NCBI GenBank assembly: GCA_037176885.1
Contig: JAWWNJ010000049.1
Location: 496,001 to 560,000 of the forward strand
Length of the DNA: 64,000 nucleotides
Direction: 5' to 3'
Origin: Favolaschia claudopus
Taxonomy: Eukaryota; Basidiomycota; Agaricomycetes; Agaricales; Mycenaceae
The translations under genes and the position numbers were made by a program. Shown in pieces: positions 1-64,000 of the stretch. Positions within the stretch are counted from its first letter, which is position 1. Every line of letters begins with the position of its first letter. The notes beneath the pieces were generated by a model. That model searched no databases. It was given only the letters and a program-made list of their open reading frames with translations, and was not told the DNA's origin.

Positions 1-298
1 TGGTACCATAGACCTCATAACTCAAGGCCTTTTTGAGATTAGCTGGGAAGGGGACGCGGTCAGACGGAAGGAGCGCAAAATAAGCAAGTGACCTACGGTC
101 TTCCTCTGGCCCTTCACCTTCACCTTCACCGCCGTTGCCGGGGTCACCGCCGTCGCCGGGCTGGCCATTGCCGGTCTTGACTTTGCCGTTCTTGACATTG
201 GCGGTCTCGACATTTTCGGTCTTGACCTGGGCGGTCTTGACGGCGTCGGTCATGTTGGCGTCGAGCATGGAGCTGTCGGACATGGTGGTGTCGGTCAT
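1..298 (-). CDS. Acidic hypothetical protein, N-terminal part (runs off left edge)
   Basis: Minus-strand gene starting at an ATG at 298. Exon 1 (298 to 97) encodes a low-complexity N-terminus rich in Asp, Thr, Lys and Gly with repeated Asn/Lys-Val-Lys motifs. A GT-AG intron fits at 96-43 (54 nt, GTAGGT donor, CCCAG acceptor). Exon 2 (42 to 1) stays open to the edge and reads PNLKKALSYEVYGT. Codon phase is kept across the junction. No domain is recognised in the visible part, and the product is not identified. The gene is divergent from the TET/JBP-like gene that starts at 769, so the roughly 470 bases between them probably hold both promoters. Confidence 0.5.
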   Translation of the reverse strand, partial: MTDTTMSDSSMLDANMTDAVKTAQVKTENVETANVKNGKVKTGNGQPGDGGDPGNGGEGEGEGPEEDRRSLAYFALLPSDRVPFPANLKKALSYEVYGT

Positions 299-768
299 GA
301 TGGTGCTGAGAAACGTAGACGAGCGAAGCGGGGAAGAATGCGAGCGATTGAAGTCCACAAAAAACAAGTGAGCTGAGATTCGTCAACGTCTGACCCCCCT
401 CTTATAGTTTTTTCAAAGATGTAGACGACCCAGCAAGAAGTAAACGACCCAGCTTGCGCTGACCCGGCTCAAGGCCTCAACCACGTAACGCAGCGGCCAA
501 TCTGGGATATCCCAAATCAGAATCCGGAATTCGCCAACCGCCTAACCGAAACCGACAGCAGGGTCAGTTTCTATGTCGCCCGATATCCTTCCCGATTCAG
601 CTTCCTTAATGGGGCATCGGCTTTTCCGTCTTGTTTTCACTTAAGCACACTCGACACCAAATCCTCAGCCCCACTTCCTTTCTCCCCCAAAAAAACCCCC
701 ACTTTGTCGACTTTTGTTCGCTCCTTCTCCACCAACCCACTGCTCGACATCGTTAACCTCTCTCTGCT

Positions 769-2376
769 ATGTTCCCGGCTCCTCCAACTCGTCGCTCCCT
801 GTCGTATACCCTCGCCCGTGTGGCGGAGATTACCCCGCCCCCGCTCATCCCTCGCTTTCACGTCGCCGGCCTCGACCCTCGGGTCACCGCAGAGCCAGCA
901 CATCTCTCGTTCGACCTCTTTGAGCGTCTCCACGAGCAGCTCGCCCTCAACGACCCCTCTCTGCCTTTTACTGGTCGGGCGCTTCCCGACGAACCGACCT
1001 TGGCGCGCGAGGGCGAGTACCTCCCGCCCGGCACCGACAGACCCGTTCGTCTGGTGGTCCCCGTCAACCCCAAGAAAAAGGAGCGTGCCCGCATGGCCGC
1101 TCTCAGAAAACAACGCCATATTCGCCTTCTGGAAGCTATTCTGGGGCTGCAGGCCCACCTTTTGAATCCTACCGGCGTACTCCGCGTTCCCGAACCTGGT
1201 CACATCGACTACAGCCTCATCGAAGACCGCGACTATCAGTTGAACGAGGTCATTGGACCCGACTCGCGCTTTCGCCTCCGCCAAGTCCACTGGTCGGGGA
1301 AGTAAGTCATTACTTCTTTATTTTTCTCGTTTTTTTTTTGAATCTCAAGCTCTTCATTGCAGAGACGTCCGTGTTGTCGGCTCAGAGCGCCGCGCTGCAC
1401 TTATCCTCGTCGGCCGTTCCCTCACCCACGACTGGCTCACGGAGGTCGTACACCCCCTCAACGCGCAACTGGAGGAGGCGGCGGATGATATGCAGCATCG
1501 CAAGGCGCCGGGGTCACCTCTCGTCGTAAGTGTCGGGGTCGGCACTTACTTCAACGAGCGGAAGGTTAGTTTTGATTCCTCGATCCACGCTCCGCTCTTC
1601 GCTAACTCGTTCTCGTTCTAGTCCACAGAAACTCCAATGATCGGCCTGCCTCGGGAAACAGGCGACCGCGCTCTCGACGCGCTGGCCGGCATGAGCCTCC
1701 TCTCTACCATTCCGATGAAACGGATGGTGTCATTCGGCAACGGTAGGTGCTCCCGTCCGCACGCACTCACCGCTGTCTAACCCTTCCCCTCCCAGGTATG
1801 ATGAAAACGTACTGCAAGAAGTACTCTCGCCTTCTTAAGGCGCAGAAGACCACACTCCTCGACCTCGACCCCCTCGCGTACTTCCCGTGCGAGACGAGCG
1901 ACTTTTCCGCCATCACCATCGAACTTGGGGGCCCTCACCGTCGCACCAACCACCGCGGACTCCCTCATACCTACGACCCGGCGAGCTGGGGAATACTCAC
2001 CACCTTTGGGAACTACGACCCGAGCCGCGGCGGTCACATCATCTTGTGGGATCTGGGGTGGGTCCTTACCTTTGCTCCAGGCGACTCGATCCTCATTCCC
2101 CCCGGCCTCATCCGCTACTCTTTCGTAGCGATCCAACCGGGGGAGACGAGGTACTCGATGCTCCAGTGGGCGGGGTCTGGTATCCGTCGTTTCTTTGAAA
2201 ACGGCGAGCGCGACGACACTACCTTTGCTATGAAGGCTACGGAGGAGGAACATGTAGCTCGGGAGCAGCTGCGTCGCGAGACTCATGTCGCGTCCATTGG
2301 CGCTTTTCCTCGTACCGACGGCCTACGCACCGGCGACTTCGACTTCAAATACAGTGGGATGAACCCGTTATACTAG
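769..2376 (+). CDS. TET/JBP-like double-stranded beta-helix protein
   Basis: Four exons: 769-1301, 1363-1564, 1622-1742, 1796-2376; all three introns are GT-AG, 53-61 nt, and preserve frame, giving about 478 aa. The C-terminal 200 residues resemble the 2OG-Fe(II) oxygenase-like JBP/TET family that is heavily expanded in Agaricomycetes. Signs are a Gly-Gly-His plus Trp-Asp-Leu strand, then FAPGDSILIPPGLIRYSF, then GETRYS and a Phe-Glu-Asn-Gly end. Active TET/JBP enzymes oxidise 5-methyl pyrimidines in nuclear DNA. I do not see the H-x-D iron-binding pair where expected, only scattered His residues (His-Arg-Arg-Thr-Asn-His), so catalysis is doubtful. The N-terminal half is Pro/Arg-rich with no recognised domain. 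Family assignment is from remembered motif patterns; function is inference. Confidence 0.7.
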
Positions 2377-4127
2377 CTACCCTTCTCGACATATTCCGTT
2401 CTCGACACATCACATATTCCGTTCTCGACTTTTCTTTATACCTCCCATACGTCTTCCTCTCCTAATTCCAGACCGGCCGACATCCGTATTGCCTACCCGT
2501 TCCCATTCCCTTTCGTTCTTTACTTTCCTACTCACATCCTTATACATACGACCTTTCTTACACATTTACTTTACTGTAGGTGTTAGATAGCTCTCGCGCC
2601 CTCTTAATGCACAAAGACTTTGTTGCTTTCATTACAAAATGTGAGCTTGCGAGATAAACGACAAGTGGTATAAAAGAAATTCGTTCAATTCGTTTCCGAG
2701 GTCTGAAACAGCAAGTAATAAGGTAGCGTGTATTCAAAAGCAGCGGCAAAGCAAAGACCTCTCGGTCGACGTATGTACAGGCGTGAGGGTTTGTTACAAG
2801 CAGAAAAGTTTCCCCGAAATCAAAACCATGTGCGGACCGAACTTCAGTCGGTGAAAATCCAGAGCCTTCCTGGTCTCCCGCTCCGTTTCGTCTGAGCTGT
2901 CGCTGGATTTGTCTGACGCGGGGGGGCGGGGGGGGCCTGACGAGTTATTCTGACGTTGTTTCCGGCGGCTGAGAAAAAGAATTTAGGGAGAACGCGGTGT
3001 GAAGCGGTCGTGCTTACGCTCGATATGTGCGGCGGTAGAGACGCGCCCGAATGCGGTGCTCCAGCTGCAAATCACTGGACCCCTGTCGTATTTCCTCGCG
3101 TTTCCTGCGAGACAAAAACAAAGATAAAAAAGTCGTTAGGGCGGGAATGATGGGGAGCGTTTCGCGGACGCACCGACGCATCCGGAGGCGAGCCTGCTCG
3201 TTCACCAGCTTTCTATGCCTGTGGGCGGCAAGGCGGGATCAGAGGCTAGATCGAAAAGTCTGGGTGTTGCTGACCGCTCGCGGTACAAGTGGGCGGCGTC
3301 CGCCCGCCGGGCCTCGAGACCGTCGGTAACGTCGTTAAAGTAGGACATGATGTTGTTAAGGAAAGAGCGGTGTGGCTGTGCGAAAGCCGAGCCCGACGGT
3401 CAAAGGTGCCCGCCCTAAGAGTCTTGCAGACCTGGGTTAGCACCCAATAGCAGAGGAGCGAATGCAGAGCGCAATCGGCGGCGCGGAAAGGGAGTCTGAG
3501 TTAGTGGCGCCGACAAACATGGGAGGGTAAGTGCGGGAAGTGTCAGCGTGTGACGCTGCGGTAACTGTTACAGTCCCTAAATGGAAGGTGTACAGTTCGT
3601 CATCTGGAAGATAGGGGTGTGGGCGTTGTGCTGCCTCCAGAGACCGCTATTGCACATGGAATCGAGTTATATTACTCACTTATAGATGCTATAATGTATT
3701 ATGAAGGTTTTGAGAGCGGTGGACGTCGGGTGGTAAAGTAGAGATGTTGAAAGCATAATTGCAAGTTGGGAGCAGAGTTTCATACTGCGAACTTAAGTGG
3801 GACTGGCGGTGTTCGTCATTTGGGCAAAACTCAGTGCGTGAAAAATCTTGGAGGCAGATCGAATATAGATGTGCCATTGGGGGGGACCACGTACTCAGAA
3901 ACATCTCAAAACGTCTGAAAGACGCTGCAAACGACGTCGAAAAGCGTGATGTCGGTCTGTGACTAGTGTGACCTGACGCGTTTCGTCCCCTTTCAGGTCT
4001 AATTAAAGTCTGAAAAAGCGCGTTTCTCGTCACTTACGATGGTCAGAGACGTGTTCGAGGGCAGAGGAAGGGAATTCAATTGCACTGGAGTGTATACCGA
4101 CAGATAAGTAGCGTGTTCAAACTTAAC
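2377..4127. other. Intergenic, no gene seen
   Basis: About 1.75 kb between two convergent genes. It holds a G-rich run near 2921-2938 and only short open frames that lack introns, domains or coherent composition. Confidence 0.5.
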
Positions 4128-4181
4128 AACGAACTACAAACGGACTACAAACGAACTACGAATGAAACGAACTACGAATGC
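4128..4181. repeat. Short tandem repeat
   Basis: Imperfect tandem copies of an 11-base unit near ACGAACTACAA lie just beyond the stop codon of the minus-strand gene at 4185. Confidence 0.6.
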
Positions 4182-4184
4182 TAC

Positions 4185-5372
4185 TTAATTGCGCAAAACG
4201 ACGTCGGCCCAACCCTTGTCCAGCGCGCGCTGATACGCCGCCTCAGCCAACACACGCGTCCCGTACTTCTTCATCGCCGCATCCACCACATTCCAGCAAT
4301 TGAGTTTTGCCTCAAGATAGGACGAGTAGACGCCGGGGTTCACTCCCGCGCTGACAACATACCAGTCCGTGCCGTTGACAAGGGGAGAGGGAGGGTGGTT
4401 GCGGGCGGCTGGCAGAGGAACGTGCGAGCGGGGGGCGGGAAGTTTGAGTGGCTTAGAGTCGCCGGTCCAGCCGAGGGCGCGGGCATGGCTCCACGCGGCG
4501 TTCGCCTCTTCAAGGGTAAGGAAGGAGCACCAGATGGCCTTGGGGTACCCCGCGAGCGCACGTTGGACGGCTTTATAGTGTTCATAAACGCCAACGCCGG
4601 GTGCTCCGATCAAGATGAGGTATGTTTTGCGGTCGTGCGAAGAGCCGGTGCGGAAAACCGAAGACCCTGGATTGCGAGCCCTCATCGCCGCCGCTTCCAG
4701 CCAGTCGTCGGTATAACCACTCTGCTGAGGAGTGTGGTAATGATAGCGGGCGGGCGACGACGGGGTCGCCGAGTTGTCACCCGCAGCGGCAGATGAGGAG
4801 GTCGCCTGAACGGGTGTCGTGCGAGACGGCTGGACAGGAACAGGTGGGAAGGTGAAGGGCGTGGTGGAGGGTGACGGGCTCGCGGGAGTGGAGCGTGAAG
4901 GCGTCGCGGGAGGCGAATCCGAGTCTGTTCACCCCAGATGCACACAATTAGCACAAGATAGAGAGTAAATAAAGAGGGGGTAAGCAATTGACCCACCAGA
5001 GATCACGACAACGGGAACTTTCTTCTTGGAGGCCGCCTTCTTTTTAGCTTTGGGCGCGGGAACGCCTGTACCAGACGACTCCTCTTTGACTTTGACCTCA
5101 GACGACTCCTCCTTGACTTTGACTTGCGTCGATGCGGTGGCGCGAGGGGAGGAGGTGCTCGTCGCACGCATCAGCTTGCTGAAGTTGGGATCAAGCTGAG
5201 CACCGAGGGCCGCGACGCCGACGATCTGAACAACTTCCTTGAGCCGGGCGTCGGTGATGTGCCTCAAGAGAGAAGCGAGGTCTGCGGCGGTGAGGTCCGG
5301 AACAGCGTCCGCGATGTCTCGCGCACACTGTTGGGCGAGGGCGCGAGTATCAACGGGGGAGGTCGAGGGCAT
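4185..5372 (-). CDS. RNase H1 N-terminal/viroplasmin-like domain protein, two modules
   Basis: Two exons, 5372-4997 and 4924-4185, with a 71-nt intron (GTGGGT donor, CAG acceptor) and frame kept; about 371 aa. The N-terminal 90 residues are helical and acidic, followed by a Lys/Ser/Glu linker that looks like a nuclear localisation region, then a Ser/Pro/Thr-rich stretch. The C-terminal part has two modules of the RNase H1-N/caulimovirus viroplasmin fold: one around KTYLILIGAPGVGVYEHY and one around WYVVSAGVNPGVYSSYLEAK. Each is followed by a helix with conserved Ala and Trp/Tyr positions. In RNase H1 this small domain binds RNA-DNA hybrid or dsRNA. No catalytic RNase H domain follows, so a nucleic-acid-binding role is inferred. 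A smaller relative lies at 6732-7348 on the same strand. Confidence 0.72.
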
Positions 5373-6731
5373 GATGAGGGCTTGGCTTGGTGGGGCAGTG
5401 GTTCGAGGACAGTGTTGGGGATTGGGAGTAGTTGACAGAGGAGGAGGACGCGATAACGATCTGCGTAAGGTGATTGGAAGATTGCAGAAATCTGCGAGGC
5501 GGGGAATCGGATCTCTGCGGTTCTGAAAGAACACCTGAAATTGAATGGGTGGGAGAAACAACAGTATGAAAACGAGACGTTCGGGGCGCGCAGTGGGGCC
5601 GGAAAAAAGGAGGGAGCGAGAATGAGCCTTGGCGAAGGCTATGGCACCGTTCGGTGAGCAAAAAAAAGGTCATTTCGGTGAGTCGAGCTGGGTTTTCGTG
5701 GCGCGCGGCGAGGTGAACCAGTGGCTCGTCTTGCAAGCGGGGCAGGAATGTATTGGGCGGGAGGATTCGGTGTGATGCGGATGATTCGCGTCGGGGGTCA
5801 GTTCGTAGCGTGGCAACGGCCCCAAATCCTTCCTTCCGACTTGGGTCTGATGTTCTCAAAAAGAAGCGTCTGGCGGTCGAGACCTTAGACAGGCGACGGG
5901 GAAGGAAGGCCGAGCGGTGAGGGATCTGCACAACACGGAATTATGAGGCGATTTGTTTTTTGTCGGTACTTAGCACGGGGGATTTGCGAATAGAGCGGGT
6001 TTTTTGTGGTTCACCGGTGATTTGCAGGGTCACACGGCTGGGCTGAGTAAAGGTTCCACGGAACGGAGGAGGAAAACTGAATTGTGGTCGTCATGCGACT
6101 GGTGGGACGGAGGTTAGAGCCCGCTGATTGACAGATCGGAGTCCAGTTCTTAAAGATCATGATGGTCCAGTTTGTAATTTCACAAATGAAGAGCGGGAGG
6201 GGGAGCTGAGGAGCGCTGGCGACAGGAAATGGTGTTAATACTTGAAAACCGGAAGGGATGAGGTTGAGAGGGTGGAAAGTGGAGTGGAGTCGAAGATGGC
6301 GCGGAGCGGGGGAAGATCGAAAAAGGGAATTGGGGTGCAACGCGTGGATGCGTCACAAGCGGATGCAGCGTATCAACTGTTCCAGGGATGCTGAGGATCA
6401 ATTGTTCGGGAGCTTTCTTCGGATGGAATGGCGTCGTTGCCAAGCTAGAAATTCGGTGGCCGCCGCCGATTGTTTCAATCTGAGAGATTCGACAAGTTTC
6501 GTGGAGGTCGTTGTTTTTTCGCGGGGGGGGGGAAGTTTTGGTCCAGCGCAGATAATGATTCAGACGACGCAAAGACAAACGGACACTAATGTAACGCAGT
6601 AACACAAAAACGAAGTCGCAAGGGTTTTTTTTTGGAGTTTTGTAATAGAGAAGGAGGGATTTTGTAGAAGTCGTGAAGCAGGGAAGAAGGTACAACGAGG
6701 AGCGGCGAGACAAGGCTGAAGGACAACACGT
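5373..6731. other. Intergenic, no gene seen
   Basis: Region between two minus-strand RNase H1-N-like genes. It contains T-rich and G-rich homopolymers (near 6522 and 6627) and short frames without gene-like features. The promoter of the gene at 5372 should lie in its first few hundred bases. Confidence 0.45.
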
Positions 6732-7348
6732 TTACACGATCTCCACGCCGCCCCAGGTGAGCGCCTTATTGAAGGCGATCAGCGCGTTGGCCTGGGTGTC
6801 GTAGACCCGGCGAGCGCCGCGCGCGACGCCGCTGGTGGCGAAGTCGGAGAGCAAGCTATTGAGGGGTGAAAGAACATCTTCAGATTGAGGTGGAGGTAAA
6901 TGAGAGAGAGCAACTCACTACTCGTCGACAACGCCGACAAAGCGGCCGCGCATGATCGCATACCACTCCGGCGCCGGACTTTCCTCTTCGATGGCGACGA
7001 CCGGCTCGGTGGGGACGACGGAGAAGACCTGGTTGGACAGGAAGGGCGGCTCCTGCTGAAGGCGCGCGGCGAGAGCGGCGGGCAGGCCTGCGCCGGGGAC
7101 GGGTTTCGGTGCCTCCTTGGCGGTGACTTCCTTGTCCTTCTTGGACGCAGCGGGGGGGACGGGAGATGCCGGAGCAGCCGACGCGAAAAGAGCTGGCACG
7201 CCGGTGAGAGGCGCGGCGACGACGATCGCGGGGACGGGGAGCACGACGTAGGCGATGGCTGCTGAGGTGGGTCAGAAAGACAGAGTAGAGAGCGCGTAGA
7301 ATACTTACGAGCACCAGGCAGGACGGTCAAAGAGGGGAAGGCGTTCAT
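6732..7348 (-). CDS. Small RNase H1 N-terminal/viroplasmin-like protein
   Basis: Three exons on the minus strand: 7348-7309, 7261-6919, 6855-6732, joined by introns of 47 and 63 nt with GT-AG ends and correct phases; about 168 aa. The N-terminus is hydrophobic and Ala/Val/Pro-rich with a Lys-rich segment. The C-terminal 75 residues form one RNase H1-N/viroplasmin-like module: Trp-Tyr-Ala-Ile-Met-Arg-Gly-Arg-Phe-Val-Gly-Val, then a Ser-Asp-Phe and Gly-Val-Ala segment, then Ala-Leu-Ile-Ala-Phe-Asn-Lys-Ala and a terminal Trp-Gly-Gly. The module is interrupted by the second intron, which is why it is not visible as a single open frame. Its neighbour at 4185-5372 has two such modules, so the pair is a local family. 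Nucleic-acid binding is inferred from the fold only. Confidence 0.68.
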
Positions 7349-7636
7349 TGCAGGAGGAGGGGGGGAAAGAATTGAGGCAAGTAAAGTGTCGTCTTGTTTT
7401 GGACAAGAGATTGGATCTATATAGAGGTTCGTGTGCCGAATGGGATAAGATGGTGAGACCACCCAAGTGCGTTTGATGTGATGGCTGGCGTGTAAGCGCG
7501 GGGGGTCGCGGCTGTGGCTCCGCCGGCCGAAAGAGACTTGAGCTTGACTTGACGTATCGAGAATCGACTCAACGAGGTGGGGGCCGACGGCTCACAATTC
7601 CTGTCAACCTTGCGCTAACTCTGGATCATTTCGTAG

Positions 7637-8596
7637 ATGGCGAAAGGTAAAGGTCCCAAAAGACAGCAAACTAGGCAGCGAAAGAGGACTTGGGCGCGTA
7701 TCGAGAAGAAAGATCGACGTAATCTGAGGCTTTGGGCTGAGGGCGCTCGGGAGACTATATTGCGACCGCATCTGGCAGGGTACGTGGATGCTCTGGAGCG
7801 TGGTTGGCGCGCTGAGCGCGACTACGTTCGCGAGGTGTGTAACGAGTTCCACGCTCGTGTTTCCTGGCGCTTGGGAGACGATGAAGAACCGGAGGAGCCT
7901 CTGCCGGAGTACGATCCCTTGGCGCCGGCGGAAGCGGAGGAGCTCGACGAGGAGGAGACAACGATGAAGAGAGAGCGTATGGAGACCTTGAACGCGGTAA
8001 GTGAATTTCGTGCATTGGCGGGAATGGGAGACTGATTTTGACAGAGGATAAACCGATGGCTCAAATACAGAGCTAAAAAGATGCGCCGCCCCACGACACG
8101 GGACCGCGCGCAGGATGCTTGGGGAGTGTTGCTGTCCAAACTTGCGGGCATCAAGTCGCCGCCGAAAGCCCGCCAGGGCTTTCAGCAATACATGCACGAG
8201 TCGTACGAGGCTGAGATCAAGCCCGTCGTCGACGCGAAGTGGAAGTCGAGGTTGGTGGAGGACGATGGTACTAGCCTGAGGACGGCGAAAGCACCGAACG
8301 CACCATTTCGAGCGCAAGTAGCGCGCGAGTTGTTCAGAGAATTGCCTGAGGACGAGCAGAATGCGCTGGTGCTGAGGGCGAAGGAGGAGGCCGCGGAGGA
8401 ACGCCGAGAGTATGCGGAGTTGATGAAGGGGCCTCCGTCGCGAGCGCCGAAGGATAGACAGAGGTGAGGATATGCTGCCGACGTGGATATACGAGCTGAC
8501 GAGCACCGTTGGTTAGGTGCATTGATAACTTGGGCACGTTTATGACGGAAGTTTTGAGGGGCGTGCACGAGTACACGGGGCTGTCGTGCTTCGCGG
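7637..8596 (+). pseudogene. 5' part of host gene interrupted by the LTR element
   Basis: Exons 7637-7996, 8045-8463 and the left part of a third exon, 8517-8596, are joined by GT-AG introns of 48 and 53 nt. The frame resumes at 25876 after the element. With the remaining exons (25876-25924, 25983-26098, 26152-27569) the coding length is 2,442 nt, exactly 814 codons with stop, so the pre-insertion gene was intact. The N-terminus is very basic, followed by an acidic linker and helices with ELFRELPEDEQNAL and repeated Ala/Glu. The third exon starts a segment (CIDNLGTFMTEVLRGVHEYT) with the same layout as one in the gene at 30021-32415. As it stands, reading continues into the LTR and stops at 8784, adding about 60 LTR-encoded residues. 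Function unknown. Confidence 0.8.
8593..8596. repeat. Target-site duplication, left copy (GCGG)
   Basis: GCGG directly precedes the left LTR and is repeated directly after the right LTR at 25872-25875. The match extends one base (GCGGT) if the terminal LTR base is assigned to the target, so the duplication is 4 or 5 bp; Ty3-type integrases usually make 5 bp. Confidence 0.75.
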
Positions 8597-10021
8597 TGAA
8601 ACGCTTGCTATATGTTTATTGTATAACTTTATTCGTTGAGATAATAAATCCCTTCAAACAAAATCCACAATTTCAGCTTCGCGTGCGAGTCGGGGTTCCA
8701 GTAACGTATCTACTGTGGCAATCTGACTATATTCCCCAATCCGAGGATATATGTTATACAATTCGAGGTGTCTTGACTCGATAAAACTTGCTTTGAGTTG
8801 GCGCGACTCGATCCTATTTGAGCCTTTCGAACTCAGGACTTAGTTTTTCGCAATGTCGGTTGGTTGTAGGAGTCTAGGTAATTTATCTTGTTCAAGTTTC
8901 CTTTCAATCCGATGGAATATGGCACTAGACTGTTAAGTCGCGCTTAATCCCTTGTACTCGCGTTTCCCTTATCTCAGAATACCGTTTCACGCGTCTGATT
9001 CCCGTTCAAGTTCACTTATTTCACGCGTTTAACAATTCTCTGATCAAATCACAAGTCCAATTTATAGATTGAAAACAAAACAGAAAACTAAGTAAGTTCC
9101 CTGGGTTGTCCCACTGGATGTGAGCACTCTTTACTGAACGTGCGGCTGATAGCTTACACGGACAATCAAGGAGGGAGCAATCCACTGGAGCCCAGCTAAT
9201 AATTTACAGGCTTTATATACTACGCTCGAATAAATATTTACATCTTAATTGGGTATCTACCTACGTGTCCTGGTACGTGTATTGTCCTTATTTAGCAGAC
9301 GAGGCTGTTAAGTCACGCCTGTGTATTGTGGTTGCACGCGCGAGTAACGTGTAAACACACGAGGAGTCATTATCGCATCTATCGCGTCGATCCCTCGTGA
9401 TGGTCACGTGTGCGTGATGGATCCTCCCGATCCTTGACTTGATACTGGCTTCTATCCCACTCATCGCGGCTAGCCTTTCGAGGATACGAATGTTCCTGCT
9501 TCATGCCTCGCCTCGAGGTAAGGTCCTTCCGGCTCCTGCCAGAACTTCTAATTCGTCCTTGAGTAGAGAAATCTCCTCAAGATCATTGATCCTATGATGA
9601 TCCGCTCTTCGGCATCTTCGGCAATCCTTATGCCGCTACTCGGTTTCCTTTGGTTCGTCGTTCCGCGACTCGAATCCCTTGATATTGGTCTAGGCGCGCT
9701 GCCTAAGTATTCCTTCAATGTTATCCCATGTTCCTTGATGTCCCCTTAGGTCCCAATTCAATTGGTAGAATGGTTGGACTTAGAAGAGGGATTGTTATCC
9801 TCGACTACCGTGTATGAGTATTCATTTCTGGATAATCATAAGTCGCAGACAAGTCTAGCTTTCCTTTGCATCATTTAGTTAACAGCGCGGGTACGCTTTA
9901 ACCCTCTGAGATATATCCTAGAGATGTCCCTTTATTCCTCTTAGTTCAAACACGCGTTATATAATATTAAACATGTTCGAAAATTGAGAAAACACGGGGT
10001 GTTTTCATCCCAGGCCTATCA
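8597..10021 (-). repeat. 3' LTR of the element (left copy)
   Basis: 1,425 bp, matching 24447-25871 at a constant offset of 15,850. In element orientation it begins TGATAGG and ends GTTTCA. On the minus strand AATAAA signals lie at 8628-8633 and 8615-8620, close to the LTR end, consistent with the transcript 3' end. Confidence 0.95.
8628..8633 (-). terminator. Candidate polyadenylation signal AATAAA in 3' LTR
   Basis: Minus-strand AATAAA about 30 bases before the end of the 3' LTR in element orientation, with a second AATAAA at 8615-8620. The position fits the R/U5 boundary of an LTR transcript. Confidence 0.45.
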
Positions 10022-10033
10022 TCTCCCCATTTC
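10022..10033 (-). other. Polypurine tract for plus-strand priming
   Basis: On the minus strand GAAATGGGGAGA ends directly at the first base of the 3' LTR (TGATAGG). A purine-rich run touching the 3' LTR is the expected plus-strand primer. Confidence 0.8.
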
Positions 10034-10519
10034 ATAAATCTCGAGCGTCCCCGCTCGACTCTGCACGCGCGTTGTTCCAATCTCGAGGCGTAATTCTGAT
10101 TACGTCACTGCCGACACTCCTGAGGTCACCCGAGCGGAACCAAAATTCTCTTTGATCTAGTTACTTTTATGGTAACTCTCGCCTCGGCTAATCCCAATTC
10201 CTTAATTTTCAGCGCGGGACGGTCCTCTCTCAAGGCAAGCCTACTTAAGAGCCACCTCTGCTCTTGTGGTCATTGATATGACTAGTGTTCACGTGTTAGC
10301 CACGCCCCTTTGCTGATTTTGCCCAATTATAGGCCAGTTTTGGAATTTCCTCGACATATTCATTTGTCGCGGCTTCGAAGAAGCTGCGTCAATTCAGAGA
10401 GAATCTGGGCTCAAGACTTCTTAGAGCTTATCATTTCCGTGGGAGATGGTCCGTGCGCGACTGTATTGGCTGCGCAACTAAGGACAAATTCCCCATTCTT
10501 TTCTCTTTTGACTCCCACT

Positions 10520-13490
10520 ATGAACTTCACCAACGACTTCCCCGCCGTCCGTGTCCTCGCGCGCAAGAAGTTTGGTCTTCCGGTGCCTGACGACTCTGTC
10601 TCCGCCCGTGTTCTGATCACGGAGGAGCACGTCAAGTTGCCTCCAAAGGCGCCGTACTACCCGCTTCACATTGCCGAGGCGGGCCCGTTTCTTCCTCTTA
10701 CTGCAGACGACGTCGAATCCCTTGCTCCTCTCGAACACCCAACCGTTGTTCGCTTTCTGGGTCTCCTCAAGGATCCTAGTCGAGTTCTCCGCACCCATCC
10801 GCTCTTTCTCCAGACGATCATCAATGACATTCGTCCCGTTCTGGTACGTATCTCTAGTCTTTTCATTCATTCCTCCTGCTCAACCCTCTCTCAGACCCAC
10901 TTCCGCGATAAACACTTCAAATCTGTGCCTCTGACGCCGCTTCTACGCCAGCTTCTGTGTGGTATCGCGCAGGTCGTCGAGATCTGCCGCGTCCACAACA
11001 TCGCGGTCCTCCCAGTCGAGCCTAAGTTCCTTCTTCCGGCTGCTATTCGAGACGACCAGGAACGTCCGTGGATCAAGGTAAATTTTCTTTTCATGTTCTC
11101 GACTCGAATTTCACACTTGTTTTTCTCAGGAGGAATTCCTTCCCATGAACTTCCAGTTTGCAAATTCGTTTGACCACTACCAAGACCACTTCGCCGAGGA
11201 TCCTCTGCTTACGCCTGCCGAGCACGATCATTTAGTCGAGATCAAGTGTAAGGCGTTGGATGAGTGGTGCCTCCTCCACGACGCCCTTGTCCCGCTTCGC
11301 GCCAAGAACACCCCCTTGAGTTCCCAGGATGTAGCTCGCGTCGTCCAAGTAATCGAGAAGGCGGCCCCACTCTATGTAAGTCCGGACTTATTTCTCGATT
11401 CATATTCTTTCTTTCTCAACTACCCTTTTTAGTTCGAAACCCTTGAACTCATCGGCCGAGAGACGCCTTTCACCCGCCGGTACACGAATACCATGCTTTC
11501 ACTTATAGATATCGTCCCCGCGAAGCACCATCCCTACGGGTGGAAGTATAGTTTTAAGAACCGCCCTGCTGAGGTACGATTCCTCCCTAATACTTCTCCT
11601 TACGGTCCCTTACTGACTCTTTCTCGTTAGATGACCGAGTTCTTGCCCGTCGGCTTTCGATTCCCTTCCGAGAAGTTTGGTTTTAGTTGAGAGCCGTTCC
11701 CGCTGCTCGATTTGAAAGAGCACGGCGACCCTGTCGTGGACGCCTGGCAATTTCATTGTCGCGAGGCTCAGCGCGAGGCTAAACCACCTAGCCCTCCGCC
11801 TTCCGTTACCAAGCGCGGCAAGAATCGCTCTCGCCACTCGTCCGCTCATCCCGAGCCGCCTTCGCCCGCGTCTATTGCTATGAACCTTAAAATACAGAGA
11901 GATGAGCTTCTCCGGGCCAAGGAGAAGGAACCGCTTTTTCTCCCTTCTGATTCGCCGGTTTCCGACCACGCTCCAGTCGACGAGGACCCTATTTTGTTGA
12001 AGGCGCCTCAGCCTACCGTCACCGTCGTTATCCCTGCGCTCGCTCGCCCGGGTTCTGCGATAAAGAATCCCAAACCGATCCTGAAGGTTCGTTTTTCCTA
12101 TCTGAATCCCCCTTTGTTCTTCTTTTTACTTATGATCTCCTTTTTAGAAACCTGTGGCGCCTTCTCGCGACGTCTCTCTTCCTCCCGTGGTGACAGAAGC
12201 ACCTTCCTCTCAGGACGACGCTCCTCGCAACCCGAGAAAGCGTGTCTCGTCGCCTCCTTCAACCGTGAGTATCTCTGATTGATCCTCGCTTTTCGGTCAA
12301 TCTTTTTATCTAATCTTAATTGCTTTCTAGCGTCCTCAAATCAACATGTCCTCGCGCGATCGCGCAGAGTCCGTCGACATTGATTTGGACTTCCCTGAAG
12401 CTCCCGCAAGAGACAATTCACCCTCGCCTGCCGATCTAGAGTCTTCTGAAGGGGAAGACGAGCTTTCCGACAACGAGCGTCCTCAAAAACGCCAGAAGAC
12501 ATCGGCTCGCGGTAATTCTTCGACCCCGTCTCCCTCGAAGAAGGGACGCAGCAAGTCCACCGCCGTCCTCGACGAAACTGTGGTTCTTTCAGACGGTAAA
12601 ATCATCGCCAACAACCCGGAGACGTTTTTCCCTCCATCCTCGCGCGTCCATCGTACTGGCAACACAGGTCCTGTTCTTCCTGCCGACGCCGAGCCGATCA
12701 AGGTCGAGAAACTGTCGAACGTCCTGACTTTGGCCAAGTCTGATAATATTCTGGTAAGACGCTTGACTTAATCGTTTTTCTACTCGCGCTAACTTTAATT
12801 ATCTCTTTAGCTCAACGGTGCCTGTCTGCCCTGCTTGCAGAGTTCTCGCGACGATTGCGAACACGGGTTGTTCGCCCGTTGCTCTAACTGCGCTAAGAAG
12901 CATGGCTCTCACTGCAACCATAGCTTCACAGCCAAGGAGCAGAAGGGTCTGGCTCGCGCCCTCGAACCTTACTCCAGGTTATCGATGAACCGTACGTTAA
13001 TTCTTTTTAACTTCCTTATTTGCCGTTCCTGACCCCATTTTCAGGCGTAAATTCGGAGATCGACGCGTTTGCGGACGCGTTTGAGATCTACGAGGGCCTC
13101 CGTCAGCCCTTCCTCAAGGCGCGTGCGTTGGTAATTTCCCTTGGGTCCCATGTCGGAGATCGCCTTCGCGAGAACATAACCGCATACGGCCCAGAGAACG
13201 TGCCGGGGCTCGAGGATCTATCGGATGAAAATCGCGAAGCGGTGATGCGTGCCTGGGGAGAAGGTGTAAACCTTCTCGCGCCAGAGGCCGAGGTCTCCAG
13301 ACAACCTTCTCCAATCAACGTCGAAGACGACGAGGAGGATGTCGTGGGCTTGGCTCGCGCTGCTGAAGAGTCGCTTCAGGCTCATCGTCGCGCGCAGGGT
13401 CCCGTCTCTGACCCTGGCGCTGGTTCTTCTCGTGGTCCCGTTCGCGTTTCTCCTCGCAGGAACAAGGGTAGGAATGAAGACAGGGCTTAG
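10520..13490 (+). CDS. Antisense cargo gene A: large protein with Cys-rich zinc-cluster-like motif
   Basis: Nine exons fit: 10520-10843, 10895-11077, 11130-11375, 11433-11573, 11631-12086, 12148-12264, 12331-12753, 12811-12991, 13045-13490. All eight introns are GT-AG, 51-66 nt, and frame is kept throughout (2,517 nt, 839 codons with stop). One in-frame TGA at 11688-11690 in exon 5 interrupts otherwise coherent sequence. The N-terminal third is a globular helical region; the middle is Pro/Ser/Lys-rich with basic KRQK-like clusters, suggesting a nuclear protein. Exon 8 encodes C-x2-C-x7-C-x7-C-x2-C-x7-C followed by Asn-His, one residue per loop longer than a standard Zn2Cys6 cluster. The C-terminus is acidic then basic. 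I do not recognise the family. It is antisense to the element's own genes, next to the 3' LTR. A DNA-binding or regulatory role is inference from the Cys pattern. Confidence 0.7.
11688..11690 (+). other. In-frame TGA inside cargo gene A
   Basis: The frame of exon 5 reads Glu-Lys-Phe-Gly-Phe-Ser, TGA, Glu-Pro-Phe-Pro-Leu-Leu. Coding character and frame continue unbroken on both sides, so this is a single nonsense codon rather than a frameshift. It could be a mutation of TGG or CGA, or a readthrough site. Confidence 0.7.
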
Positions 13491-13942
13491 TCGCGGGCTT
13501 GGTGAATTTTCGCGTAAGTCCTTTTCTCCTTCCTATTCCTTTTCCCTTTTAACGCGTCTTAGTAGAATTTTTATGTATATCTACTGCCGTCCGTCGCGCG
13601 CATCTATCGCGCCAATTTTTCTTTTACTTACACCGCTGCTTGCTACGATGAATACATTCCGTAGCTTTATTTCATAGTATTCTGTACGCGCGTTCGCGCA
13701 GGCCGAACAATATATGGTATCGCCTGCAAAACTTAAAGTGTGAATTCAAGATTATCTTAAGTCAAATTAGCCGCTAAAGATAATCAGCGCGCCAATTCGC
13801 GTGTTTGATTATCGATGACGTTTGACCCATCAAGGGAGCAACCGGTCCAATTGTTCCGAGTACTCCTTTGAGAAAAGATTCACACGGTCACTCATACTTA
13901 AGTTTTGTCTCGACTTGATTTTCCTTAGGCTTGTAATCCTTC
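13491..13942. other. Spacer between cargo genes A and B
   Basis: About 450 bases, AT-richer than the genes, with no supported exon. It should hold the 3' end of gene A and the promoter of gene B. Confidence 0.4.
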
Positions 13943-14607
13943 ATGATCACCCCCAATACGCCCAACATCTTCGACGCTACTTCTTCGCCTGGTTGCTGGC
14001 CTGTGGCCCATCCTGCTGCTTATAAACGTGCCCCAAACTTCTTGAGTTACATGAAGCTGCTCGCGCTCGATGGCGTACGTTCTTCCAGAGGATCCTCCAG
14101 CGTGTCAAGGCTAACATTTCTCCAGTTCTATGAGAAGTGCGCGAATTGTCGTGGCTTCAAATACGTTTGTCACAACGAAGGCTGGGGCAAACCATGTCTC
14201 GAGTGCAAGAACACTGGGAACATCTGCCCCTTCGCAGAACGCTCCGAATTCTTATGCCACATCAAGATGGAACGCGAGAAATTCCTTCATAATTTCTGCG
14301 GCCCTAGTGCGTCTTCCTTTGACTGTCTCTCGAGTCGAACTAAAGTAATTTCAATTCAGACCGTGAGGAGGGCCTTATCCAGTTCTACGCCAACGCTCTT
14401 CAAGCTTTCATGGCGTTCGACCAGGCAGCCAATCCTAAGGCTAAGAACTTTCGCCGCGATGGATTTGTAGGACACTTATCCTTAATTTCCGACCCTTGGG
14501 CTGTTCAGTTCCTTGTTGATCATGTTGATCATCCTGACTTTGATTTTACTCTGGTAGAGAAACAGGCGATTATGTTCCAAGCCTCCATTGTTCCTGCACC
14601 TATGTAG
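13943..14607 (+). CDS. Antisense cargo gene B: small protein with Zn2Cys6-type cysteine cluster
   Basis: Three exons, 13943-14074, 14126-14306 and 14360-14607, with 51- and 53-nt GT-AG introns and exact frame; about 186 aa. Exon 2 encodes C-x2-C-x6-C-x8-C-x2-C-x6-C (CANC, then CRGFKYVC spacing, CLEC, NIC). This matches the spacing of fungal Zn2Cys6 binuclear-cluster DNA-binding domains such as Gal4 (C-x2-C-x6-C-x5-12-C-x2-C-x6-8-C). It is less basic between the first cysteines than classical members, and the cluster lies about 50 residues in, after a Pro-rich start. The C-terminal 80 residues are helical with no known domain. Whether it binds DNA, RNA or protein is not shown by sequence. It lies between genes A and C on the same strand, opposite to gag and pol. 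Confidence 0.72.
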
Positions 14608-15209
14608 TCCTGTACTTCTCCCTTAGTACACGATACACCTTAAATTTACGTCGCGCGACGGAATTTCCTTATTGAACTTGTTAGGACAAGATTGACGTGT
14701 GAAGTCCGATCGAAGTCGTGACTCCGTCGATCTTTCCCGTGACTTATGATCGAGTCGCGCAAATTCTGTCTTCTTAGTTCCATCGGATTCCTTTCCGCTT
14801 TGTAAATTATCTATAACCGATGTCCAGATTGCGTGCTCTGGTTCTAAGGCACGTGAGATCCTCGATATATCACGTTTTCTTCCCTTAGGCGGTGTATTTT
14901 TCCGCGTAGGCAAGGCAATCTCGTGACTTTTGATCGCGGTCACGTTTCTCAGGAACCCAGTAATTACGCGCGAGTCGAATCTCGACTCTGTATCCATAGG
15001 CTTCGTGCCACGTCTTTTAACGTGTCTAGGGAGTGACCAATGAAGTCCCGCCTGTCTTTGACGCGATTTACTAGTCTCCTTCCCATTTCATAAAATTTAA
15101 CTGTCCTCAGTTAACACGTATGACGCCTGGCCCTTCCTATAAAGAGTTCAAGTTCTTTCGACCATTCACCAGTCTTTTCGACGACTACCCTTCTCTAGTA
15201 GCATTAACA
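14608..15209. other. Spacer between cargo genes B and C
   Basis: About 600 bases with no supported exon. The frame of gene C is open upstream to an ATG at 15120, so translation could begin there instead of at 15210. Confidence 0.4.
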
Positions 15210-16589
15210 ATGTCTCCCTCTATTCGCGCTCACCTCTCCACTGCTCAATATGAAACCCTTATTTCTATTGGGGACAAGGTTGCCGCGACTCGCTATCCCG
15301 ACCGTTCCAAGCAGCGCGCCTTCCTGGACCAGCAAACCGTCCTCTTGGTGCGTTTGCTTAATTCCTAGGATTCGCATTGTTGCTGATTCTACGATTCAAT
15401 TATTTTTCAGGATGGTATGTCGGCTCTCCTCCCTGAGATTGCCAAGGAGAAACCGCTCTACGACACCTACTTTGCCGTCAAGAACAGTTACCACCAGTCC
15501 GCTACCAATCCCAACGGTGCCATCGGTGGCCGCTACCCTGTTATCGTCGACCTCTGCGCTCGCATCAAGTACGAACGCGACCGTCTTCGTTCCGGCACCA
15601 CTGCCACTCAACAAGCTCATCGTACTGAGCTCGAGGAGGCGCGCGCTGTCGCTGAGGATTTAGAGAGCAAGCCTTCTAAGAAGGGTAAAGGCAAGGGGAA
15701 GGTGAGTTTCGAATTAAATCCGTCGCGTTTGCCTAATAATTTAGGCAAAGGCGAAGAAGTCGAAGGCTACCGTCGAGGATCCCAACGATTCTCCCTTCGA
15801 CGATTCCGAACTGCCTCTCCCTACCGGTGAGCTCGACGATGTCATGATTGTCGATACTGAGCCGGTATGTACCTAGGTCTCGCCTCTCGACTCGAGGTTA
15901 TTGACCAACTCTGCGATGCTCTTCGCGCTTTCCAGGTCGAGGCTACTGCGCCTGGTTCTCGCTCGACTCAGTCTTTGGACGAGCGTCCTCATGTGAGCAA
16001 CCCTTTTCAAACTTTGAAAATCCTCGGGCAATTTGCTCGATTAATTCGTCGGGACAGCGTGCCTCTCAGTCGAGTAGTGCGCGCCCTTCCTCGGTACGCC
16101 TCTCATTTCTAAGAATGAAGGGTTTTGACCGAAGGGCTCCCCCTTATCTCAAGGCCATGGCTGTTCTTGCCCGTACTGACCCCGACTCAGTATCTGGACC
16201 CGTTCATGAGGACTTCCCGGTCCCACCACCTCGCAAGCGATCGCGGCCGTCCAACTTTGCCTATGAGGATTCCGCAGAACAGTATACCGGTGTGTTATCA
16301 TCTTTCCCAGATTTAAGTCGCGCTTATTTATTACTTAGCGACCGAGCTCGCCACTAACGGCGAAGCAGTCCAGAAAACTGTTGCCGAAGCTACTAAGCTC
16401 GTTGAAGCCAGCTCCTCCGATGATAACCTTGGATCCCTTCGACTACAGGAGGCGGACCTCAGGAGCCGGATTGGATTTGCCAACTCGCAACTTCGATACA
16501 CCCTCAATCACCGACAGCTCCTCGTCGATGAGCTCAAACGGGTTCTTGACCTTCAACACGACCGCTCCGCCAAAGCCCCCTCGACTTGA
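15210..16589 (+). CDS. Antisense cargo gene C: basic/acidic protein with C-terminal coiled coil
   Basis: Seven exons fit: 15210-15347, 15411-15701, 15745-15864, 15936-15992, 16058-16093, 16154-16289, 16339-16589, all with GT-AG introns (43-71 nt) and exact frame; about 342 aa from the ATG at 15210, or 30 more from 15120. The N-terminal 140 residues are helical (ARIKYERDRLRSGTTATQQA region). A Lys-rich KKGKGKGK stretch and an acidic segment with Asp-Asp-Val-Met-Ile-Val-Asp (SUMO-interaction-like) follow. The C-terminal 80 residues show heptad spacing of Leu with Lys/Glu/Arg (LRLQEADLRSRIGF to LLVDELKRVLDLQ), a likely coiled coil for oligomerisation. No family recognised. It lies closest to the pol stop, convergent with pol. 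Confidence 0.68.
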
Positions 16590-17009
16590 GATCCTCGAAC
16601 GTCCTCAGAACCCAAAGTTCGTTTATTATTCGGGCTTTAGCTTTTCTGCGATTTTCAGCTGATTCTAGTTCTTTCGAATTAGCATCGAGTCCTCCAATCG
16701 CACCCATCGTCGTACTTCCAAGACTACTCATTGTCCTCATTGTGACACATCTCGCCATCACCTTGCTTTTTGCTAGTAATTTATTTTAGACGCCTCGAGT
16801 TTACCTATGCAAACCCTTCGCCCAACTCCTATTACTGTCTTTACTTGATCTCCCCGAGCAGTCCTATCTTCTTTGATACGCCCAACTCGTGATACGCACA
16901 CTCCTTCACCTCTGTTTCATTTCTTTATGCCTTATGCCCCATGCAATATATGTCTTTACCGCGGTACTTTTGCGTTTGAGCCTTTCCCGGCAATCACCGC
17001 TAAGTTATC
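16590..17009. other. Spacer between cargo gene C and pol 3' end
   Basis: About 420 bases separating convergent gene C and pol. It contains short frames only and probably holds the termination signals of both. Confidence 0.4.
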
Positions 17010-20000
17010 TCACGGTTGAACCTTTCTCCGAGATGACCGACGAGGCTGACCTTCGTACGAGACTTCCTTTCGAATCTCGTCTAAGTCCAGTTCCTCGACT
17101 TGGTCTTCCTCGAATTCATCTTCCTGTTCTTCTCCATCGTCTTCGTCCTGTAGCTCCATCCTTGACTTAACGTGAACCTTACGGAACTGTAAATCTTGAC
17201 CCGAATATTCATCTGAGTCCTTCATCGCAGCCAGTTCGTCAAGTTTTTGCGGAGACAAGTCGATTAAGTCTAGGATAGTTCCTGGCAGCTCGAGTTTCTC
17301 TCTTTGTTCAAAAGGTATCACTCGGAATTGAGCTATTTTGCCTTGGAAGACTGAACCGTCCAGTTCGCAACATATATATGCGCCGCCCTTGGCACGCCTA
17401 ACTACTACCATGGGTCCTAAGTATCGAGGGTGCATTTTCCTGTTCAGCGACTTTTCAGTAGTCGTGTTCCTGACTAGGACTAGATCGCCCGGTTGGAAGT
17501 TATAATCCTTTATCTTCCCGCGATTCTCCTCCTCGTACTTTCTGACCATCTTTCGTTTCTCCTCGCTAACTCGTTCACGCATTTCCTCCACATGTACTGA
17601 ATGCTTGGCGAGTGCTTTAGCTCTCAAACCAATTAGTTCAGCAGCGGAAATTGGCGCGCCTGGATATTCTACCAACCAGGTTGCTTCCTCGATGTCCAAA
17701 GGTAATATGGGATGGGCGCCACATACTGCAAAGAATGGAGAACATCCCATTCCTCTTCTTACAGTTATACGGTCCGCCCATAATACTTGAGGGAAGAACC
17801 AATACCATTTCTTAACATCACCGCCGGTTGCCTTGTACAATGATTGCCGGATATCCCAGTGCCCTCTTTCCACAGTTCCGTTCGCCTGGGAATTGTAAGC
17901 CGAGATTTTAATTCCAACTACCCCGTACTTCGAGTTTAACCATTTTAGCGCGGCAATGAATTGCTTGGCATTATCAGTTACAATCCACTCTGGACATCCC
18001 CAACGACAGATTACATCCTCGAGCAAGAACTTGCCGATAGTTTCGGCATCCTCGGATCTCATCGGCCGGCCTTCAACATACCGCGACAAGGAATCCCTCG
18101 CCGCTATTGAATACCTGTGACCGTTCGAGACTTCACCCATTACCATGACATCGGTGTGTATCTTCTGGAAGATGCTTGGAGTCAAGGTAGGCCTTGGCGG
18201 GATTTTCAACAGAGCTTTCTGCCTTTGTTGACATATTTTGCAGGTATTGCAAAACCAAGTCACATCGCGTTCAAGTTCTGGCCACCAAAATCGAAGCTCG
18301 ATCTGAGAACGAGTCGCGTATATCCCTCGGTGCCCCAAGGCATTATGCGACGCCCTCATCATGTACATTCGATGTTCCTTCGCGACTACCAATTTATGCA
18401 TCGAACCTTCTCCTTTCCTGTATAACTTTCCACCCTTGCTCAAGAAGAAGTATCTGGCGAATTTCATGAATTTCTTGAATTCCTTGTTATCCATTCCAGC
18501 AGGTCTAACAAGAGGACTCTTTAGCCATTCCTTCACAATCTCGATTCTTTCGTCCTGGGCTAATGCTGCCCCGGATCGGTGATCCTCGACATATTTCTCT
18601 CGCTTGTCTGGGTTATTTTTAAGTTCTAGGTCCGGGAGTAAAGGTTCTCCTCCTTCCACCGATACTATATATTGTGGCATTACAAGTCCTTCGGCCTTGT
18701 AAGTCTGAACAACCTTTTCCTGGATGGCTTTTTCTTCCGTCCGGGCGACCGTGATTTCATCTTCGAAATCGTCTATCGAGGAGGCAGCTCCTTCCAATCC
18801 TTGGAAGTATCCTCCGCGTTCGTCGATTTCTTCTTTGAACTCATCGAAGTCGAGGGGTTGTTCACAATTATAGTCCCAATCTTCATGATTCTCCGGGGAT
18901 GGATTTTGATCCAACCCTTCCTCTGTATTGGGCCATTCCTCGTCTCCTGGTTGCGCTTTTCTCCGCGACAACCCATCTGGTGGGAAGGTTACTCCTCTGA
19001 CGTGCTTAAGCTTGAAGTGAAACATCAGGATTTGCTCGATCCAACGATTAATCGTCGCGTTTGGTCCCATACCAGGGTTATTCAACATTCCCTGAATATA
19101 GAGCGCGTCAGTCTCAACTACTAACTTCCTGCACCCCAGAAGCCAATATTGCATTGCCTCTAATGCTCGCTTTAAACCATACAGCTCGCGCTTCGGCTGG
19201 GAGAACCTGCTTTCCCTTTGGTTCAAAGTGATAGACGCAAACTTAGCGTAATACTTCTTCAATTTATCAAGTACATCATGTTGATAAATTTGAATCCCAA
19301 TGGCCATCCATGAAGTGTCCACAGCAAGTACGATATCAGAGTCCCAGTCGTAATTCAGAGGTTTCAGCGCGGGACATACTTTTATCGCTTCCTTGAGTGC
19401 ATTCATAGCCGCGACTTGTTCTGGACCCCATACGAATTCAACATTATTCCTTAATAACTTCGTAATAGGTCTACAGATTTTTGCGTATCCGTCTATGAAC
19501 ATTCGCAGAACCCCAGTTGTACCTAGGAATTGTCTTACGCCAGAGACATCCTCGAGAGGACCCCAACGAACAATAACTCCGATACGGTCAGTTCCTGGTC
19601 TTCTGCCTTCAAACGAGCAAATGTGCCCAACTACTGCGAAGACATCCCAACATAGTATACTCTTCATACCTGAGAACGTTCCTCCGCTATACTTGAGTCG
19701 TTGAATTACCCGGTTCAAGTTCAGGAAGTGCTCCCAGATAAACCTCCTAATTCCGGGGTTTTCGGGTATAGTTTCATACTTTCCGTCTTTATCCTGATAT
19801 CGAGTTCCCCCTCCTCTGATTGGTACATCATCGATGTAGGGAATCGTTACATGCGGGATTTCATCCCTTAGAATATATGTGACGTCGTCATGAAATATTG
19901 GAACCGAGTTTGTCCACCCTTGAGGAAGCTTGACTAATCGAAGCGCGCCAAAAGGTGTCTGGAACGTTGTAAAGTCCCTAGATCCCTCTGCGATATCTCG

Positions 20001-21137
20001 ATGGTCATATCCTGAGTACAAGTCGAGGCATCCTCCACATGCTCTTCCAGCGAAGTGGTCTGCCAACTCATCTGTCGCGGGAGGCACTCCTGAGTGAGCA
20101 ATGGTTACCGCATTCAGTGGTTCCAAAGCATGTACTAAGCGAATGCTCTTCCCATCCTTCTTTACTACTCCGAAGAATTTACTCCGGTACGAGGAATTTG
20201 AAGGCTCATAGACTCCCGCGTCTAGCTTCTTCTTTATAACCTTACAAAATTCCTCGAGTTGCCCGCGCGGAATTGGAATACTTCTTTCTACCCAAGTCTC
20301 ATGCTCGATCACAGGGAACTCAACCGGAGGGAAGAATTCATGTTTGAAACTTCCTCGCTCCGAATCGTCCCATGCGAATCCTGCCTCTTGCTTCATCATT
20401 AAGTCGTGCATGAGTTTCCGCTCTTCTTCCCAAAGAAAATCCCCTTCATGCTGCTTGTCTATTATTTCCTTACGCTCAGCGGTATACCTTCCTGTAGGTA
20501 CGAAGTCCGCTGGTTTAGGATTTAATGGCGGCATGTCCGCTAGAGGATCTCCAATTATCTCGCGTTTGATTCTATATTTCTCCGGGAGTTCCGTATATAC
20601 TGGTCGGATTTTCAATCCTACTGGTTTATACTTCTTGCCCGCGAGAACCGAAACCTTTGGTACTTCTTCCTTGACTTCCTCAGGACAAGTGCTACAAGGT
20701 TCTGGAGATATAAAATCCGCTGAGGCGCAACACCCACACCTTATCCCTTGAGTAAAGGAGTGTACTTTCCTTATCTCGACTGGTGTTTTGGTGCGTGGAC
20801 CTTCTTCGGGCTTCTCGGGGATGTTCGATTCCCCTTGTACCTCGACTTCTGGTCCTTCCCTGGTACTCCAAGTAAAGACACCGTACTTCTTGGTTGTCTT
20901 ATTCTTTTCAAGCTTCTTACCCTTGCGGGTCTTCTGCCTAAACTCTTGGAACAAGGTCTGCGCCTTCCTATCCCTCTTTAATGCTCTTGATCCAGTTGAC
21001 GCGCTAATATACGCCTCCTGGATCTCCGTCTCATCGAATGTAAGCCCTCTCGGCTTAAAATATCCCTCGATCTCTAACTCCTTATTCTCATTAAATCCAA
21101 GTTTTAGCGCCACTTCTCCTCGTTCTTGCAGATGCAC
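17010..21137 (-). CDS. pol: Pol polyprotein: reverse transcriptase, RNase H, integrase
   Basis: Open frame of 1,375 codons with domains in Ty3 order. The N-terminal 260 residues are an unassigned linker with a Cys-rich patch near residues 134-151 (Cys-Gly-Cys-Cys and Cys-x2-Cys). RT spans about 270-560, with the first catalytic Asp in LDLYSGYD near 372 and the YIDD box at 434-437. RNase H spans about 600-720, with LAVDTSW near 607, Glu near 651 and ETDALY near 677. Integrase has a zinc-binding H931-x4-H936...C963-x2-C966 and a DDE core with Asp 995, Asp 1055 and Glu 1090. A GPY/F-like segment (YLGPMVVVRR...GAYICCEL) follows. No C-terminal chromodomain is evident; the tail is Glu/Asp-rich. No ATG starts the frame near 21137: it overlaps the protease stop by one base, so it is probably reached by a second frameshift or reinitiation. 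Confidence 0.95.
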   Translation of the reverse strand: MHLQERGEVALKLGFNENKELEIEGYFKPRGLTFDETEIQEAYISASTGSRALKRDRKAQTLFQEFRQKTRKGKKLEKNKTTKKYGVFTWSTREGPEVEVQGESNIPEKPEEGPRTKTPVEIRKVHSFTQGIRCGCCASADFISPEPCSTCPEEVKEEVPKVSVLAGKKYKPVGLKIRPVYTELPEKYRIKREIIGDPLADMPPLNPKPADFVPTGRYTAERKEIIDKQHEGDFLWEEERKLMHDLMMKQEAGFAWDDSERGSFKHEFFPPVEFPVIEHETWVERSIPIPRGQLEEFCKVIKKKLDAGVYEPSNSSYRSKFFGVVKKDGKSIRLVHALEPLNAVTIAHSGVPPATDELADHFAGRACGGCLDLYSGYDHRDIAEGSRDFTTFQTPFGALRLVKLPQGWTNSVPIFHDDVTYILRDEIPHVTIPYIDDVPIRGGGTRYQDKDGKYETIPENPGIRRFIWEHFLNLNRVIQRLKYSGGTFSGMKSILCWDVFAVVGHICSFEGRRPGTDRIGVIVRWGPLEDVSGVRQFLGTTGVLRMFIDGYAKICRPITKLLRNNVEFVWGPEQVAAMNALKEAIKVCPALKPLNYDWDSDIVLAVDTSWMAIGIQIYQHDVLDKLKKYYAKFASITLNQRESRFSQPKRELYGLKRALEAMQYWLLGCRKLVVETDALYIQGMLNNPGMGPNATINRWIEQILMFHFKLKHVRGVTFPPDGLSRRKAQPGDEEWPNTEEGLDQNPSPENHEDWDYNCEQPLDFDEFKEEIDERGGYFQGLEGAASSIDDFEDEITVARTEEKAIQEKVVQTYKAEGLVMPQYIVSVEGGEPLLPDLELKNNPDKREKYVEDHRSGAALAQDERIEIVKEWLKSPLVRPAGMDNKEFKKFMKFARYFFLSKGGKLYRKGEGSMHKLVVAKEHRMYMMRASHNALGHRGIYATRSQIELRFWWPELERDVTWFCNTCKICQQRQKALLKIPPRPTLTPSIFQKIHTDVMVMGEVSNGHRYSIAARDSLSRYVEGRPMRSEDAETIGKFLLEDVICRWGCPEWIVTDNAKQFIAALKWLNSKYGVVGIKISAYNSQANGTVERGHWDIRQSLYKATGGDVKKWYWFFPQVLWADRITVRRGMGCSPFFAVCGAHPILPLDIEEATWLVEYPGAPISAAELIGLRAKALAKHSVHVEEMRERVSEEKRKMVRKYEEENRGKIKDYNFQPGDLVLVRNTTTEKSLNRKMHPRYLGPMVVVRRAKGGAYICCELDGSVFQGKIAQFRVIPFEQREKLELPGTILDLIDLSPQKLDELAAMKDSDEYSGQDLQFRKVHVKSRMELQDEDDGEEQEDEFEEDQVEELDLDEIRKEVSYEGQPRRSSRRKVQP

Positions 21138-22384
21138 TAATTCATCGAAGCATGGCGAAAAACCTGCTCCGCTTTATCTGGGTCAGCAGTTTCACCCGAT
21201 TCCTCATCCTCGACTTCTTCAACCGTGACTCGAGATTGCTTTGATGAGCTTTTCTCTCGTCCACGAGGAAACGTAGGCATTGAACACCTCTTTCCCGTGT
21301 TGGGATCCTTCAAGGTAACCGTCTGAGAATCATTCCTACCATTATTCACTTGGCATTCAGTCAGAATCTCAAAGGGCCTCCCCAAAAGAACCTTATACGC
21401 CGGACCTCGAATTATATGTACTTGTAGATAGACAGTCATGTCCCCAAATTTGAAGGGAACATTCTTGGCTAGACCAACCGTCCGTTCAATACTTTTATTC
21501 GCGCTTTCCATATGTACAATAATGTCTGGGTCCCAGGATAATTTCAACAGATTAGCTGTCTCGAGAGACATTGACACAACCTGCGATCCCGAGTCCATAA
21601 CACATTCTACTCGCGCCTGCTTATTTATAGTCGGGAATATTACCCTTAAATTGGCAGAGTCGCGCGCTACGAATATTGGTCTCTTCTCGTCTGTATAGAT
21701 TTGCCTAGGCCTTTCACCCGGCTCGAGATTCTCCAAATATTGAAGGTAGGGGTCCAACACAGTGACCGCTCCTTGTGGTACTTCTTCTGTGGTCTGGTTT
21801 TGAATAAACACAGAGTTCAACGGAGGTAGTTCGCTCAGGCTAAGTGCGTCATACTCCAGTCGCGGTTCCTCTTCCTCGTCCTCGAAAGGTAGGGCTTGTT
21901 CAACTTCATCTGCGAACATAACTTTCTTAACCGCGTCCCTGGGAACTGGCTTTCTAACTTTAGTTACGTCGCGTTTAATATTTGCCCTAACCTCTGGCGA
22001 AACTCCTACTAAGTCCCGCACATCCAAAGTCACTTCTGTACGAAGTATCTTATCCGCGACCTTCCTTCCCAGACCTTCTCTCTGGACAGGGGCCCTGACT
22101 TGATACTCCCGCGGCTCGATTTCCGTGGTCTGTTGTTCTAAATCAACCAGTTGATTTTCTGTTCGATTTCTAACCGGTGGAACCGATACATAAGGAAGTT
22201 CAACATAAGCTCTGTTTTCTACAGGTCTTTTGTCTTTGTCGCGCCTATCTTCAGACTCGACTTCCTCAGCCGCTTTGCTTCTCCAATCTTTGTCTTTATC
22301 AGCCCGACCTTTTTCTTTCCGGCTCTCAAGGGGCTTAGCACTGTCGGATTTTTGATGGCTCGCCCCTATCCCTGAGCTCTTCAA
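21137..22384 (-). CDS. pro: Retropepsin-type aspartic protease frame
   Basis: Frame of about 415 codons that lacks an ATG start; it begins at a TTG overlapping the gag stop and is in the -1 frame to gag. The first 230 residues are charged and low complexity (Lys/Glu/Asp/Arg). The protease core lies near residues 240-350: the active-site triad is Asp-Ser-Gly (CVMDSGSQVVSM, Asp at 21595-21593) rather than the usual Asp-Thr-Gly, with the flap region after it and the C-terminal VLLGRPF signature. Retropepsins work as homodimers and cleave Gag and Pol during particle maturation. The frame ends at a TAG (21139-21137) that overlaps the pol frame. Confidence 0.88.
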   Translation of the reverse strand: MKSSGIGASHQKSDSAKPLESRKEKGRADKDKDWRSKAAEEVESEDRRDKDKRPVENRAYVELPYVSVPPVRNRTENQLVDLEQQTTEIEPREYQVRAPVQREGLGRKVADKILRTEVTLDVRDLVGVSPEVRANIKRDVTKVRKPVPRDAVKKVMFADEVEQALPFEDEEEEPRLEYDALSLSELPPLNSVFIQNQTTEEVPQGAVTVLDPYLQYLENLEPGERPRQIYTDEKRPIFVARDSANLRVIFPTINKQARVECVMDSGSQVVSMSLETANLLKLSWDPDIIVHMESANKSIERTVGLAKNVPFKFGDMTVYLQVHIIRGPAYKVLLGRPFEILTECQVNNGRNDSQTVTLKDPNTGKRCSMPTFPRGREKSSSKQSRVTVEEVEDEESGETADPDKAEQVFRHASMN

Positions 22385-23886
22385 AAATTTGGTCCGGGCT
22401 TTCCTTGACTCTGATTCCTCGTTTGAGCAAATTGCTCTTGAGTCGCGGGAAGCTCTCCTGCTTGTAAACCTCTCATTATCAAGGTCTGAAATATCCCGTT
22501 CATATCGAGATTATTCCCGGCCAAAGGCATTGACTGACTTTGAGCCATATAGGTGGGTTGAACCACCTGTGGGACTTGATTTTGACCAGTAAGCTGTTGT
22601 TCAGCTTTCTGAAGTTTTACCTTCAGAGTCTTTATCTCGTCCATAGCCAACTCTTGATCCCAACCGGTAGAGGTATCACTCTCGGAATTATAGAACGATT
22701 CGTAGGTAGCTTGCCAATTTTGGCCAACCGCCTTGTTCTTCCAATAGTTTTCTACTCTCAGTTTCTGACTTCCTTGTCCGTGAGGAATGAAATTTCCGTC
22801 TCCTAGCTTATGGCTTCCGTTCTCTATCACTAGATGCCCCTTCTTGATGTGTTCATCTTTATAATGGCAATCGCGCGAATAGTGTCCGTTTTCCTCGCAA
22901 TAGAAACATTTACTTTCACCCCTACGTTCCTGTCTTTCACCCGGTGGACCTTGTCGAGATTGGGGTTGCGTGTTATACGCGTAACTCTGTCGCGGATATT
23001 CGCGTTGAGTTTGATGAGGGGGAGGGTCCTTTACATAATTCTGTAAAGTCTTCAACACTTCCTCGTGTCTCAACTCTCCCGACCTCTGTATGAGAGCATA
23101 TTGATCTCGGAGTTGAGCGATGGCTCCATTAATCTCCTCGATCTTCTCTTCATACGGCTCGACTTTAACCATTGGGGTTATCGCCGTTTGCCTGGCTTCC
23201 GAGTCTATCTTCAACGACGGAGCTTTGTGCTGTTTGGAGGCCAATGTCTCAGCGAGTTTTATCAACTCTTCCAATTTTATTGGATCCTCCTTGCGGTCAT
23301 CATTATCCTTGTCCGCGACTCCTGCAAGCGCGGGAAACTGAGTCTTAATTAACATAGTACTGTCAATTGATCCTCTAAGCGTCGTAGCGAAGCTAGATTC
23401 TAGAGTTCCCAAATATTGCTCGCATGCTACCTGGTTAGTCATTAACGCAGGCGCGACATATAATTTCTTGACTTCTCTCAAGAATTCTATGCCGAATCGT
23501 CTAAGACGTCCTTCTTCGGTAACCGCTATCCCACGGTTGCGTCGACATAATTGCCTCAAAAGTTCAACAGTTCCAGCGCGCTCCGATTTGATTTCTGGAT
23601 AACTGAGATAGACTTCACTAAGGAAGTCATCGTAGGTACCAGTCTCATATTTACTGAGCGTCCGCCAGACGTCTTTCTTTTTCTTAGGCAAGTAATTGGT
23701 GATCTGGAGTTTCTTTTCCTTGTCATCCGTGATTCCTCCTAACTCGAATATTTGTCCAACATGGTCCACGAAGGTCATAAGATCCTCATAGTCGTCTGTT
23801 GTAAATTTAGGAGCATTGGAATCCCAGGCATGAGGGACTTTGAAACTCGCGATCCGTCTTTCCGTTCTATCTTGTTGATCCGCCAT
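22381..23886 (-). CDS. gag: Gag structural protein with zinc knuckle
   Basis: 501 aa starting at an ATG at 23886. The N-terminal 220 residues are the capsid-like part: Trp-Asp-Ser-Asn-Ala-Pro-Lys-Phe near 21-28 and an Asp-Val-Trp/Tyr-Asp-Asp-Phe segment are typical of fungal Ty3 Gags. A Gln/Pro/Arg-rich linker precedes the CCHC zinc knuckle C327-x2-C330-x4-H335-x4-C340, which binds element RNA. A helical Glu/Lys segment and a Gln/Asn/Met-rich tail follow. The gene ends with Pro-Asn-Phe and TGA at 22383-22381, directly after a -1 slippery heptamer. Confidence 0.93.
   Translation of the reverse strand: MADQQDRTERRIASFKVPHAWDSNAPKFTTDDYEDLMTFVDHVGQIFELGGITDDKEKKLQITNYLPKKKKDVWRTLSKYETGTYDDFLSEVYLSYPEIKSERAGTVELLRQLCRRNRGIAVTEEGRLRRFGIEFLREVKKLYVAPALMTNQVACEQYLGTLESSFATTLRGSIDSTMLIKTQFPALAGVADKDNDDRKEDPIKLEELIKLAETLASKQHKAPSLKIDSEARQTAITPMVKVEPYEEKIEEINGAIAQLRDQYALIQRSGELRHEEVLKTLQNYVKDPPPHQTQREYPRQSYAYNTQPQSRQGPPGERQERRGESKCFYCEENGHYSRDCHYKDEHIKKGHLVIENGSHKLGDGNFIPHGQGSQKLRVENYWKNKAVGQNWQATYESFYNSESDTSTGWDQELAMDEIKTLKVKLQKAEQQLTGQNQVPQVVQPTYMAQSQSMPLAGNNLDMNGIFQTLIMRGLQAGELPATQEQFAQTRNQSQGKPGPNF
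22384..22390 (-). promoter_or_regulatory. -1 programmed frameshift site A AAT TTT at gag stop
   Basis: In the gag frame the last codons are CCA AAT TTT TGA. The heptamer A-AAT-TTT satisfies the X-XXY-YYZ rule (AAA, TTT, T). Slipping back one base reads AAA TTT TTG AAG and enters the protease frame exactly. The stop directly follows the slip site, which can raise frameshifting. A downstream RNA structure was not evaluated. Confidence 0.8.
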
Positions 23887-24427
23887 TCTGCCTCGACTTA
23901 AATCTTCTGAACCTAGAGTCTGAGAACTGTTTTGTGAGTCGAGATTTTCTCTCCTCTCAATTATAGGTTCCTGGCTCGTTTGTGGTTGTGAAGAAGAAGC
24001 CGTGCTTATTTCTTGATACGCTTTTGCTCGAGCAGAGGTTTTGCCTTTAACTTCGGCTCTACCTTGTTCAGCAGGCGTTTGTGACTTTGCCTTCTTCTTT
24101 GAAGGCAGGCGAGGTAACTCTTGTGGAGTTTTATGCCTGTCGGAACGTCTGTGTAGTGGTTTTGGAAAACCAGTTGAAGATTGTTCCCCGTCTCCCGAAA
24201 TCTCGAAAGACTCCAGTTACAAAGTGTCTGTGTTCTAGTTTTACTGAATCTAAGATCCAGTTGCGACTTTTCTTGTCCAAGTCGCGCTTCGAAGCCTTAA
24301 GAGCTCTTCGAAGGATATGCCCGAGTCGCGGCTAGAATTTAGCGCGCCTTTGTAGCAAATCTAGTTCCAAAAGCCAATAGGCCTTGAATGTATAAATTAC
24401 TTCTATGAAGTAATAGCCAAATGAACC
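23887..24427 (-). other. Element leader between PBS and gag
   Basis: About 540 bases of 5' untranslated leader in element orientation. The packaging signal would be expected here. Short frames on either strand show no domain. Confidence 0.6.
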
Positions 24428-24444
24428 CCTCGCGGTGGGCTCCA
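24428..24444 (-). other. Primer-binding site
   Basis: On the minus strand, two bases after the 5' LTR, the sequence reads TGGAGCCCACCGCGAGG. It starts with TGG, as needed to pair with the CCA end of a tRNA. It does not match the initiator-Met pattern common for fungal Ty3 elements, and I could not identify the tRNA. Confidence 0.7.
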
Positions 24445-24446
24445 GA

Positions 24447-25871
24447 TGAAACGCTTGCTATATGTTTATTGTATAACTTTATTCGTTGAGATAATAAATC
24501 CCTTCAAACAAAATCCACAATTTCAGCTTCGCGTGCGAGTCGGGGTTCCAGTAACGTATCTACTGTGGCAATCTGACTATATTCCCCAATCCGAGGATAT
24601 ATGTTATACAATTCGAGGTGTCTTGACTCGATAAAACTTGCTTTGAGTTGGCGCGACTCGATCCTATTTGAGCCTTTCGAACTCAGGACTTAGTTTTTCG
24701 CAATGTCGGTTGGTTGTAGGAGTCTAGGTAATTTATCTTGTTCAAGTTTCCTTTCAATCCGATGGAATATGGCACTAGACTGTTAAGTCGCGCTTAATCC
24801 CTTGTACTCGCGTTTCCCTTATCTCAGAATACCGTTTCACGCGTCTGATTCCCGTTCAAGTTCACTTATTTCACGCGTTTAACAATTCTCTGATCAAATC
24901 ACAAGTCCAATTTATAGATTGAAAACAAAACAGAAAACTAAGTAAGTTCCCTGGGTTGTCCCACTGGATGTGAGCACTCTTTACTGAACGTGCGGCTGAT
25001 AGCTTACACGGACAATCAAGGAGGGAGCAATCCACTGGAGCCCAGCTAATAATTTACAGGCTTTATATACTACGCTCGAATAAATATTTACATCTTAATT
25101 GGGTATCTACCTACGTGTCCTGGTACGTGTATTGTCCTTATTTAGCAGACGAGGCTGTTAAGTCACGCCTGTGTATTGTGGTTGCACGCGCGAGTAACGT
25201 GTAAACACACGAGGAGTCATTATCGCATCTATCGCGTCGATCCCTCGTGATGGTCACGTGTGCGTGATGGATCCTCCCGATCCTTGACTTGATACTGGCT
25301 TCTATCCCACTCATCGCGGCTAGCCTTTCGAGGATACGAATGTTCCTGCTTCATGCCTCGCCTCGAGGTAAGGTCCTTCCGGCTCCTGCCAGAACTTCTA
25401 ATTCGTCCTTGAGTAGAGAAATCTCCTCAAGATCATTGATCCTATGATGATCCGCTCTTCGGCATCTTCGGCAATCCTTATGCCGCTACTCGGTTTCCTT
25501 TGGTTCGTCGTTCCGCGACTCGAATCCCTTGATATTGGTCTAGGCGCGCTGCCTAAGTATTCCTTCAATGTTATCCCATGTTCCTTGATGTCCCCTTAGG
25601 TCCCAATTCAATTGGTAGAATGGTTGGACTTAGAAGAGGGATTGTTATCCTCGACTACCGTGTATGAGTATTCATTTCTGGATAATCATAAGTCGCAGAC
25701 AAGTCTAGCTTTCCTTTGCATCATTTAGTTAACAGCGCGGGTACGCTTTAACCCTCTGAGATATATCCTAGAGATGTCCCTTTATTCCTCTTAGTTCAAA
25801 CACGCGTTATATAATATTAAACATGTTCGAAAATTGAGAAAACACGGGGTGTTTTCATCCCAGGCCTATCA
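24447..25871 (-). repeat. 5' LTR of the element (right copy)
   Basis: 1,425 bp, same sequence as 8597-10021. It is adjacent to the primer-binding site, which makes it the 5' LTR in element orientation. It should drive transcription leftwards through gag and pol. Confidence 0.95.
25061..25070 (-). promoter_or_regulatory. TATA box of LTR promoter
   Basis: On the minus strand GTATATAAAG. The same site is at 9211-9220 in the other LTR. Transcription of the element would start about 30 bases further left. Confidence 0.5.
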
Positions 25872-25875
25872 GCGG
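25872..25875. repeat. Target-site duplication, right copy (GCGG)
   Basis: GCGG directly follows the right LTR, matching 8593-8596. Confidence 0.75.
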
Positions 25876-26687
25876 TGTTCGGTGGACCCATTCCAATTTA
25901 CGAAGGGGATCTGCGTACTTTGACGTGAGTGAGATCGAGACTAAGGTGTACTATGAAAATTAGAACTGACGTTTATCTTAAGGGTTGCGTATGGACGGAA
26001 TCAGGAAGCTAACCCTAGTCATTTCCCCCAGTGGGCCAAGGCTAGATTCGGGCGCGACGTCCTCGATTTCATGAGAGAGTGGCTTAAAACAGCGTACAGT
26101 GAGTAATTGTGATTGTATGCGCCGAGATGAAGACTCACCAGGACTTGGCAGCACCAGCACAATGCGCCGAGGCGGCCTTGCCGAGGGACGACGACGAGGA
26201 GGATGATCCTTTGGCACGGGCGAAGTACACAATCGACCCCGTTGGCGACTGGGGGGATAAGAGCGACAGCGGCGATAGCGACAGCGCTAGTGACGCGGGG
26301 AGCGAGACGGATAGCGAGTCGAGCTCGGAGTCAAGCTCCGACAGCGAGGCTGACACAGACGCAGAGCGAGATGTGCGCGGGACAAAGCTAAAAGAGCTAA
26401 AGCGGTCCAAGGCGGCGAGTCGAAAGGAGAGGTCGAAGGCAGCGGAGAAGGCGAGGACCGCGAAGGCGGGCACGGCGGGAAAGGCGGGAAAGGCGACAAA
26501 AGCGGTTACGAAGACGAAGACGACATCGAAGGCGTCCAGAGAGGGGGGGAAGGATAAGGCGAAAGATAAAGGTAAAAAGAAGGAGGACAGCGCTAAACGA
26601 GGCGACGAGGGAGGGCGGGGGAAGAAGAGGGGAGGGGAAGAGACGACAGAGGAACGTGCCAAGAAGAAAACACGCGGTGAGGGCGCT

Positions 26688-26867
26688 GGGAATGCGGAGA
26701 GAAGTCATGTGGCGAAACCCAAGGCGGCGGGAGGCGCTGGAAGTGCGGGGAATGCGGAGGGAGGTCATGTTGCGAAACCCAAGGCGACGGGAGGCGGTGG
26801 AAGTGCGGGGAATGCGGAGGGAAGTCATGTGGCGAAACCCAGGGCGGCGGGAGGCGGTGGAAGTGCC
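26688..26867 (+). repeat. 60-bp coding tandem repeat, three copies
   Basis: Three in-frame copies beginning near 26691, 26751 and 26811, each encoding a variant of GNAEGGHVAKPKATGGGGSA, within the disordered part of the interrupted gene. Confidence 0.85.
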
Positions 26868-27569
26868 GCGAGGCCCGATGGCGCGGGGGGAAAGGAGGTC
26901 GAAGGTCCAGTGCGAGATCGGGGTGGGGAGGCGGAACCACCCAACGATCCCCCCGAGCCAACCGATCCCCCCCAGTCAGACCATCCATTGCCGCCCGCAT
27001 GTCCTGCTGCCGCTCCGGAGTATTTTGCGCAGGTGTATGGGGAGGTTTCGACGGAGGGGTTGGGGAATACATTCGACGCCTTGCTTGAATCCTTGAGCAA
27101 GTTGGAGGAAGGGTACAATTGGAAGAACTGGGAGAGAGGTGGGGTCGCGAAAGGCCTGCGAACGATGAATCGCCCGTCGCAGGTGCATGCTTGGATTCAG
27201 GCGGGGAGAGGGGCCCGAGGCGTGATGTCCGGTGGTGCGGGACCGACGCTGTCCGATACGCGAGCGTTTGGAGAAGCGTGGTGGGCGTGGTGGCGGGGGA
27301 TGCAGCCGATGTGGCGCAAACCAAATGAAGCGAGTACTGGATTTGCCCGCGACGCGTATCCTGGGGGCGGGGAAGAGGAATGGAAGACCCTACGGTTTCC
27401 TGGTCCGAATGGTGCGTTAAGTTTGGTGGCGAGTCTGTTTTGGTGGGGGAGGAGGATTAAATCGAAGGGCTTGTCCGGCGCAGATTTGGAGAAGTGGGAG
27501 GAGGCAGTCGTAGATGTGACTTGGATGTTGGGAGGTCTGCGGGAGGCGGAGACCAAGGGCGGTGAATGA

Positions 27570-28005
27570 GCGAAGTGGGAAGTCTGCGGAGGAGAAACGG
27601 GGGCAAAAATGCCGGCCAGATGAATGATGTAGTCGTTAGAATTTTAAAGAGTGTGTTGGGAGAGAAACCCCGAGTGCAAGGCACTCAAGAAATGCAAGGC
27701 GAGAATGGGAAGAGAAAAGAAGGGACTTAGACGGATTTGCGCATCGACGTCACGCGTGATGTGTCACTTCGATCAAAAGGTTGCATAAAGGGTAAAGTGG
27801 GAAGGCGTTGGAGTTAGAGAGTACATGAACAAGCAGAATTGAGAATTAGAGCGATGGTAGATGAGTGAAGGTATGGAGGAATGAAAGGGACGAGACGATA
27901 TCGTATCGCCACATGATTGACAGGAAGTGTCAGACAGTCATATCACGCCGAGGTAGGTGTATCATCAACAAAATCAGCCGGCCGGTCTCGGCGAACAGTG
28001 AAAAA
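27570..28005. other. Intergenic
   Basis: About 435 bases between tandem genes; presumably the terminator of the interrupted gene and the promoter of the next. No further exon seen. Confidence 0.4.
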
Positions 28006-29427
28006 ATGTTAGGTACGCCATGGCGGTGGCTGGCACCAGGTGAAAAGCGTCAGGAAAAACGCCCTGCAAAAGTAGAGGGTAAAGGTAGGCTCAGCCAGGG
28101 GATGTGTGGCTCCAAGCAAATAAACAATTTAGCCACCTGGCTAGGTCCAGTACATTTAGTCTATATATTACAACTAGGGCTCCCCGGACCTGGCGAAGAA
28201 ACCGACGTTCCAGTTCCCCGCATCAGCGAAGAGGATATCAAAGTCGAGGAACCGGCCAGAATCTTGCACAATGCCAAGATATCGAAACTCGAGAAGGCGA
28301 ATGGTATGTTTCCGCTTTTGCCTAGATGTCTAAGACTTGTACTGAGATATCTTCAGCCTCTGCGTATTGCAAACTTGGGAAGATGAACAGGGAGACGATA
28401 GATGCCAGGGCTTATAGTGAGTTGTGTGTTTGCTTGATAAATGATTCGCTCACACTGGCGTGCAGTAAAGGCGCGAGATCGGGCTGGGGATAAGTTGCGT
28501 GACTACACCCGGGAATGTAAGGTCTTACCCTGCTCTCAACATACCGCTTCACTGACATCTTCTCGTAGTATGGGACTATCAAGACAAGTACGGGAAGTGG
28601 GTTCCTGACGCAGACAATGCTGCGTGGTTTCAGCGGAAGGGCATTCGAGAGGAAGCTCTGTTGGCGCTGAGGAAGCTGGCTGGTGAGAACATGCTCCTCT
28701 CCAGGTTTCTAGTTTCCCTGACCGTCAGTATCGCAGTGACCACTCAGACTCAATCTGACTTCATCAAGTATTTCGCGAAGGGTCAGTAAGAGTCATTTCC
28801 TACCTGAGCGCCAGCTTATACTCAGTCGCATTTCAGCTGATGCATTTCGGGAAGACTTCGGCCATAATTTCTATCACGACGACGGGCTGGACGATTATTT
28901 GAAGCAGGTGGAGCATCGGTTGCACTGCGCTCGGTCGCTGGACGAGATGTTCGCTGGGGACTCGACCAAGATGGCTGAGTATGCATGTCAACCTGTGGTT
29001 CTTGAATGCTTTATGCCGTTTTCTTATCCAATGTACGGTCTGGAAGATGCATTCAAAGCGAAAGGTGCGTTTTTTTCTCGTTACGGAGCTTCCGATTCGT
29101 CATGCTTAACAACATCCGTCAGCGCGTGAATTGGTTTGTGAGCTTTACGGGCGCCCCATCGAGCCTTCTCCTCGCTCCGACAAGGTTTCGACCTTCCGTT
29201 TGACCAACCGCCATGCACAAGACCCAGACCGCCGTTTGCAGGAGTATTATAGGCGTAAGTGGTTCTCGCTATATTGTATTTCATCCTCGGACTGAATGTC
29301 GTGATACTCAGTCCAGTACGTTTCTTCCGAGGTGCAGGCATGGAATACCAGCCACCTCTCTTGTGAACGGGACGACTTGGAAGAATATCGAGACTTTCCA
29401 TGGGAGGAGCCGCGGCCGCTGTGGTAG
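28006..29427 (+). CDS. Nine-exon gene of unknown function with all phase-1 introns
   Basis: Exons 28006-28084, 28178-28303, 28357-28416, 28466-28516, 28569-28682, 28737-28781, 28837-29064, 29123-29254, 29312-29427. All introns are GT-AG (48-58 nt, the first 93 nt), and every one falls after the first codon base, so all internal exons are multiples of three; 951 nt, about 316 aa. The start at 28006 was chosen because its short basic exon joins in phase and the frame closes at a stop at 29427; a different first exon is possible. The protein is charged and helical, with WDYQDKYGKWVPDADNAAWF, an acidic His-Asn-Phe-Tyr-His-Asp-Asp segment and a Pro/Trp-rich end (FPWEEPRPLW). No family recognised. 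It sits between two related unknown genes on the same strand. Confidence 0.68.
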
Positions 29428-30020
29428 TTCAATCGACACAATAGCTATCGTTTATTTATCTGTCCGTTCCGTATCATACATAGCTACCCGTGTTGTCCGT
29501 CAATTACGACTCTATTTTTTCATTCCTATTCTGCGATGAGAATAACCGGGCAAAAAAGCGGGATCAGTCACAGTGAGTCACATCACTTCCGCCCTCCCTC
29601 CTTCTCACTCCTCCACCGACAGCGACGGCGCCGCCAACGATATGGCCGCCGTACAGCGGACACACGATCTCTGGCTTGACGCGGAAGTCGCCCTCGAAGC
29701 TTGACTTGACGTCGGCTCGTAGCCCTACATCCAGCTAGATTTCTTATGGGTTTTATCGGAGGTGAGCAACCGTTCTTATCCCAGTCATCAACACTCTAAT
29801 ACCCTTCGTTCTTCGTCGCAGACTTGGCCCAGCAGTTTCGTCCCTCAGTTCCCGGCTTCATGAGCTGCTGTGGCGACAAAACGGCACCAAAGCGTCCACC
29901 CCATAACGGGTATGCAAAGCAGGCACCCCATAATAGGTATGCCGCCCGCTTTGTGCGCTACTATATATCCCGTTGCTCATTGTTCCACCCTCTCTCTACC
30001 TCTTTCTCTTAACTTCTACC
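29428..30020. other. Intergenic with promoter of the next gene
   Basis: No exon supported. Two near-identical short segments around CCCCATAA (near 29899 and 29931) and a TATATA stretch near 29961, about 60 bases before the ATG at 30021, look like promoter elements. Confidence 0.4.
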
Positions 30021-32415
30021 ATGTCTAAACGCAAATCCGCTACCGCCACTGACAAGGACGAGCGTCCACTTTCAAAAGCACAGTCGGACTACATCGAGAA
30101 ACAGTATTACGCGACCCTACTGGAGAAGATCTCCGCCCTCGACATGAAGGACGTGAATGCGTGGATCGACCTTGTCGCCCCCGAAATCCTTGCCTCCGAC
30201 ATCTTCTCCGACGTTCGCGCTGCTAGCAGTCCAAGCGGCGATGAGCAAGCAACTCAGTCTGTTCTTGACGCGTCGGGGCAGCCTCTCTTGCCCCCGTCCC
30301 ACTGGATCCAGTTTATCAAGAAGAAATTCCACAACCTGAAGAACAGAAAGGATGCGATGGACATGGCCCGCGCACACAAACGCGGGACAAGCGGCGCTGA
30401 CGACGCTGACGACGGCGCTCAACAGTCTCTCAGCTACTTCCTCCGCTCCAAATTTGGCGGGCGGAAGCTCTACGAGAAGGAGAACGGCACAACGATTGAA
30501 GCCGCTATCAAGAAGAGGATGGCGGCGTCGGGTGCGGGCCATATTGCCTGCTACCAGCCGTGTCTCAGCGAGCTATGGGACGCACTTGGTGACGACGAGC
30601 GTGCGGACTACGAGCAGCGAGCTCATGACTTGGCCAACGATGTCGACGGGAATCTGGCTGGCTTGTCCGACTTCCTGCTTGCGGAATTGACGAAGTTATG
30701 CCACAACCCGATGTTAGGTGGACGTGTGGAAGCGACGCTCTTTCTTGCCGCTCGCGACACTAAGGGAGCCCTCAACACATGGGAGTACGTGGCCTCCATT
30801 CTTGACATTAATTAGCGCTCATCTTCGTCAGGGTCCAAGCCCATGGCGCGGGTAACATAAACAACTTCTCCGAGCACAACCCAGTGCTCTGGAAAGAGCT
30901 GGTGAAGGGGTTTCAGGAATGGGCGAACGAGGCGATACCAGGTACGAATTTCCTTTCACACATTTCCAAGCCTGATCCTCGTCTTGCAGCTCCACGTCCC
31001 GTCGCAAAGGAGACCGAGTTCGAGCGGAATGAAGATGGAGTGCCCGTCTTCCCTCGGCTGGATCTGGAGGCAACGCTGCCGCTGGTGACAAGGTCACTTG
31101 TAGCCGAATATCTGACCAAGCTATACAGTGCGTCAGTTTCCCTGTACGCTGCCGCCGCAATCTGACTTTTTCTGCAGCTCACTCCCACCCAAATGAGACG
31201 GCGATCCCATGGGGCAAGCTCCAGTATACGACGGGCAATGCGCACGTCGTTCTGCAGGACCCACAGTCAATGCCCAAGCTCAATGACGTGAACGAGCTGG
31301 CGCAGGTGCTCATGGATCTCGCCAAGGCGGGAAAGGTGCTGGTGCTCTCCACGCGACCGGTGAGAGGCGGATCCTGTTGTTATCTTGCTCAATGCTCACA
31401 ATCATTCAATGCAGGGGTCAGAAGCATCGGATGACGAATCGACGGACGACGAGGCTGAGGTAGGATGATTCTTTTCATGCACCGTCGACACTGATACATC
31501 TCTACCTAGAATGGGCCGGGACCCAGCAAGAAGAAAAAGTCGGTGGGAAGATCCAAGAAGGACGGCGAGAAGGACGGCGAGAAGGGCGGGGAGAAGGGTG
31601 ACGAGGAGCAGAAGAAAAAGTCGGCAGAAGGCTCCAAGAAGGGCGGCGAGAAAGGCGGGAAGAGCGGTGACGAGGAAGATGGCGCGAAGAAGAAAAAGTC
31701 GACAGCAGGCGGCGAGAAAGGCGGGAAGGGTGGTGACGAGGAAGATGGCGCGAAGGGTGACGAGGAAGATGTTGTGAATAGCGATGAGAAGGATGGAGAG
31801 AAAGGCGGAAGGAAAGCGGTAAGTGGCATACAATTTCGGCGTTGATGATACACACAAGCTTATCTTTCTCATAATAGCCCAAGGGTCAGAAGCAGGGCAC
31901 TAACGGGGCCAAGCGTGGCAGGAGTACGGGGGGTAAGCAGAGGGGAGGAAAGGTCGGTGGAGGTCGAGTTGTCGATACCGGCGGAGATGGAGGTGCAGGA
32001 GGGCCGGGTGACAACGAGGGAGCTGATGACGGAGCTAGCAACGGCGACGATGCAGATGACGCGGGAGCTGGCAAAGCTCGTCGTGGGCGCCCAGCAAAGG
32101 TTAGCGAGGCCGTTTGGTCGTTTCTTCGATGCTGACCATACACACAGACACAAGAGAACCGCAAAGGAGCTGGAAAAAAGCGTAGCGTTCACGATGTTGA
32201 CCAGGTGTGTACTCAAGTACTCGGAGCCATATGTCGCTGACAGACACCAGGAACCCGAAGAGAACGGACCGAGCAAACGTCCCAGGCGCGAACGGAAGCC
32301 GCGCACAGACTTTAATGCATCTGTAGCAATACCTTCTCTGCCAAAGGGTGAGCGCCGCAAGAAGTGGGCTTATTTCGATCTAAACGGTAACGAGGTGCCG
32401 AGCTCAGACGATTGA
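30021..32415 (+). CDS. Nine-exon unknown protein, same architecture as the interrupted gene
   Basis: Exons 30021-30784, 30832-30941, 30990-31127, 31178-31359, 31415-31459, 31510-31818, 31878-32099, 32148-32204, 32251-32415; all eight introns GT-AG, 46-59 nt, frame exact; about 663 aa. The N-terminal 230 residues are helical with ELWDALGDDERADYEQRA, matching ELFRELPEDEQNAL of the interrupted gene. Next comes LLAELTKLCHNPMLGG and a segment with VLWKELVKGFQEWA. A 103-codon exon of Lys/Glu/Gly-rich repeats (GGEKGGK, GDEEDGAKKKK) follows, then Arg/Lys/Gly-rich nuclear-localisation-like stretches (KRPRRERKP). The two genes appear to be diverged relatives. The composition suggests a chromatin or nuclear protein; this is inference and no catalytic motif is seen. 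Confidence 0.8.
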
Positions 32416-33104
32416 ATGGCGATTCGCTAGAACGATTTTTCTCCACTTATGTATAACGGACTACTTATGCACAGTTCTCTCATGTATTCCCTTATGCACG
32501 GTTCTCTAATGTATTCCTTTCATATATGTAATCCTTAGAAACCTGCAGGTCAACTAGCCCGGATGGATGAACGACTGAATGACCGCCAACTCGTTTTGCA
32601 AAATTCGCCTAAAAGGGTAGAGCCGCAAAAGGAAATGCCGCCGTGATGTCACATGTCACACCTCTCTCTCTCTCTTTCTCCCACTTCCTCGACCCAACCT
32701 CGACCACCGCGTCGTTGAGCGCCTTCGACGTGAGCTGTCCCCCGATGTAAGTCCCCTACTCTAGTTCCGCTGTACACTTAACCAGGTCTTACCTTAGACA
32801 ACCCATCGCGGTGGCACGAATGCCACTGCTCCCATCGTGGATTCACGAAGCTGACGCAGACGTCGCTTAAATGTGTTGCGAAGAACTGACGATGAAGTCG
32901 TTCATTTCTCGTCGTGTTTCATGTGAGTCTCGGTTCTCACTGTCGCTTGCTTTCTCGGTTTTGAAAGCATATTTTTAGCGGAACTGAACCACGCGAATGC
33001 GCGTTCGTTTTGTGATCTTCGCACTGTGTTGACCTCATTATTAGTGACAGATAAATAATACACCTGTAGCGAACAGACGGCGGGTTCCAGCGAGGGATGG
33101 GCTT
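32416..33104. other. Intergenic
   Basis: No gene supported. Contains a CT microsatellite near 32662-32680 and repeated ATGCAC-GTTCTCT segments near 32468-32510. Confidence 0.4.
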
Positions 33105-33420
33105 GAGCGGGTGGCAGGCTTGAGCGGTTGGTTAGCTCGAGCGGTTGGGTGGCTCGAGCAGTTGCTTAGCTCGAGCAGTTGGTCAGCTCGAGCAGTTGGT
33201 TAGCTCGAGCGGTTGGGTGGCTCGAGCAGTTGGTTAGCTCGAGCAGTTGGGTGGCTCGAGCAGTTGGTTAGCTCGAGCAGTTGGTTAGCTCGAGCGGTTG
33301 GGTGGCTCGAGGTGTTGGTTAGCTCGAGCGGGAGTTGGCTCGAGTTGTAGATTGGCTCGAGCGGGAGTTGGCTCGAGTTGTAGATTGGCTCGAGCGGGAG
33401 TTGGATCGAGCCAAGGTCGT
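33105..33420. repeat. Minisatellite of GCTCGAGC-containing 17-bp units
   Basis: About a dozen units near GCTCGAGCAGTTGGTTA, each carrying the palindrome GCTCGAGC. The right end changes to a longer 33-bp unit (GGCTCGAGCGGGAGTT plus GGCTCGAGTTGTAGATT), two and a half copies. Confidence 0.9.
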
Positions 33421-33462
33421 ATATAGGGTACTACTATCAAATACAATATTTTTTATTCTATG

Positions 33463-33503
33463 TGTGGCTCGAGCCACCGCTCGAGCGGCTCGAGCGAGTC
33501 GGG
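33463..33503. repeat. Nested inverted repeats of CTCGAG
   Basis: GGCTCGAGCC, CGCTCGAGCG and GGCTCGAGCG are packed within 40 bases just beyond the minisatellite and could form hairpins or cruciforms. Confidence 0.7.
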
Positions 33504-33764
33504 CGTTGAGACGCCGGAATCTCGAGCGAGGCTCCCGGGGCGACAGAGAATCGTTGGTGCGAAAGGGGATCAAGGTCATGGATTCGTCGAAGACACAATG
33601 GATCCTGCGCATGAAGAGTTCGAGGGCTAGGAAAGGCTGAACTTGGATAATATCGCAGTTCGGCGTGGAATTATGATTATATAAAAGAATTCACCACGCC
33701 CCCGAGGGAACTCTGGCGGAATCAGTATCGCGAGCAGAGAAATGGAATCCATAACTCATTGAAA

Positions 33765-34427
33765 TCACAGAATCTCAAGTATTGAGTTGAATCCAAACAG
33801 AACAACAAGTAATAAAACAGGAACGGAGATCCTAATTCCTCCGTTTCGTGTCGAGCTGCCGCCGTCAACCGTCAGAGTATAGAACGGGGCAACTGGGCCG
33901 CTAAACGTCGTGGTAGTCGTCTTTCCACCATCCTCCCAAGCCAAGGCGACACAGGTGCCTGCTCCTTTACCATCTAGAGTGCAATTTTCGATCACACCGA
34001 ATGCCTGCACGCCGTCCGGGGCGGTTGTGGGGAGCATGGAGTATCGGTAGAGGGTTGCATCCGCGACGAGAGTTGCTAAAATAGGCTGTTTCAAGCCAGA
34101 GGAAGACGAAGCCTAAGGGGCGCGAAGTTTACCATGTAAAGTCCGAATTGCTGTCGGTGCTGTAAATGTGTTGGTACCCTGAGGATCGCCGTAGGCCACA
34201 GCTGTTTGGTAGATCTCTTCGATGTACGTCGTTGCGCCGTCAGGACCTACGCCAGCCGCCTCGAGAGATACAGCGTTGTGGGGTAAATTGTTGGGTTGGA
34301 AACCGAAGAGAGTCACTGTTGCTCCGAGAACTGAATTTCTGCGGCGTAAATTCGACTGAGGATCTGGGCATAGAGGAAAATGTTTGCCTGGTGTGATGAA
34401 CAGAGGTAACAGAAACACGGATTTCAT
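33765..34427 (-). CDS. Small secreted protein, probably GPI-anchored
   Basis: Two exons on the minus strand, 34427-34133 and 34075-33765, joined by a 57-nt GT-AG intron in phase; about 201 aa. The start MKSVFLLPLFI is a short signal-peptide-like hydrophobic segment. The body is Thr/Gly/Ala-rich beta-type sequence (GATVTLFGFQP, TTTTTFSGPVAPFYT) with a Cys pair (ENCTLDGKGAGTCVAL). The C-terminus is a hydrophobic stretch (ISVPVLLLVVLFGF) preceded by Gly-Gly-Ser-Ser, as in GPI attachment signals. I recognise the pattern as a secreted protein family common in Agaricomycetes. Role at the cell surface is inferred; no enzyme motif is visible. Confidence 0.72.
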
Positions 34428-36849
34428 TGTACTTGAAGCAGCAGAATTGAAAATCATGTACAAAGGAGGCTGGCGTTCGCGATCCGCCGTCGCCTGCAAA
34501 ACCATCAAATATTCTCATACAGGCGCCATCAGCAAATCTACAATTTGATTGCCGTGTTGTGGCTGTTGTTACGCGTTGTCGCGTTGCGCACAACGGGCCC
34601 CGCCAAAACCTCCTGCTTTGTGCCCTCCCCCCCGTTCACTTTCGACCTCAATGATGTTTAGCAAGGTAGGAATATTCCAAATACACACCTAGCATTCACT
34701 ATCGTGGCATTACCAGCACTTTTTCGAGGAGTTTTGGGGTGCCAAGACTGCTTGTTGTCAAAAAGCTGATCCGTGTTGTCGATGCAACGCATTGTCGTAT
34801 TGTCAGCTGTTTTTTGCCGTTGTTAGGCGTTGTACAACAGCACAATAAAAATGTCAAAACACTGATGGCCACGAATCTATACCTCCTTCTTACCTAGTGC
34901 TAGCCGGCCAACCCGTGGTGTTGCCCGGGGGACGTTGAGGCACGCGTCAAAGGCGTGGTGTGACATTGTGACATGGTCTGTGCGTGGTCACGCGGCCTAT
35001 ATAAAGCAAGTGCCAGCAAAAACTGTTTCTTCGATTCTTCCACAATCAAAACAGCCTATGACGATACTCTACGGCGCAGAGAGATGAGCACGACCAGCCC
35101 TCTGGGCGAGGTCGGCGCTGACATCGCCCGTTCGGCGCCAATCCTTGTTACATATATAGGGACGGGCTGAATCTATCTGACGGCTTCACTTTGGCTTGTG
35201 GGAGGAATACGGGGGGTTTAGTGTGGGTTGTAGTTGGCTGGCGAGTGTCCCTAGCTTTTGTAGACTGCGCATGAATTGAATCACTCGTTTCCCAATTTTT
35301 TCGACTTTTGTTGAGCTTGGGGGTGTCGACCACAACTCGGACTCGGCGGCAGCAAGCGTTCTACGCAGAAGCGGAGGCGAGGAAAGCAAGCAAACCATGT
35401 GTGCTGCAGTGCAGCGCATCCTCACCTCTGATCAAGATGGACGACGAAGCCTGGCGGCAACTGGTTGTGTTTGGATTCGGACGGCATTCTCTGTTAAGCC
35501 GACTGCGTACGGGCCGCAACGCATTGGATGAGGCGTTCGTAGAGCTCTGCTGTTGCGCTCTTCTTGACCTTTTCCCTTTCTTGCACCTGATGATGCTCAT
35601 ATTTCTTTAGGGAGCGCGGTGCGCTGCCGTTCACCTTAACATGAATACCAACGTCTTTCTGTGCCACGGAAAATCCTCTATTCTACCAATGCAAGGCAAT
35701 TTGACGGAGACGATGCCCGGGACGATCTATAAAGTACGCGGCCGCGCGCTTTGGATAACTCTGACTACCGTTTGGCTCAAAATTATTTCACTAGGTCTAG
35801 TCGCTTGATAGACTATGCAAATTTGAAGATGTGTATATTTGCTGGCTTGAGTCGTACGACTTCCCCCTGATGGTTTCTCTGAACTGCTGAACGCGTAATA
35901 CCCTTGTCGGTATGTTTGATTTGTTTTCGGTCCACTCTGTTTCCTCGCACGCTGTTTTTATCGCGGGCGCTATGGCGGCATGACGTATTTCCGGCCTGCA
36001 TGACCGCCGCTCCCTCTATTCGAGTGCTCGTATCGCGAGGCCATTTCGCGGCCGGATATCCCAGCTGGGTGAGTGTCGAGCAGAGGCGAGGTGGACGGAC
36101 CCCGGTTGCTTCCTCCTCTATCGTCGATCCATTCAGGCGTCACGTCGGAGGCTTGGGGATAAAGGACGATCTGCGTACATGTTCGTTCGCCGATGGCTGA
36201 CTGCATGCTATACGCACTTGCGGTAGCTGACTACGCTGCGGAATTTGTCTTCTTTCCAATCCTCCGCTCGTTCTTGTTCTTCCTTCTCCTCCCTCTGCAT
36301 TGACTGACGCTTCGTGTTATGCAGAAATCTTCCTGTATCGTCGCGCCGGAGTCCAAACAGACGAAAGTCGGGTAGGGGCCAAGGGACAAGCGGTGAATCG
36401 TTCGTCGGACGGTAACGTTTCAAGCCTGACGAGGTGGACTTGTGGGGAAGGTGCAGGAGAAAATAGCACACAAAGAGGAAGACCTTGCATCGAAAGCAGG
36501 GGGGAGCCATCGTCGAAACGGCAACGCTCGCGATGCCTCATGGTCACGGATGACATTTGGGCGACGGTTTGTGGCATATATCGGGGTTGGGTGCGAAAGT
36601 CAGACCAGGATGTACCTCGCTCAACTTCAGAACCCGAGGCTGCGTGAGGGGCGGGTGGAGCGCGCGGGACCAGAGGAGAGGCGGGTGTTGGCGGCAGCGG
36701 CTCCAGTCCAAGTTGTTGGTGGCGAGGATTGCGGAAGGACGGGAAATTCGATGAATCAGCACAAGGAGGCCGGGGGGAGGGGAACCCCCGATCTTGCACG
36801 GTATGACGACGTCTAGGCATGTACGCGACCCTCGATAATGATGTCCTCG

Positions 36850-37115
36850 CAGGTTTTCGGGGGCTGACGGCAGTAGCTGAACGAGGCGACGAGCAACCTG
36901 AGGTGTTTTAGGAGCCCAAGGAAGCCGAACTATCCTGTCGTATATGGGATCACCGGTAATCCGCTTTGCGTTCCCCTCATCTTCCGGATTGGTCGGGTAC
37001 AAGAGAAGATTGAAGAAAGGCGTCTCCAAGCAAGATCGCACACGCAGGCAGAGGTTTCGCGCGTCCAGCAGCCCACGGATTGCTCGAAGTGTCAGCTTGT
37101 CAAGATCGCTCGATC
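36850..37115 (-). other. Possible orphan exon
   Basis: On the minus strand a frame preceded by a TTAG acceptor-like site reads DLDKLTLRAIRGLLDARNL and continues with protein-like sequence (YPTNPEDEGNAKRITGDPIY). The first 20 residues recall a SAP-type helix pair. No matching exons were found, so this may be a gene relic. Confidence 0.25.
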
Positions 37116-37616
37116 GCTAATTCAAGGTCTCAAGATTCGTTCGTCTCGTCGCTTGAGAACGGGAGAGGCAAGAGATCGGTGTCTTCCACGACAACCAGAA
37201 GATGTACTTTGGGCCAAAATTTGTAAGCAAAACGAGCAAGTCCTGGATCAAGTGGCAAGTGGCAATCAATACTCCGCTCTATGACTGTCTCGTTGATCGC
37301 GCCTCCATCAACCTCCTCAACGTTCTCCGCGTCTCGTTGATCATCTCAGGAGCATACCAGAGAGCTGCAAATACTGGCTTGGCGTCTCCGACATGATCTC
37401 AGCAAACTAACTCACGAATACCTGCCACCCGTGCAGTCGCGGCAGTTCCCGCGTCCACGCTGCGTGCCACCATTGTCCGGAAGCTTTGACAGGAACGCTT
37501 TGTGAAGCCGCTGACCGCATTGTGGGTCCACGAATCCAAGCGTCAATTTCCTATTCTGGGAAAATGGTCAACGGAGGCTTGCAAGCTCTGTGCTCCTCAT
37601 TGTCCTCCCGAGACTC

Positions 37617-37624
37617 TATATAAG
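37617..37624 (+). promoter_or_regulatory. TATA box
   Basis: TATATAAG about 150 bases before the ATG at 37771, followed by a CT-rich leader. Confidence 0.5.
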
Positions 37625-37770
37625 CCGCCACGCTCTCGTCGCCCTGCTCTGCACCAACGCCCTGTTGACCCGCATCTGCTGCTTTTTTTCTGCTCGACCT
37701 TGTCTGCGACAAGTCTTCTCGCTCCAACTCTCTGTCTCTAATCCTCTATTTCACATCAACGTTCATTACA

Positions 37771-39385
37771 ATGTCGTCCTTTGCCCCCACCCCCGTCGAG
37801 CAGGCCATCGACCCCACTCTCCTTCAAACTAAGCTGGTCCCGGATCAGACCGCCTTTGCCACTCTCGCCTCCTACGCGTCCCCTTTTACCCAATTCACCA
37901 CCGATGTGCCCGCCAACCCCACCCTCGATGCGCTCATCGCCCTCGTCTACGAAGCCGCCCGCGCCAACCCCAGCCTTGACGTCGACGCAGCCATCCACGC
38001 ACTCCTAGCTTCGGCCACCACCTCTGTCCCTGCCGCCGCCCCGGCGGCGGACGTCGACATGTCCCTTGATGACTTCTTCTATGCCACCCAGGACACAGTG
38101 GCGCAGGACCCGTTTGCCTTCCCGGGATTCCAGCTCGCAATGGAAGGGCAGGAGGAGTTCGAGTACTCGGAGAGCCTGCGGGACTCGGAGCTTCCTACAA
38201 GCATCAACCCTGCGCTGCTCTTCACCACCGCCGACACTCTCGCACAGACGTCGATGGACGACTCGAGTGTCTTCTCTGACGACAGTATGTCCTTCGCTGC
38301 CACCTTCGATACCTTCGACGATGATTCGGATGACTCGGCGTCGGAGCTGTCGGATGACGAGGATGAGCTTCCGAGGGTGGTCGCATCGGTCACCAAAGCT
38401 CGTCAGCCTCGCGTCACTAAACCTCTTCCGCGTCGCGCTGTGAGGTCCGCTCCGAAGGCGCAGTCCCCTGTCAAGTCCAAGGCTGCATCGAAGCCTCAGT
38501 CCCGGTCGCCCTCCAAGCCTCAGTCGAAGGCCTCCGTGAAGCCTCAGTCGTCCGCTCGATCCCCGCCATCCGCGAAACCCCAGTCCGCTGTGAAGTCGCA
38601 ATTTGCTCCTACGTCGATTCCGTCTTCGGACCGCGACCAGCGCGCTAGTCGCCGCGCTGGCAGGTTCATACCACCTACTGCCCCTCGCCCTTCTGTTGCT
38701 GCTGTCCCTCCCTCGCCTTCCCAGCCCCCTTCTCCCATTGCCGGGACGAAGCGCAAGGCAACTCGCCCGCCTCCCTCCGAGCCTCCTGCCACGAAGGTTC
38801 ACGCCGTCTCGAACGACTCCTCTCCCGCCGATGTTCCTGCCCGCAAGCGCAAGGTCGGGAACCTCAACCTTCCCCATATTCCGGGTGTGACTGGCGCCAA
38901 CCTCCCCACCCCTCCCAACTCTGAGGGCATCTTCCCCACCTACTATCCTCTCCTGCGCCTCGGTTGCGTCGAACTCCCCAGCGGCATGATCCAGTGCAAC
39001 ATTCACGACGAGGGCAAGCCGGAGCCGTGCGAGCACCAGGCTGGCTTGTGGGGTGATATGGGTCGGCATGTCGAGACACATTTCCGCGGCAAGGGCAAGG
39101 CACTTACTTGCGAAGGGTGCCCACTGACGTTTTCTCGGGGGGACGCCCAGAAGCGCCACGTTAGCAAGCGCGAGCCCGAACATTTCTCTCCGGAGCGCAA
39201 GAAGTTTGTCCTTCGTTTCAACAAAATGAAGCAGGTTTTGCAGATGAAGGCTCACCGCAAGCGCACTAATGGGTCATGGGAGGCTTTGAATAAGCAACTG
39301 TATGTTCTCTTTTTCCTCTCTTGAGTCGTTCTGACCTGTCTTTCGCAGTGGCGCACTTTTTGAAGAGCTTCTGGAAGAAGATTAG
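37771..39385 (+). CDS. Nuclear-type protein with C-terminal Cys/His-rich (C2H2-like) region
   Basis: Exon 1 37771-39299 and short exon 2 39349-39385 (intron 49 nt, in phase); about 521 aa. The N-terminus is hydrophobic/acidic (residues 1-200, with Asp/Ser clusters typical of activation domains). Residues 210-280 are Lys/Pro/Ser repeats around Lys-Pro-Gln-Ser, and 280-385 are Pro-rich with KRK clusters. Residues 395-480 hold CNIHDEG...CEHQ...HVETH then CEGCPLTFSRGDAQKRH, a pair of degenerate C2H2-type zinc-finger candidates. The end is basic and helical (FNKMKQVLQMKAHRKR). This layout suggests a transcription factor; DNA binding is inferred from the Cys/His array. A TATA box and CT-rich leader precede the start. 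Confidence 0.75.
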
Positions 39386-39768
39386 CTCTGCCGTATTGAA
39401 GTCTGGCCCTGCTTGCTTTCGCGATTCCGCCGTCGTCATACCGTATTATCATGCTTAATTACAATGTAGCTCATGTAAGTACTCTCCTCTTTTTGTATCG
39501 CTAGCTCTTGATATCTGTACCACGCTCTTTACTCCATATCCAATCGATTCTCTCTCTTAGCTCTGCTCGATCCGACGCCTCTAAGTGACCTATCATCCGA
39601 CTTTGCTTGATTATACTGTATGTATCTCTAATCTATCCAATTAAGCAGTCTGCGCAAGTGAGTAATAAAAATGAAACCGAAGCTCTTCAGTACACTTCAT
39701 CGAAATCGCAGATCCAGCACCGTGAAGCTATGGGAACCATTGAGGGTGAATCATCGAGTCTGCTGCTG
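39386..39768. other. Intergenic between convergent genes
   Basis: About 380 bases, nothing seen except likely 3' untranslated regions. Confidence 0.4.
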
Positions 39769-40644
39769 CTACGAACCTGGAGTGATCTGCCCCATGCGCT
39801 TCTTCTTCACAAACGCCTCAGCGACGGCCCAAAAATCCTTCTTCCCGCGTCGTCCGCGTTCCCAATCCCGTGCAAACGCATGGGTGGACACCTCGAGGGT
39901 GTACAGGACGAGTCGGGGATCATCGTGGATAGCGAGACGTCCGCATATGTCCGCGAGACCCCACTCGGGTTCCGCATTGATATGCATGTTAACCAAAACT
40001 TCGAGCCGTTTGCATTCGGCCAACACGCGGAGGAGCTGGCTACGGCGGATGTAAGAATGGAGGCAGAGATGTGTGAGCCCGGGGAGGAGCCCCAATGTCG
40101 ACCAGTACTTCTCGTGCTGGACGTAGTCGAATAGTGCCAAGTGCGTGATGTGGGCGAATAATGGGTGAGTCAGGTTTTGCAGTATCGAGCCGTTGTCGAA
40201 GAGCTGGGCCAGCGAGATAGAGAGGTGTTCCAACCGCTTGGTTTCTAAGAGTGGGAGAACCGAAGGGTTGGTGACCATCATGGCGAAATTGACAATGCCG
40301 GGGCAGGAGGACAGAATCTGGAGCGCATCGCTGACCAGCCAGGGTGCGTGATGAACGAACAGATTTTGTACGCTGTTGCGGAAGAAACTAGAATTCGGGG
40401 GCAGATTCTGAATTGCCCGGGAAAATGCTGCTAGGGATTGAGAGCCGGGGGAAACCATGATTGTGCGGTACATGAACGGCTGAATCCTAAAGTGACTGAG
40501 CAATGAGCCGCGAGCGGAAAGACTTTCATACCATTCGAAAACCCGGCGGGCGACGAGGAGAAGTTGTCGAACCATTCCCGGGTGGAGACAAGCGGCAAAT
40601 TCAAAGATTTCTCGCTCCAGTTCAGGTGGCAGAAGCGACTCCAT
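39769..40644 (-). CDS. F-box-like protein
   Basis: Minus strand, exons 40644-40532 and 40486-39769. The 45-nt intron (GTATGA donor, TTTAG acceptor) is in frame if retained, but removing it restores the family motif VARRVFEWIQPFMYR. About 276 aa. The N-terminus LPPELEREIFEFAACLHP is the Agaricomycete F-box-like helix set that binds Skp1 in SCF ubiquitin ligases. The remainder is irregular leucine-rich substrate-binding sequence (LEHLSISLAQLF, LTHLALFDY, LTHLCLHSY). It ends at 39769 with a basic KKKRMGQ tail. Start chosen at 40644 because the upstream in-frame GTG has no support. Substrate unknown. Confidence 0.82.
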   Translation of the reverse strand: MESLLPPELEREIFEFAACLHPGMVRQLLLVARRVFEWYESLSARGSLLSHFRIQPFMYRTIMVSPGSQSLAAFSRAIQNLPPNSSFFRNSVQNLFVHHAPWLVSDALQILSSCPGIVNFAMMVTNPSVLPLLETKRLEHLSISLAQLFDNGSILQNLTHPLFAHITHLALFDYVQHEKYWSTLGLLPGLTHLCLHSYIRRSQLLRVLAECKRLEVLVNMHINAEPEWGLADICGRLAIHDDPRLVLYTLEVSTHAFARDWERGRRGKKDFWAVAEAFVKKKRMGQITPGS

Positions 40645-41760
40645 GGTCGAGGGAGGCACACAAGGGCAGGAGGCAATATTTTGTCTTAGACAAAATTTAC
40701 CGCTATAGGAGGGGGAAGAGCGAGCTGAACAGCACGAGGGGGTATGCAGTGAGACCAGATCGTAGTCTCAGGGTCCAGGATTCCTTCAAACATGCTGACT
40801 GCTGGATGATATCCATGATTGATAGTTTTGGTCGCAATTCCAGGCCGTATCCCGTCTACGAAATTCGATGTACTCCGGTTGGGTACACATCACACAGCGT
40901 TCGAGAGAGTGCAGCAGATAATTTGCTCGACGTTGGGGCCGAGGGCTAAGAAAGACGCAATAGGGGGGAAGGAGAAAATTTCAAGTGGGGAATGTCACAG
41001 TCACACTACAGTCACAAACTCTCCGGTTTTCTCTTACCTCTGTATCCAATCTGGATCGGCCAGCTATGCTGTGGACGCAAATGCAACCTATCTAGCCGAA
41101 TTCTGAGCTTCTGTAGGCCGTGAATCTCGTAGCTCGAAACAGCCGGTATCACGCCATTCCTGAGCACGGACATGAAGTGTCGCGGCTGTCGCCAGCCTGG
41201 CCGGGTGGCCCTCGATGCTGCATAAGGGTGGAGGTCAGGAAGTGCTAGCGCGATGGGGTTGTTGGGACTTGGGGGTAATCGTGGGGAAACGAACAACAGC
41301 AAGGATAATCTGCATCTTCATATGCTCTTCATATGCGAACTTTCGCCATTTGGTGCTTCGTTTTGAACGTACGGTTCTGAGTCCGTGTTCTCGCTGTCGA
41401 GAACTCTCCACACCTATGTACTGACTTGCATCTAAATACATGGCCTCGAAAATCGAGCCTCGCAATCTCAGCGTCACCCATGACTGCCTGCACTGGATAC
41501 TGGCTATAATTAATGCTTCTTGGTTTTCAAGCTTTGCCCGTTTTGTGCTTTGAAGCGTACGAGATTGCACCGCGAAGTCTCACTAAATCCTAAGCGGGTT
41601 TCGCCACAGAATTGGGTTGCAAGTACACCCTAATGATGGTAGCGATCTTATGCGACTGGGGCGTATCATGGCGTGTCCATTGCTCGTCCCCCGCGGTGCA
41701 AGTTGGGAACTATAAGTACGGCCCCAAAGCTTTCGGCCCTGGTGCACACCGTTCCCTCAA
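40645..41760. other. Intergenic
   Basis: About 1.1 kb between divergent F-box and P450 genes; no supported exon. Confidence 0.4.
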
Positions 41761-44061
41761 ATGACGATCTCGCTTCCCTTGACTTTAGGACTTGGCTTTG
41801 TCTTTTTATGGCTGTGGAAAATAGGATCGCGTGAAGCAGGGCTTCCACCCGGCCCTCCGACCTTACCTCTTCTTGGAAATCTGCATGTTTTCCCGAAACA
41901 TTCTTTCCATTACCAGTTCGTATTTACTTTCAGTCCCGTCTCTCGTCTTGATTTCGAATGTGGTAGATTCACAGAATGGGCTCGGCAGTACGGAGGAATA
42001 TATTCTGTCAGTAATCTCGAGTGAAACCGAATCAAAACGTGCTTATCCCTCGCGGTAGTTGAAAGTCGGCCCTAGGACTGCTGTGGTTCTGACGGATGTG
42101 GCGGCAGTAAAGGAACTTATGGAAAAGAGGAGCGGCTCCACCGCTGATCGGCCCCCCATGTACGTCGCAGAACTCGTCACAGGTGGCTTGCAAATGGTAG
42201 GAGGCTATTCTTTTTTTGGATGCGGGCTTCTCTCTCGTCTTACGCTATATCTAACAGGCGTTGGCGCGATACTGTATGGGTCAAAACCCTAACTGTTTAT
42301 GCCAATATTGACGGTGCTGCTGAATTGTTAGCCGACAAATGGAGATCTCTTCGTACGACGGCTCATACGATTTTGACCCCGCAAGCATCGCTGAGGCATA
42401 TTCCCATGCAAAGAGCTGAGGCAACACAATTGCTTCACGATATTTTACATGATCCGGAGGTTCTTGGAATTCGTTTTCGCGCCACAGGCTCCAACTGACT
42501 CGACTTCAGGGCTTTTTCAGACATACCGAGAAGCCAACTCCTCGATCATGTCTGTGCTTTACGGCAAACGCTCCCCGAGATACGAGACACGGCAGACTGC
42601 GGCATTCTACAAGATGTTCCATGTTTGGGATAGGCTTACCGCTCCGGGGGCTACTCCCCCCCTTGATGCAATTCCAATTCTGAGATACATCCCGGAAAGG
42701 TTCGCAAAATGGAAGCAGATATGCGCTCAGACGCGAAGAGACCAAAGAAAGCTGTATTTCGGGTTTCTGGATGAAACGCGGGATAGAGTTCAGAGCGGCT
42801 GCGAGAACGGGAGTTATATGGAGGAAGTATTGAAACGGCAGGATGAGCTTGGGCTGGACACGGAATTAGCTGGGTTTGTTTCTCTATCTTGTGTATTTCA
42901 GATAGACTGCTGAGGGACGGTGTTTCATAGGTATCTTGGAGGCTCTTTGATTGAAGCAGGCTCGGACACGACGGCTCTCTACCTTAAATCTCTGATCTTA
43001 GCTCTGATCGCCCATCCGGATGCACAGCAGAAGGCGCAGGAAGAAATCGATCGGGTTGTTGGTGATCATCGTATGCCGGCTCTGGAAGATCTTGAAGAAA
43101 TGCCATATATTCGCGCTGTGATTTTGGAGGTAAGGTTGTTGCTTTTTGTTTGCATTCAGCACAAATTGAAACATGCGTGCAGACGCACCGATTCCGTCCG
43201 GTACCCCCTCTGTTGGTTCCTCACCGTGCATTGAATGATGAAGAGGTACATCATTTTCGTTGCCTTATTGTTCTGAAATGCAATCGGGATTAGTACAAGG
43301 GTTTCCTCATACCCAAAGGTTGCACTATCTTCGTTAACGCTTGTGAGTTTCTCCAACAACCTCTTTACTAATGACTAATAGAGTGATTTTAGGGGGGATC
43401 TTCCACGATCCGAGTGAATCACAATTTACTTCCATTCTGTCAAATTACTCACAATGAGCTTGCAGTGCTTTTCGACGACCCCGAGACATTCATGCCAGAA
43501 CGATATCTACTGACAGTGAATGGTACGAAACCGGAACTCGAGATGGATGCGAGTGATTTGCGGCCTAATTTTGTGTTTGGGGTCGGCCGGGGTCAGTATG
43601 ATCAGCTTGTTGAAGTATTGCTTCACTGACAAAACGACAGAGGTCGTGTCCAGGAATTCATTTTGCTCAGCACTCCATCGTATGTCTTTGTTCTGGAGTA
43701 CATCCGTTATCTTACGAATGACCCGCAGAATATTAATGTCATGTTCCTTATATGGGCGTTCAATTTCTCGACAGCCACCGATGCGGAAGGAGATCCTATT
43801 GTGGTGGATACCTTCAAATATGAGAAGGTTTGTCAACTCCGAGTCGTATATCTATAGGTGAATCCTGATGTCGGACTGTATCGCAGGGGATTGTGACTGG
43901 GCCCTCGCCCTTCAAATGCAAGATCACTCCTCGGTCGACTGAGAAGGCTGAATTGATTGAAAGCGAGTTTGTTGAATCGGGCGGATACGTTCTTGAAATT
44001 TGAGTATGGGCCGGATGCTGAAGACAAAGAGTTTGTTGAAAAGACTAGAGTTCGCCATTGA
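41761..44061 (+). pseudogene. Cytochrome P450, probably disrupted (copy 1)
   Basis: Membrane-bound P450 monooxygenase with the full set of family motifs. N-terminal anchor and Pro-rich hinge: LPPGPPTLPLLGN. Start exons: 41761-41915, 41967-42006, 42059-42196, 42258-42273, 42332 onwards. I-helix: IEAGSDTT. K-helix: THRFRP, with the E-x-x-R region before it at the exon junction. PERF-type motif: FMPERYLL. Heme region: FVFGVGR then CPGIHFA. Three spots break the frame. The junction near 42460-42510 joins in the wrong phase with a normal-length intron. One extra G at 43591 lies before the donor that precedes the heme-Cys exon. One extra G in the GGG near 43979-43982 truncates the C-terminus (stop at 44001-44003). 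A closely related copy at the right edge lacks both G insertions. Could also be assembly indels. Confidence 0.7.
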
Positions 44062-44720
44062 AAGCTGATTCTACGCTTCCTATGTTCTACGTGATCGAAA
44101 ATTGAATTTAAACACAATTGATTTGCTCCAACCTCTTGCGGAATCGTGCCAAGATGTTGGTCAAGCAGTGGGCCGCACAGCAGAGGAAAGAGGTATATAA
44201 TAATTATAGGTGTACGCAATTCAATTAATGCTTCAATTGGCGTCAGCTTAGGGTGGGGAACAGGTTGAACTCCGATGGTAATTGCCCGAGCTCAAATGTC
44301 AAGCCTTGGCAACTGAGAAATACCATGTAAATAATTTGAATAACTGTATTAACTCTATAACTGCTCTCTGAAAGCTCTTCCGGAGCAGGTACACCGACTT
44401 CACGTTTCCACGAAAAAGTGGTCCGTGCATTATTACCGAAATGAGCCGTTATACCGAGGTTCTCACGTTTCTGATATATTAAATGTACTGGGCTCAAGCG
44501 TATACTAAAGGACACGTATACTACTATTTTCTATTTGCTTCACAAAAATGGCCTTAAAAACGCGCAAAGCGCAACATTTAACGCGTAGCACGTGCCGCTT
44601 CACGTGATGAGAAAAGGCGGGGTGTAAATAAGTGTCAATCATTTGTTGGGGTATTGCTCACGCGTCTTTTCATCTTCCTCCTCCATCCCCTCACATCCAT
44701 CCTCACCCCGTTCGTCTACA
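44062..44720. other. Intergenic
   Basis: AT-rich, no exon supported; should contain the promoter of the basic protein gene at 44721. Confidence 0.4.
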
Positions 44721-45375
44721 ATGCCCAGGAAAGCTGCCGCCGCCGCTGACGGAGACGATGCCGCCGCTGCTGAGCCTCGTCGTAGCAGCCGTATCAAGGA
44801 TCTACCAAGATCTGAGCCGGCCCCCAAGAAGGCTCCGGCCAAGCCTCGCGCGAAGAGGAGCCCAAGGAGGGCGAGGAAGGCCAGGAGAAGCCCAAGCGTG
44901 GTCGCAAGCGCAAGGAGCCCCCCGCTGAAGCCAATGGCGACGGCGATGCCGCAGCAGAGGACGGCGAGCCCGCTGCGAAGAAGGTGGGGCTTGTTCTCTG
45001 TCTCAATCTCCCCCAAGATACAACAAGATCGCTGACTGGCTCTCTTCTCTATCTGTGTATCTTGCTGTATAGGCTAAACCCTCAAGCAAGCCCGCAAGCG
45101 CCGCCAAACCTGCGTCCAAGCCAGCGAGCAAAGCAGCCAGCCCGCCAGCAAGGCGGCATCTGTCAAGCCCGCTAGCAAGGCTTCCGTTAAACCTGCTTCA
45201 CGAGCTGGCTCCAAGAAACCCGCTTCAAAGTACGTGGTCTGCTTGCTGCTCAATCGACACTCGTATGCTGAAGTTATGACTCCACAGACTGGTGCCGCCG
45301 CGGCCCGTAAGCCGCTGCCGCCCCAGTAGGCGAAACCATCGCAGAGGAGCCCGAGGCTGAAGCTGAAGCTGCGGT
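44721..45375 (+). pseudogene. Small basic nuclear-type protein gene with frameshifts
   Basis: Begins MPRKAAAAADGDDAAAAEPR with RRSSRIKDLP and KKAPAKPRAK, an Ala/Lys/Pro-rich, histone-H1-like or chromatin-type composition. The sequence then continues coherently in another frame (EGQEKPKRGRKRKEPP, then DGEPAAKK). It resumes after an intron ending at about 45072 (AKPSSKPASAAKPASKPASK) and shifts again near 45148 (KAASVKPASKASVKP). A last exon ends with GETIAEEPEAEAEAA at about 45373, where a TAG interrupts one of the frames. At least two single-base shifts are needed to read it as one protein. Either a decaying copy or sequencing indels. Confidence 0.6.
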
Positions 45376-46029
45376 ATGTGTCTTGCTCCTCTTCCTGGCT
45401 CGCTCTCTCCTGATGCCCGACGCTCCCTTAGGCTTAACCTCCTCCATCCATCTTGCGCTGTCGTCCCCTGCTATCGTTTGTTATGCCATATATATATCAT
45501 CATCTCGCGCTACCTAGTGTTGTATGTATGTACCCTCCCCGCGTGTATCCGATGTCTGTCTGTCGTTCTATACATTTAGGTCTCTCTAGTATTCACAGCC
45601 TTCTCTTCTCCTTCCTGTGCTTTTACCACTTCATAGCCTTACTACTCCCCCCAATTCCTGCACACGCCCTTGTGGATGGCTGGACGGACGGAAATCCTGG
45701 CCTGCGACTCCCCTTCCCCCGATATCTCCTCCACTCCTCGCCATTTCTTACCTTGCTTTGTCCCCTCGCTGTCTGTTCTATCTTGAATGTATGCCTTCAT
45801 GCACACTCGCCCTGCTCGTTGTTCTATCACCGACCCCGGCTCCCGACACCGACATCGTCAATCAATACAAGGTATCAAACGCGGATTCAAAGCTCCATGG
45901 ATCATTCATTCGGGCGGTACGATCGACATGGGGCTCGTCTGGGCAATGGGCATACTCTGACGATGTGGATTGCGATGGCTAGATCCAGACCATAGAAGCG
46001 AAGAAAGAAAAGGCAGTATGTCTGGACTC
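45376..46029. other. Intergenic
   Basis: Pyrimidine-rich, no supported exon. Confidence 0.35.
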
Positions 46030-46600
46030 TGCTCAAGATACAAGGGGTGATGGGTGGTCTCTCCTACGAGCAAGAGCAATAGAGCTCGTAACCAGGCACA
46101 AGATCGAGCGGGAGAGTGGCATGACGATTCGGAGTGGCGCGCAGTCGACGTCGGACGCAGACATGAGGAAGGGGAGGAGAGGTGAAGTCTGGGAGCTTTG
46201 TGCACGGAATGGCGTAGGGAGGTAAACCCGGTACATCGAAATCGCCGTCGGGAGTTCCTTCAAGTCAAGAAGTTTGAAATCGGGGGAGACCATCCCCGTC
46301 TGATGGTCAGGTCGAGGAGGCGCATGGAGGTATGGATGTCCCGGAAGGGAGCTTGAATCTCGTGGTGAGCACTACGCTGGAGAGGGTGACCCGCATGACG
46401 CTCCGGAGTAGTGCGCATTCGATGCAGATATGATGAAGGAGATTCAAGTCTCGGACCTTCGTGCACGGAAGGGCGGGGACGCCGACGGGAGTAAAATCGC
46501 TGGGGACGCTTGCGTTCGAGTGTTCCTTGAAGTTCAGAATTGGAGATGAAGCCCAGCTCCGTCTCGCGCTGTACTCAGCCGAGGAGGCGCATGGATGTAT
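46030..46600 (-). repeat. Diverged tandem repeat of a leucine-rich-like coding unit
   Basis: On the minus strand two to three units of roughly 250 bases share CATGCGCCTCCTCG-type starts, a CTTCAAGGAA(C) step, a TTCCGTGCAC(G/A)AA step and TCCAGCGTAG-type ends. Translations give Leu/Pro/Thr-rich sequence such as FKLLDLKELPTAISMYRVYL. It looks like a broken leucine-rich (F-box type) gene; no intact frame. Confidence 0.35.
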
Positions 46601-47636
46601 TGATAAACTAAAAAGAAGTGGTGAGAACTACGCTGGAGAGCGTGGGCGTGGGCGTGTTTCGTGCTAGTACTTACATTGACAACAAACGTAGCCTTGCCCC
46701 AGTCATCGTCATTGCCAGTGTGATTCCGCGGATGAGGTGGGTTCCGCTCAGCGCTGAACTCATTGGAGAGATGAATAGCGCCGCCGATCGCAGTTGGGAG
46801 GGAAGACGATGGCCGAGCGGTGGTTCCGTGTACTTGCGGTGTGGTGTGTGAGGAGCATTGGCGGACTCCGGACGAGGGACGACGAATGAAGCTTAGTCTA
46901 GGCAAAACGCTGCGGAGGATGCCACACCAATACCATAACACGGGATGCTCTTCCTTCACAGGAGCGATACCAGCGCAAGATCCTCCGTGGATATGGTCGT
47001 AGATTTTTCGATTGATCCTCTGTATCTACTAGTAGCGCATGAAGGCGTACGGGTGTGATCAAGGCCTTGATACTAAGATTAGAACTGGGATACGCTCCGG
47101 CAGGTTCGTACGCAGGCATCCATATGTCGTCTGTAAACTCAATCTGAGTCCAGCGACGCAAGACTGAGAATCCCACGTCCAAGAACAGAATCTTGCGCGG
47201 ACCAAACTCTTCGCAGTGAACTATCTCATGGCGACGAGAATGTGACCGAAATCCAATGGTATGACATTATTTATCGTCAAGAAATCGAACTCCCATTTAG
47301 CACAACTCCAACGCTCAGGTTCAAGTTGGCTCACCTGCGATGAACGATTCGGTGCGGGGTCTTGGTTGATGGTGGGCATGGCGAACTTCCTAATCGGGAC
47401 TTGCCAGCTCCACCTCCTTCTACGAAGTCTTTGGCTTGCTCGACCTTAGGCGCCATCAACCACGGCTCTCCCTCATATAGCATATTCTCTGGCGCCGACC
47501 TCGCCATCAACCACACCGCTGCTCGCAACATCTCAAAGACGATGATGCTGAACTTGCTTTTCTTTCGACGCGTCTTCTCAGCTCTCTCGTCCATTCTTGC
47601 CTCGCGTCAGGCTTCAGCCTCGTATCAAGACGAAAA
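46601..47636. other. Intergenic or relic sequence
   Basis: Short frames only; no supported gene. Confidence 0.35.
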
Positions 47637-50600
47637 ATGGCTGTAAGTCTGTTTCTCTCGTTCTCGTCGCGTTCCGTGATGACAATATATCCAGTCCCAA
47701 GAGCCACTCATGCGAGCCTTCCAACGCTTCATAACCGAACATCCGGAACTTGTCAATACCTCAGCGCCGCCAACACCGACGCCCGCTAGTCGCGGCGTCG
47801 TGCAGCAGGATGCAGAGAACCGAACCGTTCAAGGTATGTCTAAAAATCAGAAGCATGTGTGTCCGCTGACTTGTTCAGCGCCCCGCATTGCCCAGCGCTA
47901 CGAGAGCGCGCGCGCGCCTGGCCCTATGGCCCCTCTCGCCCCTCCCCCATCCTATCAGGCCATGGTTGGCTTTCAGGCTCTCGCTCCATCCGCTCCCAGC
48001 ATCAACGGCATTCATGCCAATCAGCAACCCCAAAGTTTAAGCACCGCGGGCGTTAATCGTGATCGCCTCAATCACGCAAACGCCAGTCTCCGCGTAGCGC
48101 CACCTCGAACCTTGTGGTTCGCAATCGGCGCGCGCGAGGTCCTGCCCGAGCCCGTCCCGTCCTCCCGAATCGTCCCGACCGCCATGTCCCAACAATCAAC
48201 CATTGTCTCGTCGACGGCGCCGAGGTCCCAACAGGCAATATCTTGGTACTGGTCTACCCCCACTCGTGAGTCCCACTTCCTCATATCCTGTCGGCTGTTC
48301 TCTGAGCTTTTCTGACAGACCGCCGACATGCCTCATTATGTCGCTTATCGCATTCTTCACCCAGACTTCGTGGAGGACGTTGACGGAGGAACATCTCGCA
48401 TACCGATACGTGCTGCCCCTCAGCACTCTAGTCAACGACCTTGCTTCATCGTGTCCTGGGCGACATGGTACAATCGCCCGCTCACTTCATTTTTCCTATG
48501 GCCCGTCGCTCGTCTGCTGCGCGTCTGAATCCGTCACAGCGCTGCAGCTGCTACGTCTTCATGACCGGGGGCGACTCACCAACAATAACGCTGTGCGGTT
48601 GGACCTCGAGCCGCATACATGGACACCCACATCGAGCACCTGGGACTTGATCCCCTCCGTTACGCTGACCGGAGTTCACTGAGGGACGGCGTCTTTGTCA
48701 TTCGAGTTGGTGAGTACATTCATAGTCGTCATCTTGACATCTTTCTGACTGTTTGCTTCAGGCGTTACCGGCGAGACCCTCAGTTCAATACGTCACGGCC
48801 GCCGCCACACTTGTATCGGCATTCACATCTACGGCCTCTTCCCGTCTGACAACTTTGGTATGGGCGAAGACACTGCGGAGGACGTCGGGCGGAGAGGAAG
48901 TCGACGGAGGACCGCGACGAAGTCGCCGCGGTTGCTTTGGGTAAGTTCATATCATCCCTTTGCGCATGAGCCTTTCTTCACGTTCCACAGCCCGTTTCGA
49001 CCCCAGCCACACCAGTCGTGTCTCGTGCTGCCCCCGGTCGCAGTCGTCGGCCTGGTTCCAACGCTCGCAGCTTGTCCTGCTCAAACTCGGCTTCCACAAG
49101 CCCGCCTCGCGCCACCCGCACCACGGCCAACGCCGCGACCTCTACTGCGGACGCTCCGCGCTACGCCCTCCGCGACCTTCCCATCCGCTCCGCGCCCCGT
49201 GCTCGCACCCGTTCGATCTCACCCGAGCCAGTCTTCTCGCTGCCCTCCCTCCATCTGGGTTGGCGAGTCCACTTACAACCCTACCTCTCGCGGGGACTTT
49301 GGCCCCATCGCTTCGGCCCACGACGTAATGGCGGCTGCCGTGCGTGAGCTTGGACCGATCCCGCGTCTCGTAGTCCGAGGTGCCGACATCAACGCCTTGG
49401 TTGAGCGACTCTATAGTCCATCGACGATGCTGTCAGAAGCAACGATTTCACTCAGCTGCTGAACCCCGACCGCTTCTTTGAACTGTAAGTCTATGATCTA
49501 TATCTGTTGTTCTGTTCTGATCCACATTGCAGGACGAACGACATGGCCGTTGGGGATGGGGTGGAGCGAGAGGTTGTCCATGCCGCCCTTCAGCGGTTTC
49601 TCAACGAAGAGCCAGTTTGGTTTGATCGCGGAGAGAACAATCAACTCATCCTACGTACCTTGTTTTCGTCCGGTTCTTCCTCGTTCCCCGTCCCTGCTGC
49701 GCGCATTCAAGGCTTCGCGCGTCTCGGTGCTCTTTGTGGCCTTCAACATGTCTATGGCCAAGCACCCCAGTCAATCAGCGTCGCGATATTCCAGTACATC
49801 ATCAATCACTGTAATCTCGATGCTCTCTCACAGCAGTTCTGCGGCGAATGGTTCGCGGATCTTCGCCACCTCATCCTCAGCTTCCTTGCTACTCCAGAGA
49901 CCGAAGACCTCCGCGCCTTTCAAGCCCATCTGGTGACGTTCCACAATGTTGATGTAAAGTTTAGCTCCACCTATTGTCTTCATTCACTGACCGCATTCTG
50001 TAGCCCGCTGCATACCGAATCCGCGACCTTGCCACACATCGTGCTCTTGGTGTCAACATGCTCTACAGGCCGACAGTCGCGAACGACACTTTCGACAAAC
50101 CCGAGCTCGCCGCCTTTCGTGATGCATACCTCCTCCCTTGCCGCAATGGCTTCACCTTGGGCTGGGTGAGTGTCTCGAATATACCGCATTCAAGGCTCGA
50201 CGCTAATCATCCTTTGTGCAGGCTATCCGCAATTTCGAGGGGGGCACGGAAACCTTCCTGAGCGTGGTAGCTACATCGCACATCTCCTCTGCAGACACTC
50301 TTCTCGCTGTCCTCGACATCGTCAACCCCCCCAACCTGGCAGAACACATCGATCGTCTTCGCGGCCTCACCACCGACGCTACTCTCACCTTCCACATGAT
50401 GATCGAGCGCTTCCTGCGCGGCGTCGGCATTCCTTGTGAAAACATGTTTGCCGCGTCGACCGGCGCTTTCCACCCCGTGGTCGACCTTACACGCATCCAC
50501 ACCCCTGGGTTCCGAGCCCAAATGCTGGCATGGGCAGCTACCGGCTCTCCGTTCGTTGATGCAGCCGGTGGTCGCATCTCAGTAAGTCATTACATCTATC

Positions 50601-50888
50601 TTATGAGATGTAAAGCTCATCTTCCCTCAGCTGGGACCCGTTAACACTCACGGAGAAGGCTACGGGATTCCCGGAAGCACAGCTGCTGAGTGGGAAGTGC
50701 TTGCCCGCGAGGGGACATTCCATGTCCAGACTTGCCATCGCAGCGCACGCTTCCCGGTCGAATACGCGCTTCGCCTGGCCGAGGTTCAGTACGTACCTGA
50801 GGGTGAGCCTGGTGACTTTCAAGAGGCTTTCGACTTCTGGTTCCTCACTCAATGCCTCATTGCGATCGGCCGCCACAATATGATGTGA
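47637..50888 (+). pseudogene. Large multi-exon unknown gene with intact C-terminal half and frameshifts upstream
   Basis: A two-codon first exon (47637-47642) followed by 47695-47833 gives MASQEPLMRAFQRFITEHPE. The next exon from 47879 is Pro/Ser/Gln-rich. Single-base shifts are then needed near 48045, 48615, 49250 and 49420 to connect coherent segments: HVPTINHCLVDGAE, YRYVLPLSTLVNDL, IEHLGLDPLRYADRS, RHTCIGIHIYGLFP, VGESTYNPTSRGDFG and DDAVRSNDFTQLL. The C-terminal exons 49533-49953, 50004-50165, 50222-50581 and 50631-50888 are intact and read RNGFTLGWAIRNFEGGTETF, FRAQMLAWAATGSPF and end RHNMM. I associate this C-terminal layout with large Agaricomycete proteins that are sometimes labelled HECT-like, but no catalytic Cys could be assigned, so function is left open. 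Confidence 0.6.
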
Positions 50889-51249
50889 TTTGTTTTATGC
50901 CTTGTCTTGTTCCGTCGTGTACCATGTATTCCGTGTATATACTCGCTCTGTCAATGAGAATATTGCCTCTACTTTGTCCCCGACTTTCGGTGTTAGCCGC
51001 ACTTGAGAACCTTGAGTTTGAGCGAGGTTGGTGATTTGGAGTCCCCACTTCCGGACCTTCACCACGCCCTCAATATTGGGAAGAAACCCTTGCTTACATT
51101 TTTCTTGGATTCTTTGTAGACTCTTTTGTGCTGCTTAACTTTTTCAGCATATGTTTCCCTTTAAAATTGAGACCCCATAATCCACAGTTTGCGGGTCATG
51201 ATTCCGACTCAGTGTGACACTTTGTGACACATACCCCGACCACCTCTTT
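50889..51249. other. Intergenic
   Basis: No supported exon. Confidence 0.35.
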
Positions 51250-51730
51250 CCTCCAAATCTGCGCTTGCTAACTTACCCACCGGCGGCCACAGGTTCCCGA
51301 ACTATGCACCATACGCCAAGAAGGTGTTTTCCATTCTGTCTCCGGGTCTGTTTCACCTACACAACCAAAAGCTCGAGAACTTATAAGTACTCTTCTTTTC
51401 GTTTGAGCAAGTCGCTACCAACCTATTTCATGCACATCGTACAGGCCGAACACCAGAATGGCGTCACGTATCTCACTCAAGTACTCAAGTAACTGCTTGC
51501 CCTCCTCCAAATCTGCGCTTGCTGACTTGTCCAACGGTGGCCACACGTCTCCCGGCTATACACAGCAACACTAAGAAAGCTTGATTGATTCTCTCTAAAC
51601 CTCCGTTTCACCGTACCGACTACAAAACAAACTCAAATCTACTGGTCTTCGTTTGATCAAGCCGGCTCATGGGCATTGCACAGCAGAACCCCAGAATTGC
51701 GTCACGTATCCCCCGCAAGTAACCGCGTTC
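51250..51730 (+). repeat. Diverged tandem duplication of about 260 bp (promoter-like)
   Basis: Copy 1 (about 51250-51500) and copy 2 (about 51508-51730) share CCAAATCTGCGCTTGCT, a GGCCACA step, CTTCGTTTGA-CAAG, and an end block CCAGAATGGCGTCACGTATC versus CCAGAATTGCGTCACGTATC. The ATG in copy 1 (ATGGCGTCACG) is ATT in copy 2, so a start codon was lost or gained. Confidence 0.65.
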
Positions 51731-51808
51731 CCGCCTTCGTTCACGAATTCGTGTTCCTGAAGTTGGTAGGCTGTTACTTGCACGGACTCGTCGCCAGCTC
51801 TTCGATCA

Positions 51809-52466
51809 TTGAAAGGACTATCCCGTTCGCTTCGTGCTTCGCGGCAAACCACCTCAGACACCCAAGTGTTCTGGCGAATACGTCTCTGCCTCATCTACCT
51901 CTTCCTATGCAAACTCCATGGCGTCGTCGACCTTCTCTACTCCACCACAGAAGGATCATCTGCGGCTTTCCGCTCTGTTCGATCGCACAAGCAATCGCGC
52001 AGACAATGTGGCAGCGCCAATATATTTGCCCTTCAGCTCAAGAAGCTTCACCGTGCTATCAAAGATCAAGAGGACCTGGATGAGACCGAGGACGCCAGTC
52101 GTGTTCTGCTCAAGGACCAAGGACACGGAAGATGATAATGCCGAAAGCGACAAGGAACGGGAAAGGTGGAAGCCTAAAATCGAGGAATACAAAGAGTGGG
52201 CTTCATTCCAGGATTCAAATGCTTCGCTAATCCAGAATGTTTTTCAGATTCGGAGAAATCATCCACAATCTACTTGAAATATCCCTTGCACCCTGTGTCC
52301 CCGCATCCCTCCGTAACATCCCTACCAAATACATCATCATCACTCGTTTGTGGACCTTTGCATTCCATAAGGTTCTCGAGTCGTTGCGCCGCGCCTCCTT
52401 CGCTTCTCCTTTCGCCCTCGAACATCTCCAGAATTTTATCTATCACGCCTACACCTCCTATACAGG
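51809..52466 (+). pseudogene. Est1/Smg6-like telomerase-associated protein fragment
   Basis: Coherent pieces in different frames: LQLKKLHRAIKDQEDLDE (51809 frame), then KPKIEEYKEWASFQDSNASL (51834 frame), then LLEISLAPCVPASLRNIPTK and LESLRRASFASPFALEHLQN (52237 frame). The last pieces resemble the conserved block of Agaricomycete Est1 DNA/RNA-binding-like proteins as I remember it. Two shifts separate them, and after YTSYTG the sequence no longer follows the family. A decayed fragment is the best reading. Confidence 0.45.
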
Positions 52467-54370
52467 TTCATCAGAGGAATCCTCCCTCGAGCGTGATTCG
52501 TTGTCCAACGCCAGTGTCGACTACGCTACGCCACGAGATGTGCAGCCGAACTTCGTTTCTTACGCTGTACACGGCTGTCTGGCATACCTCCCCGTGCTTC
52601 CTCCTTGCTTCCTTCACAAGTCCGGTGTATGAACTTAGGTAGGCTTTACCTCGTTTGCTGTAGTAAGCTTGATCTGAAACCATGAAGGACAGCGATTGAG
52701 CGCATTCGCCACAGCGTCGTAATGACGGTGTCGACACACACTTATGATGGTGCCGATGACAGTATCGGGGCCATTGAGCGAGGCACGGTGGCGGGACTCT
52801 ATTGGGAGCTGAGAGGGGAGGGATTCGGAGTTGAGAATGTGGAGCGAGCGACAAGACAGTGGAACGGCGGCACGGGGGACCTGTTCGTTCTTCTGCACAG
52901 CATGCTGATCACCAACATCCAGCTTGACGATTTCGAACCAACTCTTCCTCGATCGTGAGTTGGTTCTACAGCGGTTTGCCATTGCGTCTTAGGCAGCAAG
53001 GCGGCGAGTGCAAGCTGAACGGGGACGTGATATTGCGTTATCTGCGCCGAGAAGGTGACTTGAAATTTGTGTTGTTCTGAAGTGGGAATTTACCTTGCGA
53101 GAAGGCTCGGTGGCGCCGTGCCGTCGTGTAATCTGCTACGTTTGTCGTTCCGCTCGTTTCGTCTGCTTTCGCTTGACTCGTTCCAACTCTTCACGTTGCC
53201 TTGAGGTGAGTTCATCCTTGTCTTCGTTAGATAGGCCGCTCATCCATGGCAAGGCAATGGGCATCACTAATAGTGCGTCCCATTCTCGGGAATTTTCGGG
53301 TTTCTTCATACTACACACTCTCCTTCGATACCATGGCATAAACCTGGTAGACACTCCTTGATTTATTCTATTTCTTCTGTTCATCCTGCCTCACAGACTT
53401 CCTTCTGTGTGTGTTCTGATGCCTCGTCCGACGCTCAAGGTATATTTTTCTAAACGACCCTTTGATATATTGAAGACCCGTTTACTGACTACATTTCCTA
53501 GAGTCAAGGGACAGCGTTCCACGAGGATTGCACCTTCAAACTTGAATCAGAGTTTGCGGCTCTTTGGTTCCGAGACACCCATTTCCCAAGCCTCATTACA
53601 CCGTCAATATTGGGTGGCATGGCTTAGTTACTTTTTTCCTCTGTAGTTCATACAATCTTTTATACCTATGATGTTTTTCCGCATGAGTTTCCTTGAGAAT
53701 TAAGGCCCCATAACTCAAGTTTTGCGACGCCTTTCTGGCACACGATGTGACATACGTGACAACACCTGCTTTTTCGAGCTTTTCCACCACGAAACTGCAA
53801 GTGCGATTCAAATGGGGGCTCAATGCAGCTTGTTCCATCTCATATACAACCATCTTGAGCCGCCCCAGCTACTTCTACTGCAAACCTCTGCTATCTTCAA
53901 GCTGTGCCATCCTACCAATTTAACACACTCCGAGCAGGTTTTCCGATTGCAATTGCTCTTTTGTGCTTTGCGGACACCCAGCCTGAGATCTTCCGGCGGA
54001 TATGTCTCTGACAAACTCAATCCCGCCCCTCTCGACCTCGACAAACGTGAACACGTCAACTCAGCTCCCACTTCGCTGGAGGACTCGGTTGCCTGCATTC
54101 CCACCAACACCTCTTGGAATAGATACCGCGTCACTCTCTTTGACGACAACCACTCGTATCGATATTGTCAAGGTCTTTGTCAGAGCGAGACACCAGCACA
54201 ACTTGAACATTCCGGCGTCGACGATAATTCTGAGGCAGTTCTTTTTCATTCAATTTTTATTACTTGACTGTCAACCCCTCCCAATTCCATTCGGCCGCCC
54301 ACCAGCTGACCAACGGCGGCACTAAACGATGCTCTTGGGTGTTCCTCAACACCGCCGCAGGCTTTGAGAG
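52467..54370. other. No supported gene
   Basis: About 1.9 kb of short frames without domains, between the Est1-like and Sub2-like fragments; probably decayed or non-coding. Confidence 0.4.
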
Positions 54371-54950
54371 CATGGTTTGCAGCAACACTGTGTAAAACTT
54401 GAGGAGAACAGGAAGATCAGGAAGTTAAACGAATTGCGAGATTCATTGGAATTCAACCAGGTCGGTTCTTGCTTCTCAGTGAATGACCATCATATTGACC
54501 TACTGTTATATGTAGGTCGTTCTCTTTGTCAAGTCTGTGGCGCGGGCGAACGAGCTCGACAAGCTATTGGTCTCTTGCAACTTCCCGAGTATCAGTATTC
54601 ATTCGGGCCTTGCACAGGAGGAGCGGTATGTCGTGTGTTGTGTGATTCGTTTTGTTATTTACAGGCAGTGCAGTATCAGCCGATACACGGCATTCAAAGC
54701 GTTCGAGAAGCGTATACTGGTTGCCACTGATATCTTCGGTCGCGGACATCCCTCCATCGAGTCGGGTGAGTGTGTTCAGGACTGGATACGAAGAGAAGCT
54801 TACGTTGCCGACAGTCATGCAGGTCGATTTGGTACCAAGGGTCTTGAGTTGCAGTGACTTTCGTCGCGTCAAAGACAGATCAGCAAGTCATGGCAACGAT
54901 TCAGTCACGGTGCACAGTCGCCGTACCTGAACTCCCTGATCACATCAACC
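54371..54950 (+). pseudogene. SUB2: Sub2/UAP56-type DEAD-box RNA helicase, C-terminal fragment
   Basis: Begins inside the gene with HGLQQHCVKLEENRKI and LNELRDSLEFNQ, followed by a normal 80-nt intron-like segment. It continues [34 protein letters not shown] (helicase motif IV region), another short intron, then [22 protein letters not shown] (motif V), GRFGTKGL (motif VI remnant) and VPELPDHI at the end. Sub2/UAP56 couples splicing to mRNA export in the nucleus. The N-terminal RecA domain with the DECD box is missing, the sequence after FGRG is replaced, and frames shift after the second intron. The retained introns show it arose by DNA duplication, not retrocopying. Confidence 0.75.
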
Positions 54951-55535
54951 GACGCTACCGCGAGCTGAGGCAAGCTGCCTTCACGGTTTTTTCGTGTCTT
55001 GCAGTGGACTGTAGGCATTCCTCTTCCTGTCGTTAAGGAGGTAGGCGGACTTTCTATTGATTTCGACACTCGAGTTCAATTTGACCCTCAAACCAGCACA
55101 CTCGTGTCTAGATCAACATCTAGATACGTATTCCAGACAGAATGACAATTACAACAGAGATACCAACTGTAGGTAACTAAATGCGGTACAGAGGGGGAAG
55201 AGAATATAGTAGAAGTTTGGTAGAAGTTGCGGCGATAAATAAGACGAAGGTTAAAATTAAAGCAAACGGTAGAGGGCGGAATCAAGATGAATACAGTATA
55301 GGTAGAGGAGCTGTATACTAGATATATAAGACGTGTACAGTATCAAGTAGTAAGACGTACAAATTGAAGCGAGGAATGATTCCAAATGATAGCAGAGAAA
55401 ACAGGCAAAGATGACATGGGCAAGCGGAAAGAGAAAGCAACGGAAAGAGGTAGAAAGCTGCAGCAAAACATTTCTGGATAGCAATGTGCATGCACAAAAG
55501 AAACGAACAAAGAAAGCAGAAGGAAAACAAAAGCG
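54951..55535. other. Intergenic
   Basis: Purine-rich stretch with short frames; no supported gene. Confidence 0.35.
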
Positions 55536-56960
55536 CTATTCAGTAGAAACAGATCGCGGAAAATTCAGCAAGGGAATCAGTCTAGGAACCAGCCAAACCA
55601 ATTGCGTTTGAGTCAGAGTAGCGGCATTCGTCTCCGCGTCATTGGTAAGGTTGTGGTTTTGTGGTGCTCGAGTACCGTCACAGAAACCGCCTTCACCGAA
55701 CATTGCGACAATATTCTGCCATCCGCTGTGAAGTTCTGCATCTGAAGGAGCGGTATCCTTCCACACACCCTTTGGAATGCGTCTGGCCTTGGAGAAAAGC
55801 CGTGTTTTTCGCCGAAATGTATCCTGTGTCCACTGCAAATTAAGAAGGACATCCTCTGTTGTGATCTTCAACCCCGCAGAAAATTCGATTCTGCTATACA
55901 CATCGGAAGCGGCAAGCCCGAGGCGCAAAAGGACGGCGCACAGACGGCGATGATTTTGGACAAGTCCCCACAGTCCCTCCTTGCAAGTCTTGACATGCTT
56001 AGCACGGCGTTCTTCCCCCTCTGTGATACCAGCCTGACGATAGACATAGGAAAGGCTGACCCCTGCTACGAACTGGGGCATGCGGAGAAGAGTGTCGAGA
56101 GATTGTGTGCTTGTGATACAATGATTGACTGGAAGGGACGGGGACGGAGGTTTGGAAGAAAGGGGGATAGGAGAGGAAGAGGGAATGCCAGTGTGTGGCA
56201 ATTGATTCGGGTAGATGAGTAAAGGGTTTTCCAACCAGGTTCCAGAGTCAACTGGATCCACCGAGTTAACTGAATCGAAAATTGAGGTTCCTTTTTACGC
56301 AAATGAACAAAATGCAAGCTTACAATCATTGAAGTTATACAGATCCTGCGCAGCAGCATTGATGTCTGGCCCTGATTGGATTGGAAATGAATTTGCCTCA
56401 GGTTGTGCGGCTGGAAATGGAGACGAATGTGGAATAGGTATTCCTCCGAAATGAGAAAGAATCAAAATGAAATGGCGCGATGGATCTATCCCGAGGGTGC
56501 GTAGAGAAGCCTTGTAAACCGGAATCTCAGGCAGCCCCGGCCAATTGCTGTCTATGGCACTGGCATGGATATGGGTTTGTGTGACTCTAGTGGGATAGAA
56601 ATGAGAAAAGTTTCCAAGGCTACGATAGCCATAAGCTGGGTTCCGCTTTCTGTCATCGAAGATAGGAACAGAAGTGGTCGCTACTTCCATGCTCAGATGC
56701 GCGCTCGGATTGGAGAGAATGTGAATGAGGAAATGGGGAATATTGGCAGAGAACTCGGGAGAGCCATAAAAGTGTAAGAAAATGGACAGGATGAGGGCGG
56801 ATAAGTCGATACAATTAAGGTCTTCATTGAAGGTACCGGCTTGGGCAGGGACGGAGAGGGTAGGAAATGAAACAGATTCCAGACCAGATAGACTAGCAGC
56901 GTCTGGGAGAGCCACCAGTGTACAGGAGACGACCTCGAAAGCCTCTTCCGAGCCCTCCAT
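55536..56960 (-). CDS. Two-exon hypothetical protein
   Basis: Minus strand, exon 1 56960-56324 and exon 2 56269-55536, joined by a 54-nt intron with GTAAGC donor and CAG acceptor; frame is kept and the product is about 456 aa. The first ATG in frame (MEGSEEAFEVVS) was taken as start; the frame is also open a little upstream. The N-terminal 210 residues include hydrophobic segments (DLSALILSIFLHFYGSPEF) and Pro-rich parts. The C-terminal 200 residues are helical, with AGITEGEERRAKHVKTCKEG and LWGLVQNHRRLCAVLLRLGL, and end in a Leu/Pro-rich stretch. The layout resembles the non-DNA-binding half of fungal regulators, but I see no recognised domain. Confidence 0.55.
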
Positions 56961-57085
56961 TTGAACGGGATGCGAAGAATGAAAAGTGCAATGAGCGCGT
57001 TTGTCGCCGTTTGTCACGTCACGTGGGTCGTGTACCGGCTATTGGTGGCCGGAGGCAAGTCTTCGCAAGGTCCTCCACTGCTACC

Positions 57086-58970
57086 ATGTCTGTCTCTGGG
57101 CCAGCACGGCAGGAACTGTTAAACGCCTTTAGACAGCACTACTACTCATACGAAATCACAGTGCGTGACGCAGTCTCCAACTCGGCAGATGCAATGTTCT
57201 ATGGAGGCTCGGAGACGACTTGAGCCAGTACCTTGGTCTTGTGCAAGAGGAAAGCTCCCGCAATCTTGTTCTGTTGCTCAAATTGAATGAATCCATCAGT
57301 ATGCTGCTATTTTCCCCGAAGACGAACTTGACCTCGTACTGCACAATGTCGGTGCGATGCAAAATGATGTACGCCTACAATATGAGCAGGCGGTCGACCA
57401 ATCACACCACGGGCGGCCAACTGTGGTTCAGACAGTTCATACAGGGTCTAGAGGCCGTCCAACCGTTGAGATCGATCCACACTTTCTTCGATGGGCCTAT
57501 TCTCTGCGATCCACTGCTAGTATTGCGAGGTTTCTGGGAGTCAGCCGGAATACTGTCCGGACAGCTCTCCTGGAGTATGGGATCGCTGTTCCTCAGCAGC
57601 AACCGGCTACCTTGGCGGGAGGGAATAGGCGTCGTAATCAGAATCCGGATCCTACCTTTGACGCAGACGATTACCTGATTCAACCCGACGAGCATGCTGC
57701 TCAGACTGCACAAACCTCATCTTACACGGGGCCTCTTTCTGCCATATCTGATGATGATCTCGACGCGCTTGTAGTGAATCTTCGTCGCCATTATCGGAGA
57801 GCTGGTGTTACCATGTTTGACGGAATGTTGCGACGCCTCGGTCATCATGTACCACGGGAGAGAATTCGGCAGTCTCTGATTAGAATTGATCCTGTGCAGC
57901 GCGTCTTTCAAAGGATCACCATCCGCAGGCGCACGTATCATGTACCTGGCCCCAATTCCCTGTGGCACCATGACGGGCAGCATGGTAAGTTTTTTCGTCC
58001 GAGTTTCTCACAAGAAAATTTACGCCTCGTCCAAATCCAGGACTGATACGCTGGGGAATTGTTATACACGGTTTCATCGACGGTTATTCCCGTCTGATCA
58101 CTGGGTTGCGTGCCAGCAATAATAATCGGGCGCAAACTGTTCTAGATTTGTTTTTGATAGCTGCAGCCCGGTTCTTGGCACCCTCCCGTGTGCGCGGTGA
58201 TCACGGTGTCGAGAATCTGCTCGTAGCGGCATATATGGAGGCGCTGCATGGTGAGGGGCGAGGTTCCTATCTTTGGGGGAGGTTGGCCATCTATTTCCTA
58301 TTCATCTGTCATCGGACTCAAACAAAATGGCAGGAGTGTCCATAATGTTCGAATCGAACGCCTCTGGGTAGACGTTACCGCCCAGATCGGTGCAACTTGG
58401 GCAAACGTCTTCATTCTTTTAGAACTCCACCACGGGCTTGATATTAACAACGTCTCGCACATCTGGCTCCTACACTACCTGTTTCTAACACAGATCAATC
58501 AGCAGCTTGAGTTCTTCATGGACTCATGGAACCAGCACCAGATTCAGGTTCGAGATGGTCCCAATCGGAGCCCTGCAGACATGTTCGGTTTTGACATGCT
58601 TGTTCACGGGGTGAGAGGTACCAATGTCAACGCTGCGCAGGACGAGGAGCATATGTCGGATGCTGAATTAGAGGTTTATGGTGTAGACTGGGAAGGTTTT
58701 CAAGATGATGTTCTCCTTGACTCTCGTCAAGAGAACAATGCTGCTAACGAGGGCTCCTCATCTTGGATAGGCCGTGTTGGGCCGCCGCCTGCGGAGCAGC
58801 TGAACGAGGTCCTTGTTGAGCCACCTACCGGGCCATTCTCACCCGAGGAGATGGACGATTTGGCAGCTTCACTCGGCCATCTAGCAGACGCAGTCGAGGA
58901 CAACGAGGTTGCAAACCTTTGGACGGAAGCTCTCATCTTGGCCAGGCAGATGCATCCCGAATTGTTTTGA
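57086..58970 (+). pseudogene. DDE integrase-core (rve-like) domain gene with damaged 5' end
   Basis: The 3' two-thirds is intact: exon from about 57357 to 57984, then 58041-58281 and 58334-58970, with GT-AG introns in phase. A helix-turn-helix-like stretch comes first (TASIARFLGVSRNTVRTALLE). An RNase H-like integrase core follows with Asp in HHDGQHGLIRWG, Asp in RVRGDHGVEN and Glu in VHNVRIERLW, giving a D-D-E triad. The C-terminus is acidic. The family is a domesticated-looking integrase-core group frequent in Agaricomycetes. The N-terminal part from ATG 57086 (RQHYYSYEITVRDAV) is coherent but needs one shift near 57215 (LVQEESSRNLVLLLKLNES) and another near 57295 (DLVLHNVGAMQND). No terminal inverted repeats were seen, so it may be a host gene. 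Confidence 0.72.
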
Positions 58971-60433
58971 TGTTTTTTGTATCACATGTAAAATATTTCG
59001 ATAGCAATACATGCACACTGCGACTCGACTCCGATTTACTCGAATTCGACCCGTGCATGGTATTGTGCTGATCATAAATAAGTCATGCGAGGACAATGAC
59101 ATCTAGTTTCCTGCCTACTTTCCTTACTCACGGAAGATTCAAATATTTAGAGTCTGTAAACTACCGTACACGTATGTACATGCGTTGCCGCCCAAAAGAT
59201 TCAAAACATATCAATTTCCAACAATTCTGATTGGAGGATTAGGCATCAACCACGAAGCTGTTGCAAATCCGACATCATTCTCCCATATCGGGACCCTCCC
59301 GACAGCATTGGCACCCCACACTGAACCTATGAATGCCCCAGTACCCACTGCCGTCTTAGATTGTATGCCGACAGTTGTGAAAGTTGAGAGTTGCGAGTTG
59401 TGAGTTCGACGTTCCGATTACCACTTTAGGAACAGAACATGTGATCAACTCCTCGGAGTTGGTGCTCGAAGTTGCAAACAGTGCGAAACTTCGACCAGAA
59501 ACTATCAAATGTCAGCAAACTACGTAGTTCGACTTGCAAGTATACTCAAACTTAAGACTTCGTTCAGGAAGTGCGATTAATTGACGAAAAAAGATCTCAT
59601 ACAATGGTATGGAATCAAGAGAATCCGGATGAATCGATGCTCAGTCGCCGGCGCAGGAACTCCGAGAGGATGGCCAGAGGATGTTTCTGGAGCTTCCCCC
59701 GAGCCAGCATGATACATAGTGAGAAATCTTGACACCACATTGCAAGGGGGGAAAAGATCCAGAGCGGCGAGTGTGAGAGCATTCATTAAGGTAGATCAAG
59801 GTGTTCTTCAGACAGGTTATTAAATCATTCGGTATGTATCAGGAAGTCTGGCAAAGTCTGGTCCATTTACCCGAATCCATGCTGTGAAAAGTTGAATTGG
59901 TGATTCGGTGAAGGGAGGAATTGAAAAGGCGGAGAGTTTGTGACATTGTGACAGTAACAGTGACGTTTTCGCTTCGACAACCGTGAGTCCGTGACTTGCG
60001 ACTCAGGCTTGACATCGACGACCAAAAATTGGCCAGTGGGCACTGGTATATTGCTAGGCTTCGGCTACTCTTTGCAATGAATTTGCTAGCTTGATATCAC
60101 GCCGGAATTGGTTTCTCACTGCGCCAGAACTCATATCACGTTTGTACGTGATGAAGCTGCTAAGTATGTGAGCAGTGAGCACAATCATGCATCCTACCAA
60201 CTGCCAGATCTCCGATGAATTAGGAACGAAGAAGCGGGGCCTTGCTAAGCAGCTTGATTGAAACCTCCGCCTACAGATCCATTAATCTGAAGATGCTGAG
60301 TGTCAAGGGACGTATCTTTATAATGTTCTGCGGCGTCTGCGCGTAAAGCATCTCTTCCACAACACTCGACTGAGTTCTTATGGATAAAAAGCTGCATAAG
60401 CATGACGCCGACAGTTACGATTCTCGCTCCGAT
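58971..60433. other. Intergenic
   Basis: About 1.5 kb, AT-rich, with GTTGCGAGTT/GAGTTCGACG-type short repeats near 59388-59570; no exon supported. Confidence 0.4.
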
Positions 60434-62819
60434 ATGAGTCTTACCACTGGCACACTGCTGGACCCCGATCGGCCTTGTCCCCCTTCGTAAGTTAGCTGTA
60501 ACGACTTCCCCTTTCTGCCGATGTCGACGCTTTTATCCAGAACAGGGAGTATGTTCTCGGGCTCCAGCCACTTTACTGTGGTTGGCGGGACCTTCAACAA
60601 TGTCACGAAGAGTTACAATAGTACCCCCATTCCTGATTCGATTTTCCCATACAGTAAGTTCATTCAAACTACGCACATCCATAGAATTGCCTTTCAAATG
60701 GTTCCAGATGTTCGGAGTATCCTTGTAGGAGACATCAATCTAGGCCGCGAGGTATGCATCAACGATGGATCTGGCGTCGTCGAACTGCGCCGGGGGAGGC
60801 GAGGTGCGAGAAGATTGTATTCCGCCAAGATTGGAGGTCAAGACATGGTCGTTGCTATGTATCATGGAAACGATGCAGAAAAGGTGCGGTCACTTCACTT
60901 CTCAAATTCCTGGCTTCTTCAAGCCTTCTTGTCTGTTTACTGATTCATTTTCGCAGAATTGGCGGCGGGATATTGCACTATACATGACTATCCGGTAAAT
61001 CTATCTCATTTTCACTATTGCATATCACAAAAACGTGCAGGCATCCCAATATCATCCAAATATATGGAGCCGCGAGATCACCGGCCGACGTTCATATCAC
61101 CGCATTTCATGATCGTGAGTGCACAACATCGTTTTTCCGTCAGTCCGAACGCCACCTAACGCCAGACAAGATTTGATCCCGCTTCAAAGATTCTTAAACT
61201 TTCATCGTCAATCACCAATGAGAAGAGTGTATACATATACGGCTATGTTGTGCGTATTTTGCGCTCCTTGATACTCAGCACTGATTCCTGATAATAGAAT
61301 ACTGAATATCGCGTAAGTATCTGATAATGTTACTGGGGTGCGTCAGATATATCAGCTATCTCGTTTCAGGCCGTCCAGACCTTCTTTTATTCGACGTTCC
61401 ATTACCATTTGGTAACTCAGTATCCTACATCTATTGAGAAGCGCTGAACTACTCTAGGACGGCGAGGATTGCACTATGCTCATTCGTCAGCCAACTGGCC
61501 AACTCTGCATTGACCTCTTCCCGAGCGACATATCCATGGGTATTTATGGGTCTGTAGACACGATAAATCGCCCGGATAAAATGCCATTACTGGGAACACC
61601 CGACGAGCGCAGTACAATCGTAGAAGCGCTGACATTGGTTCAGTATCACGATATATGCAATTGCCATCTTGGAACCAGATTGGGGTCCGAGAGAATTTTC
61701 TCAGCAGGTCCCGTAAATCTCGGCGCGGTCATGTCTCTAACATTGTGGGAGGAGCAGATCGATTCTATGTGGGAGGAGCAAGTCGTAGAATCTACTGAAA
61801 TTGCAACTTTACCAAACTCGGAGCTCGATTTTGGAGGGTGTTCTTGGCATGTAAATGGATTGTGGGCGGGAGAGATCATGAATAATGGATGGACACGGTA
61901 TTGTTGACTTTTTCAATGTTCGCCAAAACATTGTCGTTAATTTCTTCCTTGAAAGTTTCTCATCCGGCGAAGCTGCTGGGACTACGATTTCTCGAGGAGC
62001 TTGGATGCTTGAGCAACAGCGAACGAACTGGCTCAGCCAGGCGAACTATATATTCAGCCGACTTGGAATCGAGTCCAATTTCGACCAGTACTGTTCGTTT
62101 CCGGCGTCTCTCACTTAGAACGTCTTCTAACAAGGTGTTCACTGGCAGTTCTAGTTGACCATGTCCTCTTTGAAGTAAAGATTTCCGCTAATGTGTCGAC
62201 ATGCCCGCCTAAAGGCTTTCTGTTTCTCTGTCCATGGCAGGATTTCCGGTCGCAGAGCGGTTCGTCGTCATTGAGTTCTAGCTGGCCGGAATATCCCATC
62301 TTTTGGTCTCTCGATCCGCTGGGGCGCCAGCGTCTCAACGCGAAACAAGCGAGCAAACTTGGTTTCCCTTCGCTTCAATTTTACTCCCTGTTCGGGGCCC
62401 AGTCCTGGGACGAGAGTGTTTATGTTGGCCTTGATCAATTCCATCAAGCAAAAGGATTTAATCCGAAGAGTCAGGACGCCGCTATGTATCTCGGCCATCC
62501 TCTGTATCAATTCCCTTTCAAACAAGAAGCAAGACTTGCTCATGGTGAGTTGCCTTACAGTCTGAAAACTATCGATGTTGAGCTCGGAGTAAATCAAGCT
62601 ATCAACAATAAGTGCCCAAGACACGAGGAGGATGATGGTAAGCAAACTCAATTACTTGAGAATCAAACCCGAGAAATTCATTGAGCCCTTCAAGGGCAAA
62701 GATATTTACATTCCGATGTGGTTGATGCAATGCTGCCGTCGAACATTTTTGAGTTGACGATTTATGTTCAACTGTCGATTATCTCTGTACTTGCCGTGAT
62801 GCACTTACTGGGCTATTGA
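60434..62819 (+). CDS. Degenerate protein-kinase-like gene with C-terminal membrane segment
   Basis: Begins with exons 60434-60486, 60541-60883, 60957-60994 and 61041-61114, all GT-AG and in phase, followed by several small exons to about 61455 and a long exon with the frame at 61476. The product starts with SHFTVVGGTFNNVT, then a kinase-N-lobe-like part (VYSAKI/LYSAKIGGQDMVVAMYHG) and RHPNIIQIYGAARS, the hydrophobic strand typical of kinase alpha-C/beta-4. No catalytic HRD or DFG motif is seen. Later segments GWTR, TNWLSQANYIFSRLGI, PKGFLFLCPWQDF, PIFWSLDPLGRQRL and AAMYLGHPLYQF match an Agaricomycete family I recall with this layout. The end (ELTIYVQLSIISVLAVMHLL) is a membrane helix, stop at 62817-62819. 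The exon near 61180 and the last intron are uncertain. Confidence 0.65.
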
Positions 62820-63056
62820 GAAGATGTCATGAGTAGGTTTTTAGTAGCTTTGGGTATGAACATGTGTATATGCTCTAGCTTCTCTCATAAAAGCGCCGCC
62901 CGGCGCTGATTACAATATACTTATGGTGAAAATATTGAAGGCAACATCAGCGCATACTGTATTACCTGGAGAGATATCACAATTGAAACCGAAGTGACAA
63001 CAAGGCGAAGAGTCAAGAACTTTCAAGATAGAGATTCGATAGAGTCTTGGCAGCAT
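62820..63056. other. Intergenic between convergent genes
   Basis: Short convergent 3' region, nothing seen. Confidence 0.35.
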
Positions 63057-63972
63057 TCAGCGAGCTCGACCCTTTGCCACAAATTCCTTGTCCGCAGCAT
63101 CCAGTCCATGCTCGAATTTCACGAATGTATCCGACGACTCAAGGAACTCGCTTTCAATCAATTTCGCCTTCTCCGCCAAACGAATTGTTATCTTGCATTC
63201 GAAGGGCGAGGGCCCACTGGCAAGTCCCTGCGTAACCACCTGATATCAGCGTCTATCATGGGATCTGGAACTTGGAATCGGCACCGGTTGATATTTGAAG
63301 GTATCAACCGAAATGGGATTGCCGCTCGCGTCAGTGGCTGGCGAGAAATTGAACGCCCAGATGAGGTTCATGGCATTGATATTCTGAGGAGCTTCTGTTA
63401 CAAGTTACGATGAAAGATAACGAACATACGATGGAGTTGTGTGCAACGTGAATCCCGGGACATGATCTCTAATATTCAGTTAGGGAAGTCATATTTCCGA
63501 TTTCGCATAAGTAATGTAATATAATATGTACTGACCCGACCGACCCCGAACGAAAAATTGGGACGCAAATCGCTTGCATCCAGTCCCAGTTCCGGTTTTG
63601 TACCATTCGGTGTCAGTAGATACCGTTCGGGCATAAACATCTCGGGGTCTTCGAAGAGTGCTGTAACAAAAATGAGATGTTTGATGAAAGAGGAAGGAAA
63701 TACAATATCATTGACTCGAACCTGGATCATGCAAGATCCCCCCTGCAATGGTTCGCCGAAGTCAGTATGTAATCGGAATGTAATCACTGATAAACACTCA
63801 CAAGCGTTAACAAAAATGGTGCAGCCTGTGGGTAAGGTGAATCCTTGGTACTATAATCCCGACGGAAATGTCAAAACTACTATATAGCGAGCACTTCGGA
63901 TGTGCATACCCGTTCATCATTTACTGCGCTGTGAGGAATTAACAGAGGTGTTACTGGACGGAACCGATGTGT
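63057..63972 (-). CDS. Cytochrome P450, C-terminal half (copy 2, runs off right edge)
   Basis: Minus strand; exons 63972-63910, 63850-63802, 63742-63722, 63660-63536, 63468-63430, 63383-63285 and 63227-63057, all phases consistent, with the preceding intron reaching the edge. Motifs in order: THRFRPVTPLLIPH (K-helix end), FVNAWGILHDP, FMPERYLLTPNGTKP (PERF-type), FSFGVGR then RSCPGIHVAHNSI (heme-binding loop with the axial Cys), NAMNLIWAFNFSPATDASG and a C-terminal KGRAR. P450s of this class are ER-bound monooxygenases; the substrate cannot be inferred. It is a close relative of the copy at 41761-44061 but has neither of that copy's G insertions at the equivalent positions, and its C-terminus is about 18 codons longer. 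The visible part looks functional. Confidence 0.85.
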
Positions 63973-64000
63973 CTATGCGAACAAGCTTGTTCAATTTGTG

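Follow-up and report, generated by a model that had tools for sequence, protein, structure and literature searches.

The antisense genes of a Ty3-type element

The locus examined here raises the question of why a retrotransposon carries spliced genes that run against its own, and whether such genes are recent passengers or a lasting part of the element. We analysed a 64,000-nt stretch of the Favolaschia claudopus genome (GCA_037176885.1, contig JAWWNJ010000049.1), referred to as the window, and all coordinates are window positions. It contains a Ty3-type element of 17.3 kb on the minus strand (8597..25871), in which three multi-exon genes, A, B and C, occupy the plus strand between pol and the 3′ LTR (Table 1).

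The general architecture of the element, including the identical LTRs, the primer binding site, the polypurine tract and gag-protease-pol on the minus strand, is borne out by the sequence and its ORFs as initially annotated. The LTRs have TG..CA ends and are flanked on both sides by a 4-bp GCGG duplication. In the minus-strand sense, a PBS-like sequence follows the 5′ LTR and a purine tract, AAATGGGGAGA, stands directly ahead of the 3′ LTR. The pol matches to RNase H (570–704) and Integrase_H2C2 (920–974) pass the Pfam cut-offs; the match to RT (359–439) falls below, as do those to the protease and the zinc knuckle. The integrase lies downstream of RT-RNase H, which is the Ty3/Gypsy order (with RT below its cut-off), and the LTRs, 4-bp target duplication, PBS-like site and polypurine tract (PPT) are likewise those of Ty3/Gypsy elements.

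Table 1. Features of the element, in window positions
Feature	Position	Strand	Remarks
3′ LTR	8597..10021	−	identical to 24447-25871, 1,425 bp
3′ polypurine tract, with 7-bp hairpin (GGGA loop) and U-rich box ahead of the tract	10022..10060	−	from sequence; RNA fold z −3.5
Gene A, nine exons, 839 codons with stop	10520..13490	+	multi-allelic first half, basic stretches; exons 10520-10843, 10895-11077, 11130-11375, 11433-11573, 11631-12086, 12148-12264, 12331-12753, 12811-12991, 13045-13490
Gene B, three exons, 187 codons with stop	13943..14607	+	exons 13943-14074, 14126-14306, 14360-14607
Internal hairpin / U-rich box / polypurine module between genes B and C	15066..15114	−	
TATAAA	15138..15143	+	about 70 bp ahead of the gene C start codon; also in related family
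Gene C, seven exons, 343 codons with stop	15210..16589	+	exons 15210-15347, 15411-15701, 15745-15864, 15936-15992, 16058-16093, 16154-16289, 16339-16589
pol: RT, RNase H, integrase	17010..21137	−	Pfam; 1,456 protein relatives
Aspartic protease ORF	21137..22384	−	gag-asp_proteas match below Pfam cut-off
gag, one CCHC knuckle	22381..23886	−	zf-CCHC match below Pfam cut-off
Primer binding site region	24426..24444	−	TGGAGCCCACCGCGAGGGG, two bases past the 5′ LTR
5′ LTR	24447..25871	−	identical to 8597-10021

Gene models and protein motifs

The exon models of A, B and C were set by hand and checked against the conservation of exon lengths across copies of the element. Automatic splice chains for two of the window genes were rejected: that of gene A read through one intron and avoided an internal stop by splicing, and that of gene B was also wrong. 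All introns are GT–AG, and the exon sums close exactly for all three genes (Table 1), as had been calculated initially. The nine exon lengths of gene A are identical in 18 of the 19 copies that span the whole gene A region (15 distinct sequences); the exception, L055, carries a single extra base. Since the lengths are constant though the allele classes described below differ at about one third of bases and the introns vary in length, the exon structure of gene A is conserved far beyond chance. The initial annotation treated all three frames as open. This holds for genes B and C, which are intact in the window copy, but the gene A frame is interrupted at codon 318 by a stop, which was overlooked initially and which exon arithmetic alone does not reveal.

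Genes A and B each contain a cysteine cluster, spaced C-x2-C-x7-C-x7-C-x2-C-x7-C near the end of A and C-x2-C-x6-C-x8-C-x2-C-x6-C in B; a shared origin of the two was not supported on comparison. We take the gene B spacing to fit the Zn2Cys6 rule. Its Zn_clus match has an E-value of 0.15 and 12.7 bits, against a Pfam cut-off of 21, and the gene B relative of the other family gave no such match. Judged by motifs and basic stretches alone, A and B are probably nuclear, zinc-cluster-type regulators of the element that bind DNA or protein. No Pfam domain was found in gene A in a scan at E up to 1. Neither the whole of gene A nor its first part, aligned from four sequences, had relatives among the roughly 8,000 candidates that shared most words with the query, drawn from 5.8 billion proteins and scored each time, in contrast to pol with 1,456. 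Searches of the PDB gave no significant match for the first part of A, for B or for C, and in viral contigs no relative of gene A, pol or B was confirmed.

Gene A comprises old, recombining allele classes

The first half of gene A (about 300 residues) exists in old classes, three of which are sequenced and two more, classes 4 and 5, indicated by exon 3. Typing by exon 3 at 36 loci gave 23, 6, 4, 2 and 1 per class. Among classes 1, 2 and 3, exons 1–4 are equal in length and have dS values of 1.24–1.63, with dN/dS of 0.08–0.20. The first four introns differ by 39–54% between class 1 and class 2 or 3, where LTR and promoter differ by 1.5% on average in the same comparison; gene B dS between the window and class-2 copies is 0.017–0.082. 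Copy C26 is identical to the window in 100% of an LTR piece, 99% of pol and 100% of gene B, and has a dS of 1.46 in gene A exons 1–4.

In the 18 retrieved copies that cover the gene A region in full, identity is 96.8–99.1% in the flank at 9800–10500, falls at the gene A start to 65.3–66.0% in 12 copies and 71.8% in three (89.1–98.3% in the other three), and is 94.2–99.1% at 13800–17400 in 17 copies, L039 being interrupted there by an insertion. The 5′ break between conserved flank and divergent gene A is the start codon of gene A in classes 1–3. Elements bearing different classes are 94–99% identical outside gene A.

The classes recombine with one another and with the gag-pol backbone. Class 3 is like class 2 in exons 1–2 and like class 1 in exons 3–4. 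Both gag backbones carry class 2 (8 and 9 copies assigned), and both also carry class 1 if C1 is read as a single element containing 2 kb of additional sequence. Gene A is thus multi-allelic in that, within one family and one genome, its alleles are far older than the linked sequence and common to two gag backbones. The independence of gene A class from gag argues against a simple Gag-targeting restriction factor.

What maintains the gene A classes

Our preferred explanation, offered tentatively and at a little under even confidence, is that the antisense genes form a regulatory module in which gene A acts as a specificity factor with many alleles; template switching would reshuffle them, and frequency-dependent selection probably keeps them diverse. 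From established retroelement biology, antisense orientation would let the introns of A, B and C survive, since the genomic RNA carries the intron complements, which are not spliced there. Genes retaining introns in this way would each need a promoter of their own and transcription after integration. Elements co-packaged in one particle would exchange gene A through template switching. Rare classes would be favoured, for instance if gene A conferred self-recognition or repression specific to its class; old gene A classes could then persist while LTR, gag and pol sweep.

The classes may instead be old sequences acquired through template switching from lineages that have since become rare or died out, their diversity bringing no advantage. 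Recombination in and around gene A is plain, and no dN/dS above 1 was seen between classes 1–3 in exons 1–4, so that the divergence, being old and constrained, does not directly demonstrate selection for change. Gene B likewise has an older form, 87–89% identical and present at five loci, which makes gene A the most extreme, and not the sole, old segment. We nevertheless consider a mosaic without advantage unlikely, though a serious contender, as classes 1–3, despite dS above 1, retain their reading frame and the lengths of their exons, their 5′ breaks coincide, and the remaining segments of the element are far more similar than gene A. Moreover, with 68 of 68 and 81 of 81 candidates scored, the classes were found in this family only, and no other family turned up that could have donated such a gene A.

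It is also conceivable, if improbable, that gene A counters or evades a variable host silencing factor, in which case host diversity would maintain the classes and not self-recognition by the element. Such a conflict would suit variation confined mainly to one half of one protein in genes that are mostly intact. It would fit poorly with variation that is old and constrained, not fast, and with the coexistence of classes in one genome, where a single host genotype should favour one of them.

Purifying selection on genes B and C

Genes B and C are under strong purifying selection, with pN/pS values of 0.057 for B (23 intact of 30 copies, 18 distinct) and 0.076 for C (13 intact of 19 copies); for the copies of the element in general, independent counts are smaller than those given, since several look like near-duplicates on other contigs (C203/C285, C159/C166 and the two in C48). 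Changes at the three codon positions number 4/6/32 in B and 14/3/62 in C, and this bias, together with the kept frames, indicates that selection acts on protein. The suggestion that the maintained antisense frames imply selection is upheld for B and C, and the neutral decay across copies that would have spoken against it is not seen. The codon-position bias and kept frames also make it very improbable that antisense RNA is what matters, silencing or dampening the element through double-stranded RNA, although retroelement antisense transcripts can act so according to the cited part of PMC7264820.

An old module shared with other families

Within the family, gene B DNA was found at all 37 scored loci (87–100% identical). 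Copies without the genes had been raised at the outset as possible counter-evidence, and this check did not refute the recurrence of the module. All 74 matches to the conserved end of gene A were in copies of this element (81 of 81 candidates scored). For gene C, the best 118 of 337 candidates were scored. As to homologues away from the element, no clear one was seen among the matches listed; the exceptions are a lone gene A exon outside element copies (C124) and three matches to gene B that are weak and partial and have no gene C beside them (C36, C66 and C132).

Other families contain 40 gene B-like loci; at 37 of them a gene C-like gene lies no more than 2.5 kb away in the same orientation. 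Among the matches listed, every other-family gene C piece has B within 6 kb, and eight other-family B loci have an antisense pol at 3.56–3.57 kb. These related B–C elements differ from the window family by 18–19% of amino acids in pol, and gene B is alignable at 30% over 77 residues only. Since the pair is common to elements with such diverged pol and gene B, it points to an old accessory module. We therefore regard the sequence from pol to the 3′ LTR, with the same reserve as the explanation it belongs to, as an accessory module that this Ty3-type lineage has long possessed. The initial annotation had proposed an accessory system recurring antisense to related pol genes, which agrees with these pairs and with the selection on them; its alternative of recently captured cargo does not. 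For 33 of the 41 other-family pol loci listed, no match to B or C is listed closer than 10 kb, and 16 of these 33 show 81–82% pol identity, the same as the eight with B or C. The module is thus either dispensable for some related elements or too diverged to be seen in them.

That A, B and C are captured host genes carried as passengers is scarcely credible, for although their introns are typical of host genes and the stray A exon and partial B matches would fit, all remaining matches listed fall in the element or in B–C pairs, the listed gene C pieces of other families are accompanied by B, gene A has no relatives among the roughly 8,000 candidates scored although pol has 1,456, and the B–C pair predates the families.

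A duplicated hairpin-polypurine module

The unit of hairpin, U-rich box and PPT at the 3′ LTR has a second copy that divides the antisense genes between B and C. The two units have different stem bases with equal stem length and loop. Taken alone, the internal hairpin of the window folds within the range of shuffled sequences (z −1.1; 32 of 200 shuffles fold as well), and its pattern, allowing up to three mismatches, has two window matches against 1.3 expected, with an exact match only at 15097. A PPT pattern search gave two matches, both between B and C of other families; the pattern is too narrow and overlooks the modules present in L059 and in the window family. We had first read the conserved palindrome before gene C as a regulator's binding site. 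As it adjoins the second PPT, and a matching hairpin stands at the 3′ PPT, a role in reverse transcription now appears likelier, with both roles possible. Multiple PPTs, and an inverted repeat near the terminal PPT, are described for Sireviruses, Athila4/Calypso and Ty1 in the cited section of PMC2829016. The fungal element differs in doubling the whole unit, once in mid-module.

Comparison with known systems

Basidiomycete HD mating-type genes are multi-allelic, with a variable first part, a conserved DNA-binding part and rare-allele advantage. Gene A resembles them as a multi-allelic protein with a variable first part; it differs in having no Pfam domain found and in lying on a mobile element present in many copies. 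A possible model for gene A action is Ty1 copy number control in yeast (p22/p18), in which the element encodes its own, subfamily-specific restriction, shaped in evolution by transfer and recombination, as outlined in PMC4599808, PMC7055915 and PMC12530519. Whereas p22 is a piece of Gag, gene A stands apart as an antisense gene of its own, and its class varies independently of gag.

In plants, the Retand lineage, Grande and RIRE2 have antisense ORFs in the stretch from pol to the 3′ LTR, in keeping with what the initial annotation stated for some plant Ty3 lineages; these too are Ty3-type, with a long pol–3′ LTR region and conserved antisense genes thought to be nuclear or DNA-binding (PMC11963269, PMC7264820, in the sections cited). 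They differ in their plant hosts and in TRP28 (PF04195), typical of Retand, which was not found in A, B or C by Pfam scan at E up to 1. The word 'intron' has no occurrence in the main texts of PMC11963269 and PMC7264820. Among fungi, Boty/BcGypsy1 of Botrytis cinerea is an LTR element with one antisense gene, brtn (PMC7264820, PMC8365987). It is likened to our element by description, and differs in the single gene reported and the ascomycete host. Boty narrows the initial statement that no fungal element with a spliced three-gene antisense module was known to be described. Relative to these accounts, the spliced three-gene form looks new, and so do the ancient alleles, the most unusual feature of the element and one that the initial annotation could not have seen.

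Implications

Additional antisense genes have been on record in LTR retrotransposons for years, with no function assigned to them. The fungal case offers three genes strongly constrained by purifying selection, several comparable families, and natural alleles on near-identical backbones, so that function is directly testable by comparing classes. That different gene A versions occur in otherwise almost identical copies is a hint that the versions themselves matter. More broadly, and with rather low confidence, retrotransposons may run a multi-allelic self/non-self recognition of their own, in which an antisense, intron-bearing gene has its specificity half swapped like a cassette, ancient alleles are held by negative frequency dependence, and copies with rare alleles escape resident repression. 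If the gene A alleles are balanced, this selfish element would show a diversity like that of mating types.

Structure of the element and its antisense module

The features of the element are collected in the table below. Open reading frames for gag, protease and pol were identified and, since integrase is placed after RNase H in pol, the element is of the Ty3 type. Among the named relatives of pol (residues 250–720), identity was 80% for Mycena sanguinolenta, 81% for M. chlorophos and 65% for Lentinula edodes, so that a Mycena-like mushroom is the probable host.

Features of the retrotransposon (window coordinates)
Feature	Position	Strand	Description
Element	8597–25871	minus	identical 1,425-bp LTRs, 4-bp GCGG duplication, PBS-like and PPT-like sequences
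Three-gene module	between pol stop (17010) and 3′ LTR (10021)	plus	gene A nine exons, gene B three, gene C seven
3′ unit	10022–10060	minus	7-bp hairpin with GGGA loop and U-rich box ahead of the 3′ PPT
Internal unit	15066–15114	minus	hairpin, U-rich box and polypurine tract between genes B and C

At the 3′ end of gag (about 22380–22392, minus strand), the sequence A AAT TTT TGA lies right at the stop and leads into the protease frame; it matches the rule for a −1 slippery heptamer. A −1 shift is likewise required where protease passes into pol, near 21137, but no such heptamer was found there by eye. Just outside the element, at 26659–26871, three imperfect direct repeats spaced by 60 bp lie within a low-complexity open frame. 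Towards the end of a 517-codon plus-strand open frame (37771–39324), which may belong to an ordinary host gene, a possible zinc finger of C2H2-like type was noted by eye.

The internal and 3′ units share the 7-bp stem length and an RGGA loop and differ in their stem bases. Among 20 cargo loci, the internal unit was present in all and the 3′ unit in 16; an exact palindrome was found in 51 of 59 loci, the remaining eight being LTR pieces. The internal unit also occurs in a related family (locus L059), where its hairpin was well beyond those of shuffled sequences (z −4.3), compared with −3.5 for the 3′ unit and −1.1 for the internal unit of the window. The internal unit looks like a central polypurine tract.

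Genes A, B and C are maintained as spliced proteins

The exon sums given in the initial annotation (839, 187 and 343 codons for A, B and C) were reproduced, but the gene A of the window is not uninterrupted, having an in-frame stop at codon 318. Gene A was compared in 19 complete regions, comprising the window and 18 of 20 fetched copies (L043 and L045 are truncated), and was intact in 15. The window and L039 carry one stop each, and L055 has one inserted base. In L048 the frame is kept, but one acceptor AG is missing. Exon lengths were the same in 18 of the 19 copies (15 distinct sequences), with introns varying from 50 to 69 bases in the copies printed. Gene B was intact in 23/30 copies examined and gene C in 13/19 (L039 and L041, where the region is broken, were left out). 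Among intact copies, pN/pS was 0.057 for gene B and 0.076 for gene C, and the substitutions were mostly at third codon positions. Kept exon lengths with variable introns, low pN/pS and the third-position bias together show selection on the spliced proteins. The window copy has identical LTRs and yet a broken gene A; either the gene was broken after insertion or the copy was helped by others.

Gene A exists in several ancient classes

We noted that divergence between copies was concentrated in gene A. The flanking region at 9800–10500 showed 96.8–99.1% identity to the window in all 18 fetched copies with a complete gene A region, and 13800–17400 showed 94.2–99.1% in 17 of the 18 (L039 is interrupted). 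At the start of gene A (10520–11600), 12 copies had 65.3–66.0% identity, three had 71.8% and three had 89.1–98.3%. Across nine representatives, the mean difference was 1.5% in the LTR plus promoter, 2.0% in gene B and 2.7% in gene C; within gene A it was 22.0% in exons 1–2, 23.5% in exons 3–4, 14.9% in exons 5–7 and 6.7% in exons 8–9. The break is at the start codon on the 5′ side and gradual on the 3′ side.

Between classes, gene A exons 1–4 gave dS of 1.24–1.63 and dN/dS of 0.08–0.20. Between the window and class-2 copies, dS was 0.017–0.082 for gene B and 0.057–0.172 for gene C, with the frame-shifted B and C of L056 left out. When class 1 is compared with class 2 or class 3, the first four introns of gene A differ by 39–54%, so the striking feature is the great age of the classes rather than fast protein change.

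Classes and backbones recombine

Typing by exon 3 (68/68 candidates scored) assigned 36 loci: 23 to class 2, six to class 1, four to class 3, two to class 4 and one to class 5. Classes 4 and 5 are defined solely by identity in exons 3 to 4 (exon 3 identity to class 2, 70–72% and 79%, respectively). A lone exon 4 (87% to class 2) lies at C124:163514–163651, with no other exon matched there.

Among the best 40 of 79 candidates, gag divides the copies into two backbones (96–100% and 92–93% identity); pol is 94–100% identical across copies, short pieces aside (best 40 of 273 candidates). With strict spacing, which left nine loci unassigned, class 2 was assigned to both backbones (8 and 9 copies), classes 1 and 3 to the first (4 and 3) and classes 4 and 5 to the second (2 and 1). 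The copy on contig C1, which contains some 2 kb of additional internal sequence, combines a class-1 exon 3 (96% DNA identity) with pol at 95%, gag at 93% and gene B at 87%. This combination, and class 2 on both backbones, indicate recombination between the gene A class and the backbone. Class 3 is itself a recombinant: exons 1–2 are 88–90% identical to class 2, and exons 3 and 4 are 90% and 78% identical to class 1 and 71% and 59% to class 2.

Independent copies are fewer than those counted, given near-duplicate contigs. C203/C285, C159/C166 and C48 show the same identities at equal or shifted coordinates, C48 twice on one contig; these are likely haplotigs or duplications.

The B–C pair recurs in related families

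In the assembly (264.6 Mb, 460 contigs), gene B DNA matched 37 loci at 87–100% identity, and matches to the end of gene A were confined to those element copies. Relatives of gene C were also found in other families at 56–67% (among the best 118 of 337 candidates). At L059 (contig C97; pol 81%), a 1.5-kb piece contains a gene C start, with the first intron at the same position as in the window family, together with a relative of gene B (E 4e-6 in a single comparison). This relative as query gave 41 matches at 40 loci (41/41 candidates scored): 10 at 89–100%, one at 56–76%, 26 at 45–46% and three both weak and partial. Gene C lay downstream on the same strand, 603–1,079 bases away, in 37 of the 40. 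The exceptions were the three weak matches (C36:6647, C66:1384567 and C132:87270), which have no listed gene C.

Among the best 66 of 1,646 pol candidates, pol was found near eight of the 37 B–C loci, always antisense and 3.56–3.57 kb away; the other 29 had no pol among the matches listed. Genes B and C of the cargo proposed in the initial annotation do recur antisense beside related pol genes. Conversely, 41 listed pol loci belong to other families; B and C lie close to eight of them, and no match is listed near the other 33. Sixteen of the 33 have the same pol identity (81–82%) as the eight with the module, so some related elements either lack it or carry one too diverged to be recognised. 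Examples of the 16 are on C231, C68, C86, C91 and C106.

Possible function of the module

Retand is marked by the TRP28 domain, whereas a Pfam search found no TRP28 in genes A, B or C. Among the papers listed in searches of the open-access literature (PMC), with subscription papers mostly outside it, none was seen to describe an antisense module of three spliced genes or ancient alleles of an antisense retroelement gene. Pfam found no domains in A and C, and in B Zn_clus alone, at E 0.15. Cysteine clusters in A and B and basic stretches in A and C make nuclear regulatory roles likely but unproven. From retroelement biology, antisense placement would preserve the introns in genomic RNA and would imply that the module genes are driven by promoters of their own. 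The related family shares the TATAAA that precedes gene C.

The main rival explanation for the classes, and still a plausible one, is neutral mosaicism of gene A. Several deep classes in one family, with the remainder homogeneous, suggest a rare-class advantage, for which class-specific self-recognition or self-repression would be the leading mechanism.
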